DNA of 64,000 nucleotides from Streptomyces sp. PCS3-D2 (GTDB taxonomy: Bacteria > Actinomycetota > Actinomycetes > Streptomycetales > Streptomycetaceae): contig NZ_CP097800.1 in NCBI RefSeq assembly GCF_000612545.2, positions 1,736,001 to 1,800,000 of the forward strand. The letters run 5' to 3'. The position numbers were made by a program, and so were the translations under genes. Each line of letters begins with the position of its first letter. The stretch's first letter is position 1. Shown piece by piece: positions 1 through 64,000 of the stretch. The notes under the pieces were generated by a model, which worked only from the letters and a program-made list of their open reading frames with translations, made no database searches and was not told the origin of the DNA.

Positions 1-2258
1 GCGGGTTTGGCCCACCGGCCGGTGAGGACGCCGACGCGGTGGCGTCCGTCCGGCGCGACCCAGGTGCCGTGGGGGACCGCGGTGCCCGTCGGGCCGGCGC
101 CGGGTGCCTCCCCTTCGCCGGCCGGTACCGTGTCCTCGCGGGCCCCGCCGAGCCCGATCGCCTCCAGCAGGCGGGCCACCGCCTCCGTACCGACCGCCGC
201 GGCCTGCGCGTCGCCGCGGTCCACGGCCGGGCGCAGTACGTCGGCGAGCGATGCCCCGGCGACCGGTCCGGAGTCCGGGGCGAGGATCACGTCATGGCCT
301 TCCGCGGCGAGGGCCGCCCCGTCGGGGCACACCCACGCGTCCAGCAGCCCGGATGCCTCCAGGGCCGCCTCCAGCCCGGCGCGGTCCTGCTCCGCGACCT
401 CTTCCCTGAAGTCGACGAGCCGCCACAGCGGAGCACCGGGCTGCTGGTCCCGCAGGCCGGGGGTCCTGGTGTGCGGGGCCTGCGGCCCGCGCCGGCCGCC
501 GGACTCCAGGGCGGTGAGTTCGTGTTCGGCGTCGCGGGTCCGGGAGACCAGAGCGGCCCGGTGGTGCGCCGCCCGCGCCGCCTGGTCGGCGAGTGCCGCC
601 GCGGTGGTGCGGTGTGCTTCGGCGGCACGGCGTCGCGCGGGGTAGGGGCCGTCCTGGTGCCGGGTCCACTCCTGGAGCTCGTCCAGGAGGCCGGCCGGAT
701 CGGCGTACACCAGCTCTCCGCACCGGTGCGCGTGCTCGCGTACGGCGTCGACCAGGGCCCGTCCGGCGGCCCGCGCCGCGTCCTGGGCGGCGCCCAGCGC
801 CTCGGCGGCCTGGGTCAGCCCGGTCTCCGTCTCGTCGAGCCGGAGCACGGCGCTGCGGCGCCCGGCCGCCGCCGCCTCGGCCCGGTCGGCGAGCGCCTCC
901 AGGTGCGTGAGCGTGCGGTGCCTGCGGTCGGTCGCTTCGGCCACCGCAGCCCGCAGGCCGGCAACGGCCTGCCCGGTGTCCGTGGGAAGGTCCAGCCGGG
1001 CCGCCGCAGCCGTCTCCCGGGCCCGGAGCAGCATGTCCTCGGAGAGCTCCCGGGCGGCCCTGAGCCTGTTCTCGGCGGCACCGAGGCGGCCGAGCGCCCT
1101 GGTGTGCCGATGCGATGCCTCCTCCTGGTCGTCGAGAGCGCGGGTACGGTCGTTCTCGGCCCGCTCCGCCGCCTTCGCCGCACGGTCCACTTCGCGGGCG
1201 CTGCGCATCTCGGGGCCTTCGCGCAGGGCTGCGTCGGCCGCCTCCAGCCTGGCCCGGGTCTCGGTGAGCGCGGCCACGCGTTCCTCCGCGGCGGCCCGGT
1301 CCCGTTCCGCACCGGCCTTCTCGGCCTGGGCCTCGGCGAGGGCGCGCAGGAGTTGCTCGTACTTGGAGTGTTCGCTGCGCGGAAGGCGTGCGCGGCGGCG
1401 GGCGGCCGTGCGGGCGTAGCGCCGGTAGTGGTCGAGGAACACCGCGGCCGCGCGTTCGGCCGCGCCGGCCGAACGCAGTTCCTCCTTCTCCTCGTCCAGC
1501 GAGCGGAAGGCCTCGGCCACGTCCGCGATGACGGCCTGGTCCATCGGGGGCAGGGCTTCGGTGAGGGCGCGGGAGAGGGCGGCCTCGTTGGGGCGCTTGG
1601 ACAGCTGGGGCTGGCGCAGCTGGATGAGGAGGTCTACGAGGGCCGCGTAGCGCTGCTCCCCGAGGCCGAACAGCGCTTCGTCGACGGCGCGGCGGTAGGC
1701 CTTGGCCTGGTCGTAGACCCGGCCCCGGCCGGCGACGGCTTCGATGAGCCGGTCCCGGGACAGCACGGTGCCGGTGGCATCGAGCAGGCTCAGCGACCCG
1801 TCCGCGCGCGCGTCGGCCGGCCCGTGGTCGATCCGCTGCCCCGTCACGGCCCACCAGTGGCGTGCGATCCCGCGCCCGCTGACGGCCTTGAGTCCGCACA
1901 GGAGCGTGCGGAAGTGCTCCTCGCCGCTCGCCGCGTCGCGGCGGCCGAACTCCACCCAGGTGTAGCCGAGGCGTTCGGAGTGCGGGTGCTCACCGCCGAG
2001 CAGGAGGTTCCATTCCATCCGCTTGCCCGCGTCCCCGTCGGGTTCCACCCGGCGGGCGCTGAGGTCCCCGTCCAGGAGGAAGGGCAGGGTCAGGGCCAGC
2101 ACCTTGGACTTGCCGGTGCCGTTGTTGCCGCGCAGCAGGAGTCGGCCGTCGCGGAAGTGGAACTCCTCCACGTCGTAGTGGAAGAGGTCGACGAGGCCCG
2201 TCCGCAGGGGCTGCCAGCGGGGACGCGCCGGGGCGGGGGGCTCTGGGCGGGTCGTCAC
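1..2258 (-). CDS. jetC: JetC-like SMC/MukB-type ATPase of a Wadjet system (TIGR02680 family), C-terminus cut by window edge
   Basis: Condensin-like ATPase subunit of a Wadjet anti-plasmid system, expected to extrude loops on foreign circular DNA. The reading frame stays open to base 1, so only about 752 residues are visible; family members are roughly 1350-1400 aa, so the second coiled-coil arm and the signature/Walker B half lie outside. A Walker A motif, GNNGTGKSK, is seen near residue 45, followed by a long Ala/Glu/Arg-rich coiled-coil arm (about residues 270-560) and the start of a hinge-like region. The GTG start at 2258-2256 overlaps the jetB stop (GTGA), showing tight coupling. Large open frames on the other strand across this stretch are high-GC shadows. 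Family membership rests on the Walker A form and the neighbours; the type III label is from memory. Confidence 0.85.
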   Translation of the reverse strand, partial: MTTRPEPPAPARPRWQPLRTGLVDLFHYDVEEFHFRDGRLLLRGNNGTGKSKVLALTLPFLLDGDLSARRVEPDGDAGKRMEWNLLLGGEHPHSERLGYTWVEFGRRDAASGEEHFRTLLCGLKAVSGRGIARHWWAVTGQRIDHGPADARADGSLSLLDATGTVLSRDRLIEAVAGRGRVYDQAKAYRRAVDEALFGLGEQRYAALVDLLIQLRQPQLSKRPNEAALSRALTEALPPMDQAVIADVAEAFRSLDEEKEELRSAGAAERAAAVFLDHYRRYARTAARRRARLPRSEHSKYEQLLRALAEAQAEKAGAERDRAAAEERVAALTETRARLEAADAALREGPEMRSAREVDRAAKAAERAENDRTRALDDQEEASHRHTRALGRLGAAENRLRAARELSEDMLLRARETAAAARLDLPTDTGQAVAGLRAAVAEATDRRHRTLTHLEALADRAEAAAAGRRSAVLRLDETETGLTQAAEALGAAQDAARAAGRALVDAVREHAHRCGELVYADPAGLLDELQEWTRHQDGPYPARRRAAEAHRTTAAALADQAARAAHHRAALVSRTRDAEHELTALESGGRRGPQAPHTRTPGLRDQQPGAPLWRLVDFREEVAEQDRAGLEAALEASGLLDAWVCPDGAALAAEGHDVILAPDSGPVAGASLADVLRPAVDRGDAQAAAVGTEAVARLLEAIGLGGAREDTVPAGEGEAPGAGPTGTAVPHGTWVAPDGRHRVGVLTGRWAKP

Positions 2259-3526
2259 GGCAGGTACGCCTTTCGCTGCGCCGGCACCTGCGTGGTACCG
2301 GAGGTGCGGGTACGGGGCCCGGTACCGGTGCGGGGTTCGAGCACGACGGTCTCGCCGACCGCGTAGCGGGCGAGCGCCGGGCGCGGCAGGACCCCGTCAG
2401 CGGTACGGGCGACCAGGCCGAGAGCGGCCAGCCGGGCGACGGCCTGCTCGGCCAGGTCGCCCTCGGCCCCCGGTTCACGGGCCGACTTGGACCAGAATCC
2501 GCCGTGCTCCGCCGCCAGTTCGACCACGCGGCGTTCGAGGTCGACCATGGGGACGACCAGGCCTCCGACCGCCGTCAGATATTCCGCGAGCAGCAGGGTG
2601 ACGTGGCCGCGGGTCCCTGATTCCGGCATCCGGAGGTCGGTGAGGTCGTCCTCGGGGTCGACCATGGCGATGCCTTCGGCCCGCACTTCGGCGACCAGAC
2701 CGGTCAGTTCGTTGATGCGGGCGGTGAGGAAGCCGCGCTGGCGCGTGAGGTATCCGAGCTCGGCGTCCGTCAGCTCGTCGTAGTAGACGACGGGGTCGTC
2801 GAGCAGCCGCCGGGTCAGCGAGCGGCGCATGGCACGGAAGCGCAGTTCGTCGCTGTCGAGGGCTGTTTCGGCGGCGAGTTCGGCGAGCCGGGCCTCCGGC
2901 GTTTCGGCCCGGACGGTGGAAGGTCCCCGACGGGTGGCGAGCAGACCGGCCAGGACGCGCCGCTCGACGTCGTACAGGACGTCGCCGGCTCCGCTGACGT
3001 ACGCGTCCTCCTCCCCGGCGACGCGCCGCAGGACCCCGAGGTGGAGCAGCAGCCGGACGACCGCGGCCAGGTCGAGCCGTTCGTCACGGCGGTCCAGGGT
3101 GAACTCGATGCCCGCTGCGGCCAGTCGGGGATCCTTCGCGTCCAGCACGATCTGGTCCGCGAGGCGGCCCAGTGCGATCTGCGCCTCACCGCGTTCGAGG
3201 GAGGCCAGGGCGAGGCAGAGCAGGACGTACCGGCGGCGGCTGAAGGGGACGGCGCTGCGACTGACCTCGCGGGCCGGGTGCGTGGCGTCGTCCGGCACGC
3301 CGGGGATCCTGCCCAGCCGGGCCGTCTCGGCATCGACCTGGAGGGACCAGCCGGTGTTGCGGTCGAACCACTCGCGCAGCTCGCCGGCGTGCCGGCGGAC
3401 CAGGCGGAACTCGTCGGCGTACGCGCCGTGCGCGAGCAGCAGCGGCTGCTTCAGCAGGGCGCGGGCGGCCTTGCGGCGCTCCGCGGCGTGCTGCCCGTCG
3501 AGTACTTCCGCGAGCGGGGTCGTCAT
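2255..3526 (-). CDS. jetB: JetB-like Wadjet subunit (DUF2398 / TIGR02678)
   Basis: A 423-aa protein of the DUF2398/TIGR02678 family, the MukE/kleisin-partner-like component of the TIGR02677-02680 Wadjet class. Visible features are an N-terminal helical segment with RRKAARALLKQPLL, a conserved SRRRYVLLCLALASLERGE block near residue 100, and winged-helix-like C-terminal repeats ending in VLEPRT. It has no catalytic motif, as expected for a structural subunit bridging the kleisin-like protein and the ATPase. The ATG at 3526 overlaps the jetA stop by four bases, and its own stop overlaps the jetC start, so A-B-C is one translational unit. Length agrees with the family (about 380-430 aa). Confidence 0.82.
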   Translation of the reverse strand: MTTPLAEVLDGQHAAERRKAARALLKQPLLLAHGAYADEFRLVRRHAGELREWFDRNTGWSLQVDAETARLGRIPGVPDDATHPAREVSRSAVPFSRRRYVLLCLALASLERGEAQIALGRLADQIVLDAKDPRLAAAGIEFTLDRRDERLDLAAVVRLLLHLGVLRRVAGEEDAYVSGAGDVLYDVERRVLAGLLATRRGPSTVRAETPEARLAELAAETALDSDELRFRAMRRSLTRRLLDDPVVYYDELTDAELGYLTRQRGFLTARINELTGLVAEVRAEGIAMVDPEDDLTDLRMPESGTRGHVTLLLAEYLTAVGGLVVPMVDLERRVVELAAEHGGFWSKSAREPGAEGDLAEQAVARLAALGLVARTADGVLPRPALARYAVGETVVLEPRTGTGPRTRTSGTTQVPAQRKAYLP

Positions 3527-5094
3527 CGCGCTCCGCCCCTTCCTGGTGTCTCGGTGAGGTCGACGATTTCGATGGTGTGGTCCGGGCCCGTGAAGGTCCC
3601 GTCCGGTGTGCGGACCTCGGCCACGGCCCCGTCGGCCGGTGCGGTGAGTCGGATCTCCATGGAGCCGTCGCCGCTGGTGGCCGCGGTGTACGTCATGCCG
3701 GGCCGCCAGGTGGCGAGCGCGTCGCCGAGGAGTTGGAGGAAGAGCCGGAAGCTGAGGGGGTCGAGCTCGCCGAGTCCGGACAGCCTGGTGATGCCGCGGG
3801 TGACCAGACGGGCCCGGGCGGCTGCCGTCTCGGCGGCCTGCTTGGCGGCCGTCTCGGCGAGCAGTCGGCGTGCTTCCTGCCGGTCCTCGACCCTGCGCGG
3901 TTTGCCGCGCCGCTCGTAGCTTCCCGTACGGCGCAGCTGCGGGCTGATGCGCAGGGGTGCGGCATCGGCCCAGGGGGTGGCCGCGGGCTCCGGACGGGCG
4001 CGGCGGGCGGCCAGCGTCTCCGCGTCCACGGTGAGGTGCCGGGCCGGGTACAGTCCGAAGGCGGTGCGCCACAGCCGGTGCCGGGCGTCGTCGTCGGGTG
4101 CCTCGGCGAACCAGCGTGCGAGGGTGCGGAAGTCGGCGGAGCGGTCCGATCGCCCCGCCCGCCGCTCGTTCAGCGACCGTACGACGGCCAGCAGTTGCGG
4201 GATCGCGCCCAGCGCCCGGCCGCGCAGCAGCCGGGCCTGCGACTCCCGGCCGTCCCGGCTGAGGAACCAGGCCGCCAGTCCTGCCCATCGGCCGGCCCAC
4301 CGCTCGTACGCGGCCTGCGCCGCGTGGGCGGCGTCCTGCGGGGTGGCGTCCGCGGCCTCACGGGCGGCCGCGGCCCGCAGCAGCGGTTCGATGCTCCCCC
4401 GCTCCTCCAGCTCCAGGATCAGCCGGGCGATGCGCCCGCCGAGGGTGATCAGGTCCTGGATGAACCGTTCCAGGTACCGGATGAGCTGGTCCTTGTAGGC
4501 GAGGAAGACCTCCTCCCCCACGTCGTGCAGGTCGATGGTCCGCTGGAGGGAGCCCATGAAGGCCCGCGCGTTGTCGGCGAGCGCGCCGAAACGGCTCGCG
4601 AGGGCGTCCAGCGCCAGATGCGTCTTGGCCGGATCGGGCTCTTCCTCGGCCGCCAGCACGACCAGCGCCCGCAGTTGGGTCACGATGTCGTGCAGCGCGA
4701 CGGCCTGCAGCGCGCCCCGCCGACCGAGCGCCTCGTCGTACGCGGACAGGGCCTGCTCCGCCGCCTCGCCCGCCCGCGTGAGCTGGTAGATGAACCGTTT
4801 GCGGTAGAAGTCCTCGACGGCGGTGACCCGCCCGGTGTCCGGGTCGGCCCGCAGGTTCCCCCAGCCCACCAGGCTGTCGAGGGCCTTGACCACCGTGTCC
4901 AGCTCGGTCGGCCGGTTCTCGCCGGCCAGCCCCGCGTACACGTCCTCGGGCCGCAGGTGTACGGCGAACCGCTCCTTGGCGTGGAGGAAGGCCCCCATCA
5001 CCGCCCGGTAGAGCAGCACGTTCGGAGCGGTGAGATGCGCGAAGGGCCCGTACCCGTCGGGTAGGCACTCCGCCGGCGGAGAAGTCGTGTCCAT
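3523..5094 (-). CDS. jetA: JetA-like Wadjet subunit (DUF2397 / TIGR02677)
   Basis: A 523-aa, mostly helical protein matching DUF2397/TIGR02677, the kleisin (MukF)-like subunit of this Wadjet class. Recognisable are the N-terminal winged-helix-like part (YRAVMGAFLHAKERF, VDDYA-type linker region, DFYRKRFIYQLT near residue 90) and a long helical middle with DVGEEVFLAYKDQLI and ELEERGSIEPLL. The ATG at 5094 is chosen because an AGGAGGA Shine-Dalgarno site lies at 5104-5110 with 9-nt spacing; the longer frame upstream (to 5496) has no comparable signal. It is the first gene of the jetABC unit and shares a 511-bp divergent region with the XRE operon to its right. Confidence 0.83.
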   Translation of the reverse strand: MDTTSPPAECLPDGYGPFAHLTAPNVLLYRAVMGAFLHAKERFAVHLRPEDVYAGLAGENRPTELDTVVKALDSLVGWGNLRADPDTGRVTAVEDFYRKRFIYQLTRAGEAAEQALSAYDEALGRRGALQAVALHDIVTQLRALVVLAAEEEPDPAKTHLALDALASRFGALADNARAFMGSLQRTIDLHDVGEEVFLAYKDQLIRYLERFIQDLITLGGRIARLILELEERGSIEPLLRAAAAREAADATPQDAAHAAQAAYERWAGRWAGLAAWFLSRDGRESQARLLRGRALGAIPQLLAVVRSLNERRAGRSDRSADFRTLARWFAEAPDDDARHRLWRTAFGLYPARHLTVDAETLAARRARPEPAATPWADAAPLRISPQLRRTGSYERRGKPRRVEDRQEARRLLAETAAKQAAETAAARARLVTRGITRLSGLGELDPLSFRLFLQLLGDALATWRPGMTYTAATSGDGSMEIRLTAPADGAVAEVRTPDGTFTGPDHTIEIVDLTETPGRGGAR

Positions 5095-5494
5095 TGCCCG
5101 CCATCCTCCTGGAGGGGCGACCGTGTTCGGCGGGGACTTGAGTACTTGGCCGATTCGCATCGGTCCTGATCGCGTCCGGACCGCGGCCAGCCGTCCTGCG
5201 TGCGTCGTGCGCGTCGGTCGTGCGTCTCGTCGGGTCGCGGACCGGCTCACCCGCGCACCGGCCCGGGCCGGCGACGCACCCGGCCAGGTGCCAGCGGGCC
5301 CGGCCTCCGGCCGATCGCGGCAGTCGGCGAACGGAACGGCGTCGGGCCCGTACCTCCCCCGCGTCGCCACGAGCCGAGGGCGCGGCGGCGGCGCTCCGGG
5401 CCGCCGGCCGAGCTCACCCCCGTGAAGCTCGACCTCGACCCGACCGACGCCGCCCCCTCGACACTTCAGTGGCGACGAGGCATTGGTAACGTAC

Positions 5495-5567
5495 ACCAGA
5501 GTGACTGTCCGGCGTCAACCAAAGTGTTGCCGGGGCCGGCCCGACGGGCTTCGAGAAACACTGTGGT
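5495..5567. promoter_or_regulatory. Triple ACCANAGTG motif in the jetA/XRE divergent promoter region
   Basis: The 511-bp gap at 5095-5605 holds no convincing gene. Three copies of a 9-mer ACCANAGTG occur close to the XRE gene: ACCAGAGTG at 5495-5503, ACCAAAGTG at 5518-5526 and, inverted, CACTGTGGT at 5559-5567. The second and third form an 11-bp inverted repeat with one mismatch (5518-5528 and 5557-5567). The placement suits an operator for the adjacent XRE regulator or a regulator of both flanking operons. No clear -10/-35 pair was identified. Confidence 0.4.
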
Positions 5568-5605
5568 GGGCAAAGACTCGGCATCACACCAAGGAGGTCG
5601 TACAC

Positions 5606-6061
5606 GTGGAGGATGATCAGTCGCCCACCTTCGCCCAACTCCTGGACCACCTCTTCCGCGAGGTGCACCCCCCTTCCCGGGGGCCCTACACCTACGCGGA
5701 GGTCGCCGAGGGAATCCGCAAGGCTGCGACCGGAGAGGGGCGCGGGGTGACGGCCAGCGCCATCCAGCAACTGCGGACCGGCGCCAAGCGCAACCCCACG
5801 CGACACACCATCAAGGCCCTGGCCGACTTCTTCGGCGTACCGGCGGGCTACTTCGTCGACAGCGCGGCGGCCGAACGCACCAAGGCGGAGATCGGCCTCC
5901 TCGCCGCCATGCGCGATCAGGACGTCCGCAAGGTGGCCTTGCGCGCCAACGGCCTGAGCGTCGACAGCCTGAAGATGCTGTCCACCGTGATCGAACAGGC
6001 CCGCAAGCTCGAAGGGCTCACCACCGACGACAGCGCACAGGACCTCAACCTGGACGACTGA
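5606..6061 (+). CDS. XRE-family helix-turn-helix regulator of the ImmA/IrrE-P450 operon
   Basis: A 151-aa DNA-binding regulator of an actinomycete XRE group. The N-terminal half holds the HTH (about residues 10-80: YTYAEVAEGI, ASAIQQLRTG, PTRHTIKALADFFGVPAGYF), where the last block is the typical XRE dimer-side signature. The C-terminal tail (SVDSLKMLSTVIEQARKLEG) is helical. The GTG at 5606 is preferred because AAGGAGG stands at 5591-5597, 8 nt upstream; an earlier in-frame start at 5483 lacks this and would cross the repeated operator-like motifs. The neighbouring ImmA/IrrE protease is the usual partner that cleaves or relieves XRE repressors, so autorepression and protease-controlled derepression of this operon are plausible but inferred. 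Confidence 0.85.
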   Translation: MEDDQSPTFAQLLDHLFREVHPPSRGPYTYAEVAEGIRKAATGEGRGVTASAIQQLRTGAKRNPTRHTIKALADFFGVPAGYFVDSAAAERTKAEIGLLAAMRDQDVRKVALRANGLSVDSLKMLSTVIEQARKLEGLTTDDSAQDLNLDD

Positions 6062-6111
6062 GCCGCGCTCCGGGCGGCGATCGCGCGATCGCACCCCGAC
6101 ACGACACGACA

Positions 6112-6141
6112 CCCCCCTGTGGCCGATCATCGGCAGGGGGG
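6112..6141 (+). terminator. Stem-loop after the XRE gene
   Basis: CCCCCCT (6112-6118) pairs with AGGGGGG (6135-6141), and an inner stem GCCGA/TCGGC closes a TCA loop, with a GTG bulge on the left side. It lies 50 bp after the XRE stop in the 254-bp gap before the protease gene, so it probably attenuates or separates transcription of the regulator from the rest. A 16-bp perfect palindrome, GCGATCGCGCGATCGC, lies just before it at 6077-6092. Confidence 0.5.
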
Positions 6142-6315
6142 CATCAGCCGTTTCCCGGAACAGGACGGCATTCCGGGCCGCACGGCACACCCCCATCAGG
6201 ACCCCGCCCGTCCCGCGGAGCCGCGAACATGTCAGCATGGGGCGCGCGTACCGGGCTTCCAGGGTGAGGCCCCAACGGCCGACCGACCCCCGACCGGCGT
6301 CACCAGAGTGAGGAC

Positions 6316-6843
6316 ATGGACCTTGAGCAGCTTCGCGTCACGTGTGAGGCGCGTATCGAGGCACTCCGACTCCCGCACCGCTTCAGCACCCGCGACCTCC
6401 GCGACGCCGTGGCCGAACAACGCGGACGCCCCATCATCCTGCGCCCCCTGAGCACCCTGGGCGCCATGGACGCCCCGTGCGGCATCCGCCTGGAGACCCC
6501 GGACGCCGACCTGTTGTTCTACGAGGAGGCCACCTCCCCCCTCCACCAGAACCACATCCTCGCCCACGAGATCAGCCACATCATCTGCGACCACCCCGGC
6601 AGCCTGGAACTGGACCAGGACACCCTGCGCGCGATCGGGTTCAACCCCACCCTCGTCCAGCGCATGTCCGGCCGGACCAGCTACACCAGCGAGGACGAAC
6701 GCGAGGCCGAGGTGATGGCCAGCGTCATCCGACAACTCATGTACCGGGGTCGCGAGGGCCCGCCCAGCCGGCCCGCCAGCGGCGCCGAGAGCTGGGACGC
6801 GCTGTTCGCCGAGCCACACAGGAAGAAACGCCACCGGAAATGA
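6316..6843 (+). CDS. ImmA/IrrE-family zinc metallopeptidase-like protein
   Basis: A 175-aa protein of the ImmA/IrrE (COG2856-like) group, often labelled toxin component in Streptomyces annotation. The zinc-binding motif HEISH is at about residues 83-87 (LAHEISHIICDH), and a downstream acidic helix, EDEREAEVMASVI, supplies the third ligand glutamate typical of the fold. Members cleave an XRE repressor or react to a stress signal; the XRE gene 254 bp upstream is the obvious substrate candidate. A weak GAGGAC site precedes the ATG. The stop overlaps the start of the next gene (ATGA), so protease and membrane protein are translated together. The tail is basic (RKKRHRK). Confidence 0.85.
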   Translation: MDLEQLRVTCEARIEALRLPHRFSTRDLRDAVAEQRGRPIILRPLSTLGAMDAPCGIRLETPDADLLFYEEATSPLHQNHILAHEISHIICDHPGSLELDQDTLRAIGFNPTLVQRMSGRTSYTSEDEREAEVMASVIRQLMYRGREGPPSRPASGAESWDALFAEPHRKKRHRK

Positions 6844-8030
6844 TCAACATCCTCTTCACGGGCACGTCCGTCGTGCTGCTGTGCTTCGCCGCCTACTGGG
6901 TGCGAGGACGCGGCGGACACCGCCCCACGGGCACCTGGGCGATGGCGGCGCTTCTGACCTCGTTCGCCCTCGCCTTCGCCTCTTACGCCCCCGCCGTGGA
7001 GCGTGCGGTCGAATCGGTGGTCCCCCACGTCGCCCGACTCCTCAGCAACACCTTCACCCTGACGGCGGCCACCTCGGTCCTCGCCTTCCTCTTCCAGCTC
7101 AATCTGGACCGCGAGCGGGCCCACCGGCAGATCCGCCTGCGCGTCATCGCCCTCGCGCTCTCCGTCGCCGGCATGACCGCCTTCTTCATCGCCGAACAAC
7201 TCACCGGACGAAACCCGGTGTTGTACGCCTGCTACGTACTCATCTACATCTCCTACCTGGGCTACACGGCCAAGGACTTCCTGCTGCAGACCTGGGCCCA
7301 GTCCAAGCGCTCGACGCGCCGCAGTCAGCGCTGGGGCCTGCGCACGACCTCGGTCGGCTGTGGCTTCGCCCTCGTCTACGCCGCGTACAAGCTCTTCGCC
7401 CTGGTCTCCATCGGCCTCGGCCTGGGCCTCGTTCCCGACCACGCCCGGTGCTCGACGCCGCTCACCCCCTTCCGCTGCACGTTCAGCGTGACCGCGCCCG
7501 CCGTCGCCGTCCTCCTCATCACCGTCGGACTCACCCTCCCCGCCCTGCTGTGGCCGCTCAGCCGGCTGCGCCGCCGCCGCTGGGAGCGGAACTCGTTCAC
7601 CGCGCTGGAACCCCTGTGGCGGGAGGTCACCTCGGCGGTCCCCGAGGTCGTCCTCGACCCGGAGAACACCGGGGCCGACGCCCACGACCTCGACTTCCAC
7701 CTCCACCGCCGGGTCATCGAGATCAACGACTGCGTGCTGGCCCTGCGCCGCTACCGTCAGGCGTCGGTACGGGACGCCGCGGCCGCCGAGGCCGCCCACC
7801 GGGGCACGGCCGGCACCCCCGAGGGCGACGCCGAGGTGGAGGCGGCAGTCATCGCCGCGGCCGTCGCCGCGAAGCACGCCGGAGCCACTCCCGCGGGTGA
7901 GGAGGCCCCGCCCGCCGCCGGCACCGCCTCCCGCAAGGGCGACCTCCAGGCGGAGACCGCATGGCTGCTGCTCGTGGCGGACGCCCACGCACGGCACCGG
8001 GCGCCCGAGCCCACGGGCGCGGCCTCGTGA
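6840..8030 (+). CDS. MAB_1171c-family seven-TM putative transporter/sensor
   Basis: A 396-aa membrane protein. Seven hydrophobic segments fill about residues 1-240 (starting NILFTGTSVVLLCFAAYWV and ending near LLITVGLTLPALLWPL), followed by a basic stop-transfer stretch RLRRRRW and a soluble C-terminal domain of about 150 aa rich in Ala/Glu (DLDFHLHRRVIEINDCVLALRRY). This layout is that of the MAB_1171c family, which recurs in actinomycetes beside XRE and ImmA/IrrE genes. The biochemical function is unknown. It overlaps both neighbours by four bases (ATGA with the protease, GTGA with the P450), implying a stoichiometric unit in which membrane sensing feeds protease and P450. Confidence 0.78.
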   Translation: MINILFTGTSVVLLCFAAYWVRGRGGHRPTGTWAMAALLTSFALAFASYAPAVERAVESVVPHVARLLSNTFTLTAATSVLAFLFQLNLDRERAHRQIRLRVIALALSVAGMTAFFIAEQLTGRNPVLYACYVLIYISYLGYTAKDFLLQTWAQSKRSTRRSQRWGLRTTSVGCGFALVYAAYKLFALVSIGLGLGLVPDHARCSTPLTPFRCTFSVTAPAVAVLLITVGLTLPALLWPLSRLRRRRWERNSFTALEPLWREVTSAVPEVVLDPENTGADAHDLDFHLHRRVIEINDCVLALRRYRQASVRDAAAAEAAHRGTAGTPEGDAEVEAAVIAAAVAAKHAGATPAGEEAPPAAGTASRKGDLQAETAWLLLVADAHARHRAPEPTGAAS

Positions 8031-9217
8031 CCGCGCCGCGCCGGGACCCCCTGCGCGACCCGCGCTTCTTCGCCGACCCCTACCCCACCTACGACCGGCT
8101 GCGCGAAGGCTGCCCGGTCCGGCGGATCCCCACCGGCTCCGGCGGACACCAGGCGTACGTGATCACCGGCCACTCCGAGGCCCGCGAGGCGTTCGCCGAC
8201 CCTCGCCTGTCCAAGGACACGGCCCGCTTCTTCGCCGACCGCCCCTCGAACCGCGACCTGCACCCGGCGATCGCCCGCACCATGCTGGCGAGCGACCCCC
8301 CGGCGCACACCCACCAACGACGGGTGGCGACGCGGCTGTTCACGACCGGCCGCGTCCGCGAACTGCGCCCGTTCATCACCCGGGTCGTGGACGGCCTCAT
8401 GGCCGCGTGGCGACCGGGGGCGGACATCGACCTGGTGGCGGACCTGGCGGTGCCCCTGCCGGTCACCGTCGTCTGCGAACTCCTGGGCGTACCCGAGGCC
8501 GACCGCACCGCCCTCGCCGACTGGTCCCACGCCCTCTTCGACGCGACCGACACCGACCGCGTCGACGCCGCGTCACACCGGATCGGCGACTACCTCACCG
8601 ACCTCGTCGACACGGCCCGCACCGCCCCCGGCGACGGCCCGCTCCACTCCCTCCTGCGCGACTGCGACGAGGGCGGCCTCGACCGGGACGAGACCGTCTC
8701 CCTGGCCGCCCTCCTGCTGGTCGCCGGTCACGAGACCACCACCCACTTCATCGGCAACGCCGTGCTGGCCCTGCTCCGGCACCCGGAGGCGTTCGACCGC
8801 CTGCGCCGGAACCCGGACCTGGTCCCCGGCGCCCTCGACGAACTGCTCCGCTTCGACTCCCCGGTGAGCGTGGCCACCTTCCGTCACAGCACGGAGGACC
8901 TGAGCGTCGGCGGGATCGACATCCCGGCGGGCTTTCCGGTGCTCATCGCCCCCGGGGCCGCCAACCGCGACCCGGCGGCGTTCCCCGACCCGCACCGCCT
9001 CGACCTCGACCGCGACGCCGGCGGCCACCTCTCCTTCGGCCACGGCATCCACCGCTGCCCGGGCGCCCCCCTGGCCCGGGCCGAGGCGGACATCGCCCTC
9101 CGCACCCTGGTGACCCGATTCCCGAACACCCGCCTGGCCCTCCCCGAGGAATCCCTGACCTGGCGCCGAACCCGCCTGACCCGCGGCCTGACGGCCCTCC
9201 CCCTCACCCTCGCCTGA
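8027..9217 (+). CDS. Cytochrome P450
   Basis: A 396-aa soluble bacterial P450. Visible landmarks are the I-helix LLVAGHETTTHF (oxygen-activating A/G-x-x-T), the K-helix ExxR in DELLRFDSP, and the heme-thiolate loop FGHGIHRCPGAPLAR with the proximal cysteine. Length is normal for the class and no key residue is missing. The GTG at 8027 overlaps the stop of the MAB_1171c-like gene, which fixes the start. The substrate is not predictable from sequence; the redox partner is not encoded nearby. Recurrence of P450s as the last gene of XRE/ImmA/MAB_1171c operons is known to me for Streptomyces, but their biological role is unclear. Confidence 0.93.
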   Translation: MTAPRRDPLRDPRFFADPYPTYDRLREGCPVRRIPTGSGGHQAYVITGHSEAREAFADPRLSKDTARFFADRPSNRDLHPAIARTMLASDPPAHTHQRRVATRLFTTGRVRELRPFITRVVDGLMAAWRPGADIDLVADLAVPLPVTVVCELLGVPEADRTALADWSHALFDATDTDRVDAASHRIGDYLTDLVDTARTAPGDGPLHSLLRDCDEGGLDRDETVSLAALLLVAGHETTTHFIGNAVLALLRHPEAFDRLRRNPDLVPGALDELLRFDSPVSVATFRHSTEDLSVGGIDIPAGFPVLIAPGAANRDPAAFPDPHRLDLDRDAGGHLSFGHGIHRCPGAPLARAEADIALRTLVTRFPNTRLALPEESLTWRRTRLTRGLTALPLTLA

Positions 9218-9632
9218 CCCACCCCACCCCACCCACGGCACCCGCCCCCGACCGGAACCCGTGCGCGCTCCGCTCGCTGCCTCGGCGATCTCGATGAGGC
9301 GTCGCCGGGGTCCGGCGACGGTGGCGTCGGCGGTGGAGCACAGGGGCCGGTGCCGCTCGTCGGCCGCCGCCACCTCACGTGCCGCCTCTTCGGCCCGCTG
9401 GGCGGGATCGATGACCCGCTTCTCCGCATCGGCCGCCTCGGCGACCTCGGCGGGGCGCCCTGGCAGAGCCTCAGTTCACGGGAACGGTTCTCGATCACCC
9501 CTGGCTGTATCCGGCCAGGGCGTGGGCGGTCCGACCGGAACCCGACCGCATGTCGGACACCGCCGATACCCTTGCCCCGTACGCACGCGACCGTCGCGCG
9601 GCCTTCGGTAGATCTTCGAGGTGGGGACCAGA
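9218..9632. other. Intergenic stretch between P450 and Ser/Thr kinase; no supported gene
   Basis: This 415-bp stretch has coding-like GC on the minus strand but no frame with recognisable domains or a start with a ribosome site. A 7-bp stem with an 8-nt loop (CCCTGGC 9499-9505, GCCAGGG 9514-9520) lies about 115 bp upstream of the kinase. The kinase promoter must be here, but no clear hexamers were identified. Confidence 0.5.
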
Positions 9633-10847
9633 GTGAACGCAACGCCGCTGAGTCCGGACGATCCGGCCGAGCTGGGCGGGTTCACGCTGCGGGGACGGAT
9701 CGGCCACGGCGGCATGGGCCAGGTCTACCTCGGTGAGTCCGCCGCCGGCGAGGCCGTCGCGGTGAAGGTGATCAAACCCACGGTGGTCGATTCGGAGACC
9801 CGGCAGCGGTTCGCCCAGGAGATCGAGGTCCTCAAGACGGTCTGGGGGCCGCGCGTCGCCGCGTTCGTGAAGGCCGACACGGAGTCGGAGCAGCCGTGGC
9901 TCGCGACCGAGTACGTGGAGGGCCCCGATCTGCGCCGGCTCCTCGACACCAGGGGTGTCCTGTCGCCGCTGGCGGCCGCTTCGCTCGGTGCGACCCTTGC
10001 CGAGGCGCTGGCCGGAGTCCACGGCCAAGGGCTGCTGCACCGGGACCTCAAGCCGGCGAACATCCTGCTCGGCCCCAACGGCCCCAAGATCATCGACTTC
10101 GGCCTCGCCGTCTTCGCGGAGTCCAGCGCCTCCCTCACCGCGCCGAACATGGTGATGGGCACCCCTGCCTGCATGTCTCCGGAGCAGGCGAACGGGGAGA
10201 AGCCGCTGACCGCCCCGGTGGACGTGTACGCGCTCGGGGCGGTGCTGCTCTTCATGACCACGGGCCACTACCCGTACCAGGCCGATCACGTACAGGTGCT
10301 CTTCAGTCACATCGTCGACCCCGACAAGGCGCCCGACCTGTCGGGAGTGCCCGCGGAACTGGTCGGTCTCCTGTCGTCCATGCTCCGGTACGCGCCGCAC
10401 GACCGTCCGACGATGGACGAGGTGGTCACACAGTGCGTGGCGGTCATCAAGGCGCACGGGGCGACCGTGGCCCAGGCCCGACGGCAGTTGGCCTCGCTCA
10501 CCACGGTCGCGTACGAACCGCCGGAGCCCTCCCCCGCACCGGCTCCCACCCCGCCGCCCGCGGACGCCGTGCCCTTCGCCGAGGCGCCGACGCTCCCGGC
10601 CCCGACTCCCGCGACCGTGGCACCGACCGTCCCGCTGCCGCAGCAGTCCGCCTCCCCCGCCCACCCTCCGGGCTACACCCCGACGGTCGCGGCCACCACC
10701 CCGGACGCCGAGCCCGCAGCCGAACCCCCGGCGCAACCGGCGCCCGCACCCGTGCCCGTGCCTCTCGCCGGCCCTCGACGTTCCGCCGCCGCGCTCCGGA
10801 TCGCGACCCAGTTGCGGGAGACGTACGCGGCGACGGCGCCGTTCTGA
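9633..10847 (+). CDS. Hanks-type serine/threonine protein kinase, soluble
   Basis: A 404-aa eukaryotic-type kinase. The glycine loop GHGGMGQV is near residue 25, the ATP lysine is in VAVKVIK (about residue 45), the catalytic loop is HRDLKPANIL, the metal motif is DFG (IIDFGLAVF), and the activation segment reads GTPACMSPEQ. All catalytic residues are present. After about residue 265 the chain is a Pro/Ala/Thr-rich low-complexity tail with no transmembrane segment and no PASTA repeats, unlike PknB. The GTG at 9633 starts two codons after a GAGGTGGGG site; a GTG at 9621 is the alternative. It lies 121 bp upstream of drmD on the same strand, so a regulatory or effector role in defence is possible but inferred. 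Confidence 0.88.
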   Translation: MNATPLSPDDPAELGGFTLRGRIGHGGMGQVYLGESAAGEAVAVKVIKPTVVDSETRQRFAQEIEVLKTVWGPRVAAFVKADTESEQPWLATEYVEGPDLRRLLDTRGVLSPLAAASLGATLAEALAGVHGQGLLHRDLKPANILLGPNGPKIIDFGLAVFAESSASLTAPNMVMGTPACMSPEQANGEKPLTAPVDVYALGAVLLFMTTGHYPYQADHVQVLFSHIVDPDKAPDLSGVPAELVGLLSSMLRYAPHDRPTMDEVVTQCVAVIKAHGATVAQARRQLASLTTVAYEPPEPSPAPAPTPPPADAVPFAEAPTLPAPTPATVAPTVPLPQQSASPAHPPGYTPTVAATTPDAEPAAEPPAQPAPAPVPVPLAGPRRSAAALRIATQLRETYAATAPF

Positions 10848-10968
10848 GCGGGCCGGCCGACAGCACGGCACCGGGGAGGCCCGGACGGAGGCGACCACCG
10901 CCCCTTGTCCGGGGCCGTGGCCCGCACGAAGATCTACACAGTTCAGCAGCTATCAGGAGGTACCGCGG

Positions 10969-13866
10969 GTGACCGCCCAGCAGTCCAGTCGGCAGCCCGC
11001 CCCGGGAACCGGTACGAGTCTCCCGCCCGGCGCCCAGATCGTGGTGCGCGATGAGGAATGGCTGGTCAAGAACGTCACCCGGACCGATCACGACGGCGAC
11101 CGGATCGAGGCCGTCGGGATCTCCGAGTTCGTCCGCGATCAGGAGGCCGTCTTCTTCACGGGCCTGGAGCGCACGCGCGACGGCGCGCCCGGCATCGAGC
11201 TGATGGACCCCGCCAAGACCACCCTGATCGGCGACGACTCCCCGAACTTCCGCCGCAGCCGCCTCTTCCTCGAAGCGATCCTGCGCAAGACCCCCCTGCC
11301 GCAGTCCGAGCGCGGCCTGGCCCTCGCCGACAGCTTCCTCCTCGACGCGCTCCCCTACCAGCAGCGGCCCGCGCAGCTCGCGCTCTCCGGCCGGAACCTG
11401 CGCCCCCGCATGCTGATCGCGGACGTCGTCGGCCTCGGCAAGACCCTGGAGATCGGGCTCACCCTGGCGGAGCTGATCCGCCGCGGCCGCGGCGAGCGCA
11501 TCCTCGTCGTGACCCCGCAGCACGTGCTGGAGCAGTTCCAGCACGAGCTGTGGACCCGGTTCGCCATCCCCCTGATCCGCCTCGACTCGGCGGGCATCGA
11601 GCGGATCCAGCGGGAGATCCCGGCGGGCCGCAACCCCTTTACGTTCTTCAAGCGGGTGATCGTCTCGATCGACACCCTGAAGAACACCGACCAGTACAAG
11701 CACCATCTGGAGCACATCCGGTGGGACGCCGTCGTCATCGACGAGTCGCACAACCTGATCAACCGCGGTTCGCTGCGCAACCAGCTCGCGCAGCTCCTCG
11801 CCCCGCAGACGGACGCTCTCATCCTCGCCAGCGCCACCCCGCACAACGGCAACGCCCGCTCGTTCGCCGAGCTGATCGCGCTGCTCGACCCGGCGGCGAT
11901 CCGTGACCCGGAGCGGTACTCGGCCGAGGACATCAAGCACCTGTTCATCCGCCGTACCAAGGTCAGCGCCGAGGTCCGGGAGAAGATGTCCGGCCAGTGG
12001 GCCGACCGGGGCCCTTCGGAGTCGGTGCACTGCGCGGCCACCCCGGCCGAGGAGAAGATCTTCGAGGAGCTCGCGCAGGTATGGCTGCCCGCCGAGGGCC
12101 GCTCCGTGAGCGAGGTCCCGCTCTTCCCGTACACCCTGCTCAAGTCCTTCCTCTCCTCGCACGCCGCCCTGAGCTCGACGGTCGAGACCCGTATCAAGAC
12201 CCTGGAGAAGAAGAACGACCCGGACGCGACGGCCGCTGAACTGGCCGCCCTCCAGCGCCTGCGGAAGCTCACGGCCGGTCTGACCGTCCAGGACTCGGCC
12301 AAGTTCACCGCGCTCGTCGAGCAGTTGAAGGCCATCGGCGTCGGACCGCGCAGCGAGACCCGGGTCGTGGTCTTCTCCGAGCGTGTCCAGACCCTGGAGT
12401 GGCTGCGCTCCACCGTGCCGGCCGCGCTCGGCTTCAAGGGCAAGGCCCTGGAGGAAGCCGCCCGTGTGATGCACGGCGGCCTCTCCGACGAGCAGCAGAT
12501 GCAGTGCGTGGAGGATTTCGGCCTCGCCGACACCCCCGTACGCATCCTCTTCACCGGCGATGTGGCCTCCGAGGGCGTCAACCTCCACCGGCAGTGCCAC
12601 CAGCTCGTCCACTACGACGTTCCGTGGTCGCTGATCCGCATCGAGCAGCGCAACGGCCGTATCGACCGCTACGGGCAGGCCCACCAGCCGCAGTTCCGTG
12701 CCCTGATCCTGACCAGCGAGGTGGACGGCGCGAAGGACGACCGCACGGTCGCCGAGCGGCTCCTCGAACGGGAGGACGAGGCACACCGCTCGCTCGGCAC
12801 GGCGGAGGCGGTCTCCGGCCTGTACCGCGCGGAGGCCGAGGAGAAGTCCCTGATCCAGGACCTGCTCAAGGGCCGCACGGTCGACGAGTCCCTTCAGCAC
12901 ACCGCCGAGGAGGCGGGCGGTGCGGACGACTTCCTCGCCGGTTTCTTCGCCCAGGTCGACGACGCGTCGTCCGCCGAGCCCGCCCGGGAGGCCACCGCGT
13001 CCGGTTCCGCGGCGCCGGGAGAGTCCTCGACCCCGCCGACGGCCCACGTACCGCGGCTCTTCACCACCACCCGCGAGTTCGTCGACGAGGCGGTACGGGA
13101 GGTCTTCCCGGACGCCCAGCAGTCCCTCGGTATGGATCGCGACCCCGAGAACGGCCTGATCTCCTTCAAGCCCCCGACCGATCTGGTGCACCGGCTGAAG
13201 GCCCTGCCGCCGGACTACCGCCGCGAGCAGCGCCTGAGCGAGCGCCTCCTCGTCACCCTCAACCGCAAGCTGGCCGACCGCGCCCTCGTACGGGCCCGCG
13301 AGTCGGGCACCTCCAGCTGGCCGGAGATCTCCCTGCTCACCGACCTCCACCCGGTGGTGGAGTGGCTGACCGACAAGGTCCTCGTGAAGCTGGGCCGCCA
13401 GGAGGCCCCGGTGATCACAGCCGACGTCGAGGCTCCCGTGTACCTCGTGCAGGGCATCTACTCCAACGCCCTGGGCCGCCCCACCGTCGTGAAGTGGATG
13501 GCCGTCACGGGCGAGGACGTCACCGACGACATGGTGGGCACCCTGCGCGAGGCGGGCATCGGCCCGACCATGGCCAACCCCCTGCACGCCCACGACGTGT
13601 ACGGCCTGCGGGCCGGCATCCCGGCGGCTCTGGAGGCCGCCGAGGCCTTCCTCTCGCGCCACAGCGCGGAGTGGGACAAGGCCCTCCTCGCCCCGATCGA
13701 GGAGTACCGGCAGCGGCTCGGCCAGTGGGAGCAGCCCACCCTCGCGGGCGAGGAGACGAAGGACGAGCTGTCCCGCCTCGCCGACTCCCTGCTGACGACG
13801 GGCCGCCCGATGCTCCGCGTCCTGGCCGTCCTCGACTCCGCCCACGGCTCCGCCGCGCACGCCTAG
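10969..13866 (+). CDS. drmD: DrmD-like SNF2-family helicase (DISARM class 1)
   Basis: A 965-aa SNF2/HepA-like ATPase. RecA-like domain 1 shows Walker A DVVGLGKT (about residues 152-160), motif II VIDESHNL (about 257) and motif III SATPHNG. Domain 2 carries GDVASEGVNL and motif VI QRNGRIDRYGQ (about 560). The C-terminal 350 residues have no named domain but are typical of DrmD, and the gene is followed 10 bp later by a DrmMI-type methylase, the class-1 DISARM order. A strong AGGAGG at 10955-10960 supports the GTG start at 10969. The first Walker residue pattern is DVVG rather than the commoner DEVG. DISARM restricts incoming phage DNA while host DNA is methylated. Confidence 0.85.
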   Translation: MTAQQSSRQPAPGTGTSLPPGAQIVVRDEEWLVKNVTRTDHDGDRIEAVGISEFVRDQEAVFFTGLERTRDGAPGIELMDPAKTTLIGDDSPNFRRSRLFLEAILRKTPLPQSERGLALADSFLLDALPYQQRPAQLALSGRNLRPRMLIADVVGLGKTLEIGLTLAELIRRGRGERILVVTPQHVLEQFQHELWTRFAIPLIRLDSAGIERIQREIPAGRNPFTFFKRVIVSIDTLKNTDQYKHHLEHIRWDAVVIDESHNLINRGSLRNQLAQLLAPQTDALILASATPHNGNARSFAELIALLDPAAIRDPERYSAEDIKHLFIRRTKVSAEVREKMSGQWADRGPSESVHCAATPAEEKIFEELAQVWLPAEGRSVSEVPLFPYTLLKSFLSSHAALSSTVETRIKTLEKKNDPDATAAELAALQRLRKLTAGLTVQDSAKFTALVEQLKAIGVGPRSETRVVVFSERVQTLEWLRSTVPAALGFKGKALEEAARVMHGGLSDEQQMQCVEDFGLADTPVRILFTGDVASEGVNLHRQCHQLVHYDVPWSLIRIEQRNGRIDRYGQAHQPQFRALILTSEVDGAKDDRTVAERLLEREDEAHRSLGTAEAVSGLYRAEAEEKSLIQDLLKGRTVDESLQHTAEEAGGADDFLAGFFAQVDDASSAEPAREATASGSAAPGESSTPPTAHVPRLFTTTREFVDEAVREVFPDAQQSLGMDRDPENGLISFKPPTDLVHRLKALPPDYRREQRLSERLLVTLNRKLADRALVRARESGTSSWPEISLLTDLHPVVEWLTDKVLVKLGRQEAPVITADVEAPVYLVQGIYSNALGRPTVVKWMAVTGEDVTDDMVGTLREAGIGPTMANPLHAHDVYGLRAGIPAALEAAEAFLSRHSAEWDKALLAPIEEYRQRLGQWEQPTLAGEETKDELSRLADSLLTTGRPMLRVLAVLDSAHGSAAHA

Positions 13867-13876
13867 GAGAATCCCC

Positions 13877-16800
13877 ATGACGTACGACTCCCTGGTCAAC
13901 CGCGGTGACTACTTCTCCGCGCACTATCTGGCCGAGGTCTTCCCGAAGGACCTCAAGTCCGGGCTGCTCGCGGCCTGGAAGACCCGCGAGGAGGAGGCCA
14001 AGTCCTCGGACTCCGCGGATCTGGAACCGGACCCGGACGCCCTCCCGGTCACCCCCCGTCTGGGTCTGCGCGCCCTGCGCCGCCCGTACTTCCGTACCCG
14101 CGCCTTCTTCGCGGAGGCGGCGGCCGGACAGGACGACACGACGACGTTCGACGCGCCCGAGTGGCGCGAGCGTGCGGCCTCCCTCAACGCCTCCGTCCTG
14201 CGCGCCTTCGGCTACGACGCCAAGCCGCAGATCCTGACGGTGTCGCGGGCGGACCACACGTACGAGATCCCCGTCGCGCACGCCGAACCGGGCCTGGTCG
14301 CCGTCGACTGCGGCTGGGCGGCCGAACCGGACGCCGCCCTGGACCCGGACGGCCCGGGCCGCCTCCTCACCCCCGTCCCGCTGGACGCGTCCTCGTCCCT
14401 CCGTACGGGCTCGAAGCTCGCCTCGTTCCTCTTCGCGAGCGAGGACGCCCCGCGGTACGTGCTGCTGCTCGCCGGCGGCGTGATCGTCCTCGCCGACCGG
14501 GCGGCGTGGGGCGAGGGCCGCTACCTGGCGGCTTCGCTGGACACCGCCCTGGACCGCAACAACACCAAGGACGGCCAGGAGCTCGACACCCTGGCGGCCC
14601 TCTTCGGTGCGGACTCGCTGCGCACTCCGGAGGAGGGCGGCGAGAATCCGCTCGCCGGGCTCGTCGACAAGTCCACCAAGCACGCGGTGGGCGTCTCGTC
14701 CGAACTCCGGGACGGCCTGCGCGAGTCGGTGGAACTCATCGCCAACGAGGTCCTGGAGCGGATCACCAGCCATGAGGGTGTCCGTCTGGAGGACGTGAAG
14801 GAGCTACCCGAACTCTCCCGGCAGCTCACCCGCGAGTCGCTCCGCTACCTGTACCGCATTCTGTTCCTCCTGTACGCGGAGGCCCGCCCCGAGCTGGGCA
14901 TCCTGCCGTCGGACTATCCCGAGTACCACCAGGGGTACGGCCTCGGGCGACTCGGCGAACTCGTCGCGGAACGCGACCTGGTGGGTGAGAAGGCCCGCGA
15001 GGGCTTCTACCTGTACGAGTCACTGGACCTGCTCTTCGGCAAGGTCCAGGAGGGCTACCGGCCGCGCCGCACGCACGGCGTGGCCGGGAAGGACGCCGGG
15101 AAGGACTCCGAGGACGTCGGCCTGCGCTTCGAGCCCCTCCACTCGAAGCTCTTCGAGGCGGAGTCGATCCGTCTGATCGGCGCGGCGTCGGTCAGGGACC
15201 CCCGCCACGACGAGGACGCGGACGACGGCCCCCACCACCTGGACACCCGGCTCCGCAACGCCACCCTGTACAAGGTGCTGCGGAAGCTGATGCTCACCCG
15301 GGGCAGGAAGGGCGAGCGGGGCGGCTTCATCTCGTACGCGCAGCTCGGCATCAACCAGCTGGGCGCGGTGTACGAGGGCCTGATGTCGTACGCGGGCTTC
15401 ATCGCGGGCGAGGAACTGTACGAGGTCGCGAAGAACGGCGACCCGAAGGACGGCTCCTGGCTGATCCCCTCCTCGAAGGCCGACGAGTACGCGGACTCCG
15501 TGTTCGTACGCCGCCGGGACGAGGAGACGGGCACCGACGTCCGGGTCCGGTACCGCCCGGGCTCGTTCGTCTACCGCCTCTCCGGCCGCGACCGCCAGAC
15601 CTCCGCCTCGTACTACACGCCGGAGTCCCTGACGAAGGTGACCGTCCAGCTGGCGTTGCAGCACCGCCTGGACCAGGACGACACGGTCACGGAGGCCCGG
15701 GAACTCCTGGACTGGAAGATCTGCGAGCCGGCCCTCGGCTCGGGCGCGTTCCTCAACGAGGCCATCAACCAGGTCGCGGCCGAGTACCTGCGCCGCCGCC
15801 AGGACGAAACCGGCCGTGCCATCGACACCGAGCAGTACCCGGTGGAGCTCCAGAAGGCCAAGGCGTACATCGCCCTGCACAACTCCTACGGCGTCGACCT
15901 CAACTCGACGGCGGTCGAGCTGGCCGAGGTCTCGCTGTGGCTGAACACCATGCACCCGGGCATGGAGGCGCCGTGGTTCGGCCTGCACCTGCGCCGGGGC
16001 AACTCGCTGATCGGCGGCCGGAGGGAGATCTACGGGCCGGACCGCCTGAAGAAGGGCGGCTGGCTGGGCGCCACCCCGGAACGCTTCCCGCTGACGGAGG
16101 CGGCGTCCGGCCTGCCGACGGGTTCGGTCCACCACTTCCTGCTCCCGGCGAAGGAGTGGGGCGCGGTCGCCGCCGAGAAGGAGGCGAAGGCCCTGGCCCC
16201 AGAGGAGGCGAAGGCGCTGGCCGCCTGGCGCAAGGCGATCACCAAGTCACCGAACGCGAAGCAGACGACCCGGCTCCAGGGGCTCGCGCGCCGGGCGGAG
16301 TGCCTGTGGCAGCTGGTGGTGCGGCGCCTGGAGATCTCCGAGCGGGACATCAGCCGCAGGATCGACGTGTGGGGCGCGGAGCCGGAGTGGCTGCGGCAGC
16401 CGGTGGAGGCGGTCCAGCGCGAGGAGGTCCTGGCGGACCTTGAGGCGGTCGACACCCCGTACTGGCGTCTGAAGACCCTGATGGACGCGTGGTGCGCGCT
16501 GTGGTTCTGGCCGGTGCAGGAAGCGTCGCTGCTGGACGGTACGAATCCGCGCTATCGGCATGCGGCGGAGCTGGCGGAGCAGTCGGCTGCGTATGAGGTG
16601 GCCGTCTCGGGGGCGGAGGAGGACGACGAAGACACTGGCGTCCTGATGTCCTGGGAGGAAGATGCCCTCCCCGGCTTCGGCGTGGAAACCAAGCAGCTCT
16701 CCCTCACCCAGGAGGACGTGGCCAAGCGCCGAGTGGGCCGCCGCAAGGAGTCCCTTGCTGAGCGTCGCCGCGCGGTGATCCCGCTGGCGAACCTGGACGA

Positions 16801-18955
16801 CTGGCTGGACTTCGCGGAGTCACTGCTGGGGACGCAGGACGTGGCGTCAGAGTCCCTGGTCGCCGAATTCGAGTCTCTTACTGAGCTGACCCCGTACGAG
16901 GACGCGCTGCCCGACCTCATGGGCATGGACCGCTCCTACTGGCTGGAGTCCCGCTTCCCGTGGGCGGCCAAGTCAAGGGACATCGCCACCCAGCAGGGCT
17001 TCTTCCACTGGGAGCTGGAGTACGCCCAGGTCTTTGAGTGCGGCGGCTACGACTTGCAGGTGGGGAATCCCCCGTGGGTCCGTCCCGACTGGCAAGAGGA
17101 TCTAGTCCTGGCCGAGTGGGAACCATGGTTCACCCTCTCCGAACGACCCGACGAAACGGAATGGCGCGCACGAAAGACAGAAATTCTGCACAAATACGGG
17201 CGCGAGTTCTTCCTGTCAGAGCTTTCATTCAGCGCCAGCACGGCTGCGATTCTGGCATCTGCGACCACTTACTCCCTCCTTTCAGGCACCCGTCCAGACC
17301 TCTATCGCGCGTTCATGTGTCAGGTGTGGACCAACCTTGGACCCCAAGGAACTGCGGGCATGATTCACCCCGACACTCACTTTGGAGGCATCAAAGAAGG
17401 CAGGCTGCGCGAAAAAGCGTACCGCCATCTCCGAGTTCACGCAGATTTCGTGAACAGAGGAAACCGATTCTTCCCGCCCCCGGTTCACCGAAATAAGCAT
17501 TTTGGCATGCACATTTACGGGGCCGACCGAACGCCGGAGTTCTCCCACTTGAGCTGGCTCGTCGAGCCTTCCACACTCACTGGATCACTCAACCATAACG
17601 GCCATGGATCAACCCCGAGCACACGTTTCAACGACGACTGGGATGCACGACCCCATCTCGCCCGAGTTATCTCCGTAAATCTCGAAACGCTAAGCCAGTG
17701 GAACCTGCTAGCAGGAGACGACGAAACATCGCCACAGGAGGCGGCCCTCCTTTATCCGGTCACCGTAGACGAACAGGGCGCAATTGAAGCACTCGCAGGC
17801 TACCGCAATCGGGTTCGAGCCATTCAGCCCTGGATCTCGATCGGACTTTTCGAGCACACGGCCCGCCGATCCTCGCTGATCAAATGGAATACACAAGACC
17901 CAAGCTCCTGGGAAGACGCCGTCCTTCAGGGCCCACTTTTCGGGATCAGCACCCCCTTCGCAAAGAAGCCTAATATTCCATGTCGGGCCAATAACGACTA
18001 CACGGTCTATGATCTCACAAGACTTCCAACATCGGCCGTACCTCGGGTGAATTACATCCGCGGAGAGGACAAGGAAGCATATCGCACCGCCCATGATTCA
18101 TGGGATAGCAAGCCTTCTACAGATTATTTTCGATTGGTCTGGCGCGATATGGTTCCACCCAGCAACGAACGGTCCCTCTTCGCCGCTATTTACCCACCGG
18201 GGCCCGCTCACGTTCACGCCGTGCGAAGCATGCACGCAGGAACAAACACTCTAACGGCGCTTATCGGAGGGTTCTGGGCTGCATTGCCATCGGACTATCT
18301 CTTGAGAATCACTGGCCGTGGACACATGAGCGTTGCCGAAGCCCAAGCCATGCCTGCTCCGACCCCCGACCATCCGCTAGCCGCCCCACTGCTCCTGCGT
18401 AGCCTGCGATTGAACTGCCTCACCGACGCGTACTCGCCCCTGTGGCAGGAGTTGTTCCACCCTAGCTGGCCGGGGTATGAGGGGTGGGCCCACACTTGGT
18501 CAAACCTAGAGCCGCTCGCAGGGCACCTCTCCAGCACATGGGAGTACGGGACGCCCCTCCGCACTGAGTACGAGCGTCGAGCCGCGCTCGTCGAGCTTGA
18601 TGCGCTCGTGGCTGTCTGGCTCGGGATCACCGCCGATCAACTCGTCGCAATTTACAAGTCTCGCTACGCCGTGCTCTCCGACTATGAGGCAGAGATGCAT
18701 TTCGACGCCCGCGGTCGCAAGATCGCCCGCAACCACAATACTTACGGCTACGGCCAGGCCAAGGAGACCTACCAGGCGCTCCTCGATCATCTGCACAACC
18801 CGGCCGCCGTCCCGCCGCCCGAGGGGTACACCGCGCCCTTCTACAAGGCCGACCGGGAGACCGAGATGCGGGCCGCGCACGCGCACTTCCAGGCGCGGCT
18901 CGACGCGGAGATCGCGGCCGGCCGGTGGACACCGCCCGCGAAGGCTGACGCGTAA
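13877..18955 (+). CDS. drmMI: DrmMI-like DNA adenine N6-methyltransferase (DISARM class 1)
   Basis: A 1692-aa type IIG/Eco57I-like methylase. The SAM-binding motif I is CEPALGSGAFL near residue 617, an acidic loop VDLNSTAVELAEVSLW follows near 675, and the catalytic motif IV NPPW lies near 1064, so an insertion of about 400 residues separates the two, as in this family. The N-terminal 600 residues are of unassigned fold. A GGAGA site precedes the ATG at 13877, 10 bp after drmD. From about 17,090 to 18,650, just after NPPW, base composition becomes clearly A/T-richer and codon use changes, then reverts; this is the part expected to read the target sequence. drmA, drmB and drmC do not follow. 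Confidence 0.87.
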   Translation: MTYDSLVNRGDYFSAHYLAEVFPKDLKSGLLAAWKTREEEAKSSDSADLEPDPDALPVTPRLGLRALRRPYFRTRAFFAEAAAGQDDTTTFDAPEWRERAASLNASVLRAFGYDAKPQILTVSRADHTYEIPVAHAEPGLVAVDCGWAAEPDAALDPDGPGRLLTPVPLDASSSLRTGSKLASFLFASEDAPRYVLLLAGGVIVLADRAAWGEGRYLAASLDTALDRNNTKDGQELDTLAALFGADSLRTPEEGGENPLAGLVDKSTKHAVGVSSELRDGLRESVELIANEVLERITSHEGVRLEDVKELPELSRQLTRESLRYLYRILFLLYAEARPELGILPSDYPEYHQGYGLGRLGELVAERDLVGEKAREGFYLYESLDLLFGKVQEGYRPRRTHGVAGKDAGKDSEDVGLRFEPLHSKLFEAESIRLIGAASVRDPRHDEDADDGPHHLDTRLRNATLYKVLRKLMLTRGRKGERGGFISYAQLGINQLGAVYEGLMSYAGFIAGEELYEVAKNGDPKDGSWLIPSSKADEYADSVFVRRRDEETGTDVRVRYRPGSFVYRLSGRDRQTSASYYTPESLTKVTVQLALQHRLDQDDTVTEARELLDWKICEPALGSGAFLNEAINQVAAEYLRRRQDETGRAIDTEQYPVELQKAKAYIALHNSYGVDLNSTAVELAEVSLWLNTMHPGMEAPWFGLHLRRGNSLIGGRREIYGPDRLKKGGWLGATPERFPLTEAASGLPTGSVHHFLLPAKEWGAVAAEKEAKALAPEEAKALAAWRKAITKSPNAKQTTRLQGLARRAECLWQLVVRRLEISERDISRRIDVWGAEPEWLRQPVEAVQREEVLADLEAVDTPYWRLKTLMDAWCALWFWPVQEASLLDGTNPRYRHAAELAEQSAAYEVAVSGAEEDDEDTGVLMSWEEDALPGFGVETKQLSLTQEDVAKRRVGRRKESLAERRRAVIPLANLDDWLDFAESLLGTQDVASESLVAEFESLTELTPYEDALPDLMGMDRSYWLESRFPWAAKSRDIATQQGFFHWELEYAQVFECGGYDLQVGNPPWVRPDWQEDLVLAEWEPWFTLSERPDETEWRARKTEILHKYGREFFLSELSFSASTAAILASATTYSLLSGTRPDLYRAFMCQVWTNLGPQGTAGMIHPDTHFGGIKEGRLREKAYRHLRVHADFVNRGNRFFPPPVHRNKHFGMHIYGADRTPEFSHLSWLVEPSTLTGSLNHNGHGSTPSTRFNDDWDARPHLARVISVNLETLSQWNLLAGDDETSPQEAALLYPVTVDEQGAIEALAGYRNRVRAIQPWISIGLFEHTARRSSLIKWNTQDPSSWEDAVLQGPLFGISTPFAKKPNIPCRANNDYTVYDLTRLPTSAVPRVNYIRGEDKEAYRTAHDSWDSKPSTDYFRLVWRDMVPPSNERSLFAAIYPPGPAHVHAVRSMHAGTNTLTALIGGFWAALPSDYLLRITGRGHMSVAEAQAMPAPTPDHPLAAPLLLRSLRLNCLTDAYSPLWQELFHPSWPGYEGWAHTWSNLEPLAGHLSSTWEYGTPLRTEYERRAALVELDALVAVWLGITADQLVAIYKSRYAVLSDYEAEMHFDARGRKIARNHNTYGYGQAKETYQALLDHLHNPAAVPPPEGYTAPFYKADRETEMRAAHAHFQARLDAEIAAGRWTPPAKADA

Positions 18956-18966
18956 CAACAGACGAA

Positions 18967-18998
18967 CGGGCCGCGCCAACCGAACTTGGCGCGGCCCG
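18967..18998. terminator. Bidirectional terminator between drmMI and the DUF397 gene
   Basis: A perfect 13-bp stem, CGGGCCGCGCCAA (18967-18979) with TTGGCGCGGCCCG (18986-18998), closes a 6-nt loop. It lies 12 bp after the drmMI stop and 15 bp before the stop of the convergent DUF397 gene, the expected place for a shared terminator. Confidence 0.75.
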
Positions 18999-19012
18999 CG
19001 TTGTCGTACAGG

Positions 19013-19216
19013 TCAGCGCGACGCGTAGGCGACGAACGTCGCCCACTGCTCCGCACCGAAGCCCAACGTGCCCCCGCCGTTGTTCTTTGAGTCGCGGACG
19101 AAGACTGAGCCGACGGCGTTCGCCACCTCCACGCACTCGCCGCCATTCCCCGCGCTGTAGCTGCTCTTGAACCAGGCCAAGTCCTCAAGCGAACGGCCAG
19201 CGTTTACCTTGCTCAT
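19013..19216 (-). CDS. DUF397 small protein
   Basis: A 67-aa protein with the DUF397 hallmarks [18 protein letters not shown] in the middle and [11 protein letters not shown] followed by WATFV near the end. DUF397 proteins accompany DUF5753 HTH regulators throughout Streptomyces (WhiJ-like pairs) and are thought to antagonise or modulate them; the biochemical role is not established. The ATG overlaps the stop of the upstream XRE gene (ATGA), so the pair is co-translated. Confidence 0.9.
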
Positions 19217-20052
19217 GTCTCTCCCAGCACCTTCTCGATCAGGGCCTGTGACTCTCTCGGCGTGAGCGCCTGCGCCCGGATGATGCCGTACGCGGCTTCC
19301 AGCTCCCGCACCTTGCCGCGCTCCGAGTGAACGCGGCTGTCACCTTGCACCTCCGCGTAGGAGATCCTCCGCCCTTCCTTGGTCTCCATCAAGGTGAACG
19401 GTCCGGCAAGCCCGGCGTGTTCCTCACGTTCAATCGGCATCACCTGGATCGACACGTTGCGCCGCTGGCCTGACAGCAGGATCTGCTCCAGCTGTCCGCG
19501 CATCACGCCCCGCCCTCCTAGGGGGCGCCGCAGGACCGACTCTTCGATCACGAAGCTGATCGTGGGCATCGGCGTCCGCAAGAAGATCGCCTGCCGCTCC
19601 AACCGGGCCGCGACCCGTTCCTCAATGGTCGCCTCGTCCAGCAGCGGCAGCCACATCGCGAACACCGCCCGCGCGTACTCCTCCGTCTGGAGCAGCCCCG
19701 GCACCGCCTGGACCGCGTACACGTGCAGCTCCACGGCCTCCTTCTCCAGCTTCGCCGCACCCCGGAAGAACGCCGGGTACTGCGCCCGCGCGACCTCCTC
19801 CTTCATCTCCCTCAGGATGCCGCGCGCGCCGAGCAGTTCGTCCGCCTGGTCGATGAACTTCGCGGGCGGGATCCGCCGCCCCTGCTCATACGCCGCGATG
19901 GTCGACGCCGAGTAGCCCGTCCGCGACCCGAGCTCCGGCCGTTCGAGCCCCGCCCACTCCCGGAACCCCTTCAGTTGCCGCCCGAAGACCTGGAGGATGC
20001 CCGTCGCCCCCGGTTCGCCCTCGTACTCGGCTTCCGCTTCCCGATCGTCCAT
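19213..20052 (-). CDS. XRE/DUF5753 (Scr1/WhiJ-type) regulator
   Basis: A 279-aa regulator with an N-terminal XRE HTH ([38 protein letters not shown] at about residues 25-70) and a C-terminal DUF5753 ligand-binding-like domain ([41 protein letters not shown]-type block, ending [15 protein letters not shown]). The ATG at 20052 is used because residues encoded upstream of it are not family-like. It is divergent from the HATPase gene across 147 bp and is coupled to DUF397, the usual WhiJ-like triad. Likely a local transcriptional switch, perhaps of the plus-strand operon to its right. Confidence 0.88.
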
Positions 20053-20199
20053 GATCCGCGCCTCCCGCGCCCAACGCCCCGGCCGTCCCACCGGTTACGC
20101 CCCGCACCGCCGACACCCTCCGCACCGACGCGTACAGCCCGTACCCGTCCGCACGTCACTGCTGGTCAACGTTACTCACACACCGCCACCGTTGGCGGC

Positions 20200-20730
20200 A
20201 TGGAGTCCACACCTCACCCGGTCCAGTCGGCGCGCGAACCCCACGCCTCCTCCCGGGAGTTCGACATGCGGTTCACTTCCACCCCACGCGGCGCACGGCT
20301 CGCCCGGCGTCTCGTCTCGCACCGGCTCCACGACTGGGGCCACCCGTACAACACGCCCGTCAACGACACCGTCACCCTCCTCGCCGCCGAGCTCACCGCG
20401 AACGCCGTGCGGCACGGCCACGTCCCCGGCCGGGACTTCCGCCTCCGCCTCACCGCCGAGCCGAACACCGACGCCGACACCGACACCGACGCCAACACCG
20501 GCACGACGACCATCCGTATCGAGGTCACCGACACCCGCACCGAGCGGATGCCCACCCTCGCCGAGACCACCCCCGCCCCGGACGCCGAGTCCGGCCGTGG
20601 CCTGCTTCTCGTGGCCGCCCTCGCCACCCGCTGGGGCATCACACCGCGCCTCGCCGCCCCCGGCAAGACCGTCTGGGCGCAACTCGTTGTCAGTGGCCGG
20701 GTACAGACTGTCCTCGGAGTTGCCAACTGA
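20200..20730 (+). CDS. HATPase_c anti-sigma-factor/RsbW-like ATP-binding protein
   Basis: A 176-aa single-domain ATP-binding protein of the RsbW/SpoIIAB-like group that accompanies DUF397-XRE pairs. Visible are the N-box ELTANAVRHGHVPG (about residue 70), a G1-like DTRTERMP and the G2 loop SGRGLLLVAALATRWG. A Thr/Asp-Pro low-complexity insert (NTDADTDTDANTGTTT) sits between the two. The start is uncertain: ATG 20200 gives the long form, while ATG 20266 has a nearby GGGAG. The gene ends 17 bp before the membrane hydrolase, so it probably heads that operon. Confidence 0.82.
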   Translation: MESTPHPVQSAREPHASSREFDMRFTSTPRGARLARRLVSHRLHDWGHPYNTPVNDTVTLLAAELTANAVRHGHVPGRDFRLRLTAEPNTDADTDTDANTGTTTIRIEVTDTRTERMPTLAETTPAPDAESGRGLLLVAALATRWGITPRLAAPGKTVWAQLVVSGRVQTVLGVAN

Positions 20731-20747
20731 CCGAGAGGTTCTCTTCC

Positions 20748-22868
20748 TTGGCCAAGAGCAAGCAGCGCGCCGCCGCCCGCTGGCGCGTCGGGTATCTGTT
20801 CGTACACGGCATCGGCAACCAGAAGCCGGGCGACACCCTGGAATGGGGCAGGACCGCCTTCGACGCCCTCCGTGACGTGCACGGCCAGGAGGTCCTCTCC
20901 TGGCGGGACCAGCCCCTGGCGGCCTCACCGGAGGACGCCGCCACCCGGCACGCGGAAGTCGTCGTCTCCCTCGGCGGTGGTGCGCCCCGCCGCGCGCTGT
21001 TCGCCGAGGCGCTCTGGGCCGACACGTTCACCGAACTCGGCCGGCCCTCGTTCCGGCGGACGCTCACGTTTCTCCTCGCGAGCCTTCCCCTCCTCTTCTG
21101 GGTGGTCGGCCCGGACCGGCGCGACCTGCGATTCCTCACCTCGTCCGATCGCGGCCCCCAGGCTCGCAGGGAAGCCGGGCTCGCCCAGACGAGGCTGGCG
21201 TGGCGGCTGCTCACCCTGGCGGTGATCGCGACCGCCCTCGTCTACGGGGTCGCGCTCGCCGCACACAGTCTGCTGGTGTCGGCGCTCCTGCTCAGCCTGC
21301 TCGCCTGGTTCGCCCGTTCCCGCCGCAACCTGCTGTGGCACGTCCGGGTCGCCGCCGTCGACGAGGAGCGCACGCGGCAGCTCCTCGCGCACCTCCACCG
21401 CAAGCTGGCCTGGATGGAGCGCCACTGCGACGAGGTGGTCGTCGTCGCCCACTCACAGGGCGGCTACCTCATGCACCGCGTGCTGTCCCCCACCGCCGAC
21501 CGACGCCACCCCAAGGTGCGGCGGTTCATCGGCGTCGGTTCCGGCCTCAAGCCGATCAGCCTGCTCAAGACCTTCGACAGCAGCGGCATCGGGCCCAGCC
21601 TGTGGGGCCTCGCCGGCCTCGTCCCGGGGTGGCTGTGGGGCCTCGGCCCCTGGACCTGGCAGCCCCTGGGCTGGTTGGTGCAGACCCTCCTGCGGCTGAT
21701 GTACCTGGCCCTGCAGGTGACGGTCATGCCGTTGGCCGCAGTCGGTGACCCGCACTTCGCGGAGCTGCATCGCGAGGCCCTGGCCGCGGAGCTGCACCGG
21801 GCCCTCGCCACCCTGCCCAGTCTGCGACTCGACCTCGCGCACGGAGCCGCCCTCGTCGTATCCATCGCCTCCGCCCTCCTGTTCGGGCGGCTGGTCGCTG
21901 CGGCGCTGAAGGCTCGGCCTCCGTACCCCCTCGGCCTCGACCACCACCGTCGGGGCATCGAGTGGCGCGAGTACAGCAGCCCCCACGACATGGTCGGCCG
22001 GATGCTGGGCCCCACCCTCCCCGACGGTGTCGAGCAGCCGTGGATCGCCCCGGTGGGCCAGCCCCTCGGCGACCACACGCTGTACTTCCACCGCACCGGC
22101 GTGCTCCCCCGCCGCCTGGCGGCCGACCTCCTCCGTGATCTCCGTCTGGAGGGCGAGGCGGCCGACTGGGACCGGGCCGTCACCCGGCTCGACGAGGCTC
22201 GGCGCCGGCACGGCGCGCGTCGGCGCGCCCTGCACGGGCTGCTGATCGGCGCGTTCGCCGCCCTGCTCGCGGCACCCCGGCTCTTCGACCGGCCGTCCGT
22301 CCTCCTCGCCTACCTGCACGCCTGGCTGCCGCTCGCGCTCCTGCTGCTGGCGCTCACCGTCCTCTTCAGTCTGCTGGCGCACCGGTCTGCGGGCAGGGCC
22401 GTCCGCTTCTTCACCGCCTCGGTCGCAGGAGTCGCGCCGGCCCGCCGCTCGCGGTGGCGGGTGCGGATCGTGCCGCCCGGGGCCCGCCTCCTGCCGACGG
22501 TCGCCACCTCGGTCGGTGGGGTGATCGCCGTGTACGGCACGGTCCGCTTCTTCCTCGCCGCCCGCGAGTACGGCGACACCCACGTCTGGCAGGGCTACCC
22601 GCTGCTCTTCCCCATCGGCGTCGGGCTGCTGATCGTCGCCTGCGCCTCGGCGGCCGGATACCCCGTACGAGCAGGCTGGTACGTCGTGATCGGCCTCCTG
22701 GGCTGCATCGCCCTGTACGCGGCCCCCGCACCCGCCGCCATGGGTTCGCCCTGGGAGCTGCGCCCCGAAGGGACACTGCTCGGCGCCCTCGGAACGTGCC
22801 TCGCCCTGGGGCTGGCCGGCTCCCTCCACGCCCGGCTGCGAGCAAACGATCTGACCGCACAGGTGTGA
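20748..22868 (+). CDS. Membrane-anchored alpha/beta-hydrolase-like protein
   Basis: A 706-aa protein combining a hydrolase fold with membrane segments. The N-terminus has LFVHGIGNQKPG, typical of the beta3 strand/oxyanion region of lipases, and the nucleophile elbow VVAHSQGGY is at about residues 234-242. Hydrophobic helices occur at about 105-120, 155-185, 285-335, 360-380, 490-540, and three or more after 585, so the catalytic part is embedded among roughly eight to ten TM helices. The start is TTG, set by a GAGAGG at 20733-20738 with 9-nt spacing. It lies 10 bp ahead of the DUF262 gene, so it is likely co-transcribed with that trio. A membrane lipase-like effector is one idea; no family name is recognised. 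Confidence 0.75.
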   Translation: MAKSKQRAAARWRVGYLFVHGIGNQKPGDTLEWGRTAFDALRDVHGQEVLSWRDQPLAASPEDAATRHAEVVVSLGGGAPRRALFAEALWADTFTELGRPSFRRTLTFLLASLPLLFWVVGPDRRDLRFLTSSDRGPQARREAGLAQTRLAWRLLTLAVIATALVYGVALAAHSLLVSALLLSLLAWFARSRRNLLWHVRVAAVDEERTRQLLAHLHRKLAWMERHCDEVVVVAHSQGGYLMHRVLSPTADRRHPKVRRFIGVGSGLKPISLLKTFDSSGIGPSLWGLAGLVPGWLWGLGPWTWQPLGWLVQTLLRLMYLALQVTVMPLAAVGDPHFAELHREALAAELHRALATLPSLRLDLAHGAALVVSIASALLFGRLVAAALKARPPYPLGLDHHRRGIEWREYSSPHDMVGRMLGPTLPDGVEQPWIAPVGQPLGDHTLYFHRTGVLPRRLAADLLRDLRLEGEAADWDRAVTRLDEARRRHGARRRALHGLLIGAFAALLAAPRLFDRPSVLLAYLHAWLPLALLLLALTVLFSLLAHRSAGRAVRFFTASVAGVAPARRSRWRVRIVPPGARLLPTVATSVGGVIAVYGTVRFFLAAREYGDTHVWQGYPLLFPIGVGLLIVACASAAGYPVRAGWYVVIGLLGCIALYAAPAPAAMGSPWELRPEGTLLGALGTCLALGLAGSLHARLRANDLTAQV

Positions 22869-22878
22869 GGCAGAATCG

Positions 22879-24240
22879 ATGCGGGTCGAAAGGGAGCCAC
22901 TCCTACGAGGGAACGGACACGAAGACATGTCACCGGAGGACAGCGGCAGCAACCGCGCAGCCCAGTCGAAGGACCAGCTGTCCCTGTACGGCCGCTACCT
23001 GGACGACACGTCCGCAGAGGACAGCGGGAACTTCCTGGTCGAGATCGGGGCGGGCGGACGGAGCACCGACGTCGAGCTGGAGCAGCCCGACGAGGAGCCG
23101 GACAGCGCGGATGACCGGATCACGGCACCGTACGACCCGTCCAAGATCGAGATTCAGACCCTCAACCCGACAATCAACCTGCTGATCTCCCGGCTGGTCA
23201 ACGGAATGATCGATCTCGCGCCGGACTTCCAGCGCAAGGCGGGCATCTGGTCGGACGAGCAGCAGAGCCGGCTGATCGAGTCCCTGCTCCTGCGCATCCC
23301 GATCCCCTCCTTCTACGCCTCCGAGCTCACCGACAGCTCGTGGGCCCAGGACAGTTCCTGGGCGATCGTCGACGGCATCCAGCGCCTCACCGCCATCGCG
23401 CGGTTCATCGCCCCCGAGGCGCTCAAGGAGGCGGGGATAGATTCCGGACCGCTCAAGCTGCGCGGCCTGGAATACCTCAAGGACGATTTCGAGGGCAAGG
23501 GGTACGCGGATCTGTCAGGACGTATGCAGATCCGGCTCAACGAGACCCAGGTGGTCGTCCATCTCATCCGTCCGGGGACCCCGGAAGAGGTCAAGTTCAA
23601 CATCTTCGCGCGCATCAACACCGGCGGCCTTCCCCTGACCCGCCAGGAGATCCGGCATGCCCTCGTCCCGGGCCCGGCCCGCAAACTACTGTCCACGCTC
23701 GCCGAATCGCCGGAGTTCGCCACGGCCACCGGTCACGGCGTCTACAGCGAGCGCATGGCGGACCGCGAAATGGTGCTGCGCTATCTCGCCTTCCGGCTCA
23801 CCGACCCCAGCCTGTTCCGAGGACAGGACTTCGACCAGTTCCTCGCTCTGACCATGCGCCAGGTCAACCGCCTGACCGAGAAGGAGCGGGAGGCTCATGC
23901 CCGTGACTTCCGGGGGGCCATGGTCACGGCCGAGAAGATCTTCGAGGGCCACACCTTCCGTAAGCGGTTCCCCGGCCAGACCCGGCGTTCTCCGGTCAAC
24001 AAGGCCGTCTTCGAGACGGTTTCCGTGAATCTGGCCGCTCTCTCGGACCGTGAGCGATCTGCACTGGTAGCCTCCCGCGAACAGGTGGTCGGCGGCTTCC
24101 AGCAGCTCATGACCGACCGGAACTTCGAGCGGGCCGTGTCCGTGGGCACCGGCGACCGCAACAAGGTCGTCTACCGCTTCGCGAAGGTCCGCGAACTCTT
24201 CCGCACCATCCTGGAGAACAACGGGGGCAGCACCCAGTGA
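22879..24240 (+). CDS. DUF262 (GmrS-N-like) protein, putative Menshen component NsnA
   Basis: A 453-aa protein with a DUF262/ParB-like nuclease-fold domain. The family pattern is clear: INLLISRLVNGMIDLAPDFQRK...W near residue 100, LIESLLLRIPIPSFY, then the VDGIQRLTAI motif (DGQQR-type) near residue 160 and the N-x-x-G-x-x-L-x-x-Q/E block FARINTGGLPLTRQEIRHAL. GmrD-like HNH parts are absent. The ATG at 22879 has an AGG site 9 nt upstream; ATG 22927 is an alternative. It overlaps the next gene (GTGA). The DUF262 + DUF3696-type ATPase + unknown order matches what I recall for the Menshen phage-defence system; this should be verified by search. Confidence 0.78.
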   Translation: MRVEREPLLRGNGHEDMSPEDSGSNRAAQSKDQLSLYGRYLDDTSAEDSGNFLVEIGAGGRSTDVELEQPDEEPDSADDRITAPYDPSKIEIQTLNPTINLLISRLVNGMIDLAPDFQRKAGIWSDEQQSRLIESLLLRIPIPSFYASELTDSSWAQDSSWAIVDGIQRLTAIARFIAPEALKEAGIDSGPLKLRGLEYLKDDFEGKGYADLSGRMQIRLNETQVVVHLIRPGTPEEVKFNIFARINTGGLPLTRQEIRHALVPGPARKLLSTLAESPEFATATGHGVYSERMADREMVLRYLAFRLTDPSLFRGQDFDQFLALTMRQVNRLTEKEREAHARDFRGAMVTAEKIFEGHTFRKRFPGQTRRSPVNKAVFETVSVNLAALSDRERSALVASREQVVGGFQQLMTDRNFERAVSVGTGDRNKVVYRFAKVRELFRTILENNGGSTQ

Positions 24241-25385
24241 TCGAGCACGTGGCACTGACCAACTTCAAGGCGTTCCGGTCCGCCCGTATCAGGCTCGCCC
24301 CGGTCACGCTCCTCACCGGTCTCAACTCCTCGGGCAAGAGCACGGTCCTGCAGTCCTTGGCGCTGCTGCGTCAGTCGTACGACTCGGGCATCCTCATGTC
24401 CACCGACGGGGACACCGACAACCGTGGCGGATTCCTCCTCGACGGTGACCTCGTGGAACTGGGAACAGGCCAGGACCTCCTGCACGAGGACTTCGAAATC
24501 GAGCAGCCGCGCGGAGAGCCGCTGATCTCCATCGACTTCGACACCTCCGACAAGCAGCGGTACATCTGGGCCGCCCTGTACGCGCCCGAACAGGACGTGC
24601 TGCCTCTCGTGCTCTCCTCCCGGCCCACGGACTGGGGTGACGTGCCGTTGTTCTCACGGCGCTTCCAGTACCTGAAAGCCGACCGGATCACACCGGCCAC
24701 CACCTACCCCCGGTCTCACCACCAGGCGATCGGCCGGGGCTTCCTCGGGTCGCGCGGCGAGCACGCCGTCAACTTCCTCCGGCACCACGCACAGGACGTC
24801 GTACCGGACGGCCACCCGCTCCGGCACCCGGACGCCCGCGGGCACACCCTGCTCGACCAGGTCGTCGCGTGGATGCAGGAGCTCTGCCCCGGAGTAAACC
24901 TCGAAGCCTCGGAGATCCCCGGGATCGACTCGGTACGTCTCAGCTTCGGCTTCGGAGGCACCGCCGGACTGGACTCCACCCGGCGCCGGCGCCCCACGAA
25001 CGTCGGCTTCGGTCTCACCTACGCCCTCCCCATCGTCGTGGCCTGCCTCACCGCAGGACCCGGCAGTCTCATCCTGCTGGAGAACCCCGAGGCGCATCTC
25101 CACCCGCGCGGCCAGTCCCGTATGGCATCCCTCATCGCCGCCGCGGCGTCCGCCGGCGCACAGCTCATCGTCGAGACCCACAGCGACCACGTACTCGACG
25201 GGACCCGGCTGGCCGTCAAACAGGGACGACTGGCAGCCACGGACACCGCGGTGCACTTCTTCCGCGGCAACGGGGCCGGAGTGGAGATCATCACTCCGAC
25301 GGTCGCCGAGGACGGATCGCTCTCCGAATGGCCGGAGGGCTTCTTCGACGAGTCGGAGATCACGCTCGACCAGCTGCTGGGCTGA
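24237..25385 (+). CDS. AAA15/21 (DUF3696-type) SMC-like ATPase, putative Menshen component NsnB
   Basis: A 382-aa ABC/OLD-like ATPase. It opens with IEHVALTNFKAFRSARI and Walker A GLNSSGKST (about residues 27-35). Walker B and the following loop are LLENPEAHLHPRGQSRM near residue 285, and the switch histidine follows in ETHSDHVLDG. The C-terminal tail matches the DUF3696 style (VHFFRGNGAGVEIITPTVAEDGSLSEWPEGFFDE). All nucleotide-binding residues are intact. The GTG start overlaps the stop of the DUF262 gene, so the two are produced together. Such ATPases commonly act as sensors that license a partner effector in abortive-type defence. Confidence 0.83.
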   Translation: MIEHVALTNFKAFRSARIRLAPVTLLTGLNSSGKSTVLQSLALLRQSYDSGILMSTDGDTDNRGGFLLDGDLVELGTGQDLLHEDFEIEQPRGEPLISIDFDTSDKQRYIWAALYAPEQDVLPLVLSSRPTDWGDVPLFSRRFQYLKADRITPATTYPRSHHQAIGRGFLGSRGEHAVNFLRHHAQDVVPDGHPLRHPDARGHTLLDQVVAWMQELCPGVNLEASEIPGIDSVRLSFGFGGTAGLDSTRRRRPTNVGFGLTYALPIVVACLTAGPGSLILLENPEAHLHPRGQSRMASLIAAAASAGAQLIVETHSDHVLDGTRLAVKQGRLAATDTAVHFFRGNGAGVEIITPTVAEDGSLSEWPEGFFDESEITLDQLLG

Positions 25386-25427
25386 CCGCCCGCTCGTCAG
25401 TTCCGGAAGCCACAAGGGGGGCGCTTC

Positions 25428-26360
25428 ATGGTGCTCATGTTCTTCAACGAGAAGTCCTGCGTCTCCGACTGCTCACAGGACGAGGCCGGGCAGGCCATGC
25501 GCGATTTCGTGAAGGTCTGCCAGGCGGTCAGGCAGGTGGACAACGGGGCGAGTCTCATCAGTGAGGTCCGGCTGGAGGACCTGGAGATCGCTCCCGGCTA
25601 CTACCTCGCCCAGTGGCGGAACGAAAGCCGCAACCGTGACCACTGGCGGTTCATGCGGTTGCTCAACCGCAAGTCTCCCCACTCCACGGTCCTACCGGAC
25701 CCTCCCGAGGACCAGGAGGTCGAATACCGTCACGACGGCGACCGGGTTCTCGGGCTCGCCGCCGCCCACCTCATGGAGACACTGGCCGTCAGCCTTCCCA
25801 CCGCCCGGCCCTGGGAAGCCTCCTGGCTGAGGGTCGAGTACGTCCTCGTCGACGAGGACGAGGTCCAGGAGGACAGGGCGGAGGTCCGGCACGCCTCGAC
25901 ACCCGAGCATGTGGCGGAACACGCCGACTGGATACGCGAGAGCGCAGCGAACGCCGTCACCTCCGGCGCGCAGCTGTGGGAGGAACGCGAGAGCCTCTTC
26001 GCCTCGCTCCAGTTCACCCCTGGGGTGGAGGACGACCTGAGAAGCCTCCCAGGTGTCTCCGTGCCCTCGGTACGGGCGGCGCTCCTCGCCCTCAACACAG
26101 CGGCCGAGGCGTGGAGGCCCGGGGACGCGGAACCGGCCTGGCCCGTCAAAGTGGTCCCCGAGAGCGACACCCGGATCAATCTCGGGCTGTGCAACTTCCC
26201 CGACACGGACGGGGAGAAGCGGCTGTTCAGCCTCCACACCCGGTTCCGGCCGAGGCCCGGCCGCATCCATCTGAGGGTGGTCGCCGAGGAGGGCCGCGTG
26301 CGGATCGGCTACATCGGCCGGAAGCGCCTGGCGGAGGACGTCCCCCGCAGGTCGCGGTGA
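25428..26360 (+). CDS. Unknown 310-aa protein, third gene of the DUF262/ATPase set
   Basis: No family is recognised with confidence. The protein is acidic in its middle (VDEDEVQEDRAEVRH), has no signal peptide or membrane segment, and carries scattered basic/aromatic stretches (YYLAQWRNESRNRDHWRFMRLLNRK near residue 60; RRVAEEGRVRIGYIGRKRL-like end). It starts at ATG 25428 behind an AAGGGGGG site and lies 42 bp after the ATPase gene on the same strand, with the convergent helicase-PLD gene stopping 1 bp after it. The N-terminal NEKSCVSDC...AMRDFV block is reminiscent of small partners of OLD-like ATPases, but this is only a resemblance. It is the best candidate for the third Menshen-like component (NsnC position). 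Confidence 0.6.
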   Translation: MVLMFFNEKSCVSDCSQDEAGQAMRDFVKVCQAVRQVDNGASLISEVRLEDLEIAPGYYLAQWRNESRNRDHWRFMRLLNRKSPHSTVLPDPPEDQEVEYRHDGDRVLGLAAAHLMETLAVSLPTARPWEASWLRVEYVLVDEDEVQEDRAEVRHASTPEHVAEHADWIRESAANAVTSGAQLWEERESLFASLQFTPGVEDDLRSLPGVSVPSVRAALLALNTAAEAWRPGDAEPAWPVKVVPESDTRINLGLCNFPDTDGEKRLFSLHTRFRPRPGRIHLRVVAEEGRVRIGYIGRKRLAEDVPRRSR

Positions 26361-26361
26361 G

Positions 26362-29300
26362 CTACGGCTTCGGGCCGCCCGGGCGGCGCCAGACGTCGAT
26401 GTCCTTCTTCCAGGCCTTGTTGCCGCCGCCCGTCGGACACCGCCCGTTGTAGCAGCGCCAGTACCAGTTCTCCTTCGCGCCGCGCCTGATCTCGATGTCG
26501 TCCTGACCGCATCGGGGGCATTTCGGCGGTCGGGCGAAGACCTCGGCATGCTCGTGGGTGAGGATCTTGCGGGCGAAGTAGGCGCCGCGCATCGTGACCA
26601 TGACCTCGCGCGTCCAGCTCTGCGACAGGGCATTGAGGCTGCCGAGCATCACGGTCTTCTCGTCCACGACGACGATCTTCTGGTGCATGACGTGCATCGG
26701 TACGACCGTGTGGACGACCGCGCGCAGGTCCTCGACGAGGGAGGCGTTCGCCGGCTTCTTCTGGAGCTGGTCACTGGGGTCGCGGACGAAGACGGTCACC
26801 CGTACGCCCCGGTCGACCGCCGCGCGCAGCTCCGGGAGGATCATCCGGACGCGCCTGGCCACCCAGGGCGTCCACAGCCACAGGGAGGTCCGCGCACTCC
26901 TGATGGCAGCGACGAAGGACGCGTAGAACGTCGTCTCGTCGTCGACCTCACTGACCTCCACGTGCCGCGAGAGGACCTCCGCCAGGCGGTCGCCGAACTC
27001 CCCGCGTGGCACGCTCAGCTCGGGCGGCGTGATCAGGGACTTGGCGGGGAGGACCCGTACCCCGGGCGTGCCGATGAGGGCGTCCAGCTGTCCGAACGGG
27101 GAGCCCGGGGCCTTGCGTGCCACGTCCCGGATGCGTGTGGCACTCGCGAGGACGTACACACGGGTCTGTACGCGGGTCATGGCCACGTTGAACAGCCTGA
27201 TCCCGCTGCGCATCCAGTCGCTCGCCTCCGGCGCGCGCGATGCCTTCGCCATCCACAGCGGGCGGCTGTGTTCGCCTTCGACGGTGTCGAAGACCACGAT
27301 GGGGAACTCCCGGCCCTGGAACCGGTGCGCGGTGCCGACCTCGGCGCTCGGTCCCCCGTCCCGTTCGATGTCGCGCAGCGCCTCCAGGGTGGCCTCGGCC
27401 TGGTCTCCGTACGGAGTCACGACGCCCGTGGTCTCGCCGTCCCCGCCGTGCAGATCGATCAGGGCCCGGGAGATGAGCGCGCCCGCGGGCCACCAGCCCT
27501 TGCCGGGGCCGGTGAGATGGACATGGGCGAGTTCGTGGAGCCCGTCGGTGTCGATGAGGACGATCTCCGGGTCGTCGGCACTCCTGGGGTTCCGTACGAC
27601 GGGGCCGGCCTGGAGCACGCCTCCGTAGGCCAGGCCGTTGACGAGGCCCATCACGGCACGTCCGAACCGGTTCTGCGTCACCAGGGTCGTACAGGCCGGG
27701 TGGGTCCGCGCCGCCGCCGGGTCGGTGATGCCGCAGTGCTGGAACACGTCCGGGATCAGCCAGCGCTGGATGTCGGGGCGCCTCTTGTCCGCCAGCGCAC
27801 GGGGAACGACCGGGCCCAGCTGCATGAAGTCCCCGAGGAGCACGGCCGCCTGCTGGGCATGGGAGACGGCGAGCAGGACCTCCGGCAGGGAAGCGGCGCC
27901 GACCTCGTCGATGAGGACCACGTCGTAGTGGCCGGAGAAGACATGCCGGTTGGTGCGGAATCGGGCCAGGGTCGTGGCGACGAGACGGGCGTTCCTGATG
28001 ATCTCGCCCTGCGCGTCGCGGGCGAGGCGCTCGTACTCCTCCTGGATCTCCTTGTACCGCTCCTCCAGCGGTCCCTTCCGGACCGCTTCGGAAGCGACGA
28101 CGGGACGCAGGGCCGCGGCCTTCCCGTGCCGGGCCGGCCAGCCCTGTTCCTCGGCGGTGGCGATGAGCGCCTCGGCGAGGTGCGCGCGCCCGGCCTCGTC
28201 CTCGGCCTCCGCGAGAGCCGTGCGCAGTTCGCCCAAGGACCGGGTCAGGGTCCGGTAGCGGGTGGCGGCGTGGCGCGCCTCCGTGTCACGTCGGTCGATC
28301 TCGCCGGCGGAGAACGGGATCGCCCGCGTCATCTCCTCGGTCTGCACCGCGATCTGGGCCCGGCGGCGATCCGCGATGTCGCGGGCCCTGAGGGCATGGT
28401 CGTGCGCGTCTCGGTACTGGCCCGTCGCCTCACCGCATGCGGCCTGGGCCTCGGCCCGCTCGGCTCGTGAGCGCAGTTTGGCGAGCCCCGTCCGCTTCTC
28501 GACCTCGCGCACGGTGCGCTGTGCCCGGCGCAGCCGCTCCTGGCTCAGAAGAGCGGCGGACTCGGCTGCCGTGGCCGCGGCCTCCACCCGGTCCGCCTCG
28601 TCGAGGAGGGCGTCGACCTGCTTCCAGAGGTGGCGCGAGTCCTCGGCGTCGTCCCGGTCTTTCAGCGCCCTGTTCAGGTCCTGGTCGGCCGCTGCCAGGG
28701 TCTGGCCGACCTCCCCGGCGGCCTTCTTCAGCTCCGCCACCCGTACGTCGCGCGAGGCCGCATCACCGAACGGCTCGGTCACCAGGGCCCTGGCCTGTGC
28801 GTAGGCCTCCGCGTCGAACCGTACGAGGCTCGCCTCCAGCTCCGCCAGTTCCTCCGCGCGGCGGCGGATGCCCAGCAGCTCCGCCGACGCCCGGGCACGC
28901 CGCCCCTCGACGTCGGCCAGCCGGGCCCGGACCATGAGGGGCAGGGACACGTGCGGGTCGTCGGTGATCTCCTTGAGCTGAGGCGGCCCCACCCGGACGA
29001 TGTCTCCGCTGCTGTGGCGGCGTCCCCTCAGGACGCCCTTCAGGGCGTTGTCCACGGCGATGTTGGTCGCGGAGACCAGCAGCACCCTCTTGCCCGCGGC
29101 GATCAGGTCTCCGACGGCCAGCGTGAGGACCATCGTCTTCCCCGTGCCGGGCGGCCCCCACACCAGGTGGACACCGTTCCCCAGGCAGGCCCGGTAGGCC
29201 TCCGCCTGCTCGGGGAAGAGGCCGGCCGGCGCCTCGGCCCGGGAGGGCTCCCCGGTGGGGCTGCCGGAAGCGAGGAGGCTGCCGAGCGGGCTGTCACCCA

Positions 29301-29661
29301 GCCCGGCGATGCCGTCCCTCAGGGTTTCCAGTAGGAAAGTGGGGGGCTGTTGCAGAACCCAGAGGAAGGGGTCGACCGGGTCCGCGAACTCGGCGACCCT
29401 GACGGTCAGCGACGAACCGCTCTGCATGGTTTCGGTGACGGCGAAGCCGGCTTCCGCACCCGGTTCCTCGGGTCCGGCGAGACGAAGGCTTTCGAGCTGG
29501 TCGGGGTTGAGTTCGGTGCCCCGCAGATCCACAGCGAACCGGCCCGGCTCGCCGGCCCGCGCAGCGCGGCCGATCCTGCGCCACCGCGGGCGCTGACCTG
29601 CTCCCCCTTCCACGGCGATCCATTCGTCGACCGCCGTGGTGATCTCCTCGCGCCAGCCCAA
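26362..29661 (-). CDS. mkoC: Upf1-like SF1 helicase fused to a PLD nuclease (Mokosh type II MkoC-like)
   Basis: About 1099 aa. The SF1B/COG1112 helicase has Walker A GPPGTGKT near residue 169, motif Ia VSATNIAVDNAL, a long Ala/Glu/Arg-rich coiled-coil insertion (about 215-560), motif II LIDEVGAASLPE, motif III LLGDFMQLGPVVP, motif V AHRFQGREFP and motif VI NVAMTRVQTRVYV. The C-terminus has one HKD motif HQKIVVVDEKTVMLGSLN (about 993-1010) and a zinc ribbon CPRCG...C. One HKD implies dimerisation. A single-gene helicase-PLD fusion is the Mokosh type II architecture. The start is uncertain: TTG 29661 has a close AAGGGGGAG, while TTG 29745 would add 28 residues of unlikely sequence. It is divergent from the giant helicase gene. 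Confidence 0.82.
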   Translation of the reverse strand: MGWREEITTAVDEWIAVEGGAGQRPRWRRIGRAARAGEPGRFAVDLRGTELNPDQLESLRLAGPEEPGAEAGFAVTETMQSGSSLTVRVAEFADPVDPFLWVLQQPPTFLLETLRDGIAGLGDSPLGSLLASGSPTGEPSRAEAPAGLFPEQAEAYRACLGNGVHLVWGPPGTGKTMVLTLAVGDLIAAGKRVLLVSATNIAVDNALKGVLRGRRHSSGDIVRVGPPQLKEITDDPHVSLPLMVRARLADVEGRRARASAELLGIRRRAEELAELEASLVRFDAEAYAQARALVTEPFGDAASRDVRVAELKKAAGEVGQTLAAADQDLNRALKDRDDAEDSRHLWKQVDALLDEADRVEAAATAAESAALLSQERLRRAQRTVREVEKRTGLAKLRSRAERAEAQAACGEATGQYRDAHDHALRARDIADRRRAQIAVQTEEMTRAIPFSAGEIDRRDTEARHAATRYRTLTRSLGELRTALAEAEDEAGRAHLAEALIATAEEQGWPARHGKAAALRPVVASEAVRKGPLEERYKEIQEEYERLARDAQGEIIRNARLVATTLARFRTNRHVFSGHYDVVLIDEVGAASLPEVLLAVSHAQQAAVLLGDFMQLGPVVPRALADKRRPDIQRWLIPDVFQHCGITDPAAARTHPACTTLVTQNRFGRAVMGLVNGLAYGGVLQAGPVVRNPRSADDPEIVLIDTDGLHELAHVHLTGPGKGWWPAGALISRALIDLHGGDGETTGVVTPYGDQAEATLEALRDIERDGGPSAEVGTAHRFQGREFPIVVFDTVEGEHSRPLWMAKASRAPEASDWMRSGIRLFNVAMTRVQTRVYVLASATRIRDVARKAPGSPFGQLDALIGTPGVRVLPAKSLITPPELSVPRGEFGDRLAEVLSRHVEVSEVDDETTFYASFVAAIRSARTSLWLWTPWVARRVRMILPELRAAVDRGVRVTVFVRDPSDQLQKKPANASLVEDLRAVVHTVVPMHVMHQKIVVVDEKTVMLGSLNALSQSWTREVMVTMRGAYFARKILTHEHAEVFARPPKCPRCGQDDIEIRRGAKENWYWRCYNGRCPTGGGNKAWKKDIDVWRRPGGPKP

Positions 29662-29889
29662 AGCTCCCCCTTTTCGGCTCGCGAATGGTAGATCTTGCGG
29701 GGGCCCCGCGCACCTCCCACTGCAGGAAAGCCATGGCCGCCACAAGGGGAATGGAAAGGTTCGAGACTCGGGTCGGACCTATTCGGCCATGCCCCGGTCT
29801 CCGTCAACCGGACTGCGGACCCGCCTGTCCGAGGCGGCATATACCGTTGACACAGCTCGCCGACCTGGCACGAAGCGAAGGAGAACGTC

Positions 29890-32800
29890 GTGAGGCCCAC
29901 GCTGGCCGCCGCGCAGCTGCGGGGCAGTCTCACCCAGTACCTCACGACGACGTACGCGCTCACCGACGAGGACACCCGGCGGGCACTGGAGCGGTTCCTG
30001 GGGCATCCCGAGACCGGGATGTTCCGCGGCCCCTACCTGCGGATCAGGACTCCGTTCCACAAGGCCGGGACCGGCTGGGAGAAGCACCTGGAGTGGAACC
30101 CGGGCTTCACCCCGTACCGGCATCAGGCGAAGGCGTACGAGCGGCTGAGCACGCTCCACGGGCCCGCCCTGCCGACGCTGGTCACGACGGGAACGGGATC
30201 CGGTAAGACCGAGTCGTTCCTCGTCCCCGTCCTCGACCACTGCCGCCGCGAGAAGGCCCTCGGCCGGACCGGGATCAAGGCCGTGCTGCTGTATCCGATG
30301 AACGCGCTCGCCACCGACCAGGCCGGCCGCATCGGCGACTACCTGGCGCAGCCGGAAATGGCCCAGGTGACGGCGGGGCTCTACATCGGCGACCGGCCGG
30401 ACACCGACTTCCGCCGGGTGATGACGCGGCGTGAGGAGATGCGGCAGTCGCCGCCGGACCTGCTCATCACGAACTACAAGATGCTCGACCTGCTGCTCCA
30501 GCGGACCGAGGACCGCGCGCTGTGGCAGGACGCCCGGATCCAGTACGTGGTGCTGGACGAGTTCCACACCTACGACGGGGCGCAGGGCACCGATGTCGCC
30601 ATGCTGCTGCGCCGCCTGGCGATGACCACCGGCCGGAGCGAGCCCGGACGTCCCCTCGGCTCGATCTGCCCGGTGGCGACCTCCGCGACCCTCGGTGAGG
30701 GCGGGCCCGGGACCGGCCCCGGCTCCATCCTGGAGGTGGCCGCCCAGGTCTTCGGGATGCCGTTCTCCCCGGACGCGCTGGTGGGCGAGGAGCGGATGAC
30801 GCCCGAGCAGTTCACCGGACCGGTGAACTACGGGCTGCCCGAACCGCCCTCGCCCGAGGAGGTGATCGCCTGCTCGGGCGGCCCCGATGTGGTGTCGCGT
30901 CCGGACAAGCTCGATCTCAACGCGCTGGCAGTACGGCTGCTGGGACAGCAGGGCCTGTCCGCCTTCGACATCGGACGGCTGCTCAAGCAGCACGACTTCA
31001 CGCAAGGGGTGCTGTCCCTGCTCGACGGGGACCCGCTGAGCGAATGGGAACTCCGCGACCGTCTCGGCCGGTTCGGGTACGCCTGGGGCCGGACCGCCCG
31101 GGAGAATCCCCGCCTCGCGCTCGCCGCGCTCGCACGGTTCGTCGCCCTGCTGTCGGCCGCCCGCGATCCGGAGTCGGACGAGCGCCGACCGCGGCCCCTG
31201 CTGCACGTGGAGACCCACCTGTGGATCCGGCCGGTCGGCCGGATCGTGCGCGGAGTCGGCCCCGGAAAGCCCGAGTTCCACTGGTACGAGGACGACCTCG
31301 CCCGGCGCTCCGCCCTGCCCGCGGCACCCCCCGAGGGCGACGGGGAGCCCGAAGCCGGTCAGATCGGGCACGTGGCACGCTCGCATCGGGCGCAGGCGGC
31401 GATCGGCGCGGACACCGCCGTACGGCAGGCGAGCATAAGGCTCCCCGCCGTGTACTGCCGCAACTGCGGCCGCTCCGGCTGGGCGGCCGTCTCCCCGGAG
31501 GCCGATCCCCAGCAGCTGGTGATGGCCCACGACAAGATCTGGCGCGCCAGTGTGGGCCGGGAGAAGCGGCGGGTCCGGTACTTCATCGCCGCCACGGCCG
31601 CGGAGCAGGAGGACACGCTGGCGGCGGTCGGCCAGTCCCGGCCCGCGGCGGGGAGCGGGCAGTCGTCGGCGCTGATCCTGGACGGCGCTCAGGGGACGTA
31701 CCGGCTGCCGGTCGCCGAGGACGCCGGGAACCTGCAGGACGCCTGCTTCGTCCTGGCGATCACGGACAAGAAGACCGCCGACCGGGCCGCCGTCGACCAG
31801 CGCTGCCCCGCGTGCGACACCGACAACACGATGCGTTTCCTCGGCACCCGGCCGGCCGCTCTGGCGGCCGCGACGGTGACCCAGCTGTTCACCGGGCAGG
31901 AGGTCGCGCTCGAAGCGGAGGAGCGCAAGACCCTCCTGTTCAACGACTCGACCCAGGACGCCGCGCACCGTGCCGGGTACGTGGCGAACCGGTCGTTCAC
32001 GTTCTCGCTGCGCTCGCTCCTCGCACGCAACCTGGACGAGTCCGGCAAGCCGTCGGCGCTCAACGACCTGATCGGGAACGTGCTCGACTCCGTCGAGGAC
32101 CCGCAGGCCCTCGCAGCGGTCGTCCCGCCCGATCTGTACGACGAACCGGGCGTGGACCGGCTGCTGTCCGGGCGGGGCACGGGCGACCTGCGGACCTGGA
32201 AACTCATCGGAGAGCGGCTCGCCTTCGCCACCGTCATGGAGTTCGGGCTCCGCTCCCGGCAGGGCCGCACCCTGGAACTGACCCGGACGGCGGCCGCCGA
32301 GGTCGTCATCGCGGACCGGCACCGGATCACCATGCTCGCCCGCGACGTGCACATGGCCCTGCCCGGTCAACTGCTGGGCACCGGCCTGCCGACGGCCGAG
32401 CGCTATCTCGCCTTCGTCCGCGGACTGCTGGAACGGATCCGGCTGCGCGGCGGGGTCCGGCACCGGTGGCTGGAGCCGTGGACGAAGGACGCGGGGGTGA
32501 CCCGGTTCAAGATCTGGGGCGGCCGGCCCGACGGCATGCCCGCGTTCCCCGACAGTGTCGCCGCGCCGCGCTTCCTGCTCGACGGTGACAAGGGCAGGTC
32601 CGACTTCGACTCGACGACGGCCCGCGCCGGCTGGTACCAGGACTGGGCGCGCCGCTGCCTGGGCCTCGACGCCCCCGGGGCGGCCGAGTACCTCCGCAGG
32701 CTGCTGCCCGTCCTCGTCGACGAAGGACTCCTCGCGGTACGGACGGCACAGGACCGGACGACGAAGGTCTACGGACTGCAGCCCGGCCACATCGAGGTGC

Positions 32801-35800
32801 GGCTGCTTGAGGACGACATCGTCAACAAGGCCTTCGTCACCTGTGAGGCGTGCGGCTGGGAGCAGGTGGTCCATCCCTCCCGGCGGACCCGCTGGTACGG
32901 GCACCCCTGCCCCCGGTACCGGTGCCGTGGTCAGATCACCGCGCCGCAACCGGGCCAGGCCACCATGCCGTCTTCCGGTTCCACCAGTTTCGGCGGCCCC
33001 CGGCCGCGCGACTACCGCGACGACTACTACCGGCACCTGTACCGGACGGGTGGCACCTTCCGGGTGGTGACGGCCGAGCACACCGGCATGCTCACCCGGC
33101 CCCAGCGGGAGCGCGTGGAGCGGGCCTTCCGCGACGGCACCCACTACACCGACCCGAACGTGCTGTCGTGCACTCCGACCCTGGAGCTCGGCATCGACAT
33201 CGGTGACCTGTCCGCCGTCCTCCTGGGCTCGCTCCCGAAAGGACCCGCCAACTACGTGCAGCGGGCGGGCCGTGCGGGCCGCAAGACGGGCAACGCCCTG
33301 GTGGTGGCCTTCGGCGGCCGCCGGGCCCGCGACCTGTACTACCTCGACGCGCCAAGGGAGATGATCGCCGGGGACATCGTGCCTCCCGGCTGCTACCTCT
33401 CCGCGGTGGAGATCCTGCGCCGCCAGTACACGGCGCACCTTCTGGACCTCGCCGCCCGGGGCCGGCTCACGACGAGCGACGGCGAGCCGCTACAGCCCGC
33501 GCCGCGCCTGGTGTCGGCGCTGTTCGGCAGCACGGCCTGGTGCCAGGAGCTCGCGGACGCGGCCCAAGCCCACGGCGCCGAGCTCGTCGAGTCGTTCCTG
33601 GCCCTGTTCCCCTCCCTCCCCGGCCGGCCGGACACCGGGGTCTCCGAGCAGGCCGCCGAGGAGCTCCGCGCGTACGCGTGCGGCGGCATCGTACGCGCGC
33701 TCCAGGAGGCCGAGGAGGAGTGGACCGGCCGCGGTGAGGAACTCCGGCGCCGGATCCACGCGATCGACGCGGCGATGGACCAGCTCGTGCGCAGCGACCC
33801 CGAGCAGGAGCGTGAGTGGCGCGAGCTGCGTGCCGAGCGCTACGCGACGGGCAACCTGCTGCGCGACCTGAACCAGACCAGTGCCCACGGGGCACTGGTC
33901 GAGCTCGGTCTGCTGCCCAACTACACCCTCTCGGACACCACCACGCAGCTGGAGGCCACTCTCTACTGGACCGAGCAGCCCGAGACCGAAGGGGCGAAGA
34001 AGACCTACCACAGCGAGGTCCGGGACTACGAGCGCTCACGCCGGTCCGCGCTGTCCGAGCTGGCGCCCGGAAACAGCTTCTACGTCAACGGCTACAAGCA
34101 CGTCGTCCGGGCCCTGGACATCGGCAGTCCGGAGCGCCGTGCCTGGTCGGTGTGGCGGCTGTGCCCCGCCTGCGGTTACGTCCGTACGGAGAACGCCCAG
34201 GCCGATGCCTCACCGTGTCCGCGGTGCGGTGGCCGGGAGATCGCCGACGCCGGCTGTGTCCAGCGCGTGCTCGAACCGAGGCGGGTCATGTCACGCGACA
34301 AGCGGGACGACGCCCGGGTCCGCGACGACAAGGACGAGCGTGACAGCAGGCGGTATGCCGGCCTCACGACCGTGGACATCGACCCGGTCCACCTGGCCCC
34401 GGGCTCGTGGCGCCACGACACCGCCGTCTTCGGCGTCGACTTCACCCGCCGGGCCGTGGTGCGCACGCTGAACCTGGGCCTCGACCGCCAGGACGGCAGC
34501 AGCACCGTACCCCTCGCCGGGGCCGACGTCCGGATCAACCCGTTCTACGTCTGCACGAGCTGCGGCGGCGCCACCTCCGAGGGGCGTCCCGTCGTGGACC
34601 ACCACCAGGACGCACTCACCGAATCCCTCGCCGCGTCGACCAGGGCCAGCGCACACCACCAACTGTGGTGCCCGCGCCGCAAGGTCCGTACGAGCACTCC
34701 GGAAGGCCAGGGCAAGGGCGAGGACGTCCCTCTGCTCCTGGCCCACGAGCTGACCACCGAGGCCGTCCGGATCCTGCTTCCCGCCTCGGTCGCCCGCGTC
34801 AAGGAACGCCTCGCGTCCTTCACCGCCGCCCTGTTCGTGGGCATCGCCGCACGCTACGGCGGCGACCCGGACCACATCGACATCACCGCCGCATCCATGC
34901 CCGACGGCAACGACGCGGAATGGCCCCGTCGTTTCCTCGTCGTCTACGACCGGCTGCCGGGCGGCACCGGCTACCTGCACCGGCTCGCCACCTCCGACGG
35001 CTTCCGCGAAGTGCTGCTGAGAGCCCGCGATGTGATCGACAACTGCCCGTGCATCGAGAAGGGTCTCGACGGCTGCCACCGCTGTCTGCTGCGCCGCGTA
35101 CCGGCCGGCGACTACGACAAGGTCAGCCGTAACGAGGTCCGGCAGATGTTCGACGAACTGCTGGGGTCCGACGGCGGGGACTGGGCCACCTCGCCGGTCG
35201 CGGCCACCCACCAGATCCCGCTGGAGCGGCAGGCCGAGAGCGACCTGGAGGTCATGTTCCTGGAGACCCTGGGCGAATGGGCGAAGCAGCCCACGGCCAG
35301 GGCCAGCGCGGACGCCTACACGACGACGGCCGGGACGTACTCGCTGGACCTGCGGCTGACCGGCGCCGACGGGGCCACCGTCAGCTGGCGGGTCTCCCAG
35401 CAGCGAGTCCTCGACGGCACCCGCCCCGACGTCCTCTTCGAGCGTACGGACGCGCCCGGTCCGCGGATCGCGCTCTACCTCGACGGGTACGAGTTCCACG
35501 CCGGGCCGAAGCACAAGGGCAGGCTGGCCGACGACGCCGTCAAGCGGACCCGGCTGCGCGCCGACGGAGTGAGGGTCTTCCAGCTCACCTACTACGACGT
35601 GAAGGACTGGCGGACCCGGGTCCGTGACACCGGGTACGCGAGCACGGGGCCGGAGCACCCGGTCTGGGTGCCGTACGGCGAGCAGGGCCAGAAGCGTGCC
35701 CGTGACTACTACGCGGGGGTGCACGGCGGCCTGCCGGGCGAACTGTCCGCGGACCTCTGGGTGAACCCGGCGGATCTTCTGACAGCTCATCTGCGCACAC

Positions 35801-36759
35801 CGGACGCTTCGTTGTGGCAGCGGCGCGCCGAGGCCGCCGTCGCGGGGTTGCTGGGCGCCGGAGTCCGGATCGCCGCACTGCACCCGCAAGCGGTCGGCGA
35901 GCAGCTCCTCGCCGCCCTGCGGGGCGGCGCCCCGCAGGGGCCCCAGGGGCCGGTGCAGGTGCTCACCGCGGTCGACGCCGCGGGATGTGTGCTCACCGCC
36001 GCCGCGGACGGCCGGCACCGGCCGCCGGTGTGGACCGCGCTGGCCCTCCTCGACGACAGCGACCGGGCGGTCGCGGACGAGACCGGGCACAAGCGGCGCT
36101 GGCAGGCCTGGCTCTACTGGAGCAATGTGCTGCAGTTCCTGGAGCACGGAGGCGGCGACAGCGTCCAGCTGACGACCAGCCTGCTGGACGGCTTCACCTC
36201 CGACGGCCTCGCCGTCACAGGAGGCTCGGGCTGGCTCGAATCCCAGCGGGCCGAGCGCCCCGCCACCGTCACGGAACCGCAGGACTCCGTCATGGAGCGA
36301 CCGGCCGCCGTCACGGCGAGCCCCGCCGGAGACGTGGCGGAGAGGCCACCCGCCCCGGTCAACCCCCCATCCGGCACTGTGCAGCCCTCCGGCACGGCCG
36401 CTGGCAGCGCCTGGGAGCAGGTACTGGAATTCCTCGACCCCGATGAACCCGGCCTGCTGTCCCTCAGCCAGGGGCTCCGTGCCCTGGGCGTGGTGCCGCC
36501 TGAAGCCGGCTTCGAACTGGACGAGCACGGCTGGATGGCCGAACTCGCCTGGACTTCCGCCCGGATCGCCGTGGTGACCGCTCACCGCCCGGTCGACGGA
36601 GAACGGGACCACGACGCGGAGGACCGGGACCGGGCCTTCGTGTCGGCAGGCTGGCGGATCCATACAGCCGCCTCCTGCACCGCCCTGGACATCAAGGACC
36701 TCCTCGCCGCGGCGGAGGTCGAGAACACGGACACGAACGACGGAGACCAGCAGCGATGA
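29890..36759 (+). CDS. druE: Giant DEAD-like helicase with DUF1998 and a fused nuclease-like domain (DruE class)
   Basis: 2289 aa. Helicase domain 1 has Walker A GTGSGKT near residue 100, YPMNALATDQ, motif II DEFHTYDGAQGTD near 222 and TSATLG. Domain 2 has CTPTLELGIDIGD and motif VI QRAGRAGR near 1123. DUF1998 occupies about 1640-1745, ending with the cysteine cluster CPCIEKGLDGCHRC. Several other CxxC pairs (CRNCG, CEACG, CPACG, CPRCG) mark zinc ribbons. After DUF1998, about residues 1780-1905, a block with ESDLEVMFLETL, RPDVLFE and IALYLDGYEFH resembles a PD-(D/E)XK/Vsr-like fold. Size and DUF1998 match DruE of Druantia; MrfA-type helicases are far shorter. A GAAGGAG precedes the GTG start. 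The stop overlaps the next helicase gene (ATGA). Confidence 0.82.
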   Translation: MRPTLAAAQLRGSLTQYLTTTYALTDEDTRRALERFLGHPETGMFRGPYLRIRTPFHKAGTGWEKHLEWNPGFTPYRHQAKAYERLSTLHGPALPTLVTTGTGSGKTESFLVPVLDHCRREKALGRTGIKAVLLYPMNALATDQAGRIGDYLAQPEMAQVTAGLYIGDRPDTDFRRVMTRREEMRQSPPDLLITNYKMLDLLLQRTEDRALWQDARIQYVVLDEFHTYDGAQGTDVAMLLRRLAMTTGRSEPGRPLGSICPVATSATLGEGGPGTGPGSILEVAAQVFGMPFSPDALVGEERMTPEQFTGPVNYGLPEPPSPEEVIACSGGPDVVSRPDKLDLNALAVRLLGQQGLSAFDIGRLLKQHDFTQGVLSLLDGDPLSEWELRDRLGRFGYAWGRTARENPRLALAALARFVALLSAARDPESDERRPRPLLHVETHLWIRPVGRIVRGVGPGKPEFHWYEDDLARRSALPAAPPEGDGEPEAGQIGHVARSHRAQAAIGADTAVRQASIRLPAVYCRNCGRSGWAAVSPEADPQQLVMAHDKIWRASVGREKRRVRYFIAATAAEQEDTLAAVGQSRPAAGSGQSSALILDGAQGTYRLPVAEDAGNLQDACFVLAITDKKTADRAAVDQRCPACDTDNTMRFLGTRPAALAAATVTQLFTGQEVALEAEERKTLLFNDSTQDAAHRAGYVANRSFTFSLRSLLARNLDESGKPSALNDLIGNVLDSVEDPQALAAVVPPDLYDEPGVDRLLSGRGTGDLRTWKLIGERLAFATVMEFGLRSRQGRTLELTRTAAAEVVIADRHRITMLARDVHMALPGQLLGTGLPTAERYLAFVRGLLERIRLRGGVRHRWLEPWTKDAGVTRFKIWGGRPDGMPAFPDSVAAPRFLLDGDKGRSDFDSTTARAGWYQDWARRCLGLDAPGAAEYLRRLLPVLVDEGLLAVRTAQDRTTKVYGLQPGHIEVRLLEDDIVNKAFVTCEACGWEQVVHPSRRTRWYGHPCPRYRCRGQITAPQPGQATMPSSGSTSFGGPRPRDYRDDYYRHLYRTGGTFRVVTAEHTGMLTRPQRERVERAFRDGTHYTDPNVLSCTPTLELGIDIGDLSAVLLGSLPKGPANYVQRAGRAGRKTGNALVVAFGGRRARDLYYLDAPREMIAGDIVPPGCYLSAVEILRRQYTAHLLDLAARGRLTTSDGEPLQPAPRLVSALFGSTAWCQELADAAQAHGAELVESFLALFPSLPGRPDTGVSEQAAEELRAYACGGIVRALQEAEEEWTGRGEELRRRIHAIDAAMDQLVRSDPEQEREWRELRAERYATGNLLRDLNQTSAHGALVELGLLPNYTLSDTTTQLEATLYWTEQPETEGAKKTYHSEVRDYERSRRSALSELAPGNSFYVNGYKHVVRALDIGSPERRAWSVWRLCPACGYVRTENAQADASPCPRCGGREIADAGCVQRVLEPRRVMSRDKRDDARVRDDKDERDSRRYAGLTTVDIDPVHLAPGSWRHDTAVFGVDFTRRAVVRTLNLGLDRQDGSSTVPLAGADVRINPFYVCTSCGGATSEGRPVVDHHQDALTESLAASTRASAHHQLWCPRRKVRTSTPEGQGKGEDVPLLLAHELTTEAVRILLPASVARVKERLASFTAALFVGIAARYGGDPDHIDITAASMPDGNDAEWPRRFLVVYDRLPGGTGYLHRLATSDGFREVLLRARDVIDNCPCIEKGLDGCHRCLLRRVPAGDYDKVSRNEVRQMFDELLGSDGGDWATSPVAATHQIPLERQAESDLEVMFLETLGEWAKQPTARASADAYTTTAGTYSLDLRLTGADGATVSWRVSQQRVLDGTRPDVLFERTDAPGPRIALYLDGYEFHAGPKHKGRLADDAVKRTRLRADGVRVFQLTYYDVKDWRTRVRDTGYASTGPEHPVWVPYGEQGQKRARDYYAGVHGGLPGELSADLWVNPADLLTAHLRTPDASLWQRRAEAAVAGLLGAGVRIAALHPQAVGEQLLAALRGGAPQGPQGPVQVLTAVDAAGCVLTAAADGRHRPPVWTALALLDDSDRAVADETGHKRRWQAWLYWSNVLQFLEHGGGDSVQLTTSLLDGFTSDGLAVTGGSGWLESQRAERPATVTEPQDSVMERPAAVTASPAGDVAERPPAPVNPPSGTVQPSGTAAGSAWEQVLEFLDPDEPGLLSLSQGLRALGVVPPEAGFELDEHGWMAELAWTSARIAVVTAHRPVDGERDHDAEDRDRAFVSAGWRIHTAASCTALDIKDLLAAAEVENTDTNDGDQQR

Positions 36760-39044
36760 CGACCACAGGCGTGACCCTGCGTCTGCTCGACAAGGCGGAC
36801 AAGGAGATCCTGAGGCTGCCGCGCGCGGTCAAGGGCGCGATCTACGACTTCCAGCACAAGTTCAAGGAGAACCCGTACGTCCGGGGTCTGCGGCTGAAGC
36901 AGCTGGAGGGCCACGACCGGCTCTGGTCGGCCCGTGTCAACGACGAGTACCGTGTCCTGCTGCTGCGCCTGGCGGACACCGACTGGCTCATCGTCTCCGT
37001 CAAGCACCGCAAGGAGGCGTACGAGAAGCTCGAACGGCTCTCGTACGGCATCAACCGGATCACCGGTGGCATCGAGTACGTCGACCTCCAGATCGTCGAG
37101 GAGAGCGTCCTTCGCCGAGGGGCGGCTCCCCGGCCCGCCACCGCCGCGCCTTCCGCCACCCCCGCTGAGCCCGTCCCGACACCCGCGCCCGCGCCCGCGC
37201 CGGCCCCCGTCCCGCTGTTCGCCGCGTTCTCCGACGAGCAGCTCACCGACCTCGGCGTCGCGGGACCGCTCGTACCGGTCGTCCGGACCCTGACCACCGA
37301 GGACCAGCTCCTCGGCCTGGCGGAGTACGCCCCGCAGCTCACCTCGGAAGTCCTGCTCGCACTCCACGACGGTGCGTCGTACGACGCGGTGCTGGAGCAG
37401 ATCACCAGTCCCGTCTCCGCACCCGAGCCCGTCGACCCCGATGACTTCCGGGCTGCCGCAGAGCGGCCGGCCACCATGGTCACGACGACGGACGAGGCGC
37501 TGCGTGAAGCCCTGGAGGGCGGCGACTTCGGTCGCTGGAAGGTCTTCCTCCACCCGACCCAGTCCCGGCTCGTCGAACGCGAGTACTCGGGTCCCGCCCG
37601 GGTGGGGGGCGGGCCGGGCACGGGCAAGACCATCGTGGCCCTGCACCGGGTCAAGCACCTGGTGGACCGTCTGCCTCCCGGCCGTGACAAGCCCGTCCTC
37701 CTCACCACGTACAACAAGAACCTCGCTGCCGACCTGAGGTCCCGGCTGCTCCAGCTGGGCGGCGAGGAGCTGCTGGCCCGCGTGGAGATCAGCCACGTCG
37801 ACCAGCTCGCGCTGCGCGTCGTCCGCGAGGCCGAACCCGGAAGCGCCAAGCAGACGCTCGACGAGAGTCAGGCTCTGCGGGAGTGGCGTGCCATGCTCGA
37901 CGAACTCGGCGAAACCGGGTGGGACGCCCAGTTCCTGCACGACGAGTGGTCGCAGGTCATCCTGGGCCAGGCCGTGGTCTCCCGGACCGAGTACTTCCGT
38001 GCACGGCGGGCCGGACGGGGCAAGAACATCTCGCGGGCCGAGCGCGCCGAGATCTGGCAGCTCGCAGAGCGGTTCACCCAGCGACTCGACCGCCTCGGAC
38101 GGCAGACCTGGGAACAGGTCGCCGAGCGCGCGGCGCGGCTGGAGATGGACCGCGAGCAGCGGATCCAGGCCATCGAGCGTCAGCGCGAGGAGGCGGGCGG
38201 TCTGGACAACATCCACCTTCAGTCCGGCTCCGCGGGCTGGCTGCGACACCGCTTCCAGCACGTCGTCGTCGACGAGGCGCAGGACCTGCGGGCAGCGCAC
38301 TGGAAGCTGTTGCGGGCGATGGTCCCCCGTGCCGCCAACGACATCTTCCTCGTGGGCGACACGCACCAGCGCATCTACGGCAACCAGGTCACGCTGGGCA
38401 GCCTCGGGGTCCACATCCGCGGACGCTCGGCCAAGCTGACCCTGAGCTATCGGACGACCCGGCAGATCCTCGGCTCCGCACTCGGTGTGCTCAGCGGCGA
38501 AAGCTTCGACGACCTGGACGGCAGCACCGAGGACCTGGCCGGGTACAGGTCCGTCCTGACCGGAAGCCTGCCGCAGTTGCAAGGCTGCGACGACTGGCAG
38601 TCCGAGCAGGAGTCGATCGCCGCGCTCCTCGCCGACTGGATCGCCCTGCCGACTCCCCCGGGGCAGATCGCCGTCTGTGTTCCGACGAACGCCATGGCAA
38701 GCGAGCTGGCCTACACCCTGCTCGCCCACAAGGGGATCAGGGCCGTCGAGATCGGCCCCGAAGGCCCCCGTGGAGACGAAGGCGTCCACATCGGCACGAT
38801 GTTCCGATTCAAGGGACTTGAGTACCAGCGCATGGTCATCGCGGGGGTCCGGGACGGACTCGTCCCCCGGGAGGCGGTCACCCGCCTGCGGAGCGACGAT
38901 GCCGTCCGCCACCGGCGCGAGCTCCGGCGGGCCCGCTCGCTGCTCTTCGTCGCGGCCACCCGGTCCCGGGACAGCCTCGCCATCTTCTGGCACGGCCGTC
39001 CGAGCCCGTTCCTCGAACCCCTCATGCATGCGCCCGCTGCTTGA
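36756..39044 (+). CDS. UvrD/Rep-type helicase with N-terminal RelE/ParE-like domain
   Basis: 762 aa. Residues about 5-95 look like a RelE/ParE toxin fold (LRLLDKADKEILRLP, RLKQLEGHDRLWSARVNDEYRVLL, VSVKHRKEAYEKL). A Pro/Ala-rich linker (about 125-150) and a helical spacer follow. The SF1A helicase starts near 285: Walker A GGGPGTGKT, motif II VVVDEAQDLRAAHW, motif III/IV LVGDTHQRIYGN with LSYRTTRQIL, motif V HIGTMFRFKGLEY and motif VI FVAATRSRD. All ATPase residues are intact. It is coupled by ATGA to the giant DUF1998 helicase, so the two probably act together. Whether the RelE-like part is an active RNase or a docking domain cannot be seen. Confidence 0.85.
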   Translation: MTTTGVTLRLLDKADKEILRLPRAVKGAIYDFQHKFKENPYVRGLRLKQLEGHDRLWSARVNDEYRVLLLRLADTDWLIVSVKHRKEAYEKLERLSYGINRITGGIEYVDLQIVEESVLRRGAAPRPATAAPSATPAEPVPTPAPAPAPAPVPLFAAFSDEQLTDLGVAGPLVPVVRTLTTEDQLLGLAEYAPQLTSEVLLALHDGASYDAVLEQITSPVSAPEPVDPDDFRAAAERPATMVTTTDEALREALEGGDFGRWKVFLHPTQSRLVEREYSGPARVGGGPGTGKTIVALHRVKHLVDRLPPGRDKPVLLTTYNKNLAADLRSRLLQLGGEELLARVEISHVDQLALRVVREAEPGSAKQTLDESQALREWRAMLDELGETGWDAQFLHDEWSQVILGQAVVSRTEYFRARRAGRGKNISRAERAEIWQLAERFTQRLDRLGRQTWEQVAERAARLEMDREQRIQAIERQREEAGGLDNIHLQSGSAGWLRHRFQHVVVDEAQDLRAAHWKLLRAMVPRAANDIFLVGDTHQRIYGNQVTLGSLGVHIRGRSAKLTLSYRTTRQILGSALGVLSGESFDDLDGSTEDLAGYRSVLTGSLPQLQGCDDWQSEQESIAALLADWIALPTPPGQIAVCVPTNAMASELAYTLLAHKGIRAVEIGPEGPRGDEGVHIGTMFRFKGLEYQRMVIAGVRDGLVPREAVTRLRSDDAVRHRRELRRARSLLFVAATRSRDSLAIFWHGRPSPFLEPLMHAPAA

Positions 39045-39046
39045 AC

Positions 39047-39073
39047 ACACCGGGCGGCTGCGCCGCCCGGTGT
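39047..39073. terminator. Convergent terminator between the UvrD-like and Gre-like genes
   Basis: A perfect 12-bp stem, ACACCGGGCGGC (39047-39058) with GCCGCCCGGTGT (39062-39073), closes a TGC loop. It sits 2 bp after the helicase stop and before the convergent Gre-like stop at 39092. Confidence 0.78.
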
Positions 39074-39091
39074 TCCGGAGCACACGGTCTT

Positions 39092-39592
39092 TCAGTCGCG
39101 GACGTGCCGGATGTGGGCGGTTCGCCGCTTCCCTGAGCCGTCTTCGTACTCGACCGCGGAGCCGACCGTGGACCACAGCAGGGCAACGGCGAGGGGCGTG
39201 AACGGGCTGAGCACCTCACCCCCCTCCGTCGCCGGACTCTGAGAAGTGATCTCGCACTCCTCGACGTCCGTCGCCCCGCCGAAGGCGAGCCCGACGAGCC
39301 GGCCGGGGGCGACCATCTGTCCGCCGGTCGCACGGGGAGTGGCGGGCAACGCCCTGAGGAGGTCCTCCAGGAAGGTGGCGCGCTCCTTGAGCTGCGCGCA
39401 CCGCTTCTCCCAGTGGCGCCGGTTGTCGGCGCGCACCCGGTAGTCGGTGGCGGTGTCCAGAGGCTCCGGCCGCTGCAGGTAATCACGGATCTGGGACAGT
39501 TCGTTCTCGACGCGGCGACGGGACGTCTCAGCCAGTCCTGTCACTGGGTACCGGGTGACAGGAGCGGTTTCGTCGCGTCGCGGAGCCGGCAC
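39092..39592 (-). CDS. GreA/GreB-family-like protein, 5' end interrupted by the IS21 element
   Basis: 166 aa as read from a GTG at 39592. An N-terminal coiled coil (LAETSRRRVENELSQI...WEKRCAQLKERATFLEDLL) is followed by a Gre C-terminal domain (VAPGRLVGLAFGGATDVEECEI, EGGEVLSPFTPLAVALLWSTVGSAVEYEDGSGKRRTAHI). That is the shape of a secondary-channel transcription factor. Streptomyces have several divergent Gre-like paralogues. The IS left end is at 39593, so the GTG lies inside the 4-bp target duplication. Removing the IS restores an open in-frame extension upstream to about 43,090 without an obvious start, so the native start and promoter were probably lost. GTG 39544 is another possible start. 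Expression would now depend on the IS. Confidence 0.6.
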   Translation of the reverse strand: MPAPRRDETAPVTRYPVTGLAETSRRRVENELSQIRDYLQRPEPLDTATDYRVRADNRRHWEKRCAQLKERATFLEDLLRALPATPRATGGQMVAPGRLVGLAFGGATDVEECEITSQSPATEGGEVLSPFTPLAVALLWSTVGSAVEYEDGSGKRRTAHIRHVRD

Positions 39593-39601
39593 TGTGGACG
39601 A

Positions 39602-39651
39602 TCACGTAATTCCCCAGGGGTTGTGGTCACGTAATTCCCCAACCCCTGGGG
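39602..39651. repeat. IS21 left-end iterons and 12-bp inverted repeat
   Basis: TCACGTAATTCCCCA is repeated exactly at 39602-39616 and 39627-39641, 25 bp apart. Overlapping them is a perfect 12-bp inverted repeat, CCCCAGGGGTTG (39612-39623) with CAACCCCTGGGG (39640-39651), just past the istB stop, which could act as a terminator against outside transcription. Multiple end repeats that bind the transposase are a known IS21 feature. Confidence 0.7.
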
Positions 39652-39662
39652 TGGTGCCTTGA

Positions 39663-40436
39663 TCAGTTGGCTGAGGGCTTATCGGGCTTGTCGGCGGGGT
39701 TCCTTGGGCGCTTGTTCGGGCGGTAGCTGGGGCCGTTCATGATGACTTGGTGGCTGGTGTTGATCAGGCGGTCGAGCAGGGACTCGGCGACGACGGGGTT
39801 GGGGAAGAGGGGATACCAGTCGCTGGGTGCCCGGTTGCTGGTGATGATCAGGGAGCGTCCCTGCCGCTCGGAGACGAGTTCGTAGAGGTCGTCGGCCTGG
39901 GCCGCAGTCAGTTGGCGCATGGCGAAGTCGTCGAGGATCAGGACGTCGGGGCGGATGAGCTCGCGCATGCGCTTGTCCCAGGTGCGGTCCGCGTGGCCGC
40001 CGGCCAGCTCGGCCAGGATCCGGCTGGTCTTGGCGAACCGGACGTTCGCGCCCTGCCGGACGGAGAGATGGCCGAGGGCCTGGGCGACGTGTGTTTTGCC
40101 GACGCCGACGGGCCCGAACAAGATCACCGACTCTCCGGCGTGGAGCCAGCGCAGTGCGGCCAGGTCCCGGATCTGGGCCGCGGGCAGCTTGGAGGAGGCG
40201 GTGAAGTCGAACTCCTCCAGGGTCACCTGCTGCTCGAACTTCGCGCGTTGGAGCCGTCGTTGGAAGGCCACGGTCTCGCGGCGGGTGATCTCGTCCTGGC
40301 AGAGGACCTGAAGGAAGTCCAGGTGTCCGAGCTCGCCGCCGTGGGCCTGGGCCAGCCGGGCGTCCAGGGTCTCAAGCATCCCCGACAGCCGAAGCGTCTT
40401 GAGCGACTCGCGCAGGGCGGTGTCCAGCACGCTCAT
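39663..40436 (-). CDS. istB: IstB-like AAA+ transposition helper ATPase
   Basis: A 257-aa ATPase of the IstB/DnaC-like family. Walker A is GPVGVGKTHVAQAL near residue 108, Walker B is VLILDDFAMRQL near 172, and the sensor/R-finger region is SLIITSNRAPSDW. IstB decamers bend target DNA and activate the IstA transposase. Its ATG overlaps the istA stop (ATGA), the canonical IS21 arrangement, and its length is that of the family. No damage is visible, so the element may still be active. Confidence 0.95.
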   Translation of the reverse strand: MSVLDTALRESLKTLRLSGMLETLDARLAQAHGGELGHLDFLQVLCQDEITRRETVAFQRRLQRAKFEQQVTLEEFDFTASSKLPAAQIRDLAALRWLHAGESVILFGPVGVGKTHVAQALGHLSVRQGANVRFAKTSRILAELAGGHADRTWDKRMRELIRPDVLILDDFAMRQLTAAQADDLYELVSERQGRSLIITSNRAPSDWYPLFPNPVVAESLLDRLINTSHQVIMNGPSYRPNKRPRNPADKPDKPSAN

Positions 40437-42058
40437 CGGGCGGCCTCCTCGGCATCGCCGGCGTCATCGTGACCGGGGTCGTCGTGGAGTTCGTCAGAGA
40501 TCTGGGAGGGGATGCTCGCGGCGAACAGGCCCTCGGGGCCGTGGAGGAAGGCCGCGGCCCCGGCGTCGCCGGTCTCCGGCTCGGGGTCGGTCTCGGTCCC
40601 GGCGATCAGGATGCCCTTGATGGTGCGGTAGGACGGGTCGCCGACCGTGATCGCCTTGGTGCAGGCGGCCTCCAGGCGCTGGTCGCCGTACTTCTTCCGC
40701 AGGCCGAGGATCCCCTGGGCCGCGCGGAGCCGGTAGAGCGCGTTGACCTCCAGCAGCAGGTCGATCACCTCGCGGCAGGCGTCGCCGACCTCAGACGCCT
40801 GGCTGCGGCACCACATCGGCGTCTTCATCTGAAACGCGATCTTCTCCGGCGGGTAGTCGCCCGAATCGGTGCGTTTTCCCTGGTCAAGGGCGGCGTGGGT
40901 CTTGACGAGGTCGCCGTCGTGGAAGACCTGGACCATGGTCGTGGTCGAGCGGACATCGACCTTGCGGCCGATCAGCTTCCAGGGCACCGAGTAGAGGGTG
41001 CGGCCGACCTTGATGTGGATGTCCGGGCCCACGGTCGCGGTCGACCAGCGGGCCAGCACGAACGGCTTGTCCGGCAGCGGCAGCAGGGCCGCCGACTCGA
41101 CCGCCTCGAACACCGCCAGCGGCGATGCCCCTCCCAGCGGCCGGCACTGCCTGCGGCCTGCGGTCCCGCTCGCCCAGGTCACGGCCTCGGCCTGCATCTG
41201 CTCGACCGAGGTGAACTGCCGCCCGCTCCAGAACGAGTCACGGACATAGGGCATCGGCCGCTCAACCCGCGGTTTGTCCTTCGGCTTCGCCGCGCGGGCC
41301 GGGTCGACCAGCGTGCTGTAGTAGGTCGCGAGCTCGGCATACGACTTGTTGATCTTCGGGTCGTAGAGGTCCGGCCGGTCCACGGCCGTGCGCAGGTTGT
41401 CGGGCACCAGCCGGCGCGGGACACCCCCGAAGAAGCGAAACGCTTCGACGTGGGCCTGGGTCCAGGCGTGCTGGTCCATGTGGACGACCGGTCGCACGAA
41501 CATGTGCCGTGAGCTGGGCAGCACCATCACGAATGCCCAGATCCGGTGCCGCTTCCCGGTGGCCGGGTTGATCCACTGGCCGAGGAAGCCGTAGTCGATC
41601 TGGGCCTCTGAGCCCGGCTCCACGTCGTCCCGCAGCACCGTCACCCGAGACCGGGCCGACTCATCGGGCAGGTTCTCGGTCACCCACCGGCGGAACGTCG
41701 AAAGCGACACCGTCAACTTCCCCTCGTCCCGCAGGCGCTGGTGGATCGTGGTGACTGTGGTGGTCTCCAGCAGGCCCTTGACGTACTCGCGGTGCGGTTC
41801 GATCTCCGCCCATGTCACCTGGTTCAACCGGCGGCTCGCCAGGTCCGGGAACCAGACCTTCAGCAGCTTGGCCCAGTCCGCCTCGCTCATCGGCGGCCCA
41901 CCCGGGGCGAGCCCGGCCTCCTCCGCCGGCGCCAGATACTTCCTGACCGTCTTTCGGTCCACCCCCAACGAGGCCGCGAGCTGGTTCTTCGACCGGCCCG
42001 CATACCAGTGGACGTAGATCTCGACGACATCGACCACCTTGAACGTTCTCCTTGCCAT
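40433..42058 (-). CDS. istA: IstA-like IS21 transposase
   Basis: A 541-aa DDE transposase. The N-terminal HTH is KNQLAASLGVDRKTVRKYL (about residues 22-40). The catalytic core has the first Asp in QIDYGFLGQW, the second in RRLVPDNLRTAV (about 255), and a downstream acidic residue in the ERPMPYVRDSFW region. The C-terminal beta-barrel-like part includes GRTLYSVPWKLIGRKVDVR. The ATG at 42058 is used because it begins the family-like MARRTFKVVDVVEIY; the longer frame to 42184 has no family resemblance and no better ribosome site. It is divergent from the passenger gene. Confidence 0.93.
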   Translation of the reverse strand: MARRTFKVVDVVEIYVHWYAGRSKNQLAASLGVDRKTVRKYLAPAEEAGLAPGGPPMSEADWAKLLKVWFPDLASRRLNQVTWAEIEPHREYVKGLLETTTVTTIHQRLRDEGKLTVSLSTFRRWVTENLPDESARSRVTVLRDDVEPGSEAQIDYGFLGQWINPATGKRHRIWAFVMVLPSSRHMFVRPVVHMDQHAWTQAHVEAFRFFGGVPRRLVPDNLRTAVDRPDLYDPKINKSYAELATYYSTLVDPARAAKPKDKPRVERPMPYVRDSFWSGRQFTSVEQMQAEAVTWASGTAGRRQCRPLGGASPLAVFEAVESAALLPLPDKPFVLARWSTATVGPDIHIKVGRTLYSVPWKLIGRKVDVRSTTTMVQVFHDGDLVKTHAALDQGKRTDSGDYPPEKIAFQMKTPMWCRSQASEVGDACREVIDLLLEVNALYRLRAAQGILGLRKKYGDQRLEAACTKAITVGDPSYRTIKGILIAGTETDPEPETGDAGAAAFLHGPEGLFAASIPSQISDELHDDPGHDDAGDAEEAAR

Positions 42059-42256
42059 CCGGAATGTCCGCCGACCTCTCGGCCTTCGGTCGAGGGACGG
42101 TGACGACTCCACGACGGTCAGGACCCTCAACCCGGCACGGACATGCCCAAGGGGATCCTGAACGATTCGGGGCGCAAGCCTCATCAGCTTTCAAACCACT
42201 CATTGAGGGAACGTCCCCGCCGCGAAACCGGGCTGACCAGGACAGATAGCTGTGGC

Positions 42257-42814
42257 ATGCTCGCCCGCGTGATTCATGCCCCAGATGGCGGATGGTCCTT
42301 CGCGACCGCACGGGAGGCAGCCAGCTTCGGTGCCGGCGAGCTGACAAGCGTTCCCGGCGTCGAACATGCGATGGCCGAGAGCGGGACGCTCTGCGGCATT
42401 CCGGAGCACCAGGTCACCCGCTATATGCATCTCTTTGAACCAGCAGAACCGCAGGCGTGTCCGGAATGCCGCCAGCGGGCCGAAGCGGCTCCGACAAAGC
42501 CGTGTGCTCAAGAGCGACTTCACGACAGGCTCCAGGCCGCCGACCCGGGACAGGGCCGCGACGACCTACTCGCCGCCTTGCGCAGAGGGGTGAAAGTGGG
42601 CCTATGGCTCCGCGGTCCCGCCGCAACCCTGGCCAGACACTACGCAGACCTCGACTCGCTGACCGAGGGGGCCGAGCCCGCCATCGAGGCCTTCAACACC
42701 ACCACGAACCTCGGCCTGGCACGCGTCGAAGACGGCGCCTGGCGCTTCATTGCTGTGCTACCCGAGGACGACGGCCGCCCGCTCGTCGCGCGTGGGCCCC
42801 GCACTCTCAGCTGA
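42257..42814 (+). CDS. Passenger hypothetical protein inside the IS21 element
   Basis: A 185-aa protein of unknown function starting LARVIHAPDGGWSFA. It has a short cysteine pair CPECRQRAEAAPTKPC near residue 75, no membrane segment, and a C-terminal IRFIAVLPEDDGRPLV-like end. It is transcribed away from istA and lies wholly between istA and the right IS end, so it travels with the element. An earlier ATG at 42143 is in frame but the added residues look non-coding. I remember similar proteins in Streptomyces genomes, but I cannot assign a family. Host-control or cargo roles are both open. Confidence 0.6.
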   Translation: MLARVIHAPDGGWSFATAREAASFGAGELTSVPGVEHAMAESGTLCGIPEHQVTRYMHLFEPAEPQACPECRQRAEAAPTKPCAQERLHDRLQAADPGQGRDDLLAALRRGVKVGLWLRGPAATLARHYADLDSLTEGAEPAIEAFNTTTNLGLARVEDGAWRFIAVLPEDDGRPLVARGPRTLS

Positions 42815-42844
42815 CAACGCTCAAGGCCCGCGAGGTCGGCGCCC

Positions 42845-42926
42845 CCTTGGGGAAACGTGACCGCATGGGTGGGGAATTACCTGACGCGAAACCAGTCACC
42901 GCTGGGGAAAACGCTGACCGTCGACA
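42845..42926. repeat. IS21 right-end iterons
   Basis: Read on the minus strand, three related repeats end the element: TCAGCGTTTTCCCCA nearest the tip, TCAGGTAATTCCCCA next, and TCACGTTTCCCCA innermost. They mirror the left-end repeats and support the assigned boundary at 42926. Confidence 0.65.
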
Positions 42927-42930
42927 GCAC

Positions 42931-43240
42931 TGGCGCGTCACCACCGTCCAGGGCATCCAGTACTAATTCGGCCTCAACCGTGTACCGGGCTGGGCCTCGG
43001 GCAAGGAGGAGAGGAACTCCGTGCTCAGCGTGATTCGCCGTGCTCGGAAGAGCCTCGTATACGTGGATGAGGAACCCACCGGGTCCACCGCTTGATCATC
43101 CATGGCAGGGCACCGCCGGATGGCTCACGGAGCCGACCGCGCGCTCCCCGCGCCGACCTGGCGCGGGCCGCGGGCCGCCAGGCGTGCCGGGGATGGGGAA
43201 CAGTCGTCACCGACGACTGGCGGCACGAGCTGTGCCCGGT
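42931..43240. other. Non-coding remnant sequence right of the IS21 element
   Basis: About 310 bp without a supported gene. On the minus strand a frame open from about 43,093 runs to the insertion site and would join the Gre-like frame if the IS were removed, but it has no recognisable protein content or start. Its base composition is ordinary for the region. Confidence 0.4.
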
Positions 43241-43450
43241 CCGCCAGACCGCCGGCCGCTCAGCCGAATCCGCAAAGCATCCACCCCACCGCAGCGCCGC
43301 ATCAGTGACGTTGCCCCGCGCCCGGCCGTCGGCCGCGGCCAGCAAGTCGCGGCGTACGAGGCCCAGGCGGACGCCGCGCAGACACGCCGACAGAGTGGTC
43401 TCCAGATGCCGTCGGAACCCCTTACGCAGGCTTCGTACGCTGACACCGGC
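43241..43450 (-). pseudogene. Remnant of an AraC/XylS-family regulator (C-terminal HTH)
   Basis: In one minus-strand frame the translation runs GVSVRSLRKGFRRHL then CLRGVRLGLVRRDLL, VTDAALRWG and FADSAE. These are the consecutive blocks of the AraC C-terminal double helix-turn-helix (recognition helix 1, inter-domain helix, TVTDVALRWGF block). The segment after WGGCFADSAE goes out of register with the family, and no N-terminal domain or start is found on either side. It is therefore a broken remnant, not a gene. Confidence 0.55.
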
Positions 43451-43769
43451 CGGCACCGAAGCGCCTCTGGGCAAGCAACTGCTCCTGAGCGTGCACTGGA
43501 CAGTGTCCGGATAGGAGCTGCGGGTCGTTCGTGCCCTCACCTCCCGCAGGAGGACTCCGGCCCACCGTCACCGCAGGAAGTACCAACCGACTCCCCATCA
43601 GAACGAGCGTCAAATGAGCGTCACGAGCGTCATTTCAGCGTCAAGATATCGCCCGAAACGCCCACACCGCACATCATGCGCACCGAAGAAACCGCAGGTC
43701 AGGAGTCCTTCGAGGCCGGTTCAAGGATGGCGACACACTCTACGTGGTGAGTCATCGCAACCGTATCGA

Positions 43770-44255
43770 AGAGCGCCTCGGTGGTATCGATACGGTCGCA
43801 GCCGCCGGCGGCTGCGGTCCGATGTCGTCCTGGTGGACATCCGCAAGCCGAACATGGATGGCCTGGAAGCCGCATGTTGCGCCCGGGCGCTGGCGCCGGA
43901 GTGCCGTGATCACGCTCACCACCTTCGACCTGGATCAGTACGTCTACGCGGCCCTCGCGGTCGGCGCAGCGGCTTCCTCCCTCAAGGACGTCACCTCCGA
44001 GTTGCGCCCACCGCCATTTGCCTGGTCAGTGCCAGTGATGCGTTGCCCACCATCACCCGTCGCCTGATGGGGCGTCAGGCCGGAGACAGCGCCGTGGAAC
44101 CGAGCCCCGAAACCCCCGCCCTCGACCGGGACCGGCCGTCCTGACCCCGCGCGAGCGTGAGGTGCTGACGCTCAGGGGCGGGGGCCTTTCCGATGGCGAG
44201 CCGGCGCTGGGCCTGACGCTAAGCGAGGCAACGGTGAAGACCCACGCGGCGCGAC
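43770..44255 (+). pseudogene. Frameshifted NarL/FixJ-type response regulator
   Basis: Pieces of one response regulator appear in order but in different frames. The receiver core VVLVDIRKPNMDGLEA (phospho-Asp) is in one frame, ITLTTFDLDQYVYAALAVGAAASSLKDVTSE in another, ASDALPTITRRLMGRQ back in the first, and LTPREREVLTLR...LSEATVKTHAAR (LuxR HTH start) in a third. At least three indels and loss of the HTH end make it non-functional. The order and wording match the intact regulator at 54563-55288, so it is a decayed paralogue. Confidence 0.8.
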
Positions 44256-44750
44256 CAGGGGGCGCCATAACCACTTGCGGCGCACAAGTCGAGCGCTTCT
44301 GCAAGTCCAAACGGCCGGATTCACAGGGTACTTAGCCGGAACCGGTCGCTACGACATCGCTCAGGCCCTCACCGGCGCCCGCGAGGCACCCGCCCCGACA
44401 TCGTGTGTTTTGAAGGTCTCGACAGCATCTCGGCGAGATATGAACATGAGTGCGAGGTCCTGCCGTACACCATCAGGCTGGTCGACTGGCTGAATACGAG
44501 CGGTCGCAATCCGCTGAAGATCATTAGCATCAGTGTGTGTCGCGCCATCAGGACCGGTGGGCCGGCGGTGTTTCCAGGAAGTGAGGATGTGGCTGAGGTG
44601 CGGGCTGACGGTGCAGAAACCCTGTACTCGGGCCTTCAGCACCTCACGGCCATCTGCAGCCGGCGCACCACCCACCGCGCCCCCGCCCAAGAGGCGAAGG
44701 GGGCCGGTCGCTCGACCAGCGGTATTTCCTACACACGGGGTGAATTCAAA
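44256..44750. other. Intergenic region upstream of the ParB-like regulator
   Basis: Nearly 500 bp, lower in GC than its surroundings in places, with no frame carrying a recognisable domain. It presumably contains the regulator's promoter, but no convincing -10/-35 pair was picked out. Confidence 0.4.
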
Positions 44751-45875
44751 GTGCTACTACCTGACTCATATAGGCCCGGCCCTGGTACAGCGGTGTCACG
44801 GCCCACCGCACCACCCTTCTCGTCGGTCGCCGCGCCGGCGCCCTACGAGGTGCCCGCCCGCACGATCGCCTCCGTTACGATCGCAACGCTCCTGCCGGGC
44901 GAATCCCCCCGCTCGGAGGGGCTGGACCAGGAGCATGTGGCTCGCCTGGCCGAGGTCGACGCCCCCCTCCCCCCGATCCTCGTCCGCCGGTCCGACATGC
45001 GCGTCATCGACGGCATGCACCGGCTCATGGCTGCCTTGGTCCGCGGCCAGACCAGCATCGACGTCGAATTCTTCGAAGGAAGCCCGGCAGACTCCTTCCT
45101 TCTGGCGGTCCGGGCCAACATCGCCCACGGCCTCCCGCTTTCCCAAGCCGATCGGCGCGCCGCCGCATCCCGGATCATCGCGTCACATCCACACATGTCC
45201 GATCGTGCCATCGCCCGGGCCTCGGGCCTGGGAGCCAAAGCCATAGCGACAATCAGGCGCCGTTCAAGTGACGACCTGCCGCAGTTGAGCGTTCGGATCG
45301 GACGCGACGGGCGAGCCCGTCCACTGAACAACGTTGATGGCCGATGGCGTGCGGCGGAACTCATGGCCGAGAATCCGCACGCCTCGTTGCGTGAAGTGGC
45401 CCGGCTCGCGAAGATATCGCCCGCTACGGTGAGCGATGTACGCAAGCGCATCCAGTCCGGCGAACTGCCGGCAGCCGTACGGCCTCACGCTGACCAAGGC
45501 ACACCAGAAGTCACACACTCCACCAAGTCACGGGCAGGTGCCGGCGCCGTAGCAGACGCAGCCGTCAGGATGCCCGCGCAGGGCGGCCGCCTGCAGCCCA
45601 ACCGCAGGCCACGGACGCCTGCACCGGACCCCGCTGTGGTGCTCAACAAACTCTTGCGGGACCCCTCCATGCGCCTCAAGGAGGAAGGACGACACCTCCT
45701 GCGAATCCTGCAACAGAACGCATCGGCGGAGTGGTACCAGCTGACCGAAGCGGTACCGCCCCACTGCGGGGAGCTGGTGGGGAGCTTGGCGCGCCAGTAT
45801 GCCGCCACCTGGCTGGAGTTCGCGCAGCATCTGGATGAGCGCGATCGAGCCGTCCCTCAGAGAGCGACCTACTGA
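44751..45875 (+). CDS. ParB-N/StrR-like transcriptional regulator of a biosynthetic cluster
   Basis: A 374-aa regulator with a ParB-like N-terminal domain (ASVTIATLLPGESPRSEGLDQEHVARLAEVDAPLPPILVRR, then MRVIDGMHRLMAAL, the DGxHR box, near residue 90) and a helix-turn-helix block (LSQADRRAAASRII, MSDRAIARASGLGAKAIATIRRR). A second HTH-like block, NPHASLREVARLAKISPATVSDVRKR, lies near residue 215. This is the StrR/NovG-type architecture used by pathway-specific activators in Streptomyces antibiotic clusters. The GTG start is set by GGGGTG about 8 nt upstream, though a GTG near 44,793 cannot be excluded. It may regulate the metabolic locus beginning at 51,758. Confidence 0.75.
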   Translation: MLLPDSYRPGPGTAVSRPTAPPFSSVAAPAPYEVPARTIASVTIATLLPGESPRSEGLDQEHVARLAEVDAPLPPILVRRSDMRVIDGMHRLMAALVRGQTSIDVEFFEGSPADSFLLAVRANIAHGLPLSQADRRAAASRIIASHPHMSDRAIARASGLGAKAIATIRRRSSDDLPQLSVRIGRDGRARPLNNVDGRWRAAELMAENPHASLREVARLAKISPATVSDVRKRIQSGELPAAVRPHADQGTPEVTHSTKSRAGAGAVADAAVRMPAQGGRLQPNRRPRTPAPDPAVVLNKLLRDPSMRLKEEGRHLLRILQQNASAEWYQLTEAVPPHCGELVGSLARQYAATWLEFAQHLDERDRAVPQRATY

Positions 45876-46010
45876 TATGCGCTGGTTCCAGCCACCTCCA
45901 TCCCACCCTCACACGTACCAAACTGCCCACAGGTTCACTGACTATTCCCATAGATACGCAAAGCCTTGCCCCAGGGTCCGAAGCTAGAGGATAGGTCCTG
46001 GCGTACAACG

Positions 46011-46047
46011 GCGCGTCGGGTATCCACAGTTCGGATACCCGACGCGC
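46011..46047. terminator. 15-bp perfect stem-loop in the 45876-46332 gap
   Basis: GCGCGTCGGGTATCC (46011-46025) pairs perfectly with GGATACCCGACGCGC (46033-46047) around a 7-nt loop, and TTCG follows. It lies 136 bp after the ParB-like stop and 286 bp before the convergent glycosyltransferase stop, so it fits a shared terminator. The rest of the 457-bp gap shows no gene. Confidence 0.7.
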
Positions 46048-46332
46048 TTCGTCGCGTGCCCCTACTTTGCCGGGCGCACTTGGCCTTCGCTCTGACGCAC
46101 GCAGACCGGACCGGTCCGGGACCCGGGCAAGGGCCGGACGGGCTGCGATCCGACAGCCGATCCCGCACCGCGCCGCGGATCAGGCGGAAAACGATACGAG
46201 GCCGCCCTCGCCCCTCAACGCCCGGTGGTGAGTAGCGTCCCTTCCACCGGGACGGCACTCACCTGAGGCAGGGATGACAAAGCCGCCCCCGCTCTCAGCG
46301 GGAGTCGGGCCGGCTTCCCCCGGTCCTGCCCC

Positions 46333-47487
46333 CTACGCTTGTCCGCGCACGGACAGCGGCTCGCGCTCCGGCTCCAGCAGCCGCATCAGGTGACGTGCCG
46401 ACTCGTCCCAGGACCACGACTCCTGCACCCACCGGCGGCCCGCGGCACCCATCTGCGCCGCCCGTCCCGGGTCGAGCAGCAGCTGGGTCAGCGCGGCGGC
46501 GACCACCTTGGAGTCGGTGCCGTCCACCACCCGGCCCGTATGCCCGTCGAGCACGGTGTCCGGAGCTCCGCCGGAGTCACCGACGACGACGGGCAGGCCG
46601 CTGGCGGCCGCCTCCAGGAAGACGATGCCGAGACCCTCCGCCTCCAGGCCGCCCTTGCGCGTCCGGCAGGGCATCGCAAAGACGTCCGCGGCCGCGTAGA
46701 ACGCCGGGGTCTCGGTGTGGCGCTTGCCGCCGACGAACCGCACGGCGTCGGCGCCGTGACGCTCGGCGAGCCCCCGCAGACGTTTCTCGTCAGGGCCCTT
46801 GCCCACGACCAGCAGGACGGCGTCGGGCACCTGGCGGCGGATCAGCGGCATGGCCTCGATCAGCCGGTCCTGCCCCTTGCGCGCCACCAGTCGGGCCACA
46901 CACAGGATGACGCGCTTGCCCTCCAGGCCCAGTTCGGCGCGGAGGGCGGCCTTGGCCACGGCGTCGGGGCGGTACACCTCCGCATCCACAGCCGGGACGA
47001 GCCGGCTCAGCTCGGCGCGCGTTCCGAGGGCGGGTGCGATGCGGGCGCGCGTGTAGTTGCCGAGGTAGGTGACGACGTCCACGCCGTCACCTATCCGGCG
47101 CATCATCCGGCGGGCGCCGGGTACCTTCGCCCACCAGATCTCATGCCCGTGCGTGGTTGCCACGATGCGTCGTATGCCGCTGTCGCGTAGGGAGGGCGCC
47201 ATCAGTGCGAGCGGTGCTGCCGCCCCGAACCAGACCCGGTCGCATCCGTGCGCCCGGGCTATCTCGACGGCCCTCTTCGTGACGCGGGCGGTCGGGAGCA
47301 GCATGCGGCTGGTATCCCGTACCACGGGGAACGGAAGGCTACTGTCGTAGGCGGTGTCACCCGGCTCGTGGGAAGTGTAGACAACGACGTTGTCGTCCGG
47401 CACCCGCGTGGCCATGGCATGGACGAAGGTCTCGATTCCCCCTTGGCGAGGCGGGAAGTCGTTGGTGATGACAAGGGTGGAGCCCAT
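46333..47487 (-). CDS. GT4-family glycosyltransferase (PimB-like)
   Basis: A 384-aa GT-B retaining glycosyltransferase. The N-terminus TLVITNDFPPRQGGIETFVH is typical of actinobacterial PimB-type mannosyltransferases. The donor domain shows ILCVARLVARKGQDRLIEAMP, LLVVGKGPDEKRL and the E-x7-E element EAEGLGIVFLEAAASGLPV near residue 280. PimB adds the second mannose to phosphatidylinositol mannosides; length (about 380 aa) agrees. Acceptor specificity is inferred from similarity only. It is the last gene of a four-gene minus-strand operon (hydrolase, acyltransferase, FkbM methyltransferase, this gene), 16 bp after the methyltransferase. Confidence 0.85.
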   Translation of the reverse strand: MGSTLVITNDFPPRQGGIETFVHAMATRVPDDNVVVYTSHEPGDTAYDSSLPFPVVRDTSRMLLPTARVTKRAVEIARAHGCDRVWFGAAAPLALMAPSLRDSGIRRIVATTHGHEIWWAKVPGARRMMRRIGDGVDVVTYLGNYTRARIAPALGTRAELSRLVPAVDAEVYRPDAVAKAALRAELGLEGKRVILCVARLVARKGQDRLIEAMPLIRRQVPDAVLLVVGKGPDEKRLRGLAERHGADAVRFVGGKRHTETPAFYAAADVFAMPCRTRKGGLEAEGLGIVFLEAAASGLPVVVGDSGGAPDTVLDGHTGRVVDGTDSKVVAAALTQLLLDPGRAAQMGAAGRRWVQESWSWDESARHLMRLLEPEREPLSVRGQA

Positions 47488-47503
47488 GGCAGTGCAGGTT
47501 CCT

Positions 47504-48334
47504 TCAGTTCGAGGTGATCGGGCGGACGGTGAAGAGGTAGTTCCGGCAGTCGTCCGTCACTTCGGAGACCTGGTCCCAACCACCGCTGCGCCAGCGATGC
47601 ATGGTGTAGTCGAAAAGGCCCAGGCGGCTGACGAGATCGGCCGACTTTACGTCGTACTTCGCGAGGTGGCGGTCCTCGATCTCCAGCAGCAGGGAGGGCC
47701 GGTGGCGCAGCAGGGTGCTTCGGGCGCCTGACAGAACGGCCCCCTCGGCTCCCTCGACATCGGCCTTGATGAAGTCGACGCGGTCCAGCCGCATGTGGTG
47801 GCACAGGCCGTCCACCGTCCGCACCGGCGTGGCCACCGGAACGGCTCGGGGGAACTCGCGGTTGGGGCCCGGTCCGGAAGCGCCCTCGGTGAGGTAGGCG
47901 CGTCCGTGGACGGGGAGCAGGCGCCGCCGCGGCAGGCTCATCGTGCCCTCCTGTGCGCGCTCGCCCAGAGCGGTGCGGTGCACGGTGACGTTGCGGCAGC
48001 CGAGTGCTCCGGTCACGGTGCGCAGCCACTTGGCGGGACCGGGGAGCGGCTCGACGCTGTACACGGCACCGGTCGGCCCGACGAGGTCCGACAGGACCCA
48101 GGTGTAGAGGCCGTACTCGGCCCCGATGTCGAGACAGACCGCGCCCGGCGGCACGAAGGGCCGCAGGCCCTCGACTTCGTCCTCGACGAACGGGAAGCGC
48201 GACGAGGCCCAGCGCAGCCCACTCGCGACCGCGGACACCCGCATCCCCTGTTGGGGGCGGCCGCCACGGACCGGTCCAGGCGGACCCGCCGGAGGAGTTG
48301 AGCTGCCGCCCATCGAAGGCCCTTTCATTGTCAT
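47504..48334 (-). CDS. FkbM-family SAM-dependent methyltransferase
   Basis: 276 aa. The SAM-binding motif I is VCLDIGAEYGLYTW near residue 67, followed by VYSVEPLPGPAKWL and the FkbM-typical DRVDFIKADVEGAEGAVLSGA near residue 185 and LLLEIEDRHL. FkbM enzymes O-methylate sugars or polyketide hydroxyls; here the neighbours suggest a sugar or lipid-sugar acceptor. The first 30 residues are Gly/Pro-rich and look disordered. The ATG overlaps the acyltransferase stop (ATGA), so it is translationally coupled. Confidence 0.85.
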   Translation of the reverse strand: MTMKGPSMGGSSTPPAGPPGPVRGGRPQQGMRVSAVASGLRWASSRFPFVEDEVEGLRPFVPPGAVCLDIGAEYGLYTWVLSDLVGPTGAVYSVEPLPGPAKWLRTVTGALGCRNVTVHRTALGERAQEGTMSLPRRRLLPVHGRAYLTEGASGPGPNREFPRAVPVATPVRTVDGLCHHMRLDRVDFIKADVEGAEGAVLSGARSTLLRHRPSLLLEIEDRHLAKYDVKSADLVSRLGLFDYTMHRWRSGGWDQVSEVTDDCRNYLFTVRPITSN

Positions 48335-49509
48335 ATGGTCCGTCCCGTACGACCATCCGCAGCCTCCGCCATCACCGGCCGGCTCTGGCGCACCACCAGG
48401 CTGCTGCCTCGCGGCCTGGCCTGCTCGTACGTACGGAACGCGGTCCAGCAGACGAGCAGGGCCGTCGCGAACGCAGGCAGCCAGGCCAGCCGCGCGAGAA
48501 CCCAGCCCGGGTTATCGGGCACCGTGTGCATTCCGGGCAGGGGGTCTCCGGCGAGGAAGCCGATGGCGGTCACTGCCATCATCGATGTCTGGTGCCACAG
48601 GAAGATAGTCATCGCGGACAGGTTGACCATGGCCACAGCGGCCCAGACCCCGGGCCGGGCGAGCATCCTGCGCAGCGGACCGAGCAGCAGGAGGGCCGCA
48701 CCGCACTGGGCGGCACCGAAGGTGACGGTAGCCAGGTTGGGCGGGTCCAGGTTGGAGACGGGGTGCCCCGGGACACCGACCATGGCGGCGGGATATCCGG
48801 CCCACACGACCAGCCCCGCACAGGCGGCAGCGCCACCGAGCAGCAGCATCCAGTGCGTCACCCGGCTGCGCACCGCTCCTCGCGCCCAGGCGGCCCCCAG
48901 GCAGTAGGGGACGAGCCAGCCGGCCAGCACGTTCATTGAGTTGAGCCACTCGGGCCCGTCCAGCCCGAACCGGATCACGTCGACGTGCAGCACGACGGCG
49001 AACGGCCACAACGGGTGCAGCCGCGTCGCGAGCGGGGTCAGAGCTGTCAGCACGGCGAAGACCAGCAGGAACCAGAGCGGGGACAGCACCAGCTTGCACA
49101 GTGTGTGCAGGGTCCGGTCGTCCACTCCGGCGCTGAGCATCACGACCACGGCGACGGTCCACACCGCCAGCACCACGGCGACGGGCCGGAACAGTCTGGC
49201 CAACCGGGTGCCGAGCCATCGCCCGTAGCCGATGCCCTTGGCCCGGGCGGAGACGTAGCTCCGCGCTCCCACCAGACCGCCGACCAGGAAGAAGACCGCC
49301 AAGGTCTGGAACGCCCAGGAGAGCGGGGTGAGTTCAGGCATGTAGAGGAGCGGGCTGGCGCTACGCAGGGTGCCGCTGTCGGCGACCAGCGCGGTCACCG
49401 TCCAGTGGCCCAGCACCACCCCCAGAATGGCGAAGGCTCGCAGCGCGTCAACGGCGCGATCCCTGGCCGCCGGCGTGGCGGCGTCGATCCGGCGAACGAG
49501 GTCACGCAC
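48331..49509 (-). CDS. Acyltransferase-3 (OafA/YrhL-type) membrane protein
   Basis: A 392-aa multi-spanning membrane acyltransferase. The family signature near the N-terminus is RDRAVDALRAFAILGVVLGHW (Arg and His of the acyl-transfer site), followed by about ten hydrophobic helices, the loop SYVSARAKGIGYGRWLGTRLARLFRP and the second conserved region MTIFLWHQTSMMAV. These proteins move acyl groups (often O-acetyl) onto exopolysaccharide, peptidoglycan or antibiotic sugars. The GTG start overlaps the upstream hydrolase gene by 8 bp. The substrate is not evident, but the operon context favours an envelope glycan or glycolipid. Confidence 0.87.
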   Translation of the reverse strand: MRDLVRRIDAATPAARDRAVDALRAFAILGVVLGHWTVTALVADSGTLRSASPLLYMPELTPLSWAFQTLAVFFLVGGLVGARSYVSARAKGIGYGRWLGTRLARLFRPVAVVLAVWTVAVVVMLSAGVDDRTLHTLCKLVLSPLWFLLVFAVLTALTPLATRLHPLWPFAVVLHVDVIRFGLDGPEWLNSMNVLAGWLVPYCLGAAWARGAVRSRVTHWMLLLGGAAACAGLVVWAGYPAAMVGVPGHPVSNLDPPNLATVTFGAAQCGAALLLLGPLRRMLARPGVWAAVAMVNLSAMTIFLWHQTSMMAVTAIGFLAGDPLPGMHTVPDNPGWVLARLAWLPAFATALLVCWTAFRTYEQARPRGSSLVVRQSRPVMAEAADGRTGRTI

Positions 49510-50479
49510 CGTTTCCTCCCGGGTGCTTGTCGGGTGCGGGTTGGCCCGTGACGATCCGGGCGATGTTCCGCAGGGACGGGGAGCGTGGTTTCAGGTAGTC
49601 GCTGTGGCCGCTGTCGCCCGCGTCGAAGATGCGCGCGCCGAACTCCGGGGCGATCGGGTCCGTCCCGAAGCCCACGGCGAGCGGACCCAGTCCGACCTTG
49701 TAGTGCGGCACGTTTCGGATCCAGTCGGTGCTGCCGCGCCCGGCCCACACGGCGGCGCCGGTGTGCAGGCCGGCGGCGTCGTCGAAGCCCGTGCCGGGGC
49801 TTCCGTAGAGGACGATGTCGGCGACCTGCGCCCCGGAAGCGGCGCGGGCACAGACGACGCTGCCGTAGGAGTGGCAGACGAGGGTGGTCCGGGCCGCGGG
49901 CTTGCTGGCACCGAGGCCCCTGAGGAACGAGGTAAGCCCGGAGGCGGCTTCCTCCGCCCGTCCCGAAGTCACCGAAGCCAGGCTCACCGTGGTGGGGGTC
50001 TGGTAGCCGAGCCAGGCGACGACGGCGGTCCGGTCACCCGAGGCGCGCTGCAAGGACGTGCTGCCACTGCGCAGACGCCAGTAGTTGTCCACGCTGATGC
50101 CGGCGCCCGGGACCATCACCGCGATCGTGTCGGCGGTCGACAGGTCCCCGAAGACCTCGACGACGCGGCCCCCGTCGCGGCCGTCGAAGGTGAGCACCTG
50201 GCGCCCGGGGGCGCGGAATTCGCGCAGAGCCGCGGCCCTCTTGCCGTCACCGTGTGCGGTGGCCGCCCGCTCGGCGGCGCCGAGGTCCGCTCGGGTGGCG
50301 GCATACCGCTCGGAGAGGGCCTGCGCGCTCGCGACGGGGACGGAGCCGGAGGTGGCCGGAACCGGGGCGGGTACGTCCGCGGGCCGGGCGGCGCCGGACA
50401 CCGGAGCAGCCACGGACACCATGACCAATGCGATGAGTGCAGCACGGCGCAGGCGGTTTCCGCTGGGCCAAGAGGCCAT
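49502..50479 (-). CDS. Secreted alpha/beta hydrolase (DUF1023 family)
   Basis: 325 aa with a Sec signal peptide (positively charged NRLRR, hydrophobic ALIALVMVSVAA, likely cleavage after VSGA). The mature part is a DUF1023/Abhydrolase_8 domain: VMVPGAGISVDNYW near residue 120 and the nucleophile elbow LVCHSYGSVVC near 195; a late GHSDYL supplies a candidate histidine. A helical region ALSERYAATRADLGAAERAA precedes it. It heads the four-gene operon; GGAAGGA stands 11 nt ahead of the ATG. It is likely an extracytoplasmic esterase/lipase acting on the product of the operon. Confidence 0.85.
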   Translation of the reverse strand: MASWPSGNRLRRAALIALVMVSVAAPVSGAARPADVPAPVPATSGSVPVASAQALSERYAATRADLGAAERAATAHGDGKRAAALREFRAPGRQVLTFDGRDGGRVVEVFGDLSTADTIAVMVPGAGISVDNYWRLRSGSTSLQRASGDRTAVVAWLGYQTPTTVSLASVTSGRAEEAASGLTSFLRGLGASKPAARTTLVCHSYGSVVCARAASGAQVADIVLYGSPGTGFDDAAGLHTGAAVWAGRGSTDWIRNVPHYKVGLGPLAVGFGTDPIAPEFGARIFDAGDSGHSDYLKPRSPSLRNIARIVTGQPAPDKHPGGNGA

Positions 50480-50899
50480 GGCAGGTAATTCCTTCCGTGC
50501 CTGGACGACTGTCGTACGTTCTCGCCGATGAGGCTATTGATCACACAGTCGAACTGTCATCACGCCAGCGATGTACCTCCTCAGGACTACGGGCCAGAAA
50601 CCAGCTCATGGCCGGAATTCGCCTGCCGTGCAGTCGACTCTTCCGTTCGGCCGCACGGCCCGCTCCGTCCTGTAGTTCCGGCCCCATCTCAATCTGAACG
50701 TGTCTGCCGGTGCTTTGACGCACCAATTCGGATAGGGCTCGGGCCACCGGGAATACGGGTTCATCGCTCGGGAGAATGGCGGCGAACAGACGGTGGACGC
50801 GAAGCAGGGCCCGTCGGCGCTGACGCCCGACCGGGCCCCGGGCCCTGCTCGTTCTGTGTGTGCCCCGAGTTAGGATTCGACCCCACGCTGTCGGGACCA

Positions 50900-50940
50900 C
50901 CGCTCAGCCCTGCGGACAGCGCGTCCGCAGGGCTGAGCGG
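50900..50940. terminator. 18-bp perfect stem-loop in the 50480-51757 gap
   Basis: CCGCTCAGCCCTGCGGAC (50900-50917) pairs with GTCCGCAGGGCTGAGCGG (50923-50940) around a 5-nt loop. A weaker stem (CCGCCCAC 50989-50996, GTGGGCGG 51000-51007) follows. It is the strongest hairpin in this 1.28-kb gene-poor gap. It lies more than 400 bp upstream of the hydrolase start, so it may be the relic terminator of a lost gene. Confidence 0.65.
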
Positions 50941-51037
50941 GTCGGCTCCCGGCGGATGCCGACCGGCCTCTGCGGAATACTGACGTCCCCGCCCACGGTG
51001 TGGGCGGTCTCGTTCGCCGTAACGCGTAGCGCAAGCA

Positions 51038-51163
51038 GTCGCCTGGGTGGCCGAGGCTGTCCCCGGCGGTGACTTCGTGGAGATCCCCGACAGCGGGCGC
51101 CTCGGGAACCTGGAGCGTCCCGAGGCCGTGAACGCGGTGATACTCGTGCTTCACCGCAAACTG
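51038..51163 (+). pseudogene. C-terminal remnant of an alpha/beta hydrolase
   Basis: The translation VAEAVPGGDFVEIPDSGRLGN...LERPEAVNAVILVLHRKL closely follows the last 40 residues of the intact hydrolase at 60529-61335 (VAEVANAIPDCDLVEISDCG, then LERPREVNSAIIEFLQKN). The catalytic histidine position, GHLG in the intact protein, is GRLG here. No upstream hydrolase sequence is present, so this is a truncated paralogue tail. Confidence 0.65.
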
Positions 51164-51757
51164 ACCGGACCGGTCCGCGCCGGCTGCTCGGCGCTCGCCG
51201 TACGGGCGCGACGCCCAGGGCGCCGGCCCGTGAGAGCGGTGACGGGGGACACCAGGATCACGGGCCGGCTCCGGGCCGAACGCCTACAGGTACTGCGCGT
51301 CGCGCAGCACCTCGGCGGTGGTCATGACAGCAATCTAGAAGGCGGGACGACGGCAGCACCTCCTTCCACCGATGTATCCGTCCGCGGCCGTCATCCTTGA
51401 GATGTACGCCGCCCCGGCGGGCGGGTCGGAGAGGGGTCAGCGTTTCGGCGCCGTTCAAGTGACGCGGAACCTCAGTTGATCGCCAGGTTTCGGCTCCTGC
51501 GTGCGGAATTGGCGGCGAAATTCTGGATTCGACGGCCTCCTCCCGACAGTTGAACACTGGCACCGGCTGGGAGACAACCTCACCTCGTAGCCGAACAGCG
51601 CGACACGGAGCGAAAGAAGACTGCTCGACGCATTCACGCCATCCCAAACATTGATCATCCACACGCACTCGAGTCATCCTGTCCCTGGAGAGTGCCCATG
51701 CGCGCCCGGGGCGCGTGTTTCGCCTCTCGTTGGATCTCGAAGAGAGGTGGGGAGCAG

Positions 51758-53341
51758 ATGGCTGAGGAGCCGTTGTTTCTGCGTTCGAAGGCCATTGTGG
51801 AGCCGTTGGTTGACCGGTTCTTCGCGTGGCCGCATACGCTGGCGCCGGTGCAGGCGGCGATGAATCTGGCGTTTTTGCAGGTGCCGATGCTGGAGTCGTA
51901 TCTGCAGTCCCCGAAGGTGCATGTCGCGGCGAGTAACAATCCTGAGCTGCGGGGTGGGTATTTCATCAACATTCCGGAGGAGCGTGCCGATGAGGTGCGT
52001 GATCTTCTGGAGGGGATCAAGCGGGACCGGGTGGACATGCTGCGGTTCGCGGAGGCGATCGCCGCGGGTCAGGAGATCCTGCGGGCGAACGCGACGGGGT
52101 TCGACCTGACGCCGTTGTATCCGAAGATGCCGGCGGAGCTGAACGGTCTGGTGGAGCTGGCGTACGACACGGACAACCAGGCGCAGATGCGGTTCATGGA
52201 GCCGCTGGTCTACAAGAGCAGTGTGTATTCCGAGGCGCGGCAGTCGGTGCAGCTGTCGCTGGAGCCGGGGTATGAGCGTCCGTTCATTCTGAGTACGCCG
52301 CGGCTGCCGTCGCCGGATGTCCTGGAGCTGGCGGTGCCGTTCCGTCACGCGGGTCTGGAGGAGCTGTTCAAGGCGCGGGTGAGTCCGGCGACGCTGTCGC
52401 ATCTGCGGGAGGCGCTGGAGCTGGACGATGCGCAGGCCAAGCAGTTGTCGGGGCTGCTGACGGACCGTCCCAGCGGTGCGCCGGACCGGCACATCGATGG
52501 GGGCGGGCGGATCCGGTACTTCGGGCACGCGTGTCTGGTGATGCAGACGCCCGAGGCGGCGATCGTGACGGACCCGTTCATCAGTGCGGACAGTTCCGCC
52601 GGTGACCGGTACACGCTGGATGATCTTCCTGATTTCATCGATCTGGTGCTGATCACGCACGGGCATCAGGACCACATCGTGCTCGAGACGCTGCTGCAGC
52701 TGCGCGGTCGGGTCGGTGCGATCGTGGTGCCGCGTTCTTCGCGCGGGAACCTGGCGGACCCGTCGATGGCCCTGATGCTGCGGCAGCAGGGTTTCCCGGT
52801 CGTCGAGGTCGACGATTTCGACGAGGTGGAGTTCCCGGGCGGGAAGGTCACGGCGACGCCGTTCCTCGGTGAGCACTGTGACCTGGACATCCGGGCGAAG
52901 TCCACTTTCTGGGTGGAGCTCGCGGGCAAGAAGGTGTTCGTCGGTGCGGATTCCTCGGGTATCGACCCGATGCTGTACCGGCGGATCAAGGGTCATCTGG
53001 GGACGGCTGACATCGCGTTCCTGGGAATGGAGTGTGATGGTGCGCCGCTGACGTGGCTGTACCAGGCGCTGCTGACGATCCCGGTGTCGAAGAAGCTGAG
53101 CAATTCGCGGAAGCTGTCGGGGTCGAACGCGGAGCAGGCTGCGGCGATCATGACGGAACTCGGTGCGCACGAGGCGTACGTGTACGCGATGGGTGAAGAG
53201 CCCTGGCTGGGACACGTGATGGCGACGACTTACACCGAGGACACGTACCAGATCAAGCAGATCGAAGAATTCATGACCTGGTGCAAGGACCGGGACATCA
53301 AGGCCGGTCACCTCTACCGCCAGCAGGAATGGCGCTGGTAG
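51758..53341 (+). CDS. CmlA-like diiron MBL-fold oxygenase/hydrolase
   Basis: 527 aa: an N-terminal all-helical/mixed domain (about 1-245) and a metallo-beta-lactamase-fold domain. Metal ligands seen are H301, H303, D305 and H306 (HGHQDH), E372 (GEHCDL), D398 (GADSSG) and H471 (GAHEAY). The Glu instead of a second histidine and the spacing agree closely with the diiron ligands I recall for the beta-hydroxylase CmlA of chloramphenicol biosynthesis (532 aa), which acts on an NRPS-bound amino acid. A plain MBL hydrolase is the alternative. The ATG at 51758 follows GAGAGGTGGGGAG; the longer frame is not family-like. Its codons end in T and G more often than those of neighbours, suggesting separate origin. 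Confidence 0.7.
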   Translation: MAEEPLFLRSKAIVEPLVDRFFAWPHTLAPVQAAMNLAFLQVPMLESYLQSPKVHVAASNNPELRGGYFINIPEERADEVRDLLEGIKRDRVDMLRFAEAIAAGQEILRANATGFDLTPLYPKMPAELNGLVELAYDTDNQAQMRFMEPLVYKSSVYSEARQSVQLSLEPGYERPFILSTPRLPSPDVLELAVPFRHAGLEELFKARVSPATLSHLREALELDDAQAKQLSGLLTDRPSGAPDRHIDGGGRIRYFGHACLVMQTPEAAIVTDPFISADSSAGDRYTLDDLPDFIDLVLITHGHQDHIVLETLLQLRGRVGAIVVPRSSRGNLADPSMALMLRQQGFPVVEVDDFDEVEFPGGKVTATPFLGEHCDLDIRAKSTFWVELAGKKVFVGADSSGIDPMLYRRIKGHLGTADIAFLGMECDGAPLTWLYQALLTIPVSKKLSNSRKLSGSNAEQAAAIMTELGAHEAYVYAMGEEPWLGHVMATTYTEDTYQIKQIEEFMTWCKDRDIKAGHLYRQQEWRW

Positions 53342-53410
53342 TCACGCACCGGCCCAGCCAACCCGAACGGCCCTGACCCACTCTTCGTTCCCGTTCTCCA
53401 GGAGTTACCC

Positions 53411-54448
53411 ATGGTTGTGCGAGGCGTAGCCTATGTCGAGTTGTACACGAAGGATAAAATATCGACTGTCGATCACCTCGTATCGGCCATGGGCTTCACC
53501 CGGGTCGCCGACTCGGTCGAAGTGGACCGGAGTTCCGTGCTGCTTCGGCAGGGTGAGGTCCTCCTGGTCGTCACTTCCGGCTGGGGGACGTGGAAGTTTC
53601 TCGACGATCACGGAGACGGGGTCGCCGACATCGCCGTGGCGTGCGAGGACGTGCCGACGACCCGGGATGCCGCGCTGAAGGCCGGCGCGAGGGTGACGAC
53701 GTCCCCGCAGGGGAACCCGGTCGTGCCCGCGTTCGGCGGGGTCCACCACACCCTGGTGCCGGTTCCTGCGCGAGCGGGCGCCGCCCTGCCGGCAGGCCGC
53801 CGGTGGATCCCCACTCCCGGGGCGCCGGCCATGCCGGGCGGGCGGGTGCGGTCGCTCGACCACATCGCGGTCCATCTCGCGCGGGACGGCTTCGCGGACT
53901 ACGCCGCCTTCTGCCACCAGGTCTTCGGATTCTCCCGCTCCTCCCCCGAACGCCTCTGCCTCGGGGACCGGGTCATGGACTCGGTCGTCGTCCGCGGTGC
54001 TTCCCGGAGCGCCGCCTTCGTACTGACCACGGTGGCCGACGGGCGCGGGCCGGAGGTCGGTGAACCAGACGTCTTCCTCGACAGGAACGACGGTCCCGGC
54101 GTCCAGCGCCTGGCGTTTCTCGTCGACGACGTCCTGTCCACCACCCGGGAGTTCGGGGAGCTGGGCGTGCGCTTCCTTCCCGCCGGGAGCGCCGGGGACG
54201 CCCCGTCCGCCCGGGCGTGGACCGCGGCCGGCCTGCCACAGGAGGAACTCGCCGCGCTGCGGGCCGCGGACGTGGCGGTCCACCACGACGGGCGGGGACT
54301 GCTCATGGAGTCCTTCAGCCGCTCGCCCTTCGAGCGCGAGACGCTCTCCTTCCAACTCGTACAGCGCCTCGGCTCAAAGGCGTTCAGCACGGCGGGTGTC
54401 CGGGCGCAGTACGATGCCCTGGACGAGGCGGTCAACCCCGCCCGCTGA
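53411..54448 (+). CDS. HPPD/hydroxymandelate-synthase-like protein with lost iron ligands
   Basis: 345 aa with the two tandem VOC-fold domains of 4-hydroxyphenylpyruvate dioxygenase (HPPD) and 4-hydroxymandelate synthase (GVAYVELYTKD at the start, RSLDHIAVHL at 145, DGPGVQRLAFLVDDV, and SFQLVQRLGS near the end). HPPD binds Fe(II) through His-His-Glu. Here the first, H151 in LDHIA, is kept; the second is Arg233 (VQRLAF instead of VQHIA), and the third is Gln315 (FQLVQR instead of FFEIIQR). Both codons are clear (CGC, CAA). It is therefore probably not a normal dioxygenase. AGGAG precedes the ATG, 69 bp after the CmlA-like gene. Confidence 0.85.
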   Translation: MVVRGVAYVELYTKDKISTVDHLVSAMGFTRVADSVEVDRSSVLLRQGEVLLVVTSGWGTWKFLDDHGDGVADIAVACEDVPTTRDAALKAGARVTTSPQGNPVVPAFGGVHHTLVPVPARAGAALPAGRRWIPTPGAPAMPGGRVRSLDHIAVHLARDGFADYAAFCHQVFGFSRSSPERLCLGDRVMDSVVVRGASRSAAFVLTTVADGRGPEVGEPDVFLDRNDGPGVQRLAFLVDDVLSTTREFGELGVRFLPAGSAGDAPSARAWTAAGLPQEELAALRAADVAVHHDGRGLLMESFSRSPFERETLSFQLVQRLGSKAFSTAGVRAQYDALDEAVNPAR

Positions 54449-54562
54449 CCCCCATCGCCCCGGGCGACCCGCGCCTCCAGCCGCCTCAGCGCCCGGAGGC
54501 GCGGGTCCGCATCGCACGACACATCTGTGAGCAGTGTGTCGGTGTGGTCCACAATGTAGGAC

Positions 54563-55288
54563 GTGATGAGTACGCAGGACGGTGGAGGGCTCTCGGCAAT
54601 GGGCGGTCACGCGGACGCGGCGTTGCGCGCCGTCATCGTCGATGATCAGGCGTTGGTGCGCACCGGGTTCCGCATGCTCTTGATGGCGGGCGGGATCGAG
54701 GTGGTCGGCGAGGCGTCCACCGGTGGCGAGGCAGTCGCGGTGGTGCGTCGCACCCGGCCCAACGTGGTGCTGATGGACATCCGGATGCCGGAGATGGACG
54801 GCATTGAGGCGACCCGGCGGATCGTCGCCGACGAGGCGTGCGACACCCGCGTCATCATCCTGACAACCTACGACCTCGACGAGTACGTGTACGCCGCGCT
54901 GTCGGCGGGAGCGAGCGGCTTCCTGCTGAAGGACGTCACCCCCGAGCACCTGACGGCCGCGGTGCGTCTGGTCCAGGCGAGCGACGCCCTGCTGGCGCCG
55001 AACATCACGCGCCGCCTGATCGAGCGTTTCGCTCCGCGGACCTCGGTGAAGACCGCGGTGCACCGGAACCTGTCCGCACTGACGCAGCGCGAACTGGAAG
55101 TGCTGCGCCTGCTGGCCACCGGCCTGAGCAACGCCGAGCTGGCGGACCACCTATCCCTCAGCGCCGCGACGGTGAAGACCCACGTCGCGCGGATCCTGTC
55201 CAAACTGGGGCTCCGTGACCGCGTCCAGGCGGTCGTGCTGGCCTACGAGACCGGCTTGATCTCCCCGGGTGAGCAGCCCGGCCGCTGA
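54563..55288 (+). CDS. NarL/FixJ-family response regulator
   Basis: 241 aa. The receiver has the acidic pair in AVIVDDQALVRTGFRML, phospho-Asp in VVLMDIRMPEMDG, Thr in IILTTYDLDEYVYAAL and Lys in GFLLKDVTPEHL. The C-terminal LuxR HTH is LTQRELEVLRLLATGLSNAELADHLSLSAATVKTHVARILSKLGLRDRVQ. All key residues are intact. The likely partner is the histidine kinase at 58904, 3.6 kb away. The start may be GTG 54563 or ATG 54566. CACAAT at 54550-54555 is placed as a -10 element for a leaderless transcript beginning at 54563. Confidence 0.9.
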   Translation: MMSTQDGGGLSAMGGHADAALRAVIVDDQALVRTGFRMLLMAGGIEVVGEASTGGEAVAVVRRTRPNVVLMDIRMPEMDGIEATRRIVADEACDTRVIILTTYDLDEYVYAALSAGASGFLLKDVTPEHLTAAVRLVQASDALLAPNITRRLIERFAPRTSVKTAVHRNLSALTQRELEVLRLLATGLSNAELADHLSLSAATVKTHVARILSKLGLRDRVQAVVLAYETGLISPGEQPGR

Positions 55289-55364
55289 CCGAGTCCGAGC
55301 CGGTCCAGCCTTCCAGGTCCCCTGCCCTGCCCCGCAGCCCAGTTGAGGACACCGTACGAACCGC

Positions 55365-55990
55365 GTGCTGATCGCGGACGACCAGATGCTGGTCCGCCAG
55401 GGCTTCACGGTGCTGCTGAACTGCGAGCCCGATATCGAGGTCGTGGGTCAGGCCATGGACGGCGACGACGCCGTCGCCGAGCTGTCGCCCGACGTGGTGC
55501 TGACGGCCATACGTGCCCGGGATCAGCGGCATCGAGGCGGCCCGGCGGATCAAGGCATCGCCCGAGGTCACGCCAAGGTTCTCGTGCTGACGACCTTCTC
55601 CCTGGACGAGTACGTCTACGAGGCCCTGCGGGCCGGCGCGTCCGGGCTCCTGCTCAAGGACGGATCGGACGAGGGACTCGCGCGTGGAGTACGGGTGGTG
55701 GCTGCGGGTGACGCCCTGCTCCCCGGACGTCATGCCTCTGATGACAGAGTTCTCCCGCGTGACCGACGATCACCGCCCGGCGGTGAGGGGCCGCTCCGGC
55801 AACCTGACGGAACGGGAGGCCGAAGTGCTGGGTCTCATCGCACCGGTCCGATGAACGCGGTGATCGCTGAACGTCTGGTGGTAGCGGAGCAGACGGTCGA
55901 AACCCATGTAAGCAGGATCCTGCTCAAGCAGAACCTTCGCGACCGGAACCAGGCGACGATCTACGCCTACGAACCGGGACCGGTGAGGCC
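55365..55990 (+). pseudogene. Second NarL-type response regulator, broken by compensating frameshifts
   Basis: The frame looks open but the protein does not. After MLIADDQMLVRQGFTVLLN and DVVL it passes into non-homologous residues, while the other frame reads PGISGIEAARRIKASPE. It returns to VLVLTTFSLDEYVYEALRAGASGLLLKD, leaves again after AAGDALLP (the other frame gives PDVMPLMTEFSRVTDDH and NLTEREAEVLGLIA), and returns for NAVIAERLVVAEQTVETHVSRILLKQ. The phospho-Asp context and the start of the HTH are lost. A 1-nt loss at the start region (AACCGCGTG) is also likely. The high GC hides the stops. Confidence 0.8.
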
Positions 55991-56076
55991 GGGCGGTCGT
56001 GGAGGCCCCCCCGGGCGTGCCCCGGTGCGCCGGCTGTTGCCGTAGCTGTAGCGGGTTGCGGTTACGGCGGGCAGCC

Positions 56077-57315
56077 TCAGGCCCGGCCGAGAACGACGAC
56101 CGCGTTGTGCCCGCCGAAGCCGAAAGAGTTGCTGACGGCGACGGGCAGGGCGACGTGCCGCGGAGCCGAGTGGACGATGTCGATGTCGGCGATGTCCGCT
56201 CCGGGTGTCCGGAAGTTGGCGGTGGGCGGGATCACCGAATCCCGGATCGACAGGGCAGCGAACGCGGCCTCGACCGCTCCGGCTGCCCCCAGCATGTGGC
56301 CGGTCACGCCCTTGGTGGAGGTGACCGCGGCGCCCCGGCCGAAGACCCGCTCGATCATGCGCGCCTCGACGGCGTCTCCCTGCGGCGTGCTCGTCGCGTG
56401 GGCGTTGACGAGGGACACGTCCGACGCGGCGACCCCCGCGTCCTGGAGCGCCTCGTGCAGGGCCAGCTCCGCGTAACGGCCGTCGGGGTCGGGCGAGGTC
56501 AGGTGGTGGGCGTCCGAGGAGGCTCCGTAGCCGAGCAGTCGCGCATAGGGGATCCGGCCCCGCGCTTCGGCGCTCTCCACGCGCTCCAGGACGAGTACGG
56601 CCGCGCCTTCGCCCACGACGAAGCCGTCGCGGTGTTCGTCGAAGGGCCGGGAAGCGGCGGAGGGGTCCTCGCAGCGGCGCGACAGCGCCTTCAGCCGGTC
56701 GAAGGCCGTGGTCACCAGGGGGGTCACGGCGGCTTCGGTGCCACCGGCCAACACCACGTCGCAGCGGCCCGATCGCAGCAGGTCCAGGGCGAAACCCAGA
56801 GCCGTGGTGCCTGCCGCGCACGCGGTGGAGAGGGTGAGGGAAGGTCCGTGCAGGCCGAGGTCCATGGCCACCGAACCCGCCGCGATGTTGCCGATGGCCT
56901 TCGGGACGGTGAGCGGGTTCACGGTGCGCGGACCCTTGTCCCGCAGCCGCTGCCCCTGCTCCTCCCACGTTCCCTGACCGCCGACCGCGGTGCCGAGGAC
57001 GACACCGACCCTGGCCGGATCCCAGGAGCCGTCGGCCGGCGCCGCGTCGGCGACGGCAGCGCGTGCCGCGGCGACCGCGAACTGGGCGAAGGGGTCCATG
57101 CGGCGGGAGTCGCTGCCGAACACCTCCTGCCGATCGAAGCCGGTCACGGCGCAGCTGAACGTGACGCCCAGGCCCGACAGGCGGGGATCGGCCGCGGCCG
57201 TCGGGCGCCCCGCGCAGGCGGTCTCCCAGGCCGTAGCGGTGTCCGCGCCCGCCGGGGTGACCATGCCGATGCCGCTGATCACGACATCGGGATGGCGGAA
57301 TCCGTGACCCGTCAT
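56077..57315 (-). CDS. 3-oxoacyl-ACP synthase II (FabF/KAS II-like)
   Basis: 412 aa with the full KAS II triad: Cys166 in STACAAGTTA, His306 in NAHATSTPQGD and His340 in TGHMLGAAGAVE. The N-terminus VVISGIGMVTPAG and C-terminus NSFGFGGHNAVVVLGRA are canonical. It elongates acyl-ACP by decarboxylative condensation with malonyl-ACP. The ATG overlaps the stop of the ACP gene (ATGA), so KAS II and ACP are made together, with FabH upstream. Placement next to a CmlA-like enzyme and an exporter, not in the primary fab operon, points to specialised metabolism. Confidence 0.93.
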   Translation of the reverse strand: MTGHGFRHPDVVISGIGMVTPAGADTATAWETACAGRPTAAADPRLSGLGVTFSCAVTGFDRQEVFGSDSRRMDPFAQFAVAAARAAVADAAPADGSWDPARVGVVLGTAVGGQGTWEEQGQRLRDKGPRTVNPLTVPKAIGNIAAGSVAMDLGLHGPSLTLSTACAAGTTALGFALDLLRSGRCDVVLAGGTEAAVTPLVTTAFDRLKALSRRCEDPSAASRPFDEHRDGFVVGEGAAVLVLERVESAEARGRIPYARLLGYGASSDAHHLTSPDPDGRYAELALHEALQDAGVAASDVSLVNAHATSTPQGDAVEARMIERVFGRGAAVTSTKGVTGHMLGAAGAVEAAFAALSIRDSVIPPTANFRTPGADIADIDIVHSAPRHVALPVAVSNSFGFGGHNAVVVLGRA

Positions 57316-57548
57316 GCCGGGAGGACCGCCCCACTGGCCTCCAGCAGCGCGGACAGTTCTCCCACGGTCGTATCGGCGCTCAGGTTCTCCTCCTCGATGG
57401 TGACACCGAGTTCGTCCTCGAGCTGTGCACTGAGTTCCGCCAGGGACAGCGAGTCCACCTCCAGTTCCTTGAAGGACCGGGTGGGCTGGATGTCACCGGA
57501 CACTTTGTAAACGGTTCCGAGGACGTGGGAGAGGTAGTCGACGAACAT
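57312..57548 (-). CDS. Acyl carrier protein
   Basis: A 78-aa carrier protein. The phosphopantetheine serine is Ser33 in EVDSLSLAELSAQLED, and the helix-II acidic surface is present (EDELGVTIEEEN). The C-terminal ASGAVLPA is short. It is the only carrier protein in the window and the likely partner of the flanking KAS III and KAS II; the CmlA-like hydroxylase or the alpha/beta hydrolase might act on its cargo. A Shine-Dalgarno-like GAAGGGAAT precedes the ATG. Confidence 0.94.
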   Translation of the reverse strand: MFVDYLSHVLGTVYKVSGDIQPTRSFKELEVDSLSLAELSAQLEDELGVTIEEENLSADTTVGELSALLEASGAVLPA

Positions 57549-57606
57549 AGCGCATTCCCTTCGTTCGGATCGCGTGGACCCTTTGGATCCCTTTGATCTC
57601 GCTCCA

Positions 57607-58641
57607 TTAAATTTCTGAACGCACGGCCGTCAGCTGTGGCCATGTCAGCGCGACGGAACCCCAGGTCAATCCGCCGCCAAAGGCGGTGAGTACCGTCCGG
57701 GCCCCGGTCTGGAGCCGCCCGCTGGCCAGCGCGCCGGCCAGCGCGAGCGGAATGGAGGCGGCCGCCGTGTTGCCGGTGCGGGCCAGTTCGCACACCGCGG
57801 CGTGCGGCGGTACGCCGATCCGGTCCGCGACCGCCTGGATGATGCGGGCGTTCGCCTGGTGCGGCACGAGAGCACCGACGCTTTCCGGTGTCCAGGCACA
57901 GTCCTTCATGACCCGCAGGGCCGAATTCGTCATCTGCTCGACGGCCCGCAGGTACACTTTCCGGCCCGCCATGGTGAACCAGCGTTCCGCATCCGGCTGT
58001 TCGCGTGCTCCCGGTACGTGGATGAGGTCCTTGCCCGAGCCGTCGCTGCCGAGGTCGAACGCGAGCAGGGCGCCCTGCTCCCGGGAAGAACCGCGGCGCA
58101 GCACTACCGCACCCGCGCCGTCGCCGAAGATCACAGCGGTGGCCCGGTCCGTGGGATCGACGATACGGGAGTAGGTCTCGGCCGCGACCACCAGGACGCT
58201 GTCCGCGATACCGCTCGTGATCAGCCCCGCGGCGGTCGCCACCGAGTAGACGAAGCCGCTGCACACGGCGGAGACGTCGAAGGCGGGGACCGTGTCGAGC
58301 CCCAGGCGGTGCGCGATCTCCGGGGCGGCGGCCGGCACCGGGCGGTCCGGTGTGGTGGTGGCCAGGATCAGGGCATCCACCGTGTCCCGGCCGGCCGACT
58401 GCAGCGCGTTGGCCCCAGCCTCGCACGCGAGATCCCGTGTGGAGACGTCGGGTCCGACCCGGCGTCGTGCGGCGATGCCGGTGCGCGTACGGATCCACTC
58501 GTCGCTGCTGTCAAGGTCCCGGGCCAGCGTGTCATTGTCGAATTCACCGGTCGGCAGACACGTGCCGAGACCTTCGACAACGGCAGCGGGGCGGTTTTCC
58601 CATTTCTCCGGGGCCGCCGCTGTTAATACTGATGTGTACAT
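57607..58641 (-). CDS. 3-oxoacyl-ACP synthase III (FabH/KAS III-like)
   Basis: 344 aa. The KAS III catalytic triad is complete: Cys127 in SAVCSGF, His261 in VPHQANARI and Asn291 in RTGNTAAASIP. The oxyanion region IFGDGAGAVVL and the start VVEGLGTCLPTGEFDN are family-like; about 20 extra residues precede them. It primes chain formation from an acyl-CoA onto malonyl-ACP. A run of six G at 8 nt upstream serves as ribosome site for the ATG. It heads the fabH-ACP-fabF operon, with 58 bp between it and the ACP gene. The starter unit is not deducible. Confidence 0.92.
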   Translation of the reverse strand: MYTSVLTAAAPEKWENRPAAVVEGLGTCLPTGEFDNDTLARDLDSSDEWIRTRTGIAARRRVGPDVSTRDLACEAGANALQSAGRDTVDALILATTTPDRPVPAAAPEIAHRLGLDTVPAFDVSAVCSGFVYSVATAAGLITSGIADSVLVVAAETYSRIVDPTDRATAVIFGDGAGAVVLRRGSSREQGALLAFDLGSDGSGKDLIHVPGAREQPDAERWFTMAGRKVYLRAVEQMTNSALRVMKDCAWTPESVGALVPHQANARIIQAVADRIGVPPHAAVCELARTGNTAAASIPLALAGALASGRLQTGARTVLTAFGGGLTWGSVALTWPQLTAVRSEI

Positions 58642-58903
58642 CGTGGACGCCCCCCTAGAGTTCTCATCTTCCTCAGGAAACAGAACGCCCGTGTTCTGTC
58701 ACGGAGTTCGACGCGAAGTGACCTTACATGGGCCATAAAGAGCGGCACAATGAATGTGGCGACCAGGGTATTTTCCTGCGTTCAACTGCGGCGCGACCTC
58801 GGTTGGGCGCCCCGCGCGTCATCCTCGCGAGGTAGCTCCACAGGATGGGTTCCCCGTCACCGGAGCCGATGTGCCCACCCGACACAGCGGCCACAATGTG
58901 CGG

Positions 58904-60199
58904 GTGAAGACTGAAGCACGGGCGCCCGGGTGGCGGCAGTACGCGCGAGAATCGCTGCGCCCCGAGGCCAAGCCCGCTCCGTTGTCCCGGCGCGCGATCG
59001 TGGCCGACACGGCGCTCGCCGTCGTCCTGGCCGTCGTCGCGGTGCTCGCCAGCTGGAAGTTCCACGCCGGGGAGCAGTTCATCGGCATGCACCCGCCGAA
59101 CACGGGCGGGCAGTCTTCCGTGCCGCTCTCCCCCGGCCCCTCCGAGGTGCCCCAGGTACCGCGGGGCGGGCGGCCCCTGTACCCGCTCATCTTCCTCAAT
59201 CCGCTGCCGCTCGCCTTCCGGCGCAGGTACCCCCTGTCGGCCTTCTGGGCAGTGCTGGTCACGGCCCTGGCGCTGGGCGACCAGGCGACGTGGATCACGA
59301 TCGCCGTCTGCTGCGTCGCGGCGTACAGCGCGATCACCCACAGCCACCACCAGGTGCCGGCGGCGGCTGGTCTGGTGGTCGCCGCCACGGGGGCGGGATT
59401 CGCCTTCCAGCATGCCGCCCCGGCACTGCCGGGCTGGTCGGCCGGGTTCGTGATACTGATGCTCGCCGCGATCGTCGGCCGCACCGTGCGGTACTGGCAG
59501 AACCAGCTCAAGACCAGCCAGCTGCGCGTCGCGGCCCTGCAGCGGGAACAGGAGGAGGCCACCCGCCGGGCGGTCGGGGAGGAACGGGCGCGCATCACCG
59601 CCGAGCTGCACGACGTCGTGACGCACAACGTGAGCGTGATGGTGATCCAGGCCGGTGCGGCCCGCAAGGTGATGGACGTGGCACCGGAAGAGTCCAAGCG
59701 GGCCCTGCTCGCGGTCGAGGCGGGTGGCCGGGCCGCCATGTCCGAACTGCGCGCCGTCATGAGCCTGTTGTCCCCGTCGGACGTCTCCGTGGACGGGCTC
59801 CAACCCCAGCCGGGACTCGCCCAGCTCGAGGCCCTGGTGGAGGGGGTGCGCACGGCCGGAATGCCGGTAGACCTCACGGTGTCGCTGCCGGGGGCGCCGC
59901 TGCCCGCGGGCATGGAGTTGGCCGTCTACCGGGTAGTGCAGGAGGCGATGACGAACGCGCTCAAGCACGCCGCGGGCGCGAAGGCCTCGGTGTGCCTGCG
60001 ACACGAGGGCGAATGGCTGGAGATGGCGATCGACAACACGGGCGGTACGCCGAGTGCGCAGGCGGGCACCGGGAACGGCCGCGGCCTGCTCGGGCTCCGG
60101 GAACGGCTGGCCGTGTACAGCGGCTCGCTGGAAGCGCACCACACGGCCGACGGCGGGTTCCGGGTGCGGGCCCGGGTCCCGTGGCGGTCCGTCGAGTAG
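58904..60199 (+). CDS. NarL-system sensor histidine kinase (HisKA_3)
   Basis: About 431 aa. The N-terminal half has hydrophobic helices (IVADTALAVVLAVVAVLA; YPLIFLNPLPLAF; AFWAVLVTALAL; ITIAVCCVAAY; AAAGLVVAATG; GFVILMLAAIVG). The DHp domain shows EERARITAELHDVVTHNVSVMVIQAGAARKVM with the phospho-His in ELHD, and the ATP domain has the N box QEAMTNALKHA and the G box GRGLLGLRERLAVY. It pairs naturally with the response regulator at 54563. Two in-frame GTGs exist; 58904 is chosen because CACAAT at 58892-58897 would place a transcription start there, and 58898 is the alternative. Confidence 0.88.
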   Translation: MKTEARAPGWRQYARESLRPEAKPAPLSRRAIVADTALAVVLAVVAVLASWKFHAGEQFIGMHPPNTGGQSSVPLSPGPSEVPQVPRGGRPLYPLIFLNPLPLAFRRRYPLSAFWAVLVTALALGDQATWITIAVCCVAAYSAITHSHHQVPAAAGLVVAATGAGFAFQHAAPALPGWSAGFVILMLAAIVGRTVRYWQNQLKTSQLRVAALQREQEEATRRAVGEERARITAELHDVVTHNVSVMVIQAGAARKVMDVAPEESKRALLAVEAGGRAAMSELRAVMSLLSPSDVSVDGLQPQPGLAQLEALVEGVRTAGMPVDLTVSLPGAPLPAGMELAVYRVVQEAMTNALKHAAGAKASVCLRHEGEWLEMAIDNTGGTPSAQAGTGNGRGLLGLRERLAVYSGSLEAHHTADGGFRVRARVPWRSVE

Positions 60200-60313
60200 C
60201 GCCAGGACGGTCCGTCGCACAGGGCCGGAACCACCCGGCACGCAGGGCCGTGGCAGCCCATCACACGGGGCGGCGACGCCGCGTCCGGCCGGTCGCCCTT
60301 TCCCCGTTCGGCT

Positions 60314-60352
60314 CGTTCGTTCAACTGCGCCGACGCGCCACTTGAACGAACG
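60314..60352. promoter_or_regulatory. 11-bp inverted repeat between kinase and hydrolase genes
   Basis: CGTTCGTTCAA (60314-60324) and TTGAACGAACG (60342-60352) form a perfect inverted repeat with a 17-nt spacer, in the 329-bp gap. The spacer is long for a terminator, so an operator for a dimeric regulator ahead of the hydrolase/ABC operon is equally possible. The remainder of the gap holds no gene. Confidence 0.5.
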
Positions 60353-60528
60353 GGACCGGCCGGGTGGTCAGCCGATCGGTATTGATCAGCGTTGTCCGAC
60401 GGTGCCATCGTGGGAAGCGGCGGACCCGTGCGGTTCTGGGCAAGCCGGGCAGAGGTGGTGGCCTGGGCGCACACCACGAAGCGAGCCGGCCGCATTCCAG
60501 GTCCCCGCAGAATTGAGGCTCAAAAGTC

Positions 60529-61335
60529 ATGCCCTTCGTGAAGAGCAACGGGATACAGCTGTCCTACCAGCGCTCCGGCAGCGGCGAGCCGGTACTGATG
60601 ATCATGGGCTCGGGGGCTTCGGGCCGGGTCTGGACCATGCACCAGACCCCAGCCCTGAACGCCGCCGGGTACGAGACGGTCACCTTCGAAAACCGGGGCA
60701 TCGCGCCATCGGACGCTCCCGGGGGCAAATACTCCCTCGACGACATGGTCGCCGACACCGTCGGGCTGATCGAGGCGCTGGACCTGGGCCCGTGCCGGAT
60801 CGTGGGCACCTCCATGGGAGCGATGGTCGCGCAGGACCTGGCGCTCAGCCGCCCGGACCTTGTGCGGTCCGCCGTCCTGCTGGCCACCCGGGCCCGGTCC
60901 GACGCTCTGCGCCGGGCCCAGTCGGCGGCGGACCGCGCGCTGCGCGAGAGCGGCGTGCGACTGCCCCCATCGTACGAAGCGCTCAGGACCGTCCTCGAGA
61001 TGATGTCTCCCGCGACCCTGAACGACGACGCCGCCGCTTCAACCTGGCTGGAGATCTTCGAACTGTCCGGCGGCCGGGAGAACGCCGCCGAGGGTCAGGA
61101 CTGGGTCACCGACACCGTCGCGGACCGCCGCGAGGCGCTCAGGGGGGTCACCGTGCCGTGCCGGGCCATCGCCTTCACCGACGACCTCCTCTGCCCGCCG
61201 CACCTGGTAGCCGAGGTGGCGAACGCCATCCCGGACTGCGACCTCGTCGAGATCTCCGACTGCGGCCACCTCGGCTACCTGGAGCGGCCGCGAGAGGTCA
61301 ACTCGGCGATCATCGAGTTCCTGCAGAAGAACTGA
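60529..61335 (+). CDS. Alpha/beta hydrolase
   Basis: A 268-aa cytosolic alpha/beta hydrolase of the haloperoxidase/epoxide-hydrolase-like group. The oxyanion region is VLMIMGSGASGRVW, nucleophile Ser in GTSMGAMVAQ (about residue 95), acid in FTDDLLCPPH and His in SDCGHLGYLERP near residue 248. All catalytic residues are intact. It starts at ATG 60529 behind a weak site (GAATTGAGG). It lies 49 bp before the ABC exporter and probably forms an operon with it. A hydrolytic tailoring or thioesterase-like role on the product of the fabH-ACP-fabF system is inferred only from position. A tail fragment at 51038 is its paralogue. Confidence 0.87.
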   Translation: MPFVKSNGIQLSYQRSGSGEPVLMIMGSGASGRVWTMHQTPALNAAGYETVTFENRGIAPSDAPGGKYSLDDMVADTVGLIEALDLGPCRIVGTSMGAMVAQDLALSRPDLVRSAVLLATRARSDALRRAQSAADRALRESGVRLPPSYEALRTVLEMMSPATLNDDAAASTWLEIFELSGGRENAAEGQDWVTDTVADRREALRGVTVPCRAIAFTDDLLCPPHLVAEVANAIPDCDLVEISDCGHLGYLERPREVNSAIIEFLQKN

Positions 61336-61384
61336 CGCACCGAGCCGCGGGAAAGACACGAGAGCGAGGCAGGTTTCCTTGACC

Positions 61385-63304
61385 ATGCTAGACGGCCCAC
61401 CCCCACGCGCGATGGGGCTGCGGTTCGACGATGATTCGGTCACCAAGCAGAGGGTCAAACCCGGCACGGTCCGGCGGATCATCCCGTACGCCCTGCGTTA
61501 CCGCTGGCAGCTGGTCCTGCTCCTGCTGACCACGGTCGTCAACGCCCTCGTCACGGCCACCGGGCCGCTGATCCTCAAAATGATCATCGACGACGGCATC
61601 ATGCCCAAGCGGGTCGGCGTCGTGGTGGCGTTGTGTCTGACCGTGGCCGGGCTGGCCCTGATCGACGCGCTCGCCATGTACGTACAAACCTGGTGTTCGG
61701 GCCGGATCGGCGAAGGCCTCGTCTTCGACCTGCGCACCAAGGTGTTCGCCCACGTGCAGCAGCAACCGCTCGCGTTCTTCACGCGGGCTCAGACCGGAGC
61801 GCTGGTCAGCAGGCTCAACGCCGATGTCGTCGGGGCCCGACAGGCAGTGACCACCCTGCTGTCGGATTCGGTGACCACCATCCTCACGCTGATCCTGATC
61901 CTCAGCGCGATGTTCTACCTCTCATGGCAGATCACCGTTGCGGCGCTGGTCATGATCCCGTTCTTCCTCCTCCCCGTCCGGCTCCTCGCTCGCAGGCTGC
62001 AACGACTCACCCGGGAGACGATGCAGCTCGACGCGGAGATGAGCTCGATGATGAACGAGCGCTTCAACGTCTCCGGGGCCATGCTCGCCAAGCTCTACGG
62101 ACGTTCGAAGGACGAGGTGGGCGCCTTCGCCGCCCGCGCTGGACGGGTGCGCGACATAGCCGTCAGCGGCATGGTCTACGGGCGGCTGCTCTTCATCATC
62201 ATCACCGTGCTCACCTCCCTCACCACGGCCTTGGTGTACGGACTCGGGGGCTACCTCACCATCGACGGCACGCTGGCGATCGGCACGCTGGTCGCCATGG
62301 TGACCTTGCTCCTGCGGCTGTACGGCCCGGTCAACCAGCTGTCGACCATGCAGGTCACAGCCATGACGGCCCTCGTCAGTTTCGACCGCGTCTTCGAGGT
62401 CCTGGACCTCAAGCCACTCATCTCCGAGCGGCCCGACGCCCGGGAGCTCCCGGCGCGCGAACCGCAGGCCCCCGCACCGGACATCGAGTTCGACCGGGTG
62501 AGCTTCCGGTACCCCTCCGCCGACGAGGTCTCCCTCGCCTCACTGGAGTCGATCGCGTTCCGCAAGCCCGAGCGGGGCGAGGGTGCCTTGACCCTGAGGG
62601 AGTTGAGCTTCCGGGTGCCGTCGGGGAAGCTGACCGCCCTGGTCGGCCCCTCGGGTGCTGGAAAGACCACGATCAGCCACCTGGTTCCGCGGCTCTACGA
62701 CCCCTCCTCGGGAGCCATCCGAATCGGTGGTCACGACGTGCGCGACCTGACCCTTCAGTCGCTGCGCGACACCGTCGGCGTGGTGACCCAGGACGCCCAC
62801 ATGTTCCACGACACCGTGCGGGCCAACCTGTCGTACGCCCGGCCCGGCGCCTCCGAGCAGGAGCTGATCGACGCGTGCGTGGCCGCGCGGGTGTGGGACA
62901 CCATCAGCGCCCTTCCTGAGGGCCTGGACACGGTGGTCGGCGATCGCGGCTATCGTCTCTCCGGCGGCGAGAAGCAGCGCTTCTCGCTGGCCCGGCTGCT
63001 ACTCAAGGCCCCGCCGGTCGTCGTCCTGGACGAGGCGACCGCGCACCTGGACTCCGAGTCCGAGGCTGCGGTCCAGCGCGCGCTGAAGACCACTCTGGCC
63101 GGCCGTACATCCCTGGTGATCGCGCACCGGCTGTCAACCATCCGTGAGGCCGATCAGATCCTGGTCGTCGAGGCCGGCAGCATCCGCGAGAGCGGTACGC
63201 ACGAGGAGCTGCTGGCCGCCGACGGGCTGTACGCGACGCTGTACCACACTCAGTTCGCCCAGCAGGCCGAGAGCGGCGTGGACGTCGCTTCCGAACTCCA
63301 CTGA
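61385..63304 (+). CDS. ABC exporter (type IV half-transporter, MdlB/MsbA-like)
   Basis: 639 aa. Six transmembrane helices fill about residues 30-330 (LVLLLLTTVVNALVTATGPLIL onward). The nucleotide-binding domain has Walker A GPSGAGKTT, Q-loop VVTQDAHMFHDTV, signature LSGGEKQRFSLARLLL, Walker B VVVLDEATAHLD and switch IAHRLSTI. A small insertion (SADEVSLASLESIAFRKPERGEG) precedes Walker A. As a half-transporter it would homodimerise and export a small hydrophobic product, fitting a self-resistance/export role for the adjacent biosynthetic genes. ATG 61385 is preferred over TTG 61379 two codons upstream. Confidence 0.93.
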   Translation: MLDGPPPRAMGLRFDDDSVTKQRVKPGTVRRIIPYALRYRWQLVLLLLTTVVNALVTATGPLILKMIIDDGIMPKRVGVVVALCLTVAGLALIDALAMYVQTWCSGRIGEGLVFDLRTKVFAHVQQQPLAFFTRAQTGALVSRLNADVVGARQAVTTLLSDSVTTILTLILILSAMFYLSWQITVAALVMIPFFLLPVRLLARRLQRLTRETMQLDAEMSSMMNERFNVSGAMLAKLYGRSKDEVGAFAARAGRVRDIAVSGMVYGRLLFIIITVLTSLTTALVYGLGGYLTIDGTLAIGTLVAMVTLLLRLYGPVNQLSTMQVTAMTALVSFDRVFEVLDLKPLISERPDARELPAREPQAPAPDIEFDRVSFRYPSADEVSLASLESIAFRKPERGEGALTLRELSFRVPSGKLTALVGPSGAGKTTISHLVPRLYDPSSGAIRIGGHDVRDLTLQSLRDTVGVVTQDAHMFHDTVRANLSYARPGASEQELIDACVAARVWDTISALPEGLDTVVGDRGYRLSGGEKQRFSLARLLLKAPPVVVLDEATAHLDSESEAAVQRALKTTLAGRTSLVIAHRLSTIREADQILVVEAGSIRESGTHEELLAADGLYATLYHTQFAQQAESGVDVASELH

Positions 63305-63415
63305 CAGTGAGGATTGGCCAGGGCATCGCCTGAGGGCCTGACTCGTCCACTGACTGACGCTGTGGTTGTCCTTCACGGGAATCGTCGGCCTCTTGGGCGG
63401 TGCCGCTTGGCGTGT

Positions 63416-63493
63416 GGCCGGTCGGGCGTCTGTGACTTCATAGGAGCCCGGCCAAAGGTCCCATCACTGTCTTGTCCGTCTGCCCGACCGGCC
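63416..63493 (+). ncRNA. Candidate bridge-RNA stem of the IS110-family element
   Basis: In the 234-bp non-coding stretch before the transposase, GGCCGGTCGGGC (63416-63427) and GCCCGACCGGCC (63482-63493) are perfectly complementary over 12 bp, enclosing 54 nt. IS110-family elements encode a structured bridge RNA upstream of the transposase, so a long stem here is in the right place. The element's left end and the RNA's limits cannot be fixed from one copy. Confidence 0.4.
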
Positions 63494-63538
63494 CGCGCCC
63501 TCCCATCGGTGAGCGTTGGAAGGGCAGCACACAACAGC

Positions 63539-64000
63539 ATGGCAGCAGACCAGATAGCGGTGGTCGGTGGGATCGACACCCACGCCGATCTTCACCAGGC
63601 CGCGGTCATCGACAGCATCGGCCGGCACCTGGCCACCGAGCGGTTCGCCACCACCCCGGGACGGCTACCGCAAGCTGCTGGACTGGCTCCGCTCGCACGG
63701 CGAGGTCCTGGCCGTGGGCATCGAGGGGACCGGCGCCTACGGTGCCGAGATCGCCCGGTTCCTCACCGCCCGCGGTCTCGTCGTGGTGGAGGTGGACCGG
63801 CCCGACCGCAAGGCCCGCCGGAACAACGGCAAGTCCGATCCCATCGACGCCTACGCGGCCGCGACGGCGGTCCTGTCCGGTCGAGCCGGCGGGACGCCGA
63901 AGGCCAGAAACGGGATCGTGGAGGCCATCCGAGCCCTACGGGTGGTCCGCAAGAGCGCCGTCAAAGCCCGCACCCAGACGATCAACCAGGTCCGCACCCT
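63539..64000 (+). pseudogene. IS110-family transposase, frameshifted, cut by window edge
   Basis: The ATG at 63539 opens the DEDD transposase N-terminus (VVGGIDTHADLHQAAVIDS) with the first catalytic Asp. Near 63,660, in CCCCGGGAC, one extra base moves the frame: residues RATTPG in the first frame continue as GYRKLLDWLRSHGEVLAVGIEGTGAYG, IARFLTARGLVVVEVDRPDRKARRNNGKSDPIDA and NQVRTL in the third frame. The second catalytic Glu and the later Asp pair are therefore out of frame with the start. A sequencing error or a true mutation are both possible; programmed frameshifting is not usual for IS110. The C-terminal Tnp_20 domain with its serine is beyond the window. Confidence 0.75.

Follow-up and report, generated by a model that had tools for sequence, protein, structure and literature searches.

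Several anti-phage systems have been described whose components overlap with those of the locus considered here. ARMADA type II, as presented in the main text of a 2025 preprint by Bell et al. (PMC12458937), comprises a BrxHII-like ArmA, a PglX-like ArmB, a YprA-like ArmC and a RelE-fused GajB-like ArmD encoded in strict order. In Escherichia coli, all four genes of this system are needed, and protection is described there as non-abortive, without host shutdown (PMC12458937). Among related systems, type 2 BREX is reported to have a kinase-bearing protein, PglW, and effectors or nucleases encoded within BREX core loci have already been described (PMC12839542). In a separate, developmental context, a study of Streptomyces venezuelae reports that WhiJ9 is required for iosA activation and that loss of BldB raises the abaA paralogues and iosA (PMC10294661).

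The 64-kb stretch of Streptomyces sp. PCS3-D2 DNA analysed in this work (the window; positions 1736001-1800000 of contig NZ_CP097800.1) very probably carries an actinobacterial variant of the ARMADA type II anti-phage system, arranged as kinase-armA-armB-(regulator trio and cargo defence genes)-armC-armD. The system itself is known; the kinase and the cargo slot between armB and armC make it a new variant, which is described below by its observed gene content, homology, position, conservation and cargo turnover, and for whose kinase and slot roles are proposed. Compared with ARMADA type II as published, the locus shares the A-B-C-D order, the RelE-fused GajB-like ArmD and a YprA/DUF1998 ArmC with C-terminal nuclease-like domains, but a 10.9-kb stretch with regulator and defence genes separates its armB from its armC, and its armA has a kinase gene before it. 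Unless stated otherwise, the genes and domains of the locus lie on the plus strand of the window.

An earlier note on this DNA had proposed a new helicase-nuclease defence module made of three large genes, and the three reading frames are indeed real (26362-29745 on the minus strand, 29890-36759 and 36756-39044). The second, armC (29890-36759), encodes a 2289-aa YprA-family DUF1998 helicase with C-terminal nuclease-like domains, and the third, armD (36756-39044), a 762-aa RelE-UvrD (GajB-like) helicase; the two genes overlap by 4 bp. Pfam recognizes DEAD, Helicase_C and MZB in ArmC, with the MZB/DUF1998 domain at residues 1646-1733 (34825-35088), and UvrD in ArmD, while PADLOC returns DruE-type matches of up to 290 bits for ArmC and a GajB-type match for ArmD. 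Against the proteins of E. coli ATCC 8739, window ArmC is 29% identical over 1995 columns (629 bits) and window ArmD 32% identical (342 bits). Based on this homology to ARMADA type II proteins, the pair at 29890-39044 is identified as the armC-armD half of ARMADA II. The RelE-like/UvrD fusion suggested for the last gene is confirmed by the UvrD match and by the model of the ArmD N-terminus (residues 1-110; 36756-37085), which has a RelE fold, with Foldseek hits to RelE, YoeB and RelBE2 (probability 1.00; for the majority of the toxins listed, TM by target is 0.50-0.80).

The nuclease-like domain that had been noticed after DUF1998 also gains support. In the first nuclease-like domain of ArmC (residues ~1778-1912; 35221-35625), D1847, D1865, G1866, H1870 and D1882 are invariant across 40 sequences, and a REase_MTES_1575 match is found in 13 of 40 ArmC homologues, the window copy not being among them. 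A structure prediction for this region, which the earlier note had suggested, was obtained as a model of residues 1741-2289, with which Foldseek gave no match below E 0.1; a profile search of PDB sequences gave a single match at E 0.21. Further fold comparison of the C-terminus supported the last domain only (residues 2184-2277; 36439-36720), which appears to have a Vsr-like fold, at middling Z.

The upstream half of the system lies in tandem 11 kb before armC-armD on the same strand, giving the order A-B-C-D. armA (10969-13866) encodes a BrxHII/DrmD-like SNF2 helicase that matches E. coli ArmA at 491 bits and 35% identity; armB (13877-18955) encodes a PglX-like, type IIG-like methyltransferase matching E. 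coli ArmB in two segments (34% and 30% identity, 419 and 262 bits). All four Arm proteins are collinear with the ATCC 8739 set at 29-35% identity. The partners that the earlier note had thought absent are therefore present at 10969-18955 of the same window, and its view that the set falls outside the named types does not stand, since the pair corresponds to ArmC and ArmD of ARMADA type II as described by Bell et al. (PMC12458937) and, once armA-armB are included, matches an existing system. Its broader suggestion of a defence locus very probably holds.

Other named systems were also compared. Like Druantia, the window encodes a DruE-type DUF1998 helicase; however, in pairwise scoring (rather than a family-wide tree) window ArmC reaches 629 bits with ArmC of ATCC 8739 but at best 117 bits with that strain's DruE, and membership in Druantia was set aside on these scores. 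No DruH label occurs among the PADLOC matches listed for the nine window proteins scanned. With DISARM class 1 and BREX the locus shares an ArmA related to DrmD/BrxHII and an ArmB related to DrmMI/PglX-type proteins. The window proteins that were scanned include no DrmA/DrmB pair, and the window kinase, unlike the PglW of BREX, is a stand-alone protein of 404 aa rather than a multidomain one.

ArmB shows an uneven pattern of conservation. When identity was computed per 100 aa against three close relatives, it was 84-99% up to about residue 1100, 41-61% at 1100-1500 and 70-83% beyond, which delimits a fast-changing, probable specificity region (residues ~1101-1500; 17177-18376). Such divergence is what would be expected if the specificity of the enzyme is being changed.

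To place the locus in a broader context, GTDB genomes were scanned with the window's ArmD, and 80 of 108 loci were kept; having been gathered with the window's own protein, this set leans to close relatives. In 80/80 loci, ArmD is immediately preceded by an ArmC match on the same strand, with 0-606 bp between the matches, some of the ArmC matches being partial at contig ends. Co-occurrence of the DUF1998 helicase with homologues of the 36756-39044 protein, which the earlier note had named as a check, is thus complete in this set. Of the 80 armC-armD junctions examined, 77 could be resolved, and 69 of these retain the 4-bp overlap, which is found in E. coli ATCC 8739 as well. ArmC and ArmD are a fixed, mostly translationally coupled pair. 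Downstream of armD in the window are a small minus-strand gene (39092-39544) with a weak GreA/GreB C-terminal match below cut-off and an IS21-type istB/istA pair (39663-42184), in which istB is named from sequence and place rather than from a family scan; on Pseudanabaena and Tsukamurella plasmids, armD is likewise followed downstream by IS21 genes.

ArmB was searched for in 70 of the 80 genomes (the search skipped L015, L020, L021, L033, L048, L059, L067, L077, L078 and L081), and a match was found in 69 of them (20/20 and 49/50). In 62 genomes it lies upstream of ArmC on the same strand and contig; in seven (L005, L031, L032, L035, L049, L068 and L080) it is on another contig, and one (L041) has armCD with no ArmB match at cut-off. 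All 62 linked loci have an armB-armC gap, of 987-22640 bp. An ARMADA locus in decay, with a cargo insertion that has parted armAB from armCD and left remnants on their way out, was considered as an explanation of this arrangement. Genes that adjoin elsewhere are apart in the window although all four are needed in E. coli (PMC12458937), and L041 (1/70) would fit such a loss; nevertheless, all four frames are open in the window, the armC-armD overlap is retained at the great majority of resolved junctions as given above, and the split marks a diverse clade of ArmC proteins. Decay is accordingly held to be highly unlikely.

That clade was recovered in an 83-row ArmC tree, in which gap state takes 6 changes, compared with 26 on average after shuffling, and the window falls in a 44-row clade, 43 rows of which have gaps above 3.6 kb; this is a quick tree with long branches flagged. 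The nearest named relatives of the window by ArmC are Streptomyces.

Within the window, the slot begins with a regulator trio: a DUF397 (BldB-like) gene on the minus strand (19013-19216; Pfam 71.9 bits), an XRE-DUF5753 (WhiJ-like) regulator gene, also on the minus strand (19213-20052; DUF5753 175 bits, HTH_31 55 bits), and a HATPase_c_2 (AbaA-like) gene on the plus strand (20200-20730; Pfam 40 bits). An open frame at 19997-20875 was discarded, as it overlaps the HATPase gene in another frame. The same gene kinds (DUF397, XRE-DUF5753 and HATPase) make up the BldB/WhiJ/AbaA paralogue clusters of Streptomyces, although the window trio sits inside an anti-phage operon whereas PMC10294661, as far as its account of these clusters goes, treats development.

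The trio is followed by cargo. The first cargo gene (20748-22868) encodes a 706-aa protein with no Pfam or PADLOC match, in which hydrophobic stretches and a GxSxG-like motif can be made out by eye. Next comes a tandem set of nsnA-like (GmrSD_N/DUF262; 22927-24240, longest open frame from 22879), nsnB-like (AAA_21, DUF3696; 24237-25385) and nsnC-like (25428-26360) genes with PADLOC scores of 441, 383 and 354 bits. This set at 22927-26360 covers nearly the whole Nsn profiles (NsnA 18-384 of 385, NsnB 1-343 of 345, NsnC 2-302 of 305), which we take to be those of Menshen, and its difference from Menshen is that it sits inside another defence operon. The last cargo gene, on the minus strand at 26362-29661, encodes an AAA_11/AAA_12 helicase with a PLDc_2 domain; its longest open frame starts at 29745, and codon score places the likely start near 29661. 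Named MkoC-like in the earlier note, the protein from 26362-29745 matches MkoA (120 bits) and MkoC (96 bits) only partially, its best stretches covering MkoC 859-1111 of 1136 and MkoA 614-1039 of 1112; likewise, in comparison with Mokosh type II, it corresponds to MkoC over part of its length only. Neither a tRNA gene within the 64-kb window nor long near-perfect repeats framing the slot, sought in the window only, were found.

Across the 62 other slots, genes were called by a codon-score script, and cargo labels were carried over from one scanned representative per cluster. WhiJ-like genes occur in 57 slots, HATPase genes in 50 and DUF397 genes in 30, the last count being too low because the script undercounts short genes of this kind. 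As cargo, complete Menshen sets were found in 19 slots, HEC-01A/B in 26, EACC1 with a caspase-helicase in 17, Beta_protein in 23 and a MkoC-like gene in 2; at least one of Menshen, HEC-01, caspase-helicase and MkoC-like is present in 47/62 slots and none of these in 15/62. In the cluster found in 17 slots (L113:1526-5467), a fusion of about 1300 aa between a caspase-like part and an AAA_11/AAA_12 helicase adjoins the EACC1 protein, and by profile this fusion resembles MkoC/MkoA. Single slots hold DISARM drmA (683 bits) and drmB (257 bits) together with Menshen (L051; L145) or a DrmD-like helicase of 424 bits (L070; L162:4156-7674).

A random sample of 296 Streptomyces genomes was also examined. 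ArmB matched at E 1e-60 in 48 of them, the window's included. The search for the ArmC C-terminus covered 41 of the remaining 47 (six were omitted as having the coordinates of loci already covered) and was positive in 39. Among the 37 linked loci, 17 are contiguous, 8 have gaps of ~2.1-3.1 kb and 12 have gaps of 4.0-12.7 kb, one of the 12 (G489) having the coordinates of L038. For 20 of these loci, closer gap sizes were taken from the DNA: 13 have 24-127 bp and 7 have 1.9-3.0 kb. With 17/37 linked loci of a random sample contiguous, ARMADA II does not depend on the slot. The 12 larger slots hold a WhiJ-like gene in 11, complete Menshen in 9 and a MkoC-like gene in 2. All 7 small gaps contain WhiJ-like and DUF397 genes, and 5 a HATPase gene; Menshen, HEC-01, caspase-helicase and MkoC-like genes are absent from all seven. 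The regulator set being the commonest slot occupant, it may have come before the cargo. One genome (G420) has two ARMADA II loci (L178 and L192), of which one is contiguous and the other is interrupted by regulator genes at the armB-armC junction.

In a phylum-wide sample of 296 genomes, ArmD-type matches at E 1e-40 were obtained for 8, the window's own included, and most of these are distant. In E. coli ATCC 8739, armB lies next to armC, and at least 80% of its 2-kb armB-armC junction is held by 168 of 5426 complete E. coli genomes, 518 holding some part. Annotated loci were examined in 12 of 42 plasmid records with an ArmB match: armB adjoins armC in nine, one gene lies between them in Nostoc and Haematobacter, and the Cylindrospermopsis plasmid has the arm order C-D-A-B. 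Interruption of armB-armC is thus not strictly limited to actinobacteria, given the Nostoc and Haematobacter plasmids; the large slot was seen, among the loci examined, only in actinobacteria. On the Tsukamurella plasmid (L246), a helicase-related gene and a separate DUF1998 gene stand directly before armA in a DISARM-like layout, and armC is annotated as two genes.

The content of the slot changes between close relatives. Relative to Streptomyces atratus (L039), window NsnA, NsnB, NsnC and the MkoC-like protein are 91-94% identical and the trio 64-83%. Relative to another locus (L007), the core is conserved (ArmA 95%, ArmC 94%), as are NsnA and NsnB (91-92%), while NsnC falls to 67% and the MkoC-like protein to 27.6% over part of its length; as the sequences align, the difference is a block replaced between constant flanks. 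The 706-aa gene is absent from the slots of L039, L007 and G523.

These comparisons also bear on the three-gene module of MkoC-like protein, DUF1998 helicase-nuclease and RelE-UvrD helicase proposed in the earlier note. The divergent intergenic region shared by the MkoC-like gene and armC (29662-29889) does measure 228 bp, with the minus-strand start at 29661, and the MkoC-like gene stands beside armC at 91-92% identity in L005 and L039, as such a module would have it. However, the gene is so rare in the gaps of the other linked loci and of the random sample (2/62 and 2/12, as above) that it does not belong to the set, nearly identical armCD occur beside a replacement of only 27.6% identity, and the pair matches ArmC/ArmD with ArmA/ArmB upstream, so that a separate module of these three genes is hardly credible.

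Directly upstream of armA lies a gene for a stand-alone, 404-aa Hanks-type Ser/Thr protein kinase (9633-10847; Pkinase 161 bits). An overlapping open frame at 9896-10972 was rejected as the gene before armA, since codon score favours the kinase frame and Pfam agrees. Both ArmA and the kinase are found upstream of ArmB in 40/40 loci whose upstream DNA was examined (20 from the 80-locus set, 13 contiguous and 7 small-gap), all actinobacterial; the kinase homologue shares the strand of ArmA, and 93-788 bp separate the two matches. The window's 7.6-Mb genome has 34 Pkinase matches, 31 of them over cut-off, and at this density chance is a poor explanation of the adjacency. With the window counted, a loose HRDLKPxN motif is present in 41/41 kinase sequences, its stricter version in 37/41 and DFG in 39/41; a short conserved [LM]RxxYA tail lies near the C-terminal end in 37/41. 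By tblastn, only two Streptomyces plasmids were positive for the kinase among 13 other loci (12 plasmid records and ATCC 8739), with the Microvirga plasmid sequence beginning 436 bp before armA, where presence cannot be judged. On the plasmid of S. jietaisiensis, whose operon is contiguous, ATP-binding, HTH and DUF397 genes lie just upstream of the kinase.

The main text of the Bell et al. preprint (PMC12458937) mentions neither the upstream kinase nor the armB-armC split nor the divergence of the ArmB specificity region; supplements aside, the words 'kinase', 'WhiJ' and 'Streptomyces' are absent from it. Similarly, among the matches listed for literature searches on ARMADA and Druantia, on DISARM/phage/Streptomyces and on kinase/PglX/UvrD, no title or abstract names an ARMADA kinase or slot.

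How closely the kinase, regulators and cargo are tied to ARMADA can be read in two ways. The slot may be a passive insertion hotspot, to which kinase, regulators and cargo are linked only by the clustering of defence genes in islands; the change of cargo identity between close relatives agrees with this, as do the effectors already described inside BREX core loci (PMC12839542), and the kinase and regulators could be neighbours retained for other reasons. Such a hotspot would not by itself account for a kinase before armA in every one of the 40 loci despite the number of Pkinase genes in the genome, for WhiJ-like genes in 57/62 slots and 7/7 small gaps, or for the same regulator gene kinds just upstream of the kinase in the contiguous S. 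jietaisiensis plasmid locus, and it is considered a possible, though rather doubtful, explanation.

If the ARMADA II variant operates as its homologies suggest, the fast-changing specificity region of ArmB would define the site at which this enzyme methylates host DNA. Phage DNA lacking the modification would be engaged by ArmA, ArmC and ArmD and destroyed by the ArmC nuclease-like domain, to which the ArmD RelE domain might contribute. Through phosphorylation, the upstream kinase probably gates assembly or activity, and the conserved tail near its C-terminus may serve for docking. By analogy with what is described for S. venezuelae (PMC10294661), transcription at the split is probably under the control of the WhiJ/BldB/AbaA-like trio, while the slot itself would be a cargo bay for further defence modules, here the Menshen set and the MkoC-like helicase-PLD protein. 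A more ambitious proposal, offered tentatively, is a five-component, kinase-gated operon with a WhiJ/BldB-controlled bay of interchangeable backup immunity, layering direct and suicidal defence under one regulator; Menshen, HEC-01, EACC1/caspase-helicase and, in one case, DISARM drmA-drmB might then come into play once the ARMADA core has been engaged or overcome.

Should the kinase prove a working part of the system, ARMADA would gain a signalling arm that is absent from the E. coli model and that links it to the kinase-bearing BREX/Pgl systems. A slot that serves as cargo space controlled by a regulator of the Streptomyces developmental type would provide a testable case of defence systems nested within a defence operon, for which nature offers dozens of cargo exchanges while the core stays constant. 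In addition, self-marking becomes a directly testable question, given the divergence of the ArmB specificity region among systems that are otherwise alike.
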